Origin: a virus
Direction: 5' to 3' (one strand)
Virus record (IMG/VR): IMGVR_UViG_3300028840_002853
Location: 1 to 45,785 of that record
Length of the DNA: 45,785 nucleotides
The translations under genes and the position numbers were made by a program. Positions 1-45,785 of this stretch are shown here, in pieces. Below the pieces are notes generated by a model, which saw nothing but the letters and a program-made list of their open reading frames with translations, had not been told where the DNA came from and ran no database searches. Numbering within the stretch: the stretch's first letter is position 1; every line of letters begins with the position of its first letter.

Positions 1-15
1 CTCACGGTGGGAAAC
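1..15. repeat. Terminal direct repeat (circular closure), left copy
   Basis: The 15 bases CTCACGGTGGGAAAC open the window and close it exactly at 45771-45785. This is what an assembler leaves when a circular molecule, or a permuted linear phage genome, is cut at an arbitrary point. A true short terminal repeat is the alternative. Joining the ends gives an unbroken minus-strand layout: the gene ending at 69 is followed by about 140 intergenic bases and then the gene starting at 45711. Confidence 0.75.
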
Positions 16-68
16 TATGCGCTGGGCCCCCTCCGGGAAGGACCCATACAGCGTGGGCGTCAAGACAG

Positions 69-395
69 TTAGGCGCGTTCCAGCGTCGGCGCGTATCCTG
101 GACGCACTTGACACGTGACGTCGGTGCTTCCGCTGGATCCGCTCAGCGTCGCGCGGATCTGCACCGTATCATCGACTGCGCGATGAAAGTTCTTGCTGCC
201 GTTGGCAGCGGCAAAGGCGAGATCAGAGCCGAACTCGTCGGTCAGCGCGATCCACGTCGTTCCTTCGTCTGGGCTCACGTAGATCGTTACTGTTCCACTG
301 TCGAACGTTCCGTAACAATCGATCGTGCCCCACATATACCGCAGCGTTTGCGCGGCTCCGTTGCCGTTGGCCGCTGGTACTGCAAGAGTCAACAT
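69..395 (-). CDS. Putative tail-associated virion protein, 108 aa
   Basis: I do not recognise the family. The protein has no cysteine-rich or membrane motif and reads as alternating beta strands rich in Thr, Ser, Gly and Ala, with a stretch (VTIYVSPDEGTTWIAL) resembling the beta-sandwich of phage distal-tail or fibre-associated proteins. The ATG at 395 follows a strong ribosome site (AGGAGGATCC). It is the last gene of the leftward fibre cluster (712-1608, 461-715, 69-395), so a role in the adsorption apparatus or fibre tip is inferred from position and composition. Confidence 0.6.
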   Translation of the reverse strand: MLTLAVPAANGNGAAQTLRYMWGTIDCYGTFDSGTVTIYVSPDEGTTWIALTDEFGSDLAFAAANGSKNFHRAVDDTVQIRATLSGSSGSTDVTCQVRPGYAPTLERA

Positions 396-460
396 CTAAG
401 GATCCTCCTTGATCCGTTGTGTTTTCCGTGCTTAGTCGCTGGTCTGTTTGTGGAGCGGTA

Positions 461-715
461 TCATGCACCGCTCGCTCCGATAACTGGATTGCTCCAGGCA
501 TCGATCAGCCGCGTCCGCTCGTCTGCCGTCAACAACACGGCGTGATCATCGGGAACAACAAATGCGACCGCTACGCCGCTGGCCGCTGGCCGAGCGCTAA
601 ACCAGTGTGTGGTCACATCGCCATCACATCGCCCGCAACCGTTCGCAAGAGCAATCTCCGCTGATCGCTTTAGCGCGGCTGCGCGATCCGTAAACGATAG
701 ATACTTAATGCTCAC
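461..715 (-). CDS. Hypothetical protein, 84 aa, coupled to fibre gene
   Basis: The family is not recognised. The start is GTG at 715, and the stop of the upstream fibre gene (TGA, 712-714) overlaps it as GTGA, so translation is probably coupled. The sequence contains a CGRCDGDVTTHWF stretch and a region ending TADERTRLIDAW. This resembles the short proteins coded after phage fibre genes that assist fibre assembly or act at its tip, but that role is only inferred from coupling. Confidence 0.6.
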   Translation of the reverse strand: MSIKYLSFTDRAAALKRSAEIALANGCGRCDGDVTTHWFSARPAASGVAVAFVVPDDHAVLLTADERTRLIDAWSNPVIGASGA

Positions 716-1608
716 AGCCCAAAATACCTTTGCGTGTTTGCCAGTAACAGCTGCCTTTCGCTCGCACTCAGCGATCCGTTAAAAAGGACTTCCTCGGAGT
801 GATCGCCGTCGAGCGGGCGTGTCCCGCCGTCGGGCTCGGCGCCCGTTGCGTAATTGTCGCCGTCCACTACACCGATAGGCGTGGCGCCCGCGCCTACTGC
901 CGTTCCTACGCCTTGATCTACGCCGTCATGCCAGATCGTCCACGCGGTTGTACCGAGATCAACGGAGATGATCGCGTAGGCTGTGGGATGCGCGTGCGAG
1001 CCAGACGGCAAGATCGCGTTGTTCGACGTGTCCTCATACACCGACGATCCGGTGGCGTAGTAGCCTCCTGTTATTTCAAGAGCTAGCCCCGACAATGTAC
1101 CGACCGCGCCCAGATTTCTGTTGCGCGCGAGTGTTTGCAACGTGCTGGCATTGATATCCAGAACCAAGTGTAAGTGATTCCCGTTGCCCGAACTTGTCAT
1201 CGATGCGTGATCTGGACAATCGAGCCAATCGTCCGTCCCGTCAAAACGCAAAACCGGTCGGTTGTTCGCGCCGGCCGTGAGCAGGCTCCCGCTCGACACA
1301 ATTTGCGGCTGCTCCACCACCGTGCTGTTAGTCTTATGATTCGTGTTGCCGCTTTGATCGTACCACGTTGTTACGAATCCATCGCCGCCGTTACAGTACG
1401 CCAACAGCGCAACCGTGTCTAAGTGCACCCCGTTGAATCCGAAATCGTTTTCCCCGTTGTCTGAGGAGCGGCGAACACGGATAGCGGAACCAGCGTAACC
1501 GGCCCGCAGTTTCCGCACGCTGTAGGCCGCTGCGGCAACAGTCGAGATCCAATCCAAAGGAAAGACGCCACCCCCCCCCGGAATCAGCAGTGTTTGCATC
1601 CTGCCCAT
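712..1608 (-). CDS. Tail fibre / adsorption protein with arabinofuranosidase-B-like domain, 298 aa
   Basis: After a glycine-rich N-terminus (residues 9-14) the protein carries the signature of the alpha-L-arabinofuranosidase B catalytic-like (LamG/concanavalin-fold) domain found in phage fibres: AYSVRKLRAGYAGSAIRVRR, then ENDFGFNG, then GFVTTWYDQSGN, followed by a lectin-like beta-sandwich to the C-terminus. It probably binds or trims host surface glycan. The ATG at 1608 has GGGGATCC upstream. A run of nine C on the plus strand (1571-1579, G9 in the coding sense) lies about ten codons after the start, so a one-base slip would abolish the protein. That is a possible phase-variation switch. Confidence 0.8.
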   Translation of the reverse strand: MGRMQTLLIPGGGGVFPLDWISTVAAAAYSVRKLRAGYAGSAIRVRRSSDNGENDFGFNGVHLDTVALLAYCNGGDGFVTTWYDQSGNTNHKTNSTVVEQPQIVSSGSLLTAGANNRPVLRFDGTDDWLDCPDHASMTSSGNGNHLHLVLDINASTLQTLARNRNLGAVGTLSGLALEITGGYYATGSSVYEDTSNNAILPSGSHAHPTAYAIISVDLGTTAWTIWHDGVDQGVGTAVGAGATPIGVVDGDNYATGAEPDGGTRPLDGDHSEEVLFNGSLSASERQLLLANTQRYFGL

Positions 1609-1641
1609 TAGGATCCCCGTTGCTCCTAACCGGTGCGCATT

Positions 1642-1869
1642 TCACGCGCCATGGTCGCGAGCGGTCCGCCGATCGGCCCGCTCGTAAATCTCTTTGAGTA
1701 AGTCTCGCATCACTGCGGCGTGCGCCTCGCTCGATCCGACTTGGACGATCGCCGCGATCTCGTCCTCGTCACAATCGATAACAAACGTTTCGCACACCTT
1801 CCGAGCCTTCCCAGTCGCGGACATCATGACATCGCGAGCCTGGAAGGCCAGTTTCGCCGAATACGACAC
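1642..1869 (-). CDS. Hypothetical protein, 75 aa
   Basis: The family is not recognised. I chose GTG at 1869 because an AAGGTGG-like ribosome site precedes it; an in-frame ATG at 1899 would add ten residues. The acidic centre (VIDCDEDEIAAIVQV) and helical C-terminus (AAVMRDLLKEIYERAD) suggest a small soluble helical protein. It overlaps the 3' end of the membrane protein gene at 1769-2188 by about 100 bases, which is unusual here and may mean that gene ends earlier. Confidence 0.5.
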   Translation of the reverse strand: MSYSAKLAFQARDVMMSATGKARKVCETFVIDCDEDEIAAIVQVGSSEAHAAVMRDLLKEIYERADRRTARDHGA

Positions 1870-2188
1870 GTGTCCACCTTCTTTCCGGAAAACGGCCAAA
1901 GCGCGGCGCCTGGAGGTGTGCGCCGGATTTGTCCTCTATCCGCTCCAGGCGCCGCTCAATGGATCGGACGCGCTCGTCCACGCGAACCAGGACCTCGAGG
2001 CTTTGGCTCATCCGGTCCTGGACCTCAATCAGCTTTTGCACGGCCAGGGAATTCGCGTGGACCTGCCGGTCAAGCCGCCAGCCCCATCGGTACAGCGGAA
2101 TCCCAAAAGCCAAGGCCGGCGTCATGGCTAGGGCGGCCAGGGCAATCCAGCTCCGTATTCCCAAGGTCACCTTTGTCGCGTCGTTCAT
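1769..2188 (-). CDS. Membrane-anchored coiled-coil protein, 139 aa (holin/spanin-like candidate)
   Basis: The ATG at 2188 overlaps the protease stop as ATGA, indicating coupling. One hydrophobic segment near residues 10-30 is followed by a long amphipathic helix with many Arg, Glu and Leu (RVDERVRSIERRLERIEDK), predicting a single-pass anchor with a coiled coil. This architecture resembles phage holin-type XhlA or spanin-like proteins, so lysis is possible but unproven. The C-terminal 45 residues look unlike the rest and run over the start of the next gene. A frameshift or a spurious tail is possible. Confidence 0.6.
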   Translation of the reverse strand: MNDATKVTLGIRSWIALAALAMTPALAFGIPLYRWGWRLDRQVHANSLAVQKLIEVQDRMSQSLEVLVRVDERVRSIERRLERIEDKSGAHLQAPRFGRFPERRWTRVVFGETGLPGSRCHDVRDWEGSEGVRNVCYRL

Positions 2189-3117
2189 CGCTGCAATCGG
2201 TCCCGTTGCCATTGTGCCGGTTCGTGGCCAATATCCCGCCGTTCGCGAACGGCTGGCGTCGGATTGAGCTTCGCCTCATGCGCCGCAAACCCCGGGCGGG
2301 CGTTTTCCAATGGGACTTTCTTCAGTGCCGCCTCAGTAGTCTTGCCGTCTGGAGCAAAGAGCCATTCGCACTTGACCTCTTTGGCCCATTTCCGCACGAC
2401 GCGCAACGGGACCATCCAATGGAATGAATCCGCACCTCGCAGCCCAAGCGTAATCATGCCAATCCACTTACCGTCAGCCGTCGTGACCATGCCGCCGCTG
2501 CTTCCGGGCAGCCCAGGGCAACTCACTTGATCGAACGGTTCTCGGCTGAATTCCTCGATCCGGCAGCCGACCCGGGCAAGGTTGCCATGCAGCACGCTGG
2601 CGGCTCCAATCTCCTGCCCTCCTGGACTGCCGCAGTGAATCACCTGCATACCCGCACTGGGGATTCGATTCCCCTCGTGGAAAACGATCGAGACATCCTT
2701 CCAGTTTTTGGCCCGAACACGTAGCAGCGCTATATCTTTCGCGCAGTCCACGGATACGACGCGAGCGATCATGGTTGTTTGGCCGACCCGTTCGCCGGTC
2801 GATTCGTCGATTTTCTCTTGAAGTAGCTCGACGTCCCTATAAGTGACCTGCTCTTTCTTGTCGCCATCCGGTGTGACCACTGTCTTGACGACTCGCAGGT
2901 CTTCGACCACGTGATGGGCGGTGATGACGAAGTTTGCCTTTTCGCCCTCCACCAGTCGTGTGACGATCGTGCCGCTGCCCCGATCGCTGTAACCCTTTTT
3001 GATCGTGACAGAGCAATTCTGGAGATGATTCCCGACTTTCTCCGCTTCCGATTGTGCATAGATCACCGAACACGCAACAATCGCAATCAGCCAAACTACG
3101 GCCCTTATCCTATTCAT
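2185..3117 (-). CDS. Secreted trypsin-like serine protease, 310 aa
   Basis: A signal peptide (basic start, hydrophobic residues 6-20) precedes a chymotrypsin-fold S1 domain of DegP/HhoA type. The catalytic triad can be read as His69 in TAHHVV, Asp128 in CAKDIALL, and Ser207 in GSSGG. No PDZ domain follows, only about 80 residues of low-complexity tail. A good ribosome site (AAAGGA) precedes the ATG. The stop overlaps the start of the membrane protein at 2188. Trypsin-like proteases exported by a phage are uncommon. Possible roles are processing of host surface protein, of the fibre, or superinfection control; these are inferences. Confidence 0.8.
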   Translation of the reverse strand: MNRIRAVVWLIAIVACSVIYAQSEAEKVGNHLQNCSVTIKKGYSDRGSGTIVTRLVEGEKANFVITAHHVVEDLRVVKTVVTPDGDKKEQVTYRDVELLQEKIDESTGERVGQTTMIARVVSVDCAKDIALLRVRAKNWKDVSIVFHEGNRIPSAGMQVIHCGSPGGQEIGAASVLHGNLARVGCRIEEFSREPFDQVSCPGLPGSSGGMVTTADGKWIGMITLGLRGADSFHWMVPLRVVRKWAKEVKCEWLFAPDGKTTEAALKKVPLENARPGFAAHEAKLNPTPAVRERRDIGHEPAQWQRDRLQR

Positions 3118-3187
3118 GTTTCAAATTCCTTTATTTGTGATGTGCGAAACTGATCTATGAGAAACCGTCCCACGTGACCGGAGGTGT

Positions 3188-3400
3188 TCATCGGTGAGTT
3201 TTTCGCCATCGCGCTGCCCGTTGATCTCGTCGCCGCAGAAACGCCATCAGACGCTGGAGTCTGGCGACTTGCTGCTCATCGCCCAATCCGGCGTACTCCT
3301 GTTTCAGTTCCTCGAGGGTTGGCTGCTTGGCCGCATGTTCCTTTAGCTCAGCCGCGTACTCGCCGAGCGATCGCTGTTCATCGGTGGCGCCATGTATCAT
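3188..3400 (-). CDS. Small helical hypothetical protein, 70 aa
   Basis: The family is not recognised. I take ATG at 3400, preceded by a GATCAAGAAAG purine stretch, rather than the non-ATG 39 bases upstream. The chain is highly charged and helical throughout (SLGEYAAELKEHAAKQ, then QVARLQRLMAFLRRR). It stands between the protease gene and a strong inverted repeat at 3427-3462. Confidence 0.5.
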   Translation of the reverse strand: MIHGATDEQRSLGEYAAELKEHAAKQPTLEELKQEYAGLGDEQQVARLQRLMAFLRRRDQRAARWRKTHR

Positions 3401-3426
3401 CTTTCTTGATCCGTGGCAGCGTCTGG

Positions 3427-3462
3427 CTGGCGGCCCCAAGGAGTGCTAACCCGGGCCGCCAG
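3427..3462. terminator. Inverted repeat between two minus-strand genes
   Basis: CTGGCGGCCC (3427-3436) and GGGCCGCCAG (3453-3462) form a perfect 10-base stem with a 16-base loop, in the gap between the genes at 3491-4186 and 3188-3400. No U run follows on the minus strand, so it may slow or end transcription, or protect mRNA. Confidence 0.35.
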
Positions 3463-3490
3463 CGGACGCCGCTGAGGTGGATTGTGGCCG

Positions 3491-4186
3491 TTAGGCCGCC
3501 GGCCTGGTCGCTACGGCCGTTTCTCCGTCTGCAATGGCTCCGCTCCGCTCAGGGCCCTGCGGCTCCTCAGTCGGAAGCACGCCCTCCGTCACCCCTACCA
3601 CGCGGGCATCGCCGCCGCACTCGTCGCACACCTGCCACATTTCCAGCAGGCCGGCGTAGAGCTGGGCGCCCTCCTCTGGCGTGATGCGATGCGTGGCCAT
3701 TCGGGCGTCGAGTCGAGTCGCCGTCGTGATGTGCAGATCGAGGGCGGTTATCAACGTGAAGCCGTCCACGTTGCGGAGAGACATGGCGCTCAGGCTCGGC
3801 ACATCCGAATCCGTCCCGTCGAGTCGCTCTCGCAATTCAAAGGCCCGGCCGCTCGGTCTGGCGATGCCATCACCCATCCCGGTCGTTTCGCTCGCGGTTG
3901 GCAACTCCAAACTCATCGCTTTGGCCAACTCTTCGAGATTCTCGATCTTCTGGTCCTGGTTCCCGCTTGAATGGACCATCTTTCGGCGCAGACGATCGAG
4001 GCGGACGAGCCACTGCCGAATCTTTCGGTCGGTGGCGGTCGTCCAGCCCTGCTGCAGCTGCATGTCTTGGAACTGCATCCATTGCTGTCGGGCCTTGATC
4101 GCGTGCCCGACGTAGGAATGGATACTGCGATTCGCAAAGAAGGTGATCGCGTCAACAAAAGTCTCGGTCCCCGTGTGGCCTGCCAT
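3491..4186 (-). CDS. Hypothetical protein, 231 aa
   Basis: The family is not recognised. The ATG at 4186 lies directly after the TAG of the gene upstream. The N-terminal half is helical (FVDAITFFANRSIHSYVGHA, then Trp/Gln-rich segments). The C-terminal half holds a CDECGGD motif. Its order with the two genes upstream (coiled-coil membrane protein and 28-aa membrane peptide) suggests one operon, perhaps virion-internal or lysis related, but nothing in the sequence fixes a function. Confidence 0.6.
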   Translation of the reverse strand: MAGHTGTETFVDAITFFANRSIHSYVGHAIKARQQWMQFQDMQLQQGWTTATDRKIRQWLVRLDRLRRKMVHSSGNQDQKIENLEELAKAMSLELPTASETTGMGDGIARPSGRAFELRERLDGTDSDVPSLSAMSLRNVDGFTLITALDLHITTATRLDARMATHRITPEEGAQLYAGLLEMWQVCDECGGDARVVGVTEGVLPTEEPQGPERSGAIADGETAVATRPAA

Positions 4187-4187
4187 G

Positions 4188-5453
4188 CTAGGCTCCCTGT
4201 ATGGATACTGGCGTCGACCGCTCAGCGCCCTTGGTGAAAATGCGGTCTACGTTTGCTCGAACTCGATCCCGCAAACTGCGAACGAACTGGCGCAGCCCAT
4301 CATCCTGGGCCTCTGCCGCAAGGTCGGCCGTCGCCTGATCAAACTCGCGCCCGAGGTGTTCGTCGTACAGTTGATCTCGCGCGCCGTTTGACCGATACAG
4401 CTGTGCCAGCTGCTCAGCGTAGTTTCGATAACGATCTGGGCCTGTGGTCGCCGGCTGCTGCTGAGAGCCGCCCGCCGCCCGTCGGCGGCGTAGTAGACGC
4501 AGCCCGGACATTCCCGCCCAGATCAGCCATGGGGCGGCTGAGACCCCTCCAGCAGCCGCAGCGAGCGGGAGAAGATGCTTACGAAGGACATCCTCGATCG
4601 ACGGGATAGCGGCGGCCGGGCCTTCTGTGGTCGACGGCGGAGGGGACGCTTTCAACTGCTCGATTGATGCGGCAACATCGGCCAATCTGCGGGCGATCCC
4701 TTCCATTTGGAGAGTGGATGGCGCTCCCTCGGTGGGGGCCTGCTGCAATTTCTTGAGCTGACCGGTCAAGGCTTCCAGGCGCTTGGAAAGATCGGAATCG
4801 CGATAGGCGAGATTGTCCGGGACGGTGGCAATGGTCTGTAATTGGCCCGTCAGAGCTTCAAGTTGCTTTTCCAGACCGGCTACCCTATCTCCGAAGCCAG
4901 ACGCGGCGCACGCCTCCGCGGCGCAACGTTCTTGATTGCGGATAGCCGCGATGTGTTCCGCGAGCGCATAGATCGCCTTGGTCTGATCTCCCACCTCTTC
5001 GGCCAATTCGCGCAGGCCGGCGAGCTCGCGATCCTTCCCATTCGCCTCGTTATCGCCAATTGTCTCTTGTTCTTGTCGAGGCGTAGGCACGGGGACGAGC
5101 TCGCCCGCCGGCTGCATCTTGGGGGGCGTAGTGGCGGGCTCCGTTGCTTGTCGTGGAAGCGGGGGCGGGGCGGCCGGATAAACCGCTTGGCCGCCTTGCG
5201 GGATCGTCTGAACTTGGGGCGACCGACTGGGCCTCATCGTCTTGTCGCCGCAGATAGCGCAAGGCGAAAACCGGTGATGCCAATGGCCTTGAATCTGCTG
5301 GCATACGCCGTTCAGGCAGCGGGTGTGGGGTGGCACCCATTGCCACTGCAGCCGCTCGAGGATCTGGCATCGCTGCGCCGTGTGAGGATCCTCGGACGCA
5401 TGCACCGGTGCGCAAATCGCGAAAGTCAGGATGGCCAACAGAAGGCGTTTCAT
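4188..5453 (-). CDS. Secreted/membrane coiled-coil protein, 421 aa
   Basis: The start is ATG at 5453, overlapped by the stop of the 28-codon gene upstream (ATGA). A cleavable-looking signal (KRLLLAILTFAICAPVHA) is followed by a Cys-rich head (CLNGVCQQ, CAICGD), a Pro-rich linker, long coiled coils (VAGLEKQLEALTGQLQTI, partly repeated as LSKRLEALTGQLKKLQ), a membrane segment near residue 310, then an RRRR stop-transfer and a cytoplasmic helical tail. The overall layout is that of an envelope-spanning protein. I do not recognise a named family. A virion or superinfection role is a guess. Confidence 0.7.
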   Translation of the reverse strand: MKRLLLAILTFAICAPVHASEDPHTAQRCQILERLQWQWVPPHTRCLNGVCQQIQGHWHHRFSPCAICGDKTMRPSRSPQVQTIPQGGQAVYPAAPPPLPRQATEPATTPPKMQPAGELVPVPTPRQEQETIGDNEANGKDRELAGLRELAEEVGDQTKAIYALAEHIAAIRNQERCAAEACAASGFGDRVAGLEKQLEALTGQLQTIATVPDNLAYRDSDLSKRLEALTGQLKKLQQAPTEGAPSTLQMEGIARRLADVAASIEQLKASPPPSTTEGPAAAIPSIEDVLRKHLLPLAAAAGGVSAAPWLIWAGMSGLRLLRRRRAAGGSQQQPATTGPDRYRNYAEQLAQLYRSNGARDQLYDEHLGREFDQATADLAAEAQDDGLRQFVRSLRDRVRANVDRIFTKGAERSTPVSIQGA

Positions 5454-5536
5454 TGGTTTCGGTAGTTCCAAATCACAGCGTTCGCAAGGGTCAGCATCAT
5501 CAGGACGGCGCCGGCGAGGATCAGGCCGTCGGTCAT
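5450..5536 (-). CDS. 28-aa single-pass membrane microprotein
   Basis: This ORF is supported by context: its ATG (5534-5536) overlaps the TGA of the upstream gene, and its TGA (5450-5452) overlaps the ATG of the downstream gene, both as ATGA. The peptide has a 17-residue hydrophobic stretch (LILAGAVLMMLTLANAV) ending WNYRNQ, so it should span the membrane once. Such peptides in phages include holin-like and regulatory membrane proteins. The function is not known. Confidence 0.75.
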   Translation of the reverse strand: MTDGLILAGAVLMMLTLANAVIWNYRNQ

Positions 5537-5979
5537 GCCGCCTCGGCCACCGCTGGCCGATAGCTCACGGCGCCGCGTTTCGTTTGGGTCGTGCGATGCC
5601 GCATCCTCTTAAGCATTCGCTCCACGGCCTTCAGGTCCGTTGGATCGACATCCGGCAGCTTGCCGGACTTCTCGAACTTCTCGGGCAGCGCATCGAGCAT
5701 TTGGAGACGTTTCGCCTTTGGCAGCTGGTCGAGCAAATGGGCCACCAGGTGCGCCACGTTGGCCCCAGTTGAGCCGGCGACCTGTGTCTCGTGTCCTACG
5801 GTCAGGACCCCGGCAAGCTCTTCCTGAATGGCTGCTCCGCTGCAGCGGCTGGTGATCTCGATCTCGAGGTCATACGCCTGACCGTCCTCCAGCAAATCCC
5901 GGTCGGCTTCCTTCGCAGCGTGGGCCTTCAGCGCGTGATAGGTGGCGCTTCTGAGCTTAGCGCGGCTGATTCTGGGCAT
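5533..5979 (-). CDS. Hypothetical protein, 148 aa
   Basis: The family is not recognised. The ATG at 5979 follows a strong purine-rich site (GGGGGGGAAAGG). The region from about residue 35 (DLEIEITSRCSGAAIQEELA) suggests a small mixed alpha/beta domain, followed by a helical charged C-terminus (KAVERMLKRMRHRT). Its stop is coupled to the 28-aa membrane peptide gene. Confidence 0.65.
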   Translation of the reverse strand: MPRISRAKLRSATYHALKAHAAKEADRDLLEDGQAYDLEIEITSRCSGAAIQEELAGVLTVGHETQVAGSTGANVAHLVAHLLDQLPKAKRLQMLDALPEKFEKSGKLPDVDPTDLKAVERMLKRMRHRTTQTKRGAVSYRPAVAEAA

Positions 5980-5990
5980 CCTTTCCCCCC

Positions 5991-6623
5991 CTACGGTTCA
6001 AGAGTGAACTCATACTGAAAGAAGAGTGAACGGGTCAGATCGTTCGGCGTAGTCAGGAAATCCGGCAGGTTTGGAACCGGATCAACGAAACCGCCGAGAC
6101 GGCAAGCAAGCGCCACGGCGTGGCTGCAGAATGGCCGAACGTTGCGGCCGTTATTCACTATGTCGGAGGTTTCCAGGGCGTAGAAACGCCAGACCAGAGG
6201 GACTTTCCGCAGCCCTATCCGAAGCACCGAGCGATAGCCATAGTCGAGGCGCGTCAGCAGCTCCATATACTGGACGGCTCCCTTCGCGTCCCATCCCTCA
6301 AATGGCTCATCGAAGTTGGTAGTCCAGCGTCCGCCAGCGTTCGGCGAGAAGATATCGATCCGCCCTGGGTACTTGTCGACCTCAGCCCGGAGCGGCCGAA
6401 CCCTGCCCCCGTGGAACTCGCGGAGCTCGAGGACGTCCACGCTTGCGAGCCCGCGCCGAAGAAGAGCGGAATGAGAGTGCGGGCCGCCGGTAGCATAGCA
6501 GATGATGTTGGACAGCCAGCCTTGACCGAGGCCCCGGTACTGGGCGAGCCACGCGTTGCCAATCCTGGGCGCCGCCCGATTGTAACAGAGGAGTTTCGGG
6601 TTGGCGGGGTCGAAGTGCGTCAT
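5991..6623 (-). CDS. Permuted papain-fold (YiiX/NlpC-like) cysteine hydrolase, 210 aa
   Basis: The pattern GGPHSHSALL (conserved His after a Gly-rich turn) early in the chain and RPFCSHAVALA (catalytic Cys) late in the chain is that of circularly permuted NlpC/P60 proteins such as YiiX, which act on amide bonds in peptidoglycan or lipids. In a phage this could be a lysis or entry enzyme. I chose ATG at 6623; a GTG at 6704 is also open but adds a poorly structured N-terminus, and neither has a clear ribosome site. Confidence 0.6.
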   Translation of the reverse strand: MTHFDPANPKLLCYNRAAPRIGNAWLAQYRGLGQGWLSNIICYATGGPHSHSALLRRGLASVDVLELREFHGGRVRPLRAEVDKYPGRIDIFSPNAGGRWTTNFDEPFEGWDAKGAVQYMELLTRLDYGYRSVLRIGLRKVPLVWRFYALETSDIVNNGRNVRPFCSHAVALACRLGGFVDPVPNLPDFLTTPNDLTRSLFFQYEFTLEP

Positions 6624-6745
6624 GCGTCGGAGGACCAGGGGGGCGCGGCATCCCTGCCGCGTTATCGCAATCCCTTGCGTCCCCCCCGGTGCTATGCCAA
6701 GCACAACGGCCGACGGGTCCGCTCTGGGCCCGTTGGCTGATCTGC

Positions 6746-7030
6746 TTAGTCGCCGCGGACGGTCACATGGGCCGTACTCACAATGACGATTTTGGCCCGT
6801 AGTCCGCTGATCATCTCGAGGGTAATCCGGCCGGATTCCAGCTCGAGGACGCCCTCAAACACCAGCGTCTCGCGCCTTGTGATTTGCCCCTGCTCCGTCA
6901 CGTCCAGCAAAACGGCATCCGGATGCACCGCTGCGACGCGCAGCAGAGCGGCATCGCCGATCAGGATCGCTTTCCCTGCCCTGATGTTGGCGACAAATGC
7001 CCCTCTAAGCTGCTCCGCTTCTGGGTTCAT
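6746..7030 (-). CDS. Divergent CsrA-like RNA-binding protein A, 94 aa
   Basis: Residues about 17-55 (AGKAILIGDAALLRVAAVH, then VLLDVTEQGQITRRETL) follow the CsrA strand pattern G-x-x-I-x-I-G-D, then V-x-L-x-V and R-R-E, with about 35 extra C-terminal residues of beta character. CsrA dimers bind GGA motifs in mRNA leaders and control translation. The start ATG (7028-7030) lies just downstream of the terminator-like hairpin at 7044-7093. Sequence drift is large, so the assignment rests on pattern. A second CsrA-like gene lies 470 bases upstream. Confidence 0.55.
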   Translation of the reverse strand: MNPEAEQLRGAFVANIRAGKAILIGDAALLRVAAVHPDAVLLDVTEQGQITRRETLVFEGVLELESGRITLEMISGLRAKIVIVSTAHVTVRGD

Positions 7031-7043
7031 CCGTGCCCCGATA

Positions 7044-7093
7044 CGAAAAAAGGCCGTCGGTCCCTCTCGGCAACAAGAGGGAGCGACGGCCTT
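7044..7093 (-). terminator. Rho-independent terminator-like hairpin (minus strand)
   Basis: Bases 7050-7067 and 7076-7093 pair over 18 positions with one mismatch and an 8-base loop. On the minus strand the stem is followed at once by six U. It should end transcription coming from the genes at 7254-7754. A 64-codon reading frame (7027-7221, TTG start) runs through it and ends in ATGA with the CsrA-like start. I consider that frame spurious, but attenuation by a leader ORF cannot be excluded. Confidence 0.75.
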
Positions 7094-7253
7094 CGCTCGC
7101 TTGCCAGCAATCTGCCAATCCGTTCTCCCAATATGGTACAGACGGAGGCCCAAAATCGCAAGCGATATACTGGCGCTGAGCTAGCAGCGCAGAGGTTTGT
7201 AAGCCTTTGCAGATCCTGCAATTACGCCGATTGCTGCGGCTGGTCCCAGAGCA

Positions 7254-7487
7254 TCATGTATGGGGGTCGTGCCAACACTCCACCAGATGGTCTGGGCTGC
7301 CGGGCGGAAGATCCCGCCGCACAGCGTCCAACGTCGGCACGCGTTCACGGGCGCCCAGCAGCGTGCCTGCCTTCGCGACGGTGCGGACGAACTGCGCCGG
7401 CTGGCTATCCCCCGCCCACCACTCGCGGACCCAGTAAACGGGCTGGCTTCGTGCATGCGGCTCCAACGTGATCATCCAGAGGTACAC
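7254..7487 (-). CDS. Small Trp-rich hypothetical protein, 77 aa
   Basis: The family is not recognised. The GTG at 7487 has an AGGGAGC site at good spacing. Trp-rich N-terminus (MYLWMITLEPH, then VYWVREWWAGD) and an ending LVECWHDPHT, without signal or membrane segments. It follows the CsrA-like gene by 12 bases, so the two are probably co-transcribed up to the hairpin at 7044-7093. Confidence 0.6.
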   Translation of the reverse strand: MYLWMITLEPHARSQPVYWVREWWAGDSQPAQFVRTVAKAGTLLGARERVPTLDAVRRDLPPGSPDHLVECWHDPHT

Positions 7488-7499
7488 GTTTTGGCTCCC

Positions 7500-7754
7500 T
7501 TACGCCACAGCTGGTGGCTTGATACGCCGTTGGCCGACCGATAGGTCGACAAGGGCGGCCGACTCATAGGCATTCTTCCGCGGCAGTTCCCTGCGACGGA
7601 TCGGCACGCTGGCCGGTGCTAGGAAGCGCAGGCGAACCGTACTAGCCGAGCATTTATCGACTTCGACGATGATCTCCTTTCCGCACACCATGATGGCGAC
7701 AGCCTCTTTGGCCTTCCGGCTCAACACGAGATTCCTCAGTCGTTCCTTCGTCAT
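7500..7754 (-). CDS. Divergent CsrA-like RNA-binding protein B, 84 aa
   Basis: The N-terminal 50 residues match the CsrA layout clearly: NLVLSRKAKEAVAIMV in place of LVLSRKVGEKI, then strand EIIVEV, VRLRFLAPASVPIRRREL in place of VRLGIDAPKDVPIHREEI. The RNA-contacting R-R-E at the fifth strand is kept. A C-terminal extension of about 30 residues is extra. The ribosome site ACGGAGGGG precedes the ATG at 7754 and itself contains a GGA motif, so autoregulation is plausible. Known CsrA blocks or stabilises mRNAs. The targets here are not known. Confidence 0.75.
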   Translation of the reverse strand: MTKERLRNLVLSRKAKEAVAIMVCGKEIIVEVDKCSASTVRLRFLAPASVPIRRRELPRKNAYESAALVDLSVGQRRIKPPAVA

Positions 7755-7819
7755 AACACACCCCTCCGTAAGTGCTGACAACACAGGGCGCCCACCATTT
7801 GGGCATCCGCAAAACGCTA

Positions 7820-8866
7820 TCATTTGGCCAACTGTCCAGCCACTTCCTCCAGTTTTTCGAGCAATTCACCGCGCATCGACTCCGGTCGCCGTCGCCAACG
7901 CTCCCAGGCGAACTGATCTGATCCAAAGGCGGAGGCGGCGAGTTGCTCAAGTTCCTGCTGGCTCATCGCGTCCAGCATTGACCCATACGCCGATTCGAGC
8001 CGCTCAGCCCTCTGTCGCTCCTGGGCGAGCAAATCCTGTCTTGCAGCTCTCTCGGTCCGCTCTGATCGGAGCCGCTTTGCTCGCGCCGCCTTCCGCTTGC
8101 GAATGGCTCGCGGGTCGACCAGGTCTTCGGCCGGCCAGCGGCCGCTGCGAATCCGGAAACTGATCGCCCCAATTCCACGGAGCTTGTCAGGGTTGGCATC
8201 GAGGATCTCAAGGAAGTGCGCCACGTCCTCGAGCGTTAGGCCAGCGGCCAGAGCGTCCGCGATGATCTTCCGCGGCGCTCCGGCTCCGCGATCCTGCAAA
8301 TCCCCCCCCACCCGCTCGAGTTGTTCGGCAGTGTCGCCGCCCGCGGCAGTGTCGCCGGTCGGTTTGGTCGAGGGTTGGCTAGGGTTATACAAGGATTCAT
8401 TCCTATCTATAGGCGCGGCCAACTTGGCCGCGCCTGCGGCCAACTTGCCCTCCGGCGCGGCCAACTTGGCCGCGAGGGTCCGCCAAGAGATTACGGTTCT
8501 GGTCAGCACCAGATCCCGCTGCCGATCGTAGACCTGTTCGACCCGCAGCAGGCCCAGCCGCCGACCGTCGGCCACCGCTCGCCGCACACTCCGCGGGCTC
8601 CGCTGCAGCTTGCGGGCTATCGTCGCATGGCGGGCGTAGGTCACGACGCCAGCCATCGGCCCGCGTCCGCTGGTCTGCTTCCAGACAATCCTGATCAACT
8701 CACGGAGCCAGTGGGCTCGATTTGCGGTCAGCTGTGGGTATCGCTCGGGCCCCACTGAATCAAGAGCCGCAAACCGCTCGGCTTCGGACAGCTGCGCAAA
8801 GGCTTGTATTTCCGGTTCGGCAGTGTCGCCGTCGTGAAAGTCAAAGGTTTGCTGTCGCTTATCCAT
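7820..8866 (-). CDS. Winged-helix replication initiator-like protein, 348 aa
   Basis: An N-terminal region (residues about 25-125) reads as a helix-turn-helix/winged-helix domain (TYARHATIARKLQRSPRSVR, then RLGLLRVEQVYD), like phage O-type and plasmid initiators. A low-complexity central stretch is encoded by the DNA repeats at 8412-8474. The C-terminal half is highly charged and helical (RKRKAARAKRLRSERTER). I place the start at ATG 8866 (MDKRQQTFDF); an in-frame ATG at 8962 would read through paired hairpins. Role in origin recognition is inferred from the domain and internal iterons. Confidence 0.6.
   Translation of the reverse strand: MDKRQQTFDFHDGDTAEPEIQAFAQLSEAERFAALDSVGPERYPQLTANRAHWLRELIRIVWKQTSGRGPMAGVVTYARHATIARKLQRSPRSVRRAVADGRRLGLLRVEQVYDRQRDLVLTRTVISWRTLAAKLAAPEGKLAAGAAKLAAPIDRNESLYNPSQPSTKPTGDTAAGGDTAEQLERVGGDLQDRGAGAPRKIIADALAAGLTLEDVAHFLEILDANPDKLRGIGAISFRIRSGRWPAEDLVDPRAIRKRKAARAKRLRSERTERAARQDLLAQERQRAERLESAYGSMLDAMSQQELEQLAASAFGSDQFAWERWRRRPESMRGELLEKLEEVAGQLAK
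8376..8411. other. AT-rich stretch next to iterons (candidate unwinding element)
   Basis: Within otherwise GC-rich coding DNA the bases around 8379-8411 (TAGGGTTATACAAGGATTCA, then TTCCTATCTAT) are clearly AT-rich. They directly adjoin the repeat array at 8412. In lambda an AT-rich unwinding region also lies next to iterons within gene O. Confidence 0.45.
8412..8474. repeat. Three iteron-like repeats, candidate replication origin
   Basis: GCGGCCAACTTG occurs at 8415, 8436 and 8457, spaced exactly 21 bases, or two helical turns. The first copy is the core of a perfect 23-base palindrome (8412-8434, centre 8423). The third (8454-8474) keeps 21 of those bases. The repeats encode a heptad-like AAKLAAP motif, so protein-level expansion is the competing explanation. 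Position inside an initiator-like gene and the AT-rich flank favour an origin. Confidence 0.5.
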
Positions 8867-8889
8867 GGCCGTTCTAATGCAAATGGCGT

Positions 8890-8942
8890 CCGGGCGGATC
8901 CATCCGCCCGGCTGGCGGTCGCCCAGAGACCGCCAGCCGGGC
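8890..8942. promoter_or_regulatory. Two competing perfect hairpins upstream of replication gene
   Basis: Hairpin A pairs 8890-8899 with 8902-8911 (10 bases, 2-base loop). Hairpin B pairs 8906-8920 with 8928-8942 (15 bases, 7-base loop). They share 8906-8911, so only one can form. In minus-strand RNA hairpin B is made first. This is the logic of an attenuator or translational leader. A primosome or origin structure is also possible. Confidence 0.5.
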
Positions 8943-8974
8943 CACACGCGTCCGTCCGACATTGGGGCGGCTGG

Positions 8975-9298
8975 CTAGGCCGCGGCTGATTCCGGCCCAG
9001 CTTGGGGCGGAGTGGTGGCCGGAGCGGATGGCGTCATGGGGACGGACGGCGACCCCTGCAATAGATCGATTTGGGCGTCCAACTGCGCCCGCAGGGTCTG
9101 CAGAGCGGCGATCGCCTCCACTGTTTGCTCTTCGATGGCTTCCGTTGCTTCCTTGACCCGATCTTCCTTCTGTTGGACAACGGCCTTGGCGTCGGCCAAC
9201 TCCTGTTTAGCGGCCGTCTGCCCAGCGCCAGCCTCCGCTACGTCGGCGACCTCCTTCTCGGCGAGTCGGCTCGCTTCTCGAAACTTCTCCCAATCCAT
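8975..9298 (-). CDS. Coiled-coil protein, 107 aa
   Basis: The ATG at 9298 is preceded by GGAGGTGTGTA, a strong ribosome site. Residues about 5-75 are one continuous charged helix (LADAKAVVQQKEDRVKEATE), predicting a coiled coil; the last 30 residues are Pro/Ala/Ser-rich and disordered. It is the first gene leftward of the regulatory region at 9299-9741 and upstream of the replication gene. The function is unknown; small coiled-coil partners of initiators or scaffolds look like this. Confidence 0.7.
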   Translation of the reverse strand: MDWEKFREASRLAEKEVADVAEAGAGQTAAKQELADAKAVVQQKEDRVKEATEAIEEQTVEAIAALQTLRAQLDAQIDLLQGSPSVPMTPSAPATTPPQAGPESAAA

Positions 9299-9603
9299 TA
9301 CACACCTCCAGTGAACTGAGTATGAAAACCTGTCCCCAAACAAACCCAGGAGAGCGGAGGGGACTGCGCCGACATCGACTTGCACGCCCTCCAACGCTCC
9401 CGCTGGGAGCGGCTGCCGAGGGACCCGCCCCCCCGGGCTCAGCAAGCCGCAGCTCGCCGCGCCGACTGCTCACAGCCATTGCCAGGGCGGAGCACCAGCC
9501 GCCCTGGCTGGGAGCAGAAAACGAAGTTGCCTCGATCTGCACCTCCTTTCTCCACAGGTCCCGATGCTCGACAAAACGGGTATCGAATGCCGCACCGGTG
9601 CGC

Positions 9604-9622
9604 AGCGGTTTAGGCCTTCGGT
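9604..9622. repeat. Start-associated dyad family member; left flank of rightward module
   Basis: AGCGGT-TTAGGCC-TTCGGT. Together with 9606-9624 it forms an 18/19 direct repeat of 10280-10298. Read on the minus strand it also keeps the end RGPKA-stop of a gene, matching RGPEA-stop at 10284. Confidence 0.6.
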
Positions 9623-9665
9623 CCACGCACCCCCCCCCACGGTGGGGATTTGCAAAATCCCGAAA

Positions 9666-9711
9666 ATATACACGCGGACGTGTTGACAGGGTACACGCGA
9701 GTGTGTATATT
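9666..9711 (+). promoter_or_regulatory. Sigma70-like promoter with operator dyads
   Basis: TTGACA (9683-9688) and TATATT (9706-9711) are separated by 17 bases, near consensus. An inverted repeat AATATACAC (9666-9674) / GTGTATATT (9703-9711) encloses the promoter. ACACG-N4-CGTGT (9670-9683) and ACACG-N4-TGTGT (9694-9707) lie over the -35 and -10. It should drive the two rightward genes and be repressed by a dimeric HTH protein such as their own product. Confidence 0.75.
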
Positions 9712-9741
9712 ACCGGTAGAGAATGAGATAAGGAGAACGAC

Positions 9742-10080
9742 ATGAACACCTATTACCGCTTCCAGCCGACTGGCAAAGATTTGCTGGCCTGGACCAGCCA
9801 GGGCAGCGAGGTTGAGAACGCGGCCGGTTGCGTGTTCGCGTACCGCTCTCCTGACGAAACAATCGCCGGCTTTCACGCCTGGGGCCTTCCAGATTTTCTG
9901 GCGGAAGTTATCGAGTTCACGGGCGACGAGGCCAGCCAATACGATCCCGGCGACTACGAGGGCGTGGCCATTCGCCCGATCGCCGAGATCCGCCGCCTCG
10001 AGCTTGGTGAATGGCTGGCGGAGCACGGTGCCGACGATCTGGCTGCGGCCTGGGACGCCAAGCAACTCTATTGCGAGTAG
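9742..10080 (+). CDS. Hypothetical protein in repressor module, 112 aa
   Basis: The family is not recognised. AGGAG at 9731-9735 precedes the ATG. The chain is acidic and mixed alpha/beta (NTYYRFQPTGKDLLAWTSQG at the start, GEWLAEHGADDLAAAWDAKQ at the end). It precedes the HTH gene by nine bases under the same promoter. The pair resembles small two-gene control or toxin-antitoxin-like modules, with no catalytic motif to decide. Confidence 0.7.
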   Translation: MNTYYRFQPTGKDLLAWTSQGSEVENAAGCVFAYRSPDETIAGFHAWGLPDFLAEVIEFTGDEASQYDPGDYEGVAIRPIAEIRRLELGEWLAEHGADDLAAAWDAKQLYCE

Positions 10081-10089
10081 GAGCCCACC

Positions 10090-10275
10090 GTGACACTCGA
10101 CGACGTTCTCAGGGCCGCCATTCGCAAGACGGGCAAAACGAGCTACCGGCTCGGCAAGGACACCGGTATCCCCCAGCAGACGATCGATCGGTTCCTTGAC
10201 GGCGCCGACATGAAGCTCTCGACTGCCAGCCGCTTGTGTCACCATCTCAAACTCCGCCTTTCAAAGGCCCGCTAA
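10090..10275 (+). CDS. XRE-type HTH repressor-like protein, 61 aa
   Basis: The GTG at 10090 has GGAGCCC upstream. The whole protein is one Cro/C1-type HTH: SYRLGKDTGIPQQTIDRFLD forms the turn-helix pair, followed by a third helix TASRLCHHLKLRL. It is a good candidate to bind the dyads around its own promoter at 9666-9711, so it would be an autoregulator. Whether this is the phage immunity repressor or a cassette regulator is not clear. Confidence 0.75.
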   Translation: MTLDDVLRAAIRKTGKTSYRLGKDTGIPQQTIDRFLDGADMKLSTASRLCHHLKLRLSKAR

Positions 10276-10277
10276 CG

Positions 10278-10296
10278 ACCGGTTTAGGCCTCCGGT
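10278..10296. repeat. Start-associated dyad family member; right flank of rightward module
   Basis: ACCGGT-TTAGGCC-TCCGGT, a perfect 6-base dyad with 7-base centre that overlaps the 3' end of the gene at 10284-10517. It is the right-hand copy of the 19-base direct repeat whose left copy is at 9606-9624. Confidence 0.6.
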
Positions 10297-10517
10297 CCTC
10301 GCCCCTCGGCTGTCTTACATAGCACGTCCATGAACTCGCCAGCCGAACGTAGGGCAGCAATCGTCATCGAACCCGCACACGCGACCAAGTTGACAAACGT
10401 CTCGCTGGCGTCCGTTTTCTTCGCCAGGTCGGCCAATTCCGCGTACATTTCCGCCGTCCGCTTCAATCGCTCGGCGTGCTTGCGGATCTGTTTGCGTGAT
10501 TCTCTGCGATTCGCCAT
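10284..10517 (-). CDS. Small helical hypothetical protein, 77 aa
   Basis: I take ATG at 10517, 14 bases downstream of a dyad. The protein is helical and basic at first (ESRKQIRKHAERLKRTAEMY) and then hydrophobic-helical (VNLVACAGSMTIAALRSAGE). No family recognised. Its last five codons are duplicated on the other side of the rightward module at 9606. Confidence 0.6.
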   Translation of the reverse strand: MANRRESRKQIRKHAERLKRTAEMYAELADLAKKTDASETFVNLVACAGSMTIAALRSAGEFMDVLCKTAEGRGPEA

Positions 10518-10530
10518 GATTTTCGCCGCT

Positions 10531-10549
10531 ACCGGATACGCCGTCCGGT
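10531..10549 (-). promoter_or_regulatory. Start-associated dyad S1
   Basis: ACCGGA-N7-TCCGGT, perfect 6-base arms, ending 14 bases before the ATG at 10517. Confidence 0.6.
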
Positions 10550-10989
10550 CACTTCGGCTTAACGGCCGTTGCATACCAGGCCGCCAGCCATTCGACATCC
10601 GCCTCGCCGGAAATCACCCGTTCGATACCGGCCCGCAATTGATCGGTCACGCGGAGCATCGCCCGCAAAACGTCCGGCTCCATAATCACAGGGCAGCCGA
10701 GAGACTCGGGGAAGTCCTGACCGTCGCCTTGCCAGTACCACACCTCTCCCTTGGGAATACGGCTGAGCGTTCTGTTTTCCTCTTGAAGTCGCTGGATCAT
10801 CGAGCGGTCCAAAAGACCTTGCTGTACGCGCGCCGCCCAGTCTTGGCGCAATAACTTGTCCTGCTCCCGTAGCTGGCGGATTGCCGTCTGCATTTCCGCC
10901 AATTGGACGGCCAATTCACTTGTCATGTCGTCCCCCACGTCGTAGGGCGGCTCTGGCGTCCGTCCGTCGTAGTCGCTTGCTTTGGCCAT
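10549..10989 (-). CDS. Hypothetical phage protein with coiled coil, 146 aa
   Basis: The ATG at 10989 follows TAGGGAAAGGGGG. The first half contains a coiled-coil (LAVQLAEMQTAIRQLREQDK and on to LQEENRTLS), the second a compact part (GEVWYWQGDGQDFPESLGCP, then DVLRAMLRVTDQLRAGIERV). The look is of small early proteins of unknown role common to phages of GC-rich bacteria. It may share an operon with the genes to its right. Confidence 0.65.
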   Translation of the reverse strand: MAKASDYDGRTPEPPYDVGDDMTSELAVQLAEMQTAIRQLREQDKLLRQDWAARVQQGLLDRSMIQRLQEENRTLSRIPKGEVWYWQGDGQDFPESLGCPVIMEPDVLRAMLRVTDQLRAGIERVISGEADVEWLAAWYATAVKPK

Positions 10990-11242
10990 GTCGGCCCCCT
11001 TTCCCTACCGGAGACGTCATCCGATCACATAGGTTGTCGCCGGAACTTCAGCCCGATCTATAAACGGCGGCCCGCCAGTGTCCCCCACCTGGCTCCCCTC
11101 ATCTCAGTCCATACGGACTCGTGAGTGCGTCGCCCCCGGCTCCATGCCGCGACCGCCGACATTCATCTTCCTTCAGCTCCGCTCTACTTCCTGTGCCGCT
11201 TCAGCACGCGATTTGTTTCCCAGGGTTTACGCATCGGGAACG
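10990..11242. other. Intergenic region with dyad S2
   Basis: About 250 bases without a convincing gene. Dyad ACCGGA-N7-TCCGAT lies at 11007-11025, 18 bases before the ATG at 10989. Two minus-strand ORFs of 16 and 20 codons (the second after GAAGGAAG) are present but unsupported otherwise. Confidence 0.5.
11007..11025 (-). promoter_or_regulatory. Start-associated dyad S2
   Basis: ACCGGA-GACGTCA-TCCGAT on the plus strand. The gene downstream on the minus strand is 10549-10989. Confidence 0.55.
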
Positions 11243-11605
11243 TCAATTGCTCGCCTTTTTCTCGCAGTGTCGCAACACGAAATGATCCGCCCCGCACAGG
11301 TCAAAATACGCAGCCTCATCAAACCGCATGGCCGCACCATTCAGCCAGTCCAGCATCAATTGCATCCACTCGTAGGTGTTTTCGCGGCGACACGTAGCGG
11401 CGAATCCAACAAACTTTTCAAAGTGCTGCGCCAACTTCCTCAACTGCTCGTTCTCCTGCCGCAATTCCTCAATCCGATCGTGCTGCATCGTCAACCGTTT
11501 GGCCGCTTCACGTGCCAAGCGCTCGCCGGCCCGTCCTTGACGCGCCAGTTCTGCGGCGATCGGGATTGCCTCGCGTACTGGCTCTGGTTTTTGGTCGTAG
11601 CACAT
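11243..11605 (-). CDS. Small coiled-coil protein of the MCYD paralog pair, 120 aa
   Basis: The N-terminal 60 residues (MCYDQKPEPVREAIPIAAEL, then AAKRLTMQHDRIEELRQENE) closely match the gene at 13286-13600, so the two are paralogs with different C-termini. Here the C-terminus ends CRRENTYEWMQLMLDWLNG and a Cys/His-containing tail (DLCGADHFVLRHC). A coiled coil is likely around residues 35-60. Start at 11605 after a dyad and TCCGGTGAATCC. Function unknown. Confidence 0.7.
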   Translation of the reverse strand: MCYDQKPEPVREAIPIAAELARQGRAGERLAREAAKRLTMQHDRIEELRQENEQLRKLAQHFEKFVGFAATCRRENTYEWMQLMLDWLNGAAMRFDEAAYFDLCGADHFVLRHCEKKASN

Positions 11606-11612
11606 TGGATTC

Positions 11613-11631
11613 ACCGGAGAGTCAACCCGGT
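11613..11631 (-). promoter_or_regulatory. Start-associated dyad S3
   Basis: ACCGGA-GAGTCAA-CCCGGT, 8 bases before the ATG at 11605. Confidence 0.55.
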
Positions 11632-11885
11632 CGGTTTGCTTCCCACTCGCGGCACGCTGGCCAGAAACCCTTGACGTCGCTTCCCGCTCCGTGAATCCAC
11701 ATGGCCGTTGCCAGGTCGCACTTCTTGTAACCCTTGTCATGGTGCATGTGTGTGATCCAATGGCAGCACGTCCGGCACGTCTGATCCGGCGGGCCGCTCC
11801 CAATCGGAGCGGGCGTTGCCGGTGTAGCCGGTAAACGGCTCACCCAATCTCGCCGCTCAATCTGGAATAGGTCTGGTTGCCGCAT
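11622..11885 (-). CDS. Cys/His-rich small protein, 87 aa
   Basis: The region CRTCCHWITHMHHDKGYKKC and the later FWPACREWEA carry Cys and His in the spacing of a small treble-clef or zinc ribbon, a pattern I have seen in phage hypothetical proteins. ATG at 11885 follows TTTCCGAGGACC and a dyad at 11893-11911. It is likely a zinc-binding structural or regulatory protein. The partner is unknown. Confidence 0.65.
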   Translation of the reverse strand: MRQPDLFQIERRDWVSRLPATPATPAPIGSGPPDQTCRTCCHWITHMHHDKGYKKCDLATAMWIHGAGSDVKGFWPACREWEANRPG

Positions 11886-11892
11886 GACGGTC

Positions 11893-11911
11893 CTCGGAAA
11901 CTTCAACCGCT
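11893..11911 (-). promoter_or_regulatory. Start-associated dyad S4
   Basis: CTCGGA-AACTTCA-ACCGCT: only the central CGG-N9-CCG is kept. It ends 8 bases before the ATG at 11885. Confidence 0.45.
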
Positions 11912-12244
11912 CCTGTTTTCGACGAACAGTTCCCACGCCTTCATCGTCACCTTCCGCCGACACTCCAAGCAGTGATCGATCAGGGCGCCTTCTGCCTCGT
12001 CGTAATCGCAACGCGGGCAGCCGTCGAGCACGTCGCGCATGGCCTTTCGGAGTCGCTGAGTTTCGTTCTCGTACTTCATGCCTCGCACCGCAGAAAGCAA
12101 CGCGTCTCGGTGTCGCTTCGAGCCCTCTAATTGAGGCCCATCTGGTCCAGGCTGAATCAGCATTTTCGCGAGATCGACGATCAGTTGGAGCCGCTTGTTG
12201 TCTGCAAGCAAATCTCGTATCGTTGCCGTATGGTCAATCATCAT
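11903..12244 (-). CDS. Zinc-ribbon small protein, 113 aa
   Basis: Start at ATG 12244 (second ATG at 12241), preceded by GGGAG. A helical N-terminal part (TIRDLLADNKRLQLIVDLAK) is followed by two CXXC knuckles (CPRCDYDEAEGALIDHCLEC), which likely bind one zinc ion. The 3' end overlaps the dyad and leader of the next gene. No named family; a nucleic-acid or protein-binding role is possible. Confidence 0.65.
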   Translation of the reverse strand: MMIDHTATIRDLLADNKRLQLIVDLAKMLIQPGPDGPQLEGSKRHRDALLSAVRGMKYENETQRLRKAMRDVLDGCPRCDYDEAEGALIDHCLECRRKVTMKAWELFVENRSG

Positions 12245-12269
12245 CGCGTCTGCTCCCTGTGTGGGATGA

Positions 12270-12473
12270 TCACCGCTCAGCTTCCCCGCCCTCTGTTTCG
12301 CCGTCGATTGTCGCACTCTTCTCCGCCCATGCCTCTGCTGTTTTGAGCACCTCCCGCACGAATCTCACGCGAGACTCAGGATGATATTGCTCGGCCGCGG
12401 CGAGCAAATCATCCGCCGCCCTGTCAATGTCCGACGCCCAGAATGCTGCCGAACGCCACTGGCGGTTATTCAT
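12270..12473 (-). CDS. Small helical protein, 67 aa
   Basis: ATG at 12473 follows GGAGAAG at good spacing. The chain is helical (DIDRAADDLLAAAEQYHPES, then FVREVLKTAEAWAEKS) with an acidic tail. It lies four bases from the stop of the gene to its right and shares its operon. I do not recognise it. Confidence 0.65.
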   Translation of the reverse strand: MNNRQWRSAAFWASDIDRAADDLLAAAEQYHPESRVRFVREVLKTAEAWAEKSATIDGETEGGEAER

Positions 12474-12476
12474 CGT

Positions 12477-12788
12477 TCAACTTCTCCGATCGCCGTCAGC
12501 ACAACTGCTTTCGGTCTTTTCGTCAGCCCGGATGTGGTCGCGGACCCACTTGATCCAGGCGTCCCACTTCTGGAGGTTGGCCGTGTGCTTGGCCATTCGC
12601 CGCTGCTTCTCGTCTTCCAAGAGGTTCGGACTGCTCGCACACCGTTTCGTCCACGCTGACGTTCGAGCACGCTGGCTCTCCAGGTAGCGGGCCAACTGCT
12701 CCGGGTCTTCCAACTCAAACAGCTTTTCACCGCACCAGGGGCAATACGGCGTCTCCTGCACGTCACCGCAACACTTTTTGCGTTTCAC
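12477..12788 (-). CDS. Zinc-finger small protein, 103 aa
   Basis: GTG at 12788 follows GGAGGGGGATC, so I prefer it to a non-ATG start 57 bases upstream. The N-terminus (KKCCGDVQETPYCPWCGEKL) is a four-cysteine zinc ribbon. The rest is one long charged helix with several Trp (NLQKWDAWIKWVRDHIRADE). Possible nucleic-acid or replication-protein binding. Its start overlaps the stop of the neighbour at 12785-13093. Confidence 0.7.
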   Translation of the reverse strand: MKRKKCCGDVQETPYCPWCGEKLFELEDPEQLARYLESQRARTSAWTKRCASSPNLLEDEKQRRMAKHTANLQKWDAWIKWVRDHIRADEKTESSCADGDRRS

Positions 12789-13093
12789 ACCGATCCCCCT
12801 CCACCCGGATCGTTCGCGCGGTCCGCTCCTGTTCGATGACACCACAGCGTCTCAATTACCGTGCCATCATGCAAAATGATGCTGCCCGGCGATTTCCCGT
12901 GTCCACAACAGCAAGCCGCCGTGTATTCACCAGCGGCGTTCAGAGCGTTCACCGTCCCAGCCAGGCATTTGTCAACTGGTTTTTGGTCCCATCGCGCCTT
13001 GCCCGTGTGCGATAATTCCGCCGGAATCTTCACCCAGCACAGCTCTGTCTCTCGACAGCCATGTACGGCGTTCGTGATTTCAGTCACAGTCAT
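12785..13093 (-). CDS. Conserved phage protein (Cys/His cluster), 102 aa
   Basis: The motif CWVKIPAELSHTGKARW followed by VDKCLAGTVNALNAAGEYTA and CCCGHGK recalls a conserved small protein of many phages of GC-rich bacteria, of unknown function. The Cys/His set suggests a metal site. The start ATG 13093 overlaps dyad S5 (13092-13110). Confidence 0.75.
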   Translation of the reverse strand: MTVTEITNAVHGCRETELCWVKIPAELSHTGKARWDQKPVDKCLAGTVNALNAAGEYTAACCCGHGKSPGSIILHDGTVIETLWCHRTGADRANDPGGGGSV

Positions 13094-13289
13094 CGGTGTC
13101 CCGCTCCGCTCCGGTTTTCTGTCTGTCGATCGCCCGGTGATTCGTCCATGACGGGTGGGCCTCCACGGCCTCTTTGAATCCGTCTGGCGTGTCGCTCCAA
13201 CCCACCAGCATCGGCTCGCCGTCCTCGTCGTCACACCAGATTTCGTAGCGTCGGCCTTTGTCGCCGATCTTTTCGGGTGGAAGTGTCAT
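13080..13289 (-). CDS. Acidic small hypothetical protein, 69 aa
   Basis: ATG at 13289 overlaps the stop of the MCYD paralog (13286) as ATGA. The chain is acidic, with YEIWCDDEDGEPMLVGWSDT as a likely beta-hairpin and DGFKEAVEAHPSWT as a helix. No family recognised. Confidence 0.65.
   Translation of the reverse strand: MTLPPEKIGDKGRRYEIWCDDEDGEPMLVGWSDTPDGFKEAVEAHPSWTNHRAIDRQKTGAERDTDDCD
13092..13110 (-). promoter_or_regulatory. Start-associated dyad S5
   Basis: ATCGGT-GTCCCGC-TCCGCT, the dyad nearest to a start: its left arm overlaps the ATG at 13093. Confidence 0.5.
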
Positions 13290-13600
13290 TGCTCACTCAA
13301 TCCACATTGCGTGATCAGGTCGTCAGCTCGCTGCCTTGCCTCTCTTTGCATCTGACAAATAACACACCCAGCCCCACGTCGTTGTGTCGGGTCCCAGTGA
13401 TTATGCCCACCCACACCATTGCGAAGCACGATCGTCGCATCGTGCAACAATCGCACGTTTTCCCGCAGCAGCTCGATCTCGTCGTGTTGCAGCTTGAGCC
13501 GGCGGGCAGCCTCATTTTCTAACACCCGCCCTCCTCGCACCAACTCCGCGGCAATCACAATCGCCTCTCGCGGCTGTTTCGGCTGTTCGTCGTAGCACAT
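13286..13600 (-). CDS. MCYD paralog with C-terminal Cys motif, 104 aa
   Basis: Paralog of 11243-11605 (MCYDEQPKQPREAIVIAAEL, then AARRLKLQHDEIELLRENVR), with a different end that includes GAGCVICQMQREARQRADDL. Start ATG 13600 has a dyad 10 bases upstream. The stop overlaps the next start. Pairs like this usually arise by duplication and divergence. Function unknown. Confidence 0.7.
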   Translation of the reverse strand: MCYDEQPKQPREAIVIAAELVRGGRVLENEAARRLKLQHDEIELLRENVRLLHDATIVLRNGVGGHNHWDPTQRRGAGCVICQMQREARQRADDLITQCGLSEQ

Positions 13601-13609
13601 GGTTTGTTC

Positions 13610-13628
13610 CCCGGAGCAACACCCCGCT
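13610..13628 (-). promoter_or_regulatory. Start-associated dyad S6
   Basis: CCCGGA-GCAACAC-CCCGCT; CGG-N9-CCG core kept. Ten bases before the ATG at 13600. Confidence 0.5.
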
Positions 13629-13641
13629 CCTCTATGGTTTT

Positions 13642-20813: not shown

Positions 20814-21548
20814 TCACTTAGCCAACCGATCAAGGAGCTTCTTGAGCTGATGGACCAAGGTAAGAACAGTGGGCGGAGACATGGTCGCCATGTTCTTTTT
20901 GCCCTCAGCTTCGAGCGCCTTGAGGATGGGTTCTGCTTCCTTCCGCAATACCTCAACGATGACTTTCTTCTTGCCTCCTTTCACGATGCGAAATTGACGC
21001 CCCTTGCCAGCCTTGCGGCTTTCACAAAACACTCCGCCGCTTCCGTACTGCTGCATGTTCTTGAGTCGAACGCGCAGCTCGTGCGGATCGGCGTTGATTC
21101 CTTTGCTCATCGTCTCCACGGAATGCCACTTGCCGTCGGCGTATTTTTCGAGAAGACGTTTGGAGATTTCCAGATCCCAACGGCCGCCGGATACGACAAA
21201 ATCCGATTCCATCGCGGACATGACAGAGGCAAACCGAATCTGCTCTTTGGCCTTCTTGTCGGTTTGCTCGAAGTAGCGGCGAAAACGTCCCTCGGTGAGG
21301 TTTTTCGGGGGTTTACGCCATTTGGCACAATCTGTGCCAAAGTGAAGAAACCGGCCAAAACACAGCCGGTACGCGACATAGCGTCGTGATTTGCCCTCTT
21401 TGGCCGCGAGCCGCTCTTGGGTCCAGCCGCTTTGATAGAACAGCTTGGCGAGCTCCTGGTCCAGATAGGCGTCGGCCCGTTCTCGCATCGCGTGGGCTTG
21501 CTCGCCGATGTGTTGCCGCTGGGCTTGGTATTGCTCGTCCGTCATCAT
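20814..21548 (-). CDS. HTH DNA-binding protein, 244 aa
   Basis: Residues about 40-70 (YQSGWTQERLAAKEGKSRRY) form an HTH of the KorB/ParB-like type, and the C-terminal region contains a second basic winged-like part (KADGKWHSVETM and RKAGKGRQFRIVKGGKKK). It could be a regulator of excision, immunity or copy control. Start ATG 21548 overlaps the TGA of the 43-codon ORF. Reading frames further upstream are a shadow of the integrase gene. Confidence 0.6.
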   Translation of the reverse strand: MMTDEQYQAQRQHIGEQAHAMRERADAYLDQELAKLFYQSGWTQERLAAKEGKSRRYVAYRLCFGRFLHFGTDCAKWRKPPKNLTEGRFRRYFEQTDKKAKEQIRFASVMSAMESDFVVSGGRWDLEISKRLLEKYADGKWHSVETMSKGINADPHELRVRLKNMQQYGSGGVFCESRKAGKGRQFRIVKGGKKKVIVEVLRKEAEPILKALEAEGKKNMATMSPPTVLTLVHQLKKLLDRLAK

Positions 21549-21676
21549 TCGTTCGCCCCACGCCATGTCACGCAAACCTTTCCGCACATCTTGCAGCGTC
21601 GCTTGTCGCGCTGCTTCACCAGGCCGTCGCGTTTCAAGTCGGCCAGCCGCCGCTCGGAGCTGGCGGCCGATCCCAA
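21545..21676 (-). CDS. Putative 43-aa Cys-motif protein downstream of integrase (TTG start)
   Basis: The frame begins with TTG immediately after the integrase TAG and in the same frame, and its TGA overlaps the next ATG. It contains a basic helix (SERRLADLKRDGLVKQRDKR) and a CKMCGKVC knuckle. It might be translated by re-initiation or by amber read-through as an integrase tail. A chance open frame is the alternative. Confidence 0.35.
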   Translation of the reverse strand: MGSAASSERRLADLKRDGLVKQRDKRRCKMCGKVCVTWRGANE

Positions 21677-22660
21677 CTATCGGCCGCCGACCAAACCAGC
21701 TACGAACAACCGAGGCCGCTCGGCGACGCTCGGCAACATATCGCGGACCGAAGGCCGTTTGGTTTGTCGCGGATCGACGTATCTGCGCGTCACGGTCGCC
21801 GAGCTGTGCCCGCACTTCTCCTGCGCGACGACCAGACCATGACTCGACGCAACGCAAGTTGCAAATGTCTTCCGGATCTTGTGAAACAAGTCCTCTCGGC
21901 GATCGTAGGGCAAGCCTGCCGCTCTGAGGATCTTCCGATAGCGACGGCCGAGGGCCCTCCATGAATGGTCGCCTCGGTCGTATGGCCACTCCCCAAACAG
22001 AAGCCCGTCCGGATCTGGTTCGATCGCCGTTAAGGCCTCGACGGTCTCGTCCTGCAACTCGACCACGAGGTCGGCGCGGTCCTTCTGAACGTGGAAGTAA
22101 ATGGAAACGTAGCCGCCCTCGAAATCGACCCACTCCGTTCGGATCGCCATAACCGCCGAAATGCGCGCCCCGGTGTTCCAGATCGTCAGCAGCAAAGCGG
22201 GCCACCACGCCGAAGCGAGAACCGAGCCGACCCAGCCATCCGTCCGCCTCGATGTCGCAACAATCAAACGGAACTCGTCGATTGACCAGGCCTCTGGAAT
22301 CCGCTCCGGCTCGCGAAAGAACTCGGGCCGCGGCAAGGATTCGACGTAGCGCTTGCGGTGCGCATGCTTCCACTGGGCATAGAGCACGCGGCCTATCTTG
22401 TTGGCCGTCGCGGGCGTCACGCCGGCGGCGATCCGCTCGGCCATCGCGGCTTCGATGCGATCTTCCGACAAATCGGAGATCCGAGGTTCTCGCGGCGGCT
22501 GTCCGAGCCGCTCCAAATGAGCGCGGAACGATCTGCCAAAGTGTCGCAGTTGCACGCGGTAGTCGTCGTGCGTCGCGGGCGATCCGCCGACCATTGACGG
22601 CTTGTGCATGTAGACAGACTCGAAAAACTCCGAGAGCGTAGGGTCTGCGCAAGTAATCAT
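21677..22660 (-). CDS. int: Tyrosine integrase, 327 aa
   Basis: All six catalytic landmarks of the lambda integrase family are visible: R166 in NTGARISAV, K193 in VQKDRAD, H260 and R263 in FHKIRKT, H285 in KCGHSS and Y294 in TRRYVDP. The N-terminal 130 residues carry the SAM-like core-binding region. Start ATG at 22660 (MITCADPT). It should catalyse attP x attB recombination with the tRNA-derived site at 23329-23375. An upstream promoter lies at 23000-23028. The 3' end is followed in frame by another short ORF after TAG. Confidence 0.92.
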   Translation of the reverse strand: MITCADPTLSEFFESVYMHKPSMVGGSPATHDDYRVQLRHFGRSFRAHLERLGQPPREPRISDLSEDRIEAAMAERIAAGVTPATANKIGRVLYAQWKHAHRKRYVESLPRPEFFREPERIPEAWSIDEFRLIVATSRRTDGWVGSVLASAWWPALLLTIWNTGARISAVMAIRTEWVDFEGGYVSIYFHVQKDRADLVVELQDETVEALTAIEPDPDGLLFGEWPYDRGDHSWRALGRRYRKILRAAGLPYDRREDLFHKIRKTFATCVASSHGLVVAQEKCGHSSATVTRRYVDPRQTKRPSVRDMLPSVAERPRLFVAGLVGGR

Positions 22661-22980
22661 GGCAAGCGCCCCTGCGGCGCAGACGTCCGCTCCGGGCCTC
22701 CGTTGCTGGTTTGCGCTGCGGGTTGCCGTCCATGTCGGCAAGGTCCGTCTTGCGAAGCACGTTTACGAACCACTCGCGCAACGCGCTCCCCGGCGTAGAC
22801 CGGGGGCGCGGCTGCGCGAAACCGAGCAAACTAGCGGCCGGCTAAACGGCCCCAGGCGCAAAGCAAACTGCTTCGTGGAATCGGGGCTTACCGACCGGGC
22901 GGTGTATCAACCGCCCAGTCGCGGCCGCTTGGCTCAGAGGCGAGCTAAGAGGCGTGAGAGGTGCAGTTGATTCCTGCCTT

Positions 22981-23172
22981 CTTTCGTTTAGCGTCGCCCA
23001 ATATGGGCTTGTTGGTTTTTCGTGTCAAGCGGATTCTCGTCGACTTCGTTGTCTGCTGCCCCGCTGACTCTTCGCATGTCAAGGATACGTCGCAAGCTGC
23101 GCGCGTTCAAAAAAAGTTTTCTTTGCGCGAAGAGCGCGCAGAAAAAGCCGGCGGGGCGCCGCTAAACGAAAG
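22981..23172. repeat. Perfect 13-base inverted repeat flanking the integrase promoter
   Basis: CTTTCGTTTAGCG (22981-22993) is matched in inverse by CGCTAAACGAAAG (23160-23172). The left copy falls at the predicted transcription start of the promoter at 23000-23028, so the pair could be operators or integrase/excisionase sites. Confidence 0.55.
23000..23028 (-). promoter_or_regulatory. Sigma70-like minus-strand promoter upstream of int
   Basis: On the minus strand a perfect TTGACA (23023-23028) and CATATT (23000-23005) are spaced by 17 bases. It would transcribe toward the integrase, with a leader of about 330 bases. Confidence 0.6.
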
Positions 23173-23234
23173 GGGCTGAATCAACCGCTTTAGATGTTGG
23201 GCCGCAAACCCAACTCGCCCGCGCCGGCTTGAAA

Positions 23235-23432
23235 GCTGGTAACAGATCCCCCAGATGGGTGGAATAGGAGGTGGATTGCAAATCCACTTCCCCACTTTTC
23301 GTCAAATCCACTTCGTCCATTCGCTAAGGGTGGGTGAGGGAATTCGAATCCCCGACCCCTGGATCCACAATCCACGGGCGCGGATGGGCGAATGCGGGCG
23401 CTTACCCCCCAGAATGGGGGAGAGTGTTACCA
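23235..23432. repeat. Inverted repeats bracketing the attP candidate
   Basis: CTGGTAACA followed by CCCCCA...GGG at 23236-23258 is echoed in inverse at 23409-23432 (reads CTGGTAACA...CCCCCA...GGGGG on the minus strand). The second half also folds by itself as CCCCCA-GAA-TGGGGG. They frame the tRNA-like core symmetrically. Confidence 0.5.
23329..23375 (-). other. attP core candidate: 3' half of a tRNA-His gene
   Basis: The minus strand reads as the 3' half of a tRNA: anticodon loop TTGTGGA with anticodon GTG (His) in GTGGATTGTGGATCCAG, a T-arm GGGGA-TTCGAAT-TCCCT with 5 paired bases, an acceptor strand CACCCAC, and discriminator C, the base typical of tRNA-His. No matching 5' half lies beside it. 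Temperate phages carry such 3' tRNA ends so that integration restores the host gene. AATCCAC or GTGGATT occurs four times between 23271 and 23375, possible integrase sites. Confidence 0.65.
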
Positions 23433-23561
23433 GACTATCACTCCGGTAACATGCGAAATCGTCTTTTCTCCGGGGTTTTCAGCCCCCCGCCCGCGACCAG
23501 ACTCGGGCTCCGGTCTCGATTGGCGCAGCGGTCGATTCAAAAATCGGCTACACGTTCCGCC

Positions 23562-24079
23562 ATGAAAGCCGTCTATCGAACGCGGAACGTGACGCTTTAC
23601 CACGGCGACTGCCTCGACGTAGTGCCGAAGCTCCGCCGCGACGTCGACGCGGTTGTGACGTCGCCGCCATACAACACGTTGGGGCGCCGAGTTCCGCGAA
23701 ACGGTACGGGCATCCTCAAATCGTCGGGCTGGCTCGCCAAACTCAACCGCATCGGCTACGACGACGACTTGCCCGAAAACACGTATCAGGCGTGGCTGAA
23801 TTACGTTCTGGCGCTCTGTTTGGACCGTTGCCGCGGTTTGGTGTTGACCGTTCCGATCATCCCTGCCCGTTGCCTTTGGAGCTGGCCACGCGGCCAATAC
23901 TGGCATCTTGTCCGCCCGGCGGCGTCGTGCTCGATCCGTTCGCCGGCTCGTGTACGGTCGGCGTGGCCGCCCTTTCGCACGGCCGCCGGTTTGTCGGAAT
24001 CGAGAAAAACGCCGCCTACCTTGACGCCGCGGTCTCCCGTCTCAAAAGCTGGCGATCCAAGCTCGCAAAGGCCGCGTAA
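23562..24079 (+). pseudogene. Beta-class DNA methyltransferase with internal deletion
   Basis: The start (MKAVYRTRNVTLYHGDCLDV) and VVTSPPYN (motif IV) are in one frame, while LDPFAGSCTVGVAALSHGRR (motif I-like region, with GSCTV where GSGTT is usual) is in another. The middle, normally about 100 or more residues including the target-recognition part, is missing near 23830-23890, and the frame changes there. Intact enzymes of this N4/N6 type have both. The gene is therefore very probably inactive. It lies just right of the attP site, where acquired DNA commonly sits. Confidence 0.7.
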
Positions 24080-24161
24080 CTCCCGATTAAGCGCCCTTCC
24101 GGGCGGGCCCGGAGTCGGGGTCTGGCATCCCTTTGGGTTTAGGTTTAGGTAAACTTCGCGT

Positions 24162-24644
24162 ATGATCTCCCGCCGCGCTGTTCTCGGGATGCTCGTGGCC
24201 GCCCCGCTGGCGTTGCTGTTCGGTCGGCCCAAACCGGATCCGCCCGACTCGGGCGGCTTCATCGTCCCGCCGGAATTCGAGACGGCAATCGTTCGTATGG
24301 CGTCCATGCCTGGAGTTGTTCTCTACGGCCGCCCCGTCACCATTTGTTGCAATTCCAAGCGAGGCCGACCGGACTCGAACCGGCAACCACCGGATCGACA
24401 GTCAGGACTGTCGACGCTCGCAATGCCGACCACCTCCCCCGCTCTAGGGGGGGATAGTGATCTTGCCGCCGGGGGCAGTCTGCGGATAACGTCACCTCGC
24501 TATGACCCTCTGGCGACATGTCGACCACGTCCAGGCTCAGATCGAGCGAAGCGCTGGCCTGTGCCGAAGTTGCAGCTTCACCATTGTTTGGGGCTGGCAA
24601 CCGGGAGACCCGCTCCCGAGAACGGTCGATCTCACATCCTTTGA
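24162..24644 (+). CDS. Putative secreted protein with Tat-like signal, 3' end uncertain
   Basis: The first 35 residues (SRRAVLGMLVAAPLALLFGR) make a good twin-arginine-like signal with a hydrophobic core, then PPEFETAIVRMASMP. After about residue 65 the frame runs through the tRNA-like element at 24360-24436 and overlaps the next gene, so the natural C-terminus is probably lost or much shorter. Perhaps a gene truncated by an old integration event. The real part is likely 24162 to about 24355. Confidence 0.4.
   Translation: MISRRAVLGMLVAAPLALLFGRPKPDPPDSGGFIVPPEFETAIVRMASMPGVVLYGRPVTICCNSKRGRPDSNRQPPDRQSGLSTLAMPTTSPALGGDSDLAAGGSLRITSPRYDPLATCRPRPGSDRAKRWPVPKLQLHHCLGLATGRPAPENGRSHIL
24360..24436 (-). 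tRNA. tRNA-Asp-like element (GTC), possibly degenerate or a second att relic
   Basis: The minus strand has a perfect T-arm (GCCGG-TTCGAGT-CCGGT), acceptor CGGCCTC with discriminator G, an anticodon loop CTGTCGA giving GTC (Asp) between CCTGA and TCCGG (one mismatch), and a partial 5' acceptor GAGGTGG. Total length is 77 bases. The D-arm is not canonical. It is either a divergent tRNA, a decayed one, or a tRNA-derived attachment sequence. Confidence 0.45.
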
Positions 24645-24762
24645 TCCCTGCCCGCTGCATTCTGAGGACATCGATCTGCGGTTCTGGCTTGGCCAAACGG
24701 CTTTGTTACTTGCCCTCCGCCAAGAGCGCGCAGAACGGCGCAAGCGAGAACTAGCTCCGTGA
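24502..24762 (+). CDS. Small Trp/Cys protein, 86 aa
   Basis: ATG 24502. The protein has a CRSCSF knuckle and CPLHSED (possible metal site) with several Trp (FTIVWGWQPGD, DLRFWLGQTA) and a basic helical end (LRQERAERRKRELAP). No family recognised. Placed between the tRNA-like site and the SHD1 lipoprotein, in the rightward cargo group. Confidence 0.6.
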   Translation: MTLWRHVDHVQAQIERSAGLCRSCSFTIVWGWQPGDPLPRTVDLTSFDPCPLHSEDIDLRFWLGQTALLLALRQERAERRKRELAP

Positions 24763-24866
24763 GACTGGGCGAGGTTTCTGCGTGCCACGGCCATTCTGGC
24801 ATGGTAAGATGCGACGTCTGGGGACGAATAACGTATTGCGGGGCCATTGAAGATAGGGGGCATGTC

Positions 24867-25619
24867 ATGAAACGCAGTACGATCGCGGCGTTGGCGGTTG
24901 GCGTAGCGCTCGCCATTATGTGTCTGGCTTGCGGTACTGGCACGGTAACGACAAACACGAAGGGATCTAGCGCTGGCAGTTCGTCCACTGGGCACACAGC
25001 ATCAGGTAAGACAGAAACCGCAGCCAAGCCAGCGCGGCGCGGCGACGAAATTGACGCCTATGTGATGTCGCAGAAGTTCGTCAAGCGGCATCTCAACTAC
25101 CCGCATGATGCAAGCTTTCCGTGGGGTCCAACTTCTACGACCTACCTCGATGATTTGGATGCATGGCGCGTTGCAGCCACTGTCAAGGCCAAGAACGCTC
25201 TAGGAGGAACGCTCACGTACGAATGGGTCGCCATCGTCTACACAGATGATGATGTAAACTGGCAGTGTCATGCCGTCACGATCGATAGAAAGTTGGCCTA
25301 CGTCAGCGAGGTATACAAGTCCAAGTGTGCGGCGATCGTGGAGGAGGCCAAGAAGAAGGCAGAGCAGGCCGCAGCCAAACTTGCAGCAGAGGAGAAAGCC
25401 AAGGCCGATGCCGAAGCGAAAGCAGAACTGGAGGCACGAGTCGAAAGCAGGCGGCGCACCTGGACGGACACCAGCGGCGAGTTCACAATCGAGGCGGCAT
25501 TGCTCAGCAAGACACCTACCACAGTGACGCTGCAAAAAGAAGACGGAACGTCGATACAGGTCCCGATTGAGAAGCTGAGCGAGGTTGACAGAGACTATCT
25601 CAAGTCACTTGCAAAGTAG
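24867..25619 (+). CDS. Lipoprotein-like protein with C-terminal SHD1-type domain, 250 aa
   Basis: AGGGGG at 24855 precedes the ATG. An N-terminal signal ends in a probable lipobox (IMCLAC), then a low-complexity Ser/Thr linker, a globular middle (VMSQKFVKRHLNYPHDASFP), an Ala/Lys/Glu helix (EEAKKKAEQAAAKLAAEEKA) and a C-terminal ~50-residue module beginning RTWTDTSGEFTIEAALL and ending VPIEKLSEVDRDYLKSL. That end matches the SHD1 (Sla1 homology) modules typical of planctomycetes. Role unknown. It is a lysogenic-conversion candidate on the prophage edge. Confidence 0.75.
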   Translation: MKRSTIAALAVGVALAIMCLACGTGTVTTNTKGSSAGSSSTGHTASGKTETAAKPARRGDEIDAYVMSQKFVKRHLNYPHDASFPWGPTSTTYLDDLDAWRVAATVKAKNALGGTLTYEWVAIVYTDDDVNWQCHAVTIDRKLAYVSEVYKSKCAAIVEEAKKKAEQAAAKLAAEEKAKADAEAKAELEARVESRRRTWTDTSGEFTIEAALLSKTPTTVTLQKEDGTSIQVPIEKLSEVDRDYLKSLAK

Positions 25620-25656
25620 CCGCTCAAGCTGTTCCGCCAACGTTCTCTGCTCGCTG

Positions 25657-27690
25657 TCACGTGAATAGCTGCTTGACATTCGGAACCCATGAGGCGTCAA
25701 AATGATGGACCGCGAACGCGCCAGGATACTCGTGCTCCCAGTCAATCTCTTCCCGTTGATAGAAGTCCATCGGGAAGAAGAGCCGCGATTCAAGGATCCG
25801 ACAATCCCCGTAGCCGACCGCGCAGCTGTCGACAAGCCGCGGGCCTGTTTTCCATTGCCTCGGCGGATCCCAGCGATTGGGCAACTCCGCAACGATCCGC
25901 TCCATCAACGGATGACCGGCCTCCGCCCCGAAAACCCCGGCGCAACAGATTGCCTTGCCATTGGTCTCGTGGGCGACGACGAACGCATTGCATCCCGCCA
26001 GAAGCTCGTCAATGGCTCGTATTGGCCGGAAGTCTACGTCGAGATATACGCCGCCCATTGCGTGAACCGCCGCATGACGGATCGCGTCAGACTTCGCCGC
26101 GGGGTTTAGGGCTGTCTCATAGCATCGAAGCAAGTCCGGATAATGTTGCGCGAGAAACGCGCGAGCGTCCCGATCATTCCACCATCGATGCTCCCATTTC
26201 GAATGCAAGGCTTCCCAGCGTTCGATCCAATGCCTGAACACGTTCGGCATAGCTCGCCCGGTTTCATCCCAATACCGATGTTGGATTCGGGGAACTCCGG
26301 CATCGGGAAGCACTCGCGCCGGATCGCACAACCGGCAAGCCTCGGCGATCCGCTCAATGGGAACCGGACCCACCTTCGGCCCCGTCCATTGGTCGAATTG
26401 CCGCCGCGCGAGCGTGTCCAGTTCTTCGAGAGTCCGCCCCCAGATCGCCGGTTGCCCGTCGATTCCCGCTCCGGGCTGCGCGTGTCCACGCAACGTGTAG
26501 CTCCGCGCCAACGATCCGGCGGATCGCGTCACGTAGACCAGCGCCGCGCCGCGGCTCGCCAGGATCGGGGCCCACTTGTCAAGATTCAGCACGAACCGTG
26601 GGTCTTTGATGATCCAGGGCTGCGCCATCCGGTCGATCGCCCGCGCCGCCGCGTCCGCGTCGAATTCGCGAGTCGTCCGCCACTGCTCATTGATCTCCCG
26701 GACTTGGACCGATTCGGCGAACCGGTCGTCTGCGTCGTTAAGCCGCCAGCCCAGCTCCGCTAGCTGCCTCGTGATAGTTCGGGTCCCCGAATGACCGACC
26801 GCGAGAACGGCTACGTTCGGAAAACCCGGCCGCGGGTTTCCTTTCGGGGTCGCCCGGCGGACCGCCGGCCGACCGTCGATCTCGATGCGATCGATCCCGT
26901 AGTGGAGCGCCTGCAGTCTGTGAAACTCGGACGTCGCCGATCGGGCCTCGTTGTATTCGGCGAGCGATCGATCCTTGTGATGACGAACGACCGCGTCGGG
27001 AGCATACCCGACTCGCCAAACTGCGCCGAGCTTGAGCGCCCAGAACCAGGGAACATGCTCCATCAGCGCTAGTCGCTCGTCCCAAGGATTCGCCCGGAGC
27101 GTTTCCCGGCGCGCCACAAACCAATTCGCCCCGCACTCCGCCAGCCGGTACTTCGTCCCATGCGCGGTTAGGAGCCACTCGCCAGCCGGCTCGCTTAGGG
27201 TCATGACCCCGCGAAATAGATCCATCATGTACGAATAGTGGCAAACCTGTTTGTTTTCCTCCAGCGAGCCGCAAGCGAGCCCGACCCGTTCATCATTGGC
27301 GACCACGTCCAGCAATTGCGGAATCGCCCGGCCGTCGATGATCTCGAAGTCTTCCTCCATCATGCAGACAAACGGGGTTCGGCAGCGCTCGACTAGCCGA
27401 TTCCGGCCGGCGGACAAATTGCCTCCGGTGTCTTCCATGAGAACCGTCGCCCCGCGGCAATGGATTGCGATCGACTTGAGGAGCCGCTCCAGCGACTCGA
27501 GCCGCAGATAGTAGGTGATGCAGATCGTGACCAGCGACCAGTCGGCCGGATCATATTGGGGCGATCGTTGGGCGACCGGACCATTTGAGGAAATGAACGA
27601 AGCCGGCCGCCGGCAGATCCGGCAGAACACTCCGACCGGTTTGTATTCCCAATCGCATTGATGGGGCTCAAATGATGTCGGCGTCATCAT
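25657..27690 (-). CDS. Three-domain fusion: GT2-like, sulfotransferase-like and GT32-like glycosyltransferase, 677 aa
   Basis: Residues about 45-260 read as a family-2 glycosyltransferase (ICITYYLRLESLERLLKSI, acidic MMEEDFE near 111-116). Around 293-400 the sequence GHSGTRTITRQL and IIKDPRFVLN look like the P-loop and co-substrate regions of sulfotransferases. From about 468, IQHRYWDETGRAMPNVF and GGVYLDVDF (546-554) match GT32 (OCH1-type) enzymes with DXD. A Cys set at 12, 23 and 26 is a possible zinc site. It ends the tail cluster; it may modify host or virion glycans. A second sulfotransferase lies at 40840-41418. Confidence 0.7.
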   Translation of the reverse strand: MMTPTSFEPHQCDWEYKPVGVFCRICRRPASFISSNGPVAQRSPQYDPADWSLVTICITYYLRLESLERLLKSIAIHCRGATVLMEDTGGNLSAGRNRLVERCRTPFVCMMEEDFEIIDGRAIPQLLDVVANDERVGLACGSLEENKQVCHYSYMMDLFRGVMTLSEPAGEWLLTAHGTKYRLAECGANWFVARRETLRANPWDERLALMEHVPWFWALKLGAVWRVGYAPDAVVRHHKDRSLAEYNEARSATSEFHRLQALHYGIDRIEIDGRPAVRRATPKGNPRPGFPNVAVLAVGHSGTRTITRQLAELGWRLNDADDRFAESVQVREINEQWRTTREFDADAAARAIDRMAQPWIIKDPRFVLNLDKWAPILASRGAALVYVTRSAGSLARSYTLRGHAQPGAGIDGQPAIWGRTLEELDTLARRQFDQWTGPKVGPVPIERIAEACRLCDPARVLPDAGVPRIQHRYWDETGRAMPNVFRHWIERWEALHSKWEHRWWNDRDARAFLAQHYPDLLRCYETALNPAAKSDAIRHAAVHAMGGVYLDVDFRPIRAIDELLAGCNAFVVAHETNGKAICCAGVFGAEAGHPLMERIVAELPNRWDPPRQWKTGPRLVDSCAVGYGDCRILESRLFFPMDFYQREEIDWEHEYPGAFAVHHFDASWVPNVKQLFT

Positions 27691-28378
27691 AGGTCACGAT
27701 GCGGCAGAAGAACTCCGAGTTGTCGTAGGTCGGGCAATCTCCGCAACCGACCCCGCTCACAATGTTAGAATCCCCAGACAGGAACAGAAAGCCGGAACTC
27801 AGGCCTTCCACGGCAACGATAACGTTGCTGTTCGGGGCGGACCTCAGAAAAACACTGGTTCCCCCGTAGGTCAGATCGATCGTCGCCGTAAGCGAGTAGC
27901 GGGTTGTCTCAATCCCAGACGCGATGTTCGCCGCGCCTTCTTGGCAATCCCGGCCGCCCAGCAGTGAACAGCCCGCATCATACGAATCGTCCTTTAGTTG
28001 CATCCCGGCGCCCATCGACGTCAGGAATGCATTCAGCGCCGCCAGATCCCCCAGGCATCCGGAATACTCCCCCGACAGATAGCAACGTCCGCCCGCTTCG
28101 ATCCAAGACTTGATTGTCGCAAAGTCGCCGCTGTCGAAATGGATTGCGTTTTCGCAAGCCTGGTTGCAGCCCATAAACAGGACATCGCAGCCCGACAGGC
28201 TGCTAATATCGTCCTTCAGATTCAGCCGGACCTCGGCGCAGGGCATCCATTGAGAAATGCAGGCCCAAGCTGTGCGATCGTACCCGATGACCTTCGACTC
28301 GTGTCCGGCACAATCGCCGCCGCAACATTCGCAGGAGCAAGAACCTCTCTGCGGCGTAAACCATCGACCATCGCCCAT
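27668..28378 (-). CDS. Virion-associated protein with GATase-like fold, 236 aa
   Basis: An N-terminal Cys-rich patch (CSCECCGGDCAGHESK) is followed by a Rossmann-like region (GCDVLFMGCNQACENAIHFD, then IKSWIEAGGRCYLSGEYSGC). This resembles glutamine-amidotransferase-like (DUF4350-type) domains without an obvious catalytic triad. Between the tail gene at 28389 and the glycosyltransferase it is probably part of the distal tail. Function is inferred from position. Confidence 0.5.
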   Translation of the reverse strand: MGDGRWFTPQRGSCSCECCGGDCAGHESKVIGYDRTAWACISQWMPCAEVRLNLKDDISSLSGCDVLFMGCNQACENAIHFDSGDFATIKSWIEAGGRCYLSGEYSGCLGDLAALNAFLTSMGAGMQLKDDSYDAGCSLLGGRDCQEGAANIASGIETTRYSLTATIDLTYGGTSVFLRSAPNSNVIVAVEGLSSGFLFLSGDSNIVSGVGCGDCPTYDNSEFFCRIVTYDDADII

Positions 28379-28388
28379 TTCGCCCCCC

Positions 28389-29123
28389 CTAAGCTACATG
28401 GCAGGGCGCCTGGATGAAATGAAACGTGGAGCCCATCTGGACGCACCAGCCGGGATCGCCGTTTTCAAGATCGTCTTTCGCGATGTCGAGCCGATCGTAG
28501 ACATCGACGTCTTGACCAGTATCCGAGCCGTCGATGTTTAGAAGATCACAGTCCGCCGACGTGGGAGAGCCGCTAAACGCCTCGTTCATTGTGAACCGCC
28601 AGAGTTTAACAGCCTGGTTGCCGAGAAGCACGCGAGCCCACTTATCGCCAGTCCCCGACTCTTTCCACAGGATTCGCGCGGAGCCGGCCGTGAAGCTCCG
28701 CAGCGTATCGGTCGCCGTACCGTTGAGGTCCGCATACTCGTGATCTGCATCCTGGACATCGACTTGAACGTTGCAGACGCCCTGAACGAGCCCGCGGCCG
28801 ATTCGTCCCGAGGGGATCGACTCCAGCAGAACGACGAACTTGCCGAAATAGTCTGCGAACGTCGGCGATTCGCCCTGAAACTCCAAGGAATTTTTGAACG
28901 CTGTCAGATTGTCCGTCGGCGACCAGATAGGAGCGCCGAGTCCGAGAATCTCAAAGCGGCTCCGGTTAGCGCCGGAATCGTTGCGGATCCAGACAACGCC
29001 CGGCGCGAGGTCTCCATACTGAGAGGCGGCTTGCCCGCCGCCCCTGGAAGCTAGACTATCGATGAACGAGTTCCAGAGACTTGCCTGCGGGCGAAATCTC
29101 TGGCCCGGGCGCACTTTGGCCAC
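28389..29123 (-). CDS. Tail protein, 244 aa
   Basis: Starts RPGQRFRPQASLWNSFIDSL and contains beta-rich stretches (YFGKFVVLLESIPSGRIGRG, AGSARILWKESGTGDKWARV). It looks like proteins found after the tape measure cluster in planctomycete-type phages. No cofactor or enzymatic motif. Role as tail tip or baseplate component is inferred from synteny. Confidence 0.6.
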   Translation of the reverse strand: MAKVRPGQRFRPQASLWNSFIDSLASRGGGQAASQYGDLAPGVVWIRNDSGANRSRFEILGLGAPIWSPTDNLTAFKNSLEFQGESPTFADYFGKFVVLLESIPSGRIGRGLVQGVCNVQVDVQDADHEYADLNGTATDTLRSFTAGSARILWKESGTGDKWARVLLGNQAVKLWRFTMNEAFSGSPTSADCDLLNIDGSDTGQDVDVYDRLDIAKDDLENGDPGWCVQMGSTFHFIQAPCHVA

Positions 29124-29129
29124 GATCGC

Positions 29130-29792
29130 CTACCCCCGTGTATCGCACAACAGCTCGATCGATCCCAGCGCGCCGATGACGGCAGTTCCCGTAGCCGCAT
29201 CATTGACCGCGATCGCGATCCGGACCTCCAGCTTGTCCCCGGCAACTAGATCGGTCGGCGTGATCGTGAAATCCTTGTCCGCGAAGTTGGTGTTATTGAT
29301 GTCCTGAGCCCCGGTCGTGCACAGATCGGCGGAGATCCCGCCCTCGCGGTCCGATTCATAGGCTACGACGTCGATCGTGCAACTGTTATCCGCGACGGTC
29401 GTCACCATTCCGGCATGGAGGCGGATCGTTACCGTCTCGCCGTCCTCGTAGTTGGGCGGAAGCGGAACCTCCAATCCGCAATAGAACGTCAGAGCGCCGG
29501 CCGTTTTGACATCATAAGTGCGGACCAAAAGGCTGTCCGTTCCCCAGGTTCCGCAATAGAGTCCGAGATCATCATTCGCGCTCGGATTTGGCAAAAGCGT
29601 TTGAAACGCATTCCAGACGCGGCATTGCGTGAGCGGGATGTTGATTCGCGCGTTGGATCGTTGCGCGATCTTGCTCGTCGCAATGCCCGCATCGCTTTTG
29701 ACTTGATCGTTGCCGACAGCCGCGGAGGGGATCGTCATGGTGTCGGCGGACAGATGCCCCTTGACGTGTAGATTGTCGTTAAGCGTTCCCAC
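29130..29792 (-). CDS. Tail protein with coat-like beta structure, 220 aa
   Basis: Begins with an N-terminal repeat-like segment (LHVKGHLSADTMTIPSAAVG) of the kind seen at the start of phage structural proteins, then long beta-rich stretches. Ends LEVRIAIAVNDAATGTAVIG. No enzymatic motif. Tail fibre or neck-whisker type proteins look like this. The gene is six bases from the upstream tail gene. Confidence 0.6.
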   Translation of the reverse strand: MGTLNDNLHVKGHLSADTMTIPSAAVGNDQVKSDAGIATSKIAQRSNARINIPLTQCRVWNAFQTLLPNPSANDDLGLYCGTWGTDSLLVRTYDVKTAGALTFYCGLEVPLPPNYEDGETVTIRLHAGMVTTVADNSCTIDVVAYESDREGGISADLCTTGAQDINNTNFADKDFTITPTDLVAGDKLEVRIAIAVNDAATGTAVIGALGSIELLCDTRG

Positions 29793-29794
29793 GG

Positions 29795-30610
29795 CTATTC
29801 TCCGATTCCTAGTTCTGTAAAATCCGCAGTTTCGATTACCGTTTCAACGTAGGCCCCAATGGGGTTAGGGACTGTGAAGCTTGCCTCGTCATCTTCGGTT
29901 TTGGCATAGGCGAACCAGAGATACTGGCAGCCCAACTTCGATGAAATCGTAATGCCGCCGGTTTCCAAGTCCGTGATGTTTCGAGAAGCCTTGAAATGGA
30001 AAGTAACCGAGGCGTCGCCCTGCGTCTTTTCTTCTCCCGTTGCTCCCAAGAAGGTTAGCTCGCCGGCGTCGAAGCCTTTCCACGGCTCCGCGTTAGACTT
30101 GCCGGTCATACCCGCTACCGTTTTGGCGTAATCCATCGTCAAATCGCCAAACGGCATCCGATAGGTCCAGCTGAACTTGAGCCCGGGGGCGGGAATGTCG
30201 ACTCCAGCTATGCTATCGTTCGGTCCTACCCCGATCGCCCCTTGGTAATCTGGAGCGGTTTGCCCTGCAGGCGAGTATTTCGTGGTGTCGAGGCTCTGCG
30301 TCACATGCGCCGTTTCGCCCGTCGTATCGAAAGAAAAGCGAATATCTCCGGTGTCTGGAGTCTCAGGTTTGTCCTTCGAGGAATAGTTGCCTCTGCCGGC
30401 CCAGACATCCCCTCCAAGCGGATCGAGTTCCCAGGTCAGCAATGGCAGACCTCGAAACGACGCTGGCATTTCCACCAACAGGGCCGCCTCGATTTCGGAA
30501 TCATCGATCGAGCCGAAACCTACATATTCCAAGGTGGCGCTGGCGTCGGCACTCTTGAATCCTGCGCGGCGACGGCGACTTTCAGGGGTTTCGATCCAGA
30601 TGAAGCTCAT
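29795..30610 (-). CDS. Distal tail protein, 271 aa
   Basis: Follows the tape measure (four-base overlap), as the Dit protein does in many siphoviruses. Contains TWELDPLGGDVWAGRGNYSS, then FSWTYRMPFGDLTMDYAKTV, with mixed beta structure. No clear family call from sequence, so the Dit assignment is from position. Confidence 0.6.
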   Translation of the reverse strand: MSFIWIETPESRRRRAGFKSADASATLEYVGFGSIDDSEIEAALLVEMPASFRGLPLLTWELDPLGGDVWAGRGNYSSKDKPETPDTGDIRFSFDTTGETAHVTQSLDTTKYSPAGQTAPDYQGAIGVGPNDSIAGVDIPAPGLKFSWTYRMPFGDLTMDYAKTVAGMTGKSNAEPWKGFDAGELTFLGATGEEKTQGDASVTFHFKASRNITDLETGGITISSKLGCQYLWFAYAKTEDDEASFTVPNPIGAYVETVIETADFTELGIGE

Positions 30611-32391
30611 TCAAACACCAAGCCGCCTTCCGCTTCATCGACGGTTCGATTCAGTTTCTTCATTTCGCCGCTGATCTCTTGCAGCAGTTGGACTTGTTGA
30701 GAACCGCCGCGGCCAATCAGCCTTGCCGCGTAGGCGCTAAACGTTCCCCTGGAGCTGACCTGATCAACTGATTCCGCCGCGGATGGCACCGGCGGTTGCT
30801 CTCGCTCTTTGGATTTGCGCCGCTTGAGCTCCGCCTCGATCGCCTCGGTTCGCGCTTGGGTGATTGACTTGGCGAGCTGTTCGCGGAGCTTCGCCAGCTC
30901 GCGCTCATCAGCTTCAAATCCAGTGTCAGTCCGACGAGCTCGAGCCGCCGCTCGCTTCTGGCGATCTTTGTCCAATCGCCGGTTGCCTCGGGCGGTCTCC
31001 TGCTCCAAAGCCTGAATGGCCTCGCTCGGGTCGAACTCCTGAAGGAGTCCGAGCTTGGCGCTGATCTTGGAAATGATCCCCCACAGCTGGAGCATCTTCT
31101 TGGCCAGCCACCCGCTAACTGAGTTCCAGATTTGCCGCAGCTTCGTGATGGCCGCATCAAAAACGTTTAGGAAGCCCTCTGTAAACGGCCGCCAGACGGA
31201 CATGACCATCTGTTTGCCCTTGACGAAGGCCGTTTTGAGACCCAGCCAGAGAATTTTGGCGGCGAGCTGAATGTCGCCCGCGGAGAGGGCATCCTTGATG
31301 CCTTTGACGATCGGCATCACGAAGCCGAGAAGTCTTTGGAACTGCTGGCCAAGCCAGTCAAGCGCCGCCCCGCCGGCGTCTGTGTGGAAAAGCAGCGCGT
31401 AACCGAGACCCGCTACGGCGGCGACTAGGATGCCGGTCTGCGAAAACAAAGCCCCGAGGACGGTCCCTGCCACAGAAGCCAGCGTCGCCAACCCGCCGAG
31501 TCCGGCGCCAACGACGGCCAGCACGCCCGAGAGCCCGAGAATCGCCGCGCCGACTGCGGCGACGATTGCGCCCACTTTCGCGACTACAATGATCAACTGC
31601 TGATTGTTGCGAACCCATTCGATGAGCGGCGTGATGTTTTCCCGGATGCGTTTGGCCAAGTCGGTAAGCATCGGAGCCAGGGCGGCGCCAACGCGGAAAT
31701 AGACGGCTTTAATGCTGGTCTGGAGGCGAGTAAAGGCGTCAGTCAGCACAGCAGCGGCGTCGGCGTCGTCCTTGCTGATGACGATCCCGAGCGCCTCCGC
31801 TTCCGCCATCAAAGCCTGGATGCGGCCCGCTCCATCTTTGAGCATCGGCAACAGTTTGGTTCCAGCTCGCCCGAAGATCACAGTCGCGAGGGCGGCCTTT
31901 TGCGTGTTGTTTTCCATGCGCGAGAGAGCCGCGGCGCTCTCCATGAAAAGCATTTCCGTCGATTTCAGTTGACCGTCGGACCGTTTGACGCTCACGCCCA
32001 GTTGTCCGAAAGCCTCGGTGGCCGTGCTCAATCCGCGTGAAGCGTCGAAGGCAGTCCGCTGCATCCGTCGAAAGCCCACTTCCATGGCAGCGATGTCCGT
32101 TCCGCCGATCTGGGCGGCGTGGCCCAAAGCCGAGAGAAACTCGACGGACGCGCCGACGCGGCTGCTCATCTTGTCCAGGGCGTCGCCTGCGGATGCGAAA
32201 TACTTGACCGCCCCGGCCAGGGGCCCAACGATGGCGGCCCCAACCCCCGCGATCTTGGTCCCGATGCCGCGGACCGTGCCCGAGTAGGCCACCATTTGCT
32301 GGCTGGCTCGCCGCAGCCCTCCGGCGACCCTGTTGCGCAAGTACAGCTCGATGAAGGCTCGGCCCGCCCGAATGTCGCTTCCACCAGCCAT
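30607..32391 (-). CDS. Tail tape measure protein, 594 aa
   Basis: Long, helical, with an N-terminal RIELYLRNRVAGGLRRAS-type start and a central hydrophobic stretch (VGAIVAAVGAAILGLSGVLA) that could cross the host membrane during DNA entry. The C-terminal third is charged (AIEAELKRRKSKEREQPPVP). At about 1.5 angstroms per residue it predicts a tail of roughly 90 nm. Its start abuts the T-type chaperone and its stop overlaps the next tail gene. Confidence 0.9.
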   Translation of the reverse strand: MAGGSDIRAGRAFIELYLRNRVAGGLRRASQQMVAYSGTVRGIGTKIAGVGAAIVGPLAGAVKYFASAGDALDKMSSRVGASVEFLSALGHAAQIGGTDIAAMEVGFRRMQRTAFDASRGLSTATEAFGQLGVSVKRSDGQLKSTEMLFMESAAALSRMENNTQKAALATVIFGRAGTKLLPMLKDGAGRIQALMAEAEALGIVISKDDADAAAVLTDAFTRLQTSIKAVYFRVGAALAPMLTDLAKRIRENITPLIEWVRNNQQLIIVVAKVGAIVAAVGAAILGLSGVLAVVGAGLGGLATLASVAGTVLGALFSQTGILVAAVAGLGYALLFHTDAGGAALDWLGQQFQRLLGFVMPIVKGIKDALSAGDIQLAAKILWLGLKTAFVKGKQMVMSVWRPFTEGFLNVFDAAITKLRQIWNSVSGWLAKKMLQLWGIISKISAKLGLLQEFDPSEAIQALEQETARGNRRLDKDRQKRAAARARRTDTGFEADERELAKLREQLAKSITQARTEAIEAELKRRKSKEREQPPVPSAAESVDQVSSRGTFSAYAARLIGRGGSQQVQLLQEISGEMKKLNRTVDEAEGGLVFE

Positions 32392-32604
32392 CTAGCGTTG
32401 CTTTTCGAACAAGGGTTTGAGGGATCGCAATTGCGCCCCGGTCATGCCGCCGCGGCGGCGTCTTGCGTTTCTGGCGAACTGCGGCGGCAGGAAATCGGTG
32501 ACGCGATACCGGCGGCTTTTCTTGGGATCGCGGTTGATATTCGCCAAGAGCGTCATCAGATGCGCCGTATGGGTCCACGCGCCCTCTTGGTTGCCGGAAT
32601 ACAT
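32392..32604 (-). CDS. Tail assembly chaperone T-type ORF, 70 aa (downstream of frameshift)
   Basis: The frame is open further upstream than its first ATG: before MYSGNQ it continues with RIYEIAGVIGIDPGPLTFRE, a clear match to the T part of G/T chaperones. It lies in the -1 frame relative to the G gene and overlaps the end of it. So the native product is probably a G-T fusion made by -1 frameshifting, with no canonical X-XXY-YYZ heptamer seen near the G stop at 32640. T proteins bind the tape measure. Confidence 0.75.
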   Translation of the reverse strand: MYSGNQEGAWTHTAHLMTLLANINRDPKKSRRYRVTDFLPPQFARNARRRRGGMTGAQLRSLKPLFEKQR

Positions 32605-32639
32605 CCAGAGCAGCTCGCGGAAAGTCAGGGGGCCTGGAT

Positions 32640-33128
32640 CTATTCCGATGACTCCGGCGATTTCGTAGATTCGTCTCCAGATAAACGCGCTAGTTCCTCG
32701 ATCAGTTTCGCATCCGCCGTTTCGATCTGATGGGCCACGACCCGCTGCAGATCGCTCTCCGTCATCCGGCGGCCCGCGACGTCCTGAATCTTCGTCTCCG
32801 CGTCCAGCACCGCTCGCGCTATCCTCGCCTGGGCGGTCAGGCCCAGGCTCTGGAAAAAATCCGCCAACTCCTCCAAAAAGGCCGTCTGGGCGGCGTCATA
32901 GCAGGGCGTCAACATGGCGGCGAATTCAACGTCGCCGACGCCCCGTTCATCGGCCTGCGGCTTGCAAATGAGGTAGATCGCGTCGACCGTCTCGATGATC
33001 TGGCTGGCCAACCCTTGCAGCCGCGCATCATCGAACAGATCGACGCCCTGATTGCGGAGCTGCTTGGCGATTGCCAGATTGAGCTCCAGCTTCCAGTCGC
33101 GGCCGTCGCCGTCCTTAAACGTCCTCAT
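32640..33128 (-). CDS. Tail assembly chaperone G-type protein, 162 aa
   Basis: Length, position before the tape measure and composition (RTFKDGDGRDWKLELNLAIA, then AKLIEELARLSGDESTKSPE) fit gpG-like proteins. It is followed in the -1 frame by a T reading frame. As in lambda, G is made in excess over G-T. No enzymatic motif. Confidence 0.75.
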   Translation of the reverse strand: MRTFKDGDGRDWKLELNLAIAKQLRNQGVDLFDDARLQGLASQIIETVDAIYLICKPQADERGVGDVEFAAMLTPCYDAAQTAFLEELADFFQSLGLTAQARIARAVLDAETKIQDVAGRRMTESDLQRVVAHQIETADAKLIEELARLSGDESTKSPESSE

Positions 33129-33267
33129 CGCTAAGGGCCTCCGTGCTCTCGGTCTCTCCGTCGATGGCCTCGAGAACCGTTAGGAGGTCCTCGCGGCGGA
33201 TGCTGATGAATTCGCTTAGCCCCGCCGCTTCGACCGCGGCTTTGAGCCGCTCGAGTTTCTCATTCAT
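33115..33267 (-). CDS. 50-aa microprotein before chaperone G
   Basis: ATG 33267, stop TAA at 33115, so it overlaps the start of the G gene (33128). The peptide is acidic and helical (NEKLERLKAAVEAAGLSEFI, then SIRREDLLTVLEAIDGETES). Protein-like composition supports it; the ribosome site is weak. It would be translated in phase with the tail operon. Role unknown. Confidence 0.5.
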   Translation of the reverse strand: MNEKLERLKAAVEAAGLSEFISIRREDLLTVLEAIDGETESTEALSDEDV

Positions 33268-33307
33268 TTGTGGCCCGTTATCCGTTTTGGAAAGAGGCTA
33301 ATACCCG

Positions 33308-33778
33308 TTAGGGCACGGTGTACCAGTCGGGCGGGACGAGGGAGCCAGAGGTCTCCTGGTACGTCGCTTTGGCCACGAATTCCACCTCTTCGGTGTCTTC
33401 CAATTCCTGACTCAGCGACATATCGAACAGTTGGAAGTAGCCACGGATGCCTTGGGCGTTGGATTCGTCGCTGGCGCCATCGAGCATCCACAGATCAACC
33501 ACCGTGTTGGCGATCGCGGCGGCTCGCAGATAGTCAAAGACGGTATCCGTCCCGGCCTTCTTGTCGTAGGTGAACGTGATCTCCAGCTCGCGAAGCGTCG
33601 CCCGTTTGAACTTCCAAACGCTGAACCTGGAAGCGATTTCCGCTTCGCCTTCGGGCATGTTCATATTGACATTGATGGCCCGGGTGATCTCGACAAGAAC
33701 GGGCGTTGTTCGGTCGCCCGTGTTGTAGTAGAGATTGCACTCTTGCCCAACAAATGGCCGTTCCGCAACGTCTGCCAT
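33308..33778 (-). CDS. Major tail tube protein, 156 aa
   Basis: The chain is compact and beta-rich, typical of gpV-like tail tube proteins: VGQECNLYYNTGDRTTPVLV near the start and VEITRAINVNMN, then a long WKFKRATLRELEITFTYDKK segment and a short C-terminal strand. Length and place, just before the chaperone/tape measure genes, fit well. The tube polymerises around the tape measure. Confidence 0.85.
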   Translation of the reverse strand: MADVAERPFVGQECNLYYNTGDRTTPVLVEITRAINVNMNMPEGEAEIASRFSVWKFKRATLRELEITFTYDKKAGTDTVFDYLRAAAIANTVVDLWMLDGASDESNAQGIRGYFQLFDMSLSQELEDTEEVEFVAKATYQETSGSLVPPDWYTVP

Positions 33779-33810
33779 GACTTATTCCTCCCTCCGTGGA
33801 GTGTTCTGTT

Positions 33811-34209
33811 TCAGGGACCGATGATTGAACCCTTCCAATGGCGGCCCAGCCGCGGCGCTGATGTCTCGAGGGCTGGTCCCATAAACGAGCGCTGCGGAAA
33901 CCTCTGGCCTTTGTACTGGCCGCCGTGTTCATGCGCCGCACCCGCTGTCCCCACCACCGACGCCCGCGGGCCAATGATCGCCCTTTCTCGCCGTTTATCG
34001 ACGTCGAACACAATCGCCTTGCGCAACAGGCCCGCCCTGGTCCGCGGCGGCTGACCCGGTGGCGAGGGCTTTGTTTTCGAGCGGCGGATCAACCGCATTG
34101 CAGCGCGACGGATGGAGGCTGCTGCGTGGCCAATAGAGTTGAAGTTCCCCTTCTTGGCCGCCCGCTTCACGCGGTGTGTTTCGTCTTTCCAGGTCCAGCG
34201 TCGAAACAT
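33811..34209 (-). CDS. Tail completion protein (HK97 gp10-like), 132 aa
   Basis: Basic N-terminus (RRWTWKDETHRVKRAAKKGN), a GLLRKAIVFDVDKRRERAII strand pair and the ending HEHGGQYKGQRFPQRSFMGP are like gp10-type tail/neck proteins, which finish the tail for joining. Placed between the tail tube and terminator. The stop overlaps the terminator start. Confidence 0.7.
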   Translation of the reverse strand: MFRRWTWKDETHRVKRAAKKGNFNSIGHAAASIRRAAMRLIRRSKTKPSPPGQPPRTRAGLLRKAIVFDVDKRRERAIIGPRASVVGTAGAAHEHGGQYKGQRFPQRSFMGPALETSAPRLGRHWKGSIIGP

Positions 34210-34697
34210 TAGCTCGCCGTCTTTTGCGCTTCGTAGGTCACACGAACGACACCGGTAAATTGCCGATGTTCCTGCAAGTGTTCTGGGTGAAATGGGACGG
34301 GGATTACCGCCGATTTCCAGGCAGCCGGCGGCGTGCTTGCCAGGCCCCGCCGTGATTTGGCGGCGACGTATTCGACGATTTCCTCCAACAGCAGCACAAG
34401 CGGGTCAATGGACGTATTGGGGACGCGGCCCGTATCGGCGTCGGCGTCGGCGACGCCGAACTTCTTTCTGATGGCGACGTCGACTTCGCAAAGATAGTCC
34501 AGCCCGACGCGGCTCCTCAGTTCTGGCGTTGTAGCGGCAATCACCACGTCACAATGCAGCGTGTCGAGGTCCTGCAGCACCTCGGTTGTGTCGTATCCGC
34601 GGACTGGCGTGATGTCGGTCGAGAACGCTTCGGCGTCTTGCCCCGCTTGGAGCAAGTCCTTCAGCTTCTCGGCAACGCTGACAACCACAGCAGCCAT
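34209..34697 (-). CDS. Tail terminator-like protein, 162 aa
   Basis: A short protein with a beta-rich stretch (DVVIAATTPELRSRVGLDYL, then EVDVAIRKKFG) and helices, directly after the head-tail joining gene. Tail terminators of lambda gpU type have this size, position and mixed build. No catalytic motif. The assignment leans on synteny. Confidence 0.65.
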   Translation of the reverse strand: MAAVVVSVAEKLKDLLQAGQDAEAFSTDITPVRGYDTTEVLQDLDTLHCDVVIAATTPELRSRVGLDYLCEVDVAIRKKFGVADADADTGRVPNTSIDPLVLLLEEIVEYVAAKSRRGLASTPPAAWKSAVIPVPFHPEHLQEHRQFTGVVRVTYEAQKTAS

Positions 34698-34700
34698 TGA

Positions 34701-35081
34701 CTATTCGGTCCCGACGAACTTCGTGTGAACGACCCAGCTTCCGCCGTTGACATCGACCCACTCGTAAACATCGCGGGCGCCAGCCCGCCGCATGACTTCA
34801 AACACGTGCACCGTTCCGCCGATTGTCTCCTTGATCCGGTCGCCCTGACGCGGCGTTACGGTTTCCGAATCGATGACCAGCTCGGAAGCGGCGATCAGGT
34901 AACTACGCGGACGGTTCGCAACGGCCGTGTTTTCGACCTCTGACCCATCGTGTCCCATCGTGACGACTTCGGCAGTCGGCTCGCAGTAGTTCACGGCTCC
35001 CCGCCAATACTCGACGTCTACGCCGAACACCTCGGCGAACAGGTCATCGGCGGCGGCGAAATCATCATCGAACTCGGACAT
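34701..35081 (-). CDS. Head-tail joining protein, 126 aa
   Basis: Begins MSEFDDDFAAADDLFAEVFG followed by a beta-rich core (VSYLIAASELVIDSETVTPR-like, VHVFEVMRRAG). This layout is that of the small FII-like joining or stopper proteins. It lies after the decoration gene and its hairpin. The gene ends with a stop two bases before the terminator start. Confidence 0.7.
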   Translation of the reverse strand: MSEFDDDFAAADDLFAEVFGVDVEYWRGAVNYCEPTAEVVTMGHDGSEVENTAVANRPRSYLIAASELVIDSETVTPRQGDRIKETIGGTVHVFEVMRRAGARDVYEWVDVNGGSWVVHTKFVGTE

Positions 35082-35092
35082 TGCAAACCCAA

Positions 35093-35127
35093 CCGCCGCA
35101 GCGCCGACCCAATCGGCGCTGCGGCGG
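35093..35127. terminator. Strong hairpin after the decoration gene
   Basis: CCGCCGCAGCGCCGA (35093-35107) pairs perfectly over 15 bases with 35113-35127, loop CCCAA. It lies between the decoration gene and the joining gene. A U-rich tail is only weak on the minus strand, so a partial terminator reducing expression after capsid genes is the likely role. Confidence 0.6.
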
Positions 35128-35149
35128 ACATTTCATCGGAAATCGCCGT

Positions 35150-36118
35150 CTAGGCTTCGACGTCGGTCGTCAGCCGCACCTCCATCTTGTGGAGCGTTGC
35201 CTTACCGGCGGTGTCGTTGGCCGTTTTCTCCAGGTGGAACAGAGCCTTGAGCGGCCCTGTGCCGTCCTCGAGCGTGAACGTCGTCGAGCCCAGCACCAAC
35301 GCGCCGTTGACGTAAATTTGGATGTCCGTCTCGTCGCGGCCGTCGATGGCAACGTGAATCGGAGTACCGGCGACGATATCCACGGTGGTATCCGTCGCCG
35401 CAACCTCGGTCGTGCCATCGTCGGATTCGGCGTCAATGTTGAGATCCGCACCGAGATCCAAATGGATGAAACAGGACTCGGTGATGCTGTCCGCCGACGT
35501 CGCATGCGTATCGTTGGCAACCCCTAGACTCAAATCGCCGACGTCCGCATCGCACGTCGTAACGAGCTCAAGAACGCCCTCGAAAATCCAGTTCGAGTCG
35601 ATGGCGAACGACTTCCGCGACAGCAGATCAAATTTCTGCGCCTCGGCGTCCGCCGAGAAGGCGCAGTCGTAAGAGCCGCCTCGCATGCCGTGATCCGTAA
35701 GTCCGGCCGTTCGGACATGGGCCGAGTCAAAGCCATCCTTTTGCAGCGTGATATACGCCGAATCCTTGGGCGCATTGATCTCGACGACCATCGTCGTATC
35801 GGCGGAGGCGGCGTCCCCGACGGCCCGACCGAGGTAGAAATCCTTGCTCGTGCCATAGAGGGGGATCGTCGCCGAATTGGCGCTGTGATCCCACATCACT
35901 TCACCGCCGTCGAGGATCACGATGCTCGCCGTTTTGGCGACCGTGAACTGTCCGGAGGTGGCCAGGGCGGCGCTATCGCCCGCCGAGCGAGCGGCCAGTC
36001 CGAGAACGACCGCGGCGCGGCCGTCCGCCAACTGAAGCACTTGACCGGCCGAGTAACCCCCGGTCGGCGTGGTCACCGCGACGTGCGCGGCCGAGTTGCT
36101 GATTGTTGCTTCTGCCAT
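35150..36118 (-). CDS. Cap decoration / head fibre-like protein (DUF2190-type N-terminus), 322 aa
   Basis: The start (GGYSAGQVLQLADGRAAVVL, then VILDGGEVMWDHSANSATIP) is of the DUF2190 type, small coat proteins that stabilise phage capsids, here extended by a beta-rich ~200-residue lectin-like domain (SYDCAFSADAEAQKFDLLSR and onward). So it is a decoration protein with a head-fibre domain. It follows the capsid gene directly. Confidence 0.75.
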   Translation of the reverse strand: MAEATISNSAAHVAVTTPTGGYSAGQVLQLADGRAAVVLGLAARSAGDSAALATSGQFTVAKTASIVILDGGEVMWDHSANSATIPLYGTSKDFYLGRAVGDAASADTTMVVEINAPKDSAYITLQKDGFDSAHVRTAGLTDHGMRGGSYDCAFSADAEAQKFDLLSRKSFAIDSNWIFEGVLELVTTCDADVGDLSLGVANDTHATSADSITESCFIHLDLGADLNIDAESDDGTTEVAATDTTVDIVAGTPIHVAIDGRDETDIQIYVNGALVLGSTTFTLEDGTGPLKALFHLEKTANDTAGKATLHKMEVRLTTDVEA

Positions 36119-36186
36119 TTTCTGAAACTCCGCTTGGGAAACTGAGGGTTACGGGTGACGCGTCACTCCGCCGATGAGGGTGTCTG

Positions 36187-38454
36187 CTAGGCGGCGCCGG
36201 TGGACTTGTACCAGGTCCGCCAATCCACGAAGACGGCACCGATGTCCAGGTTGATATCCCAGCCCAGGCCCCACTGACCCTTATCCAGCGTGAAGCTCCG
36301 CAGCTGGGGCTGGCGGTTTGTGCCGCGGCGGTAGGCGACCCGCAAGCCGCGATTGGGACCGCTGGTCAGGAACCAGTTTGTGTCGACGCCGGTTCGCGCC
36401 GCGCCGTTGCGAGGATCGAGGACGCCGATAGCGCCGACGCGATCATCGATGACAACCGCCAGACCTTCCTGCGCAATCAGGTTGAGCGCCGCGTACCAGG
36501 GGTCGCTCGAGTCGGCGAACAGCTTCGCGAGCGCCGCGGCCGACGTAAGGGCTCGGGCGTCCCATTCCAGAGCCGCCGGGACGATCAAGAACCGCGGTCG
36601 GATCTGCAGCTGCTGGCCCGGGTTGGCGCTGGTGCGGTTGAGCCGCTGCTTGACCATGGCCGTGATGCCGGCCTTGAGCGCCGTATTGGAAAGCGCCGCC
36701 GTCCCCAGATTGGCGTGTCCGCCTGATGTCGTGACGGCCGTCGAGTTGAAGACGGCGCCGCTGTCGGCGACCATCGTCGGGTTTTCCAGGATCAGCGAGT
36801 AGATCAGGTCCGGCCGCAGATTCCTGGCGGATTGGCCCATCTCGGCCGGCATCCGCATGATGGCGCCCAGCCGATCGTCGATGATGTCCTGCTCGTCGAC
36901 CGTGAACTTCTTGGCGTAGCGAGCGATCTTGTACGTCTCGTGCGTATCGCTCACCGTGGCGTCTTTGGCCGTCCCGCCCCGGGGCAGGGTCTCGAGCCGG
37001 GCGCTGGCCTGCAGGCTGATGTCTTCCTGCTGCAGGAAGTTGGCAACATCCTCCTCATCGCACCAGCCGGCTGTTGTGTCTCCGATCTGCGTCCAGCCCT
37101 CAAGCAGCTTGGCGTAGACGTTGGTAGTGAAGACGTAGGACAACGTGCCGCCGCTTACCGTGGCGGCTCGGATGGCCTCGTCCGGATCCCAATAGAGCCG
37201 CCCCGTATCCTGCCGGGCGCACTCCCGAACCAAGTCCAGCGCCGACATCCGTCGGAATGGGTGGCCCCGGTCACAGTCCTCGGCCGTCAGCTCATCGCTC
37301 GCCAACGGCATCCGCAGGCCGTCGTGCATCCGCGAATGAGCCTGAACCGGGTCGATGCCCTGGCCGATCAACAAGCCAGCCGCCAGCGATCGGACCGAAG
37401 CGCCGGCGATGGAGCGATCCTGCGCCGTGTGATGGTAGGGCGTCTGCTGATCGGTTTCAGCTTGTCGCGATTGGCGGACGGCGCCCAAGAAGGCCACCGA
37501 GGCGCGATTGATGTCCCATCCCTCGTCAATGGCCTGTTGCCGCAGGGCGGCCGGCACGTCCTCGCCCGCCAATTGCGTGAGCTCTCGCACGCGCTCCCGT
37601 TCTTGCTCGACGGCTTCCTGGGCGATTTGTCGTGCGTCCGGATCTTGGTTTTCCGACCGCTGCGGCTCGGGCGAGCTCCGCCCCTCGCCGGCCGGCGGCG
37701 GAGAGTTCTGCGGAGGGGAGTTGCGCTTGGGAAGCTCGTAACCGTCGATCGTCGAAGCCAAGCGATCGGCTTCGGCCCGCTGATCTCCGTCGAGCTGTGC
37801 GTGAAATGTCCGCAGCGCTTGATCATCGGCGTTCGCCGCGAGCCCGATACTCAGAAGATATTGTCGTAGTTCGTCCATGAACTTGCTCCTATGGGAAGAC
37901 GAACGCGTTTTTGCCGCAGCGTCGGCGCCGATCGGCACAACTGATGTTTCCTTGGGCGACCAGCGGGCCACAATCCGCATGTTGCGCTTCCGCGCCTTGA
38001 ACTCGCGCCCGGCCACGGTCGCCTTTTGACCCGCCGCGATAATGTGTGATTTGTCCTGATCGACGCGGTAGCCGACGCTCACGTCTGTAAGATGGCCTTG
38101 GGAGACCTTGTTCCAGGCCCGCTCCGCCGCCTCGTCCCCCTTGGCGAAGAACAGACGGCCGACCAGCTGCTCCCCGCCTCCTTTGGCCTCTTCGATGCGG
38201 ATCTCGCGGACGCTCCCGAGGACTTGATCGAGATTCCAGCGGTTGTGCGAAGCCAAGAGCGGCAATTGCTCTGGGATATCCGCCCCGCGAGCGAGCAAGA
38301 CCTCCTCGATGATTTCGCCGCTTCGCCAGTCGTAGACCTCCACGGGGTTTTCCGTGGCGATCACGGCCTCGACGGAGCGCTCCTCTTCATTGGCCGAAGC
38401 GATGCGAAGCAACAGGCTCCGCGTCGTGAGCTGTTGCGGATCGTTGCGAAGCAT
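36187..38454 (-). CDS. Prohead protease / major capsid protein fusion, 755 aa
   Basis: Residues about 1-190 are like HK97-type prohead proteases (SVEAVIATENPVEVYDWRSG, LLASHNRW, ETSVVPIGADA). A linker of ~150 residues rich in charged helices works as scaffold (QEAVEQERERVRELTQLAGE). From about 330 on the sequence is a Mu gpT-type capsid fold (YHHTAQDRSIAGASVRSLAA, GTLSYVFTTNVYAKLLEGWT). Translation as one chain replaces separate protease, scaffold and coat genes. I chose ATG 38454, eight bases after the portal stop. Confidence 0.85.
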   Translation of the reverse strand: MLRNDPQQLTTRSLLLRIASANEEERSVEAVIATENPVEVYDWRSGEIIEEVLLARGADIPEQLPLLASHNRWNLDQVLGSVREIRIEEAKGGGEQLVGRLFFAKGDEAAERAWNKVSQGHLTDVSVGYRVDQDKSHIIAAGQKATVAGREFKARKRNMRIVARWSPKETSVVPIGADAAAKTRSSSHRSKFMDELRQYLLSIGLAANADDQALRTFHAQLDGDQRAEADRLASTIDGYELPKRNSPPQNSPPPAGEGRSSPEPQRSENQDPDARQIAQEAVEQERERVRELTQLAGEDVPAALRQQAIDEGWDINRASVAFLGAVRQSRQAETDQQTPYHHTAQDRSIAGASVRSLAAGLLIGQGIDPVQAHSRMHDGLRMPLASDELTAEDCDRGHPFRRMSALDLVRECARQDTGRLYWDPDEAIRAATVSGGTLSYVFTTNVYAKLLEGWTQIGDTTAGWCDEEDVANFLQQEDISLQASARLETLPRGGTAKDATVSDTHETYKIARYAKKFTVDEQDIIDDRLGAIMRMPAEMGQSARNLRPDLIYSLILENPTMVADSGAVFNSTAVTTSGGHANLGTAALSNTALKAGITAMVKQRLNRTSANPGQQLQIRPRFLIVPAALEWDARALTSAAALAKLFADSSDPWYAALNLIAQEGLAVVIDDRVGAIGVLDPRNGAARTGVDTNWFLTSGPNRGLRVAYRRGTNRQPQLRSFTLDKGQWGLGWDINLDIGAVFVDWRTWYKSTGAA

Positions 38455-38461
38455 GAGCGGA

Positions 38462-39994
38462 CTATTCACTGACGGCTTCCTCCACAGCTTCGGCGATTTG
38501 CTCTTCATCGACGGCTGGCGTCGCGGCTTCGGCCGACCGTCCGCCGGTCATCCAGGGCGGCGGGGCGATGCCGGCGTCGATCAACATGGCCCGCTCTCGG
38601 GCAATCGTCTGGATGTGCGTTTCCAAATCGCGGCCCCGGGCCGCAACGGCGCCGGTCAGAGTCTCGGTGATGCTTTCCAGCCCTTGCGCCTCAGCGTTGG
38701 ATTCCTTCGTGGGATCCACGTGGGGCATCACGGGCCAGGTCCAGACGTAATTGACGCGAGCGGGCCGCGTGCGCAATTCAGGGACGGAAAACCGGGATTC
38801 CCGGGCCAGTTCGTCGACCAGTCTGTTCAGCGTTCCATAGCTCCGCTCGCTGCCGGAAATCCACGTTTGCACTCCGGCCACCGTTCGACGATAGACCTGC
38901 GTGTCGAGGCGAGCGGATGAATAGTTGTGCTTGGAGGCGTCCAGGCGCACCATCAAGAGCGGCATCCCCACAGGCCGGCCAAGTTCGCGCATCCGCTCTG
39001 CCCGATAGTCCGGGTACTGGACGGGCGGCTGAGTCGCCTGATAGGTGAACGGCTGCCAGCCCGGGGGAACCATCCGCACCATGCGGCGCTGGACTTCGAC
39101 CGATTCTGGGTTGCTCCAAAGAACGGCGTCGGGATGAGTCGTGTAGAGCAGCGTGCTCTGATCGGCCATCTGCCGGGCGGCGTCCTGAACCTGGTTGTCG
39201 TAATCGCGGAGATCCGCCGACGGCTGAAGCGAGGGATTGAGCCAGGGAATCCCCCGGGCTTGCTCTTCCTCGTCAATGAGAAATTCGTGGATCACCAGGT
39301 CCGGCGGGTAGGGCTGCGAAACCAAGGAGGCCGTCAGATTGGCGGAGCCGAGCGTCGAATCGGCGATGTAGTAGGTGGCCGGACGTCCCTGGCGATCAAA
39401 CCGAATGCCCATGACGACCCGCTGATCGCCGCCCAGTTCCGCCGGCGTGGCCAATCGGCGGGGATGAACGGGCAAGAGCCGCATCGCGACCGCTCCATCG
39501 GCCGTATCGTCCGTCACGATGAGAGCGAGATACTCTCCGCATTTCCAGAGGTTCCGGACCCACAGCTTTAGGATTGCCGCGCCGCTGATGTTCGGCCGGG
39601 TGGTGGGAGCGGCGAACCACTCACGCCAGAGCGCCTCGAGGGCATCGTTGTATTGGTCATCGTCGCTCTGGACTTGGAGCGTGGGGCCATCGGGGCCCAC
39701 GACATCCTCGGCGAAGGTGTGAATGACGCCTTGAACGATGCCGTTTTGGCGAGCCTCATACGTGGCCCGGCTGCGAATCGTGACCAGCTGGGAGTCGAGC
39801 CAGCTGTTCACGGCTGCGTCATTTGCATCCCTCCAATGAGCCTGATTGAGTCGCGTGGTCTCGGCCGATTCGAACTTCCGCTCCCTGATCTCCCCGCCGC
39901 CCATCCAGGCTGGGTGCGAGCGATACCGACCCCCGCCCGATTGGCCGATCGGGGTCGGCGAAACGCCAGCCATGCAGATGTAGGTTTCGCTCAT
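38462..39994 (-). CDS. Lambda-type portal protein, 510 aa
   Basis: Family features: ARQNGIVQGVIHTFAEDVVG, the DNA-channel and clip regions with RTRPARVNYVWTWPVMPHVD, and ending with a disordered Ala/Glu tail. Length normal for the gpB family. Portal forms the ring through which DNA is packaged and ejected. Its 3' end is followed closely by the capsid fusion start. It follows the gpW-like gene with a four-base overlap. Confidence 0.9.
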   Translation of the reverse strand: MSETYICMAGVSPTPIGQSGGGRYRSHPAWMGGGEIRERKFESAETTRLNQAHWRDANDAAVNSWLDSQLVTIRSRATYEARQNGIVQGVIHTFAEDVVGPDGPTLQVQSDDDQYNDALEALWREWFAAPTTRPNISGAAILKLWVRNLWKCGEYLALIVTDDTADGAVAMRLLPVHPRRLATPAELGGDQRVVMGIRFDRQGRPATYYIADSTLGSANLTASLVSQPYPPDLVIHEFLIDEEEQARGIPWLNPSLQPSADLRDYDNQVQDAARQMADQSTLLYTTHPDAVLWSNPESVEVQRRMVRMVPPGWQPFTYQATQPPVQYPDYRAERMRELGRPVGMPLLMVRLDASKHNYSSARLDTQVYRRTVAGVQTWISGSERSYGTLNRLVDELARESRFSVPELRTRPARVNYVWTWPVMPHVDPTKESNAEAQGLESITETLTGAVAARGRDLETHIQTIARERAMLIDAGIAPPPWMTGGRSAEAATPAVDEEQIAEAVEEAVSE

Positions 39995-40296
39995 GAGTAA
40001 GCGTCGACGTCATCGGGACGGGCATACGTGATCGGGATCTGCTGAAACGGTCCATGCGTAGCGTGGGCGGACGCTGCCTGCAGATGGCGGACGTGGGCGA
40101 TGAACGAATCGATCGCCACGGCGTTCGCCCAAGCGAGGCTCTGGGAGCCTCCGCCGGCCAGATTGCGGGACACGTTCGGCTTCGTGGCCAAGATCATCTT
40201 GGCCTGGAGCGCCGCCGTGATGGCGGCGGCGTAGTCGCCCGAGTCCAGCGCGGTATTGGCCGTCGCATAGAGGGTGTTCAGCTCGGATACCGTCAT
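39991..40296 (-). CDS. gpW-like head-tail connector protein, 101 aa
   Basis: Small helical protein (SELNTLYATANTALDSGDYA, then AITAALQAKMILATKPN) between portal and terminase, the position and size of the gpW head-joining protein. A hairpin CCCCGA-TAG-TCGGGG (40300-40314) lies just before its start. The assignment rests on size and synteny. Confidence 0.7.
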   Translation of the reverse strand: MTVSELNTLYATANTALDSGDYAAAITAALQAKMILATKPNVSRNLAGGGSQSLAWANAVAIDSFIAHVRHLQAASAHATHGPFQQIPITYARPDDVDAYS

Positions 40297-40364
40297 ACGC
40301 CCCGATAGTCGGGGATGGCGGAAATCTGGCCAACGGCGAAGTTACAGCCCCTGTAACAAAGGCC

Positions 40365-40847
40365 TCAACTTTCCTGGACCCGCTGAATGTCTTTGCGCGG
40401 CATCTTGAAGCGATACTGGCACGCCTTGCAGCTGTAATACCGCACGGTCGCACGGGTTGAGGTCACGCGCACGCTATCGCTTCCGCAGTCGGGGCAAGCG
40501 ATCGGGCGGAGTTTGGGGGCGCCGTTGCCGCTTCGCGGGGTTTCGATGACCGGGGCTTGATAGTCGACCGGCGGGGGAATGGGCGTCTCAACAACCGGCG
40601 GCGATTGGATGGCTGGCGGCGGAATCTCCGCCGGCGGAAGATCGGCGGGAAGTTCGGAGAAGTGAAAGACGAGCCCGCAGAAGCCACAGCGAGCCCGCCC
40701 GCGATCAAACCACGATGTTCGCCCGTAGTGCTTCTGGGCCTCGCTCATGGCGTCGCTGGCCGCCGTGGGCGACGGAGGGCGCTCGAGGATCTCGCTATCT
40801 TGGCAGCCGCAGCGGGGACACTCCGGCCCATCGCACCGTTCAAGCAT
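40365..40847 (-). CDS. Two-zinc-ribbon protein, 160 aa
   Basis: Two cysteine pairs at the N-terminus (ECPRCGCQDSE, then RCGFCGLVF), a Pro-rich linker (PPAEIPPPAIQSPPVVETPI) and two more (CPDCGSDSVRV, CKACQYRFK) suggest two zinc ribbons, the last like transposon/IS-type or transcription-associated ribbons. ATG overlaps the sulfotransferase stop. Function not known; might be a packaging-linked nucleic-acid binder. Confidence 0.65.
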   Translation of the reverse strand: MLERCDGPECPRCGCQDSEILERPPSPTAASDAMSEAQKHYGRTSWFDRGRARCGFCGLVFHFSELPADLPPAEIPPPAIQSPPVVETPIPPPVDYQAPVIETPRSGNGAPKLRPIACPDCGSDSVRVTSTRATVRYYSCKACQYRFKMPRKDIQRVQES

Positions 40848-41418
40848 GGCGGTCCCCCCGATCGGTGAGGCTCCGCCACAACTCGACGTCGCAGCTGTAG
40901 AGCGAATGCACGAGGTCCCGAGTCGGTTTGTCGTAGTATGCTTGGACGGATCGATGACGGGCGGAAGCGTTGACGTGCGGAAGGCGCCGCGGCTCGATCT
41001 CCAGCTCTCTGGCGATCCGCACAAGCTCCGCCTGTAGCCGATCGTGACGGAGCAATTCGACGCTAGATCGGCCGTCGAGCCAAGCGCGTTGTTCCGAGGC
41101 GATGTGCAAACCATGGGGGCTCCGCCATCCATTGATGTGCACGCCCCGAGGCTCGTCTGTGATCGAGGGCGGGCAGCCCAGCCGGACCCAATCGCGGAAG
41201 TCCGCCGGCGAGAGCCGGCGGCCGTAGGTTGCGCAGAGATAGGCGCAGATCGAAACGGCCCTGTCGAATGGATCGCGGAGAATCGAAAACAACCGAACTT
41301 CCGGCGAAAACGCATGCGCTGGCGTGTGAGGGGCGCCGGGCTCGGTCCCTTGCCGGCCGAGGGCGGTCGTCAGTGAGGATCCGCCAGTTCGTGGAATGTG
41401 AACGAATCGCCAGCGCAT
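40840..41418 (-). CDS. Sulfotransferase family protein, 192 aa
   Basis: HIPRTGGSSL (residues 7-16) is the 5'-phosphosulfate-binding loop, and LRDPFDRAVS (47-56) the 3'-phosphate motif of PAPS-dependent sulfotransferases. It would transfer sulfate from PAPS to a carbohydrate or other acceptor. It sits in the packaging cluster, coupled on both sides: TGATG with the 34-aa gene before it and an ATGCTTGA overlap after. Together with the GT fusion (25657-27690) it hints at glycan sulfation by the phage. Confidence 0.8.
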   Translation of the reverse strand: MRWRFVHIPRTGGSSLTTALGRQGTEPGAPHTPAHAFSPEVRLFSILRDPFDRAVSICAYLCATYGRRLSPADFRDWVRLGCPPSITDEPRGVHINGWRSPHGLHIASEQRAWLDGRSSVELLRHDRLQAELVRIARELEIEPRRLPHVNASARHRSVQAYYDKPTRDLVHSLYSCDVELWRSLTDRGDRHA

Positions 41419-41522
41419 CAGGACGGGCTCCGACAGAGGTTTTCGAGGAAGTCGCCCAAGCGATGACGAAGGTCGTTTAGTTCCTTGACAAGCCGCTGAT
41501 TTTCCACGTGCAGTTGATGCAT
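41418..41522 (-). CDS. 34-aa coiled-coil microprotein
   Basis: ATG 41522, TGA 41418-41420, overlapping the next ATG as TGATG. The peptide is one amphipathic helix (HQLHVENQRLVKELNDLRHR), a short coiled coil. Overlap and helical pattern make it likely a real gene. Function unknown. Confidence 0.6.
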   Translation of the reverse strand: MHQLHVENQRLVKELNDLRHRLGDFLENLCRSPS

Positions 41523-41546
41523 GGTGACTCGCTCGCCCTTGTTCCG

Positions 41547-41621
41547 TCAGTCGTCGCACAAGATCGGAATCGAACAAGTTCGGTGACACTTCGAACACGT
41601 ATCGACGCGGCGGTAATGCAT
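41547..41621 (-). CDS. 24-aa four-Cys microprotein
   Basis: Its ATG shares the last base of the terminase TGA (TGATG). The peptide MHYRRVDTCSKCHRTCSIPI then LCDD has four cysteines, enough for one metal ion. It is coupled to the terminase. Very short genes are easily spurious, so the coupling and the Cys set are the only evidence. Confidence 0.45.
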   Translation of the reverse strand: MHYRRVDTCSKCHRTCSIPILCDD

Positions 41622-43744
41622 CAGGATTGCCTTCCAAACCAGCTTTGCCCCTGTTGCGGCGGAGCAGGGGCCCGACCGCCAAGGAGCGAAATCCCCATCA
41701 TGTTGGCGGCCACATCGGTCATGTAGCTTGCGTCCAGCCAATGGTTGTTATCGCTCTTGGCCTTCCAGAACCGTTTCAGGGCGCCCTTCACGACTTCCTC
41801 GACCTCGATTTCGGACACGATGTGTCGGGCGTAACTGTGGTGGGCTTTCTCGTCCTGGCTCAGCCGATCGGGCTTATCGCTCCTAGCGCCCCACATGAGC
41901 AGAGAGCCCGGTTTGTCGGTGGGCGTCATCCACCGATCGTGCTCCCAGGCTTTCCACCGATCGGCGTCCATGCAGCAGAGCCAGATGCCTTTGGGCCGGC
42001 GGGACAGGAACCAGCCATCACCAGCCTTCTTGTCGACGGTCGTGCGCACCGGTGCGTTGAAGTTTGTTCGGACAGCGCCGTTCGATTTGCCGAAGCCCAT
42101 CGCCGGCCAAATCGGAAACCCAGCTTGTTTGAGCTCCCGACAGGCGTGATAAACCGCCTCGGTCCGCCAGCCGGCGTCAACAAGCGTTTGATCGATCGAG
42201 ACCGTTGCGCCATCCAAGGTGGCGTAAGGCGATTGTCGCAAGGCCTCCATCCGGGCCTGGATCGCCCGAGCGATGGCCACATCGACGCCCTCGTCAGATC
42301 CCACAACCGTCCCGTGCACCTCTTCAACGCCGTAGTCGATCGTGTAACCCGTGGCGTCCGGCCGCCAAGCTCTGACCACCCAGTGAAGAGCTACCTTGCG
42401 GCAATCGATCGCGTGGGTGAGAACCGTACAGCCTGGGGGGATCAGCTTGCGAGGGTATCCACTGCATTGCGTTTGGACGCGATGGGCCGTGATCCCCGAC
42501 TCTATTGGCCCGGTTTCCTCGGGCGGATCGTTCTGATATTCGCAATCGAAATGCTCCCTACCACGGTCTGCGATCACATTGTAGGCGTGCTGAATCGCGG
42601 ATATTTCCAATTGAGATCCATCGGGCAGCCTGTCGGCTACATACCGCGTTGGATTGGTCACCACGGCGCCGCGATCCATCGCCTCGCGGTGTTCAAGGTA
42701 GAATGCGTGTGCGCCGCGGGCGTGCTCGTCATCAGCTTGCTGATTGGCCTCGCGCTGGGCCATGTAGTCATCCCATAGATCCCCACGGTCGGGCCATTTT
42801 TCAATCATACGGAAGCGGCGGCCTTTCCAGCTTGAGCGCTGCTTGCGGTCGGTGTACTTCGCCGACAAGCAGCTTCGCCTCATCAATGTCGTAAGCATCA
42901 CTCGCGCTAGACGTTTGTCAGGACCGCCTAGCCCGGCAAGATCCTGTTCGATCGTTAGCTCGCGGGTGCGCGTTTGTGTCTCGCTCATGACGCTCTCGCG
43001 CGTTTCTGGATCGTCTACAATTACAAGGTCGGGCCTCAGCGATCCCACTCTGATACCACGAATCGCCGCATCAAGCCCGCGCGTCATGATTATTGCTCCA
43101 GAGGCCTCCGATCTCGCTACGGTGGGCAGCACAATGTGGTCAGTTGCCCATTTGAGGTGGGTTCGACATCCGTTGACTGTCTGCATGCCAGCGCGCTGCG
43201 GCGCCCCTTGAAGTGATTGGATTGGGTAGCAAACGCGAGGGAAGTCAGCGCCCAACAACTCGTTTCGTTCGAATGCCGCCTTAATGTTCGCCAGGATCCG
43301 CCTCGCATCTTCACCCGTAGCGGCTGCAATGATCGGAAAGCGAACTAGGCCGAGTAAGACGCAGTAGATGACAACGCCCTCCGTGATAGCCGTTTTTCCC
43401 TCGCCTCGAGGAGCTGCGATAGCTTGGTCTCCGCCATACTTTGCAGCGTTGAGAATCGCCTCGGCCATTTGGCGGCGCTGTGCGGTCCAGTCGCCAGAGA
43501 ACCTGCTGGGGAAGTACGTCCTCAGAAAACGAAACAGATCGCGCTTGCAGCTGGCTCGCCGCTTGTAGTTCGCAACGCAAGGAATCTGAAGATCGCGGGC
43601 GCCTTGGCGAACGGAGCGTTTCCGCTCAGCATCCCGCTTGCGCTCATTGTTCTCACGCTCTCCACTGTCGGTAATCCTATCAACACGTCTCAGCAGCTTT
43701 CGAAGCGCATCGGCTTTCTTTCGAATTTCCTCAACGTTGGTCAT
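41621..43744 (-). CDS. terL: Terminase large subunit, 707 aa
   Basis: Walker A is APRGEGKT (residues 111-118) and Walker B VIVDDPE (241-247), the order and spacing of gpA-like packaging ATPases; the C-terminal half holds conserved acidic residues of the RNase H-type nuclease (HAIDCRKVALHWVV, VSIDQTLVDAGWRTEAVY). The enzyme cuts and packages DNA through the portal. ATG 43744 overlaps the 3' end of the upstream gene by 14 bases. No separate small terminase is evident. Confidence 0.92.
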   Translation of the reverse strand: MTNVEEIRKKADALRKLLRRVDRITDSGERENNERKRDAERKRSVRQGARDLQIPCVANYKRRASCKRDLFRFLRTYFPSRFSGDWTAQRRQMAEAILNAAKYGGDQAIAAPRGEGKTAITEGVVIYCVLLGLVRFPIIAAATGEDARRILANIKAAFERNELLGADFPRVCYPIQSLQGAPQRAGMQTVNGCRTHLKWATDHIVLPTVARSEASGAIIMTRGLDAAIRGIRVGSLRPDLVIVDDPETRESVMSETQTRTRELTIEQDLAGLGGPDKRLARVMLTTLMRRSCLSAKYTDRKQRSSWKGRRFRMIEKWPDRGDLWDDYMAQREANQQADDEHARGAHAFYLEHREAMDRGAVVTNPTRYVADRLPDGSQLEISAIQHAYNVIADRGREHFDCEYQNDPPEETGPIESGITAHRVQTQCSGYPRKLIPPGCTVLTHAIDCRKVALHWVVRAWRPDATGYTIDYGVEEVHGTVVGSDEGVDVAIARAIQARMEALRQSPYATLDGATVSIDQTLVDAGWRTEAVYHACRELKQAGFPIWPAMGFGKSNGAVRTNFNAPVRTTVDKKAGDGWFLSRRPKGIWLCCMDADRWKAWEHDRWMTPTDKPGSLLMWGARSDKPDRLSQDEKAHHSYARHIVSEIEVEEVVKGALKRFWKAKSDNNHWLDASYMTDVAANMMGISLLGGRAPAPPQQGQSWFGRQS

Positions 43745-44507
43745 TTGCGGGCGAACGTGCGCTGCTCTTGTAAACGCGTGGAGTTGGGAATTCTCTAACT
43801 TCCTTCCCGTCGAGAAGCGTTCCCATTTCCGTCCTGTAAGACGCGGACTGCTTGTGAAAAAAGGCAACGCCGCGTGCGCTGCATCGATCACGCATGTCGC
43901 GTGCCCACTGCTTATCTTCGGGTCTGTGTCTGGGTCCAGACTCGCCGCCGTAGATCACCCAATCAATCCCATTCAGATCCAGTTTATCCAGCGGCCCAAG
44001 CGCTGGCTCATAGCTCACAAAGCGCACAACCGCTGGAATGGTGCATAGAAAATCGGCGCGATGAACCCATTCGTTGTTTTCGATCGATGTTCCCAGCCAC
44101 ACGTTGGCCCAACCGGAGCCCCAATCGTTCGGCAATCCTTTCAATATCCGTTCGGGCCGCTTCGTGAGAATTTGAAAAGTTAGCCAGGAACAACGCCGGA
44201 TCGTCTCAAATACACGTGGTCGCGTTCGATTGGCGATTGGGTGATCCTCGAACACATCGCACAAGGACGCGCAGAACACTTTGCGCGGCATACCGTTCGC
44301 CTGCGCGTCGCGGTTCCATCGTTCTGGCTTGCGCCAGTTGGCTACGCTCGTAACCTGGCGCGGTCGTCGGCCCCACAGTCGCAAGCCCATACGATCCCTG
44401 GTGAGACGCTCGGCGTAGCAGTTGGCGCACCCAGGCGAGACCTTTTTGCATCCCATCCAGGGATTCCAGGTGTGATCGGTCCAGGCAATAATGGTTGTGC
44501 GGGACAT
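43731..44507 (-). CDS. Gp37/Gp68 (DUF5131) family iron-sulfur-type protein, 258 aa
   Basis: The start (TTIIAWTDHTWNPWMGCKKV, then SPGCANCYAE) is the signature of the phage Gp37/Gp68 family, with a C-X6-C-X2-C set like radical-SAM iron-sulfur proteins; AILTKRP-type and WVIYGGESG motifs follow. The reaction is not known. Good ribosome site (AAGGAG) before ATG 44507. It is next to a methylase fusion, as in other phages where these genes cluster. Confidence 0.85.
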   Translation of the reverse strand: MSRTTIIAWTDHTWNPWMGCKKVSPGCANCYAERLTRDRMGLRLWGRRPRQVTSVANWRKPERWNRDAQANGMPRKVFCASLCDVFEDHPIANRTRPRVFETIRRCSWLTFQILTKRPERILKGLPNDWGSGWANVWLGTSIENNEWVHRADFLCTIPAVVRFVSYEPALGPLDKLDLNGIDWVIYGGESGPRHRPEDKQWARDMRDRCSARGVAFFHKQSASYRTEMGTLLDGKEVREFPTPRVYKSSARSPANDQR

Positions 44508-44541
44508 GCTCTGATCTCCTTGACAGATCGAGTGTGTTCTG

Positions 44542-44565
44542 GGCCGGCGGCCACAACCGCCGGCC
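44542..44565. terminator. Hairpin between ParB-methylase and Gp37/Gp68 genes
   Basis: GGCCGGCGG (44542-44550) and CCGCCGGCC (44557-44565) pair perfectly with a 6-base loop. There is no U run on the minus strand, so it may only be an attenuation or processing hairpin. Confidence 0.4.
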
Positions 44566-44583
44566 GTTTCTGTCCCTATTGTA

Positions 44584-45711
44584 TTATGTAACCTCTTCTC
44601 TCGCAACGAGTTGCGGCTTTATTCCGTAGGCAGCCGCTCGCTCTATTGCCACGGCTGCCCACTTTGCTTCTTTTTCGATTCCAGTCCAGTGTCGGCCCGT
44701 TTGTTCGCACGCAATAAGGCCGGCGCCGCTTCCCGCAAACGGGTCCACGATCCGCTTTTGTGGAAATCCATCCATCATCCTGCAAAACAGTTCGGAGCTC
44801 TTTCCGTGGCCATGTTGCGTGGCATATTCCTGTTCAGTGCGGATTACGCTTCCATAATCCGTCGTCGGCTTGCGCCATCCCGTTTTTGCCTCGCCATCGG
44901 CGAGGGTTAGAATGTGCGCGTGATACATGATTGGCAAAGACGTCGTTGGGAGTTTTCGCGGCTGCCTGTGTAGCCAAATGCGATCACACCGAACGTCAAA
45001 CGCGGAACCAAGCTGAAAGGCCAATTTGTCCGCGGCCAAAACGCACGCGAGTGGCCCACACCATTGAAGCAGAGCACTGCAAGTTGTGGCGTCAATTTCG
45101 TAGGGCGGATCGGTTACCGTTAGTTCCCACGCACGTTCGCCCTTCAGTCCGTGGATAAGGCTAATGTCGGTAGAATCTCCGCAAACCAACAGATGCTCCC
45201 CGAGTTGCCAGCGTTGACCGCAGCGCACGTTCCATTTCTTAGCTAGAGCGTTGGCCTTTTTGCTATCGGTGGGAACGCCCTTTTGTGCTTTCGTGGTGTT
45301 CTCGGCGGGCGTCGAAGGTGTGAGAGAGTCGAGCAGTTGCGCCAATTCGTCTGTGCCTGCGTCGATATTCGTTAGCAGATCGTTCAACTTTGCCGCATCC
45401 GTCTCCGCCATGGCGGCCAGCGGATCGTGAAGAGCCAGTAATTTCGCCGCTTCGCTTTCCGATAAATCGGTTACTAGCACAGGTATCTTTGCAGTGCCGC
45501 TTTGATCAGCCCGCAAGTGGCCATCGATTAGCTCGAATGATCCATCCGCGCATTCCCTAACCAAAAGGGCATCGGCAAACCCAATCTCTGCCAGAACTGC
45601 GCGCAGCGCGCTGCGCTGTTCTTTAGGATGACGCCGCCAATTGCGCGGGTTGGGGCGCAGTTCAGAGGCAGCTACGCGTTGAAGCGACTTGATTCTATCG
45701 CGAATCTTCAT
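44584..45711 (-). CDS. ParB-nuclease-like / DNA methyltransferase fusion, 375 aa
   Basis: N-terminal residues 1-110 are a ParB/Srx-like domain (NPRNWRRHPKEQRSALRAVL, GSFELIDGHLRADQSG). The C-terminal part is a beta-class DNA methylase: VTDPPYE (motif IV, 201-204) and VDPFAGSGAGLIACEQTGRH (motif I, 322-331 area). This architecture occurs in many phages and prophages. It likely methylates adenine or N4-cytosine in a target set by the ParB part. First gene of the minus-strand packaging block across the junction. Confidence 0.85.
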   Translation of the reverse strand: MKIRDRIKSLQRVAASELRPNPRNWRRHPKEQRSALRAVLAEIGFADALLVRECADGSFELIDGHLRADQSGTAKIPVLVTDLSESEAAKLLALHDPLAAMAETDAAKLNDLLTNIDAGTDELAQLLDSLTPSTPAENTTKAQKGVPTDSKKANALAKKWNVRCGQRWQLGEHLLVCGDSTDISLIHGLKGERAWELTVTDPPYEIDATTCSALLQWCGPLACVLAADKLAFQLGSAFDVRCDRIWLHRQPRKLPTTSLPIMYHAHILTLADGEAKTGWRKPTTDYGSVIRTEQEYATQHGHGKSSELFCRMMDGFPQKRIVDPFAGSGAGLIACEQTGRHWTGIEKEAKWAAVAIERAAAYGIKPQLVAREEVT

Positions 45712-45785
45712 TGAATGGAGCAGCTCAGCATGAACAGCTGGACGGACGGACTGTGTCTCGAAAACACAACCTCACGGTGGGAAAC
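45712..45785. other. Junction intergenic region with right terminal repeat copy (45771-45785)
   Basis: With bases 1-68 this forms the intergenic stretch upstream of the ParB-methyltransferase gene once the circle is closed. No convincing sigma70 promoter is visible on the minus strand. A 7-codon ORF (ATG CTG AGC...) ends in a TGA that overlaps the ATG at 45711, so it could be a leader peptide, but it is too short to call. Confidence 0.4.

Follow-up and report, generated by a model that had tools for sequence, protein, structure and literature searches.

A Predicted GT2–Sulfotransferase-like–GT32 Fusion Gene Closing the Tail Cluster of a Virus with Probable Planctomycete Hosts

The window, that is, the whole stretch of 45,785 nucleotides analyzed here, is a virus record (IMGVR_UViG_3300028840_002853) with TerL, major head/protease, and integrase genes (Table 1). 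The last gene of its tail cluster, at the integrase-proximal end, encodes P0001, a fusion of glycosyltransferase (GT) and sulfotransferase-like (ST) domains. A scan restricted to sigma-70-type sites gave no sigma-70-like promoter match between P0001 and the preceding tail gene, whose end overlaps the start of P0001 by 23 nucleotides; both features are consistent with co-expression of P0001 with the tail genes. On the other side lies a convergent gene whose product has an SHD1 domain (Pfam E 4.9e-14), possibly a cargo gene expressed in the lysogen. In the nearest relative, L013, the upstream genes are present and the slot holds no GT or ST gene. The fusion gene is thus an optional cargo and P0001 is dispensable for tail assembly.

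Table 1. Positions of the features discussed in the text (residue numbers refer to P0001; positions with an L prefix refer to other records).
Feature	Position	Strand	Remarks
P0001, GT2–sulfotransferase-like–GT32 fusion	25657..27690	-	677 aa, ATG start
Cys/His cluster	27613..27663	-	residues 10-26, zinc-finger-like by eye
GT2/GT12-like domain	26875..27534	-	residues 53-272
EED	27349..27357	-	residues 112-114, acidic metal-binding motif of the GT2 domain, conserved across the family
EH	27055..27060	-	residues 211-212, conserved; putative GT2 catalytic site
Sulfotransferase-like domain	26302..26832	-	residues 287-463
GHSGT	26782..26796	-	residues 299-303, 5'-phosphosulfate-binding-loop position, His replacing Arg/Lys
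KDPR	26596..26607	-	residues 362-365
R389-x7-S397	26500..26526	-	3'-phosphate-binding signature
GT32 domain	25660..26295	-	residues 466-677, by Pfam PF04488 and alignment
DVD	26032..26040	-	residues 551-553, intact GT32 DXD motif
Integrase	21677-22741		
SHD1-domain gene	24759-25619	+	convergent with the fusion gene
Upstream tail-cluster gene	27668..28378	-	overlaps P0001; the L013 record has a homolog-like gene in this position
Tail genes T28, T29, T30 and tape-measure gene	28389..32391	-	upstream of the fusion
Tape measure	30607-32391		
Major head/protease protein	36187-38508		
Separate sulfotransferase-like gene	40840..41418	-	phrog_3347 Galactose-3-O-sulfotransferase, E 2.5e-8
TerL	41621-43891		
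ST-GT2 fusion (reversed order) and overlapping GT32 gene	L195:2022-3878 and 1414-2025	-	in a capsid relative
GT25+Sulfotransfer_3 fusions	L070:9497-10828, L071:10034-11353, L087, L111, L131, L142		tail modules of related phages/prophages

An earlier note, made from the letters alone, had described the 677-residue reading frame and its place within the tail cluster, and the present analysis bears out both. The plus strand of the interval is riddled with stops. In 200 base-shuffled copies of the window, the longest stop-free run is 462 codons (mean 271), so that the 677 codons of P0001 exceed chance, and homology further confirms that the frame is coding. The protein lacks a membrane segment, its highest 19-residue hydropathy being 1.0. 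Short Cys-rich, zinc-finger-like patches such as the one at its N-terminus are also found at the N-terminus of the related proteins P0002, L170, and L175, and at the C-terminus of L153, L162, and L166; the patches that end GT2-ST proteins resemble those in adjoining tail genes.

The three-domain assignment of the earlier note is supported for each segment, by somewhat different routes. The GT32 part is recognized directly by Pfam (Gly_transf_sug, PF04488, residues 483-565, E 2.2e-12, 47.9 bits against a cut-off of 23), and its DXD motif lies within the GGvYxDxD context, as GGVYLDVD at residues 546-553. Matches of P0001 on plasmids are confined to this part, and the bacterial relatives are mostly 23-33% identical. 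A derivation from neighboring phage GT32 genes was considered and not upheld, P0001 forming a long branch in a tree without resolution.

The GT2 assignment, weak from P0001 alone, is strong via its relatives. The Pfam scores of this part of P0001 fall below the cut-offs (17.8 vs 27 and 16.4 vs 23.3 bits, E 0.0035-0.009), while the homolog in L153 lies above that of Glycos_transf_2 (28.4 vs 23.3 bits, E 1.8e-6). P0002, a protein of 555 residues that came from searching 294 genomes, all from the phylum of a planctomycete host, in six frames, is 32% identical to P0001 across 434 residues that span the GT2 and middle parts; it has no GT32 part, and its contig also carries TerL-like and portal-like genes. 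P0001 additionally matches the structure of the β-1,4 N-acetylgalactosaminyltransferase 1 B4GALNT1 (PDB 9h6j, E 0.0019), best at residues 89-243, and has the EED and EH motifs in common with the GT2/GT12-like transferases (Glycos_transf_2). Between D-x-G and SxxRN, P0001 has a much shorter interval than most GT2 relatives. The idea of a broken GT2 part was nevertheless dropped, because the interval is equally shortened in L174:706-2151.

The middle domain of P0001 has no Pfam match of its own, and Sulfotransfer_3 accordingly found nothing when run directly against the window. Within its family, 5 of 14 members match Sulfotransfer_3 (PF13469), with a best E of 1.9e-9. In the alignment of these 14 sequences, K-D-P is invariant and the following R nearly so, whereas GHSGT and R-x7-S are each present in most members. 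The Walker A lysine is absent. The loop that would bind the 5'-phosphosulfate is canonical (APRTGTS) in the stand-alone relative L176, as opposed to the His found in most fused members. Fold models cover the middle domain. The one built from the 14 sequences (pLDDT 89.2, pTM 0.84) is of sulfotransferase or P-loop type and gave Foldseek matches in the PDB to the kinase 2rhm (3.1e-3), the curacin sulfotransferase 4gbm (3.3e-3), and the estrogen sulfotransferase 1hy3 (3.8e-3), together with several SULT1 structures and further kinases. The two sulfotransferases have a probability of 0.99, with P-loop kinases at similarly weak E-values; an earlier model built from 4 sequences gave mainly kinases. 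An hhalign comparison with the GT25-linked sulfotransferase domain has a probability of 79. The sulfotransferase assignment is thus supported, not proven, and the domain is probably a minimal sulfotransferase in which His takes the place of the Arg/Lys of the 5'-phosphosulfate loop. As to the PAPS-site residues that the earlier note had proposed to check, the 3'-phosphate signature R389-x7-S397 is present and the Arg/Lys of the loop is not.

The window contains another gene of this kind, located between the zinc-ribbon and TerL genes, with the canonical motifs HIPRTGGSS and RDPFDRAVS. These motifs and the phrog_3347 match mean that the window has two different sulfotransferase-like genes, and the two potential sulfation activities of the earlier note are supported at the level of sequence. 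Apart from the identical contig L002, L013 is the only one of the capsid-relative loci searched that has a homolog of the second gene. L002 (IMGVR_UViG_3300017971_007920) is identical to window positions 28389-45711; its ends coincide with gene borders, and it stops immediately short of the final two genes of the tail cluster, as though it had been cut there.

A search of viral contigs with the middle domain yielded 15 loci, some of them duplicated by loci L153-L156, and all except L176 are GT2+ST fusions. Besides the window, approximately 13 other distinct viral or prophage sequences carry GT2 and ST in one reading frame. In a tree of these proteins P0001 is a divergent member of unsure placement. 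In L153, L154, L155, L162, L163, L166, L170, and L175 the tape-measure gene is followed within a few genes by the fusion, the PHROG tape-measure match in this setting having an E of 3e-57 and the call in L175 being based on position and a flanking homolog. In L162 and L163 a homolog of a trypsin-like protein of the window is found downstream of GT2-ST; in the window this protein and a virion structural protein with an arabinofuranosidase-B-like match are encoded at 2185-3117 and 712-1608 (-), respectively.

Related combinations recur with other parts and orders. In L172, L173, and L174 the GT2-ST fusion is followed by GT2 and/or GT32, colinear with P0001. The record of the capsid relative L018 has, at its tail end, a fusion in the reversed order, ST-GT2, that overlaps a GT32 gene by 4 nucleotides. 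The tail loci collected with T30 show recurrent stand-alone GT32 genes and GT25+Sulfotransfer_3 fusions (E 1.5e-17), and of the 39 such loci that extend 3.5 kb or more downstream, a count that includes redundant loci, 16 contain a modeled GT or ST domain. One further tail-module frame, L093:7161-8549, has GT2/GT7-type and radical SAM Pfam matches with weak to borderline scores. GT2+sulfotransferase is a recurrent phage architecture, and the description of the fusion as rarely combined fails for this pair, which has GT25+ST and ST+GT2 counterparts as well; it holds for the added C-terminal GT32, unique to the window among the sequences searched. Among 50,697 phage records there was no whole-protein relative of P0001, and peptide patterns likewise brought up none from viral contigs, the collection scans using degenerate patterns by which relatives will be missed; the complete GT2-ST-GT32 chain was met only here among the collections searched. 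Because the tails of relatives hold varied GT and ST modules and L013 holds none, this position resembles a cargo site at which such modules are exchanged.

The capsid relatives in genomes come mostly from Planctomycetota MAGs (Planctomycetaceae, Phycisphaerae, Gemmatales), along with one Sumerlaeota MAG and one other bacterium. The host of the virus is probably a member of the Planctomycetota, an assignment that is probable rather than certain because MAG contigs may be mis-binned.

On the basis of these features, we tentatively propose, with somewhat less than even confidence, that P0001 is a late cytosolic enzyme that makes a sulfated glycan on the virion, presumably on its tail. The GT2/GT12-like module would transfer the first sugar, the minimal PAPS-dependent sulfotransferase module would sulfate it, and the GT32 module would add a further sugar via its DXD site. 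Since the fusion gene and the late tail genes probably share a transcript, the acceptor would most likely be a tail or tail-tip protein made simultaneously, and the product would be a sulfated glycan displayed by the virion. The lack of both a membrane segment and a sigma-70-like promoter match fits a late cytosolic enzyme and thereby favors a virion acceptor. We infer the catalytic activity, the order of the steps, the use of PAPS by the middle module, and the virion acceptor; the stepwise building of a sulfated surface glycan that the earlier note had envisaged is a reasonable inference. Counting against this proposal are the integrase-proximal position, the absence from the nearest relative, the His in the phosphosulfate loop, and Foldseek E-values of about 3e-3 that P-loop kinases reach as well.

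Very Ser/Thr-rich proteins, with up to 90% S+T per 60 residues, occur in the tail modules of relatives (L070:7491-9521, L071:8151-10037, L093, L080, and L086) and are possible glycan acceptors there. This idea was not used for P0001: such proteins are common in relatives, the tail proteins of the window include no Ser/Thr-rich acceptor, and in the relatives their presence shows no correlation with the GT genes detected (p 0.27). Planctomycetes are known to degrade sulfated polysaccharides, and one can imagine that fast-shuffling GT-ST fusions coat the tails of their phages with a sulfated glycan that mimics the polysaccharide food of the host and serves as an adhesion ligand. We regard this extension as very improbable.

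A different target would be the host itself. In lysogenic conversion or superinfection exclusion, P0001 would glycosylate and sulfate the precursor of an envelope polysaccharide, such that related phages no longer adsorb or the progeny escape the debris. The integrase-proximal end of a tail cluster is a classic place for lysogenic-conversion genes, and the phage does have an integrase, with the fusion gene lying between it and the tail genes. At the same place a related prophage has a homolog of polysaccharide pyruvyl transferase, a surface-polysaccharide type of enzyme. Because the gene is optional, being absent from L013, and its phage probably a temperate one, this explanation stays serious, and we consider it a real possibility, albeit one we rather doubt. 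What speaks against it is that the overlapping start and the missing promoter match suggest expression with the late tail genes, that P0001 has no membrane segment and no gtr-type membrane partner was noticed adjoining its gene, and that GT2-ST stays in the tail module across several apparently independent phage groups. Whichever surface is modified, the reshuffled GT and ST parts of the relatives suggest that viruses of this group produce a coat of sulfated sugar, be it for their hosts or for their own tails.

Two further explanations concern the chemistry. The middle domain could be another, kinase-like P-loop enzyme, or a dead relative of the sulfotransferases retained for binding or as a scaffold, as might be thought from its own lack of a Pfam match, the kinases that Foldseek scores as well as sulfotransferases, the His of the fused family, and an hhalign probability that stops at 79. 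We find this unlikely, given the Sulfotransfer_3 matches of the relatives, the absent Walker A lysine, the R-x7-S and KDPR motifs kept in most members, and the canonical loop of L176. Alternatively, P0001 could glycosylate and sulfate a modified base in hypermodified phage DNA. GT- and sulfotransferase-based base modification has been proposed for phages (Iyer et al. 2013, cited in PMC10829341), and the window has several DNA methyltransferase genes. The GT and ST genes, however, lie in tail modules and not beside replication genes, and neither of the partner enzymes was found in the window or in the records of its relatives, many of them fragmentary, be it a base-oxidizing Tet_JBP (PF12851, for which the positive control was weak) or a hydroxymethylating thymidylate-synthase/hydroxymethylase (PF00303, for which the controls were detected). 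This explanation has therefore little support, and we give it hardly any credence.

Phage glycosyltransferases are already known and sulfotransferases occur in phages; here the two are found as recurrent fusions within tail modules. In the open literature, to which the search was limited, we found no published description of phage GT-sulfotransferase fusions, and the named phages in the collection include no GT2-ST fusion. When the phage collection was searched with GT2-ST of L153, only the GT2 part was matched, in 184 Salinibacter phage records. One of these is L181:6977-8095 (Salinibacter phage 4_2_43) and the remaining 183 are likewise of Salinibacter M8 phages; this relative is annotated as hypothetical. 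In the two phages examined it closely follows a gene matching major head proteins. Fusions with different GT families and domain orders point to sulfated glycans as a testable phage trait, and part of the idea is testable now because these Salinibacter phages are cultured and have the related GT2 near the major head gene.

It is instructive to compare P0001 with the known systems. With the PAPS sulfotransferases (4gbm, 1hy3) and Sulfotransfer_3 it shares KDPR and R-x7-S; members of its family match Sulfotransfer_3, and the fold model matches the sulfotransferases at E-values that kinases reach as well. Those enzymes have approximately 285 residues and R/K in the phosphosulfate loop, whereas the domain of P0001 has approximately 180 and GHSGT. 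The DXD region is in common with the Gly_transf_sug/OCH1-like GT32 enzymes, from which P0001 differs by its fusion to GT2-ST. Serotype-conversion gtr operons, which occur in temperate phages, are likewise optional glycosyltransferase cargo of a temperate phage. The gtr clusters, however, have a membrane GT with GtrA/GtrB-like partners, while P0001 has no membrane segment, no such partner was noticed beside its gene, and its neighbors are tail genes, the gene lying at the end of the cluster with an overlapping start. A parallel for a glycosylated virion is found in the mycobacteriophage Che8 and its relatives, whose virions are glycosylated by phage-encoded glycosyltransferases (Freeman et al. 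2023, cited in PMC11256854 and PMC12619734), with glycans reported on capsid and tail-tube proteins (summarized in PMC12619734). Phage-encoded glycosyltransferases are thus common to both systems. The corresponding passages of the two sources do not mention sulfation, and P0001 differs in joining a glycosyltransferase, a sulfotransferase-like domain, and a GT32 domain in one chain and in its probable planctomycete hosts.
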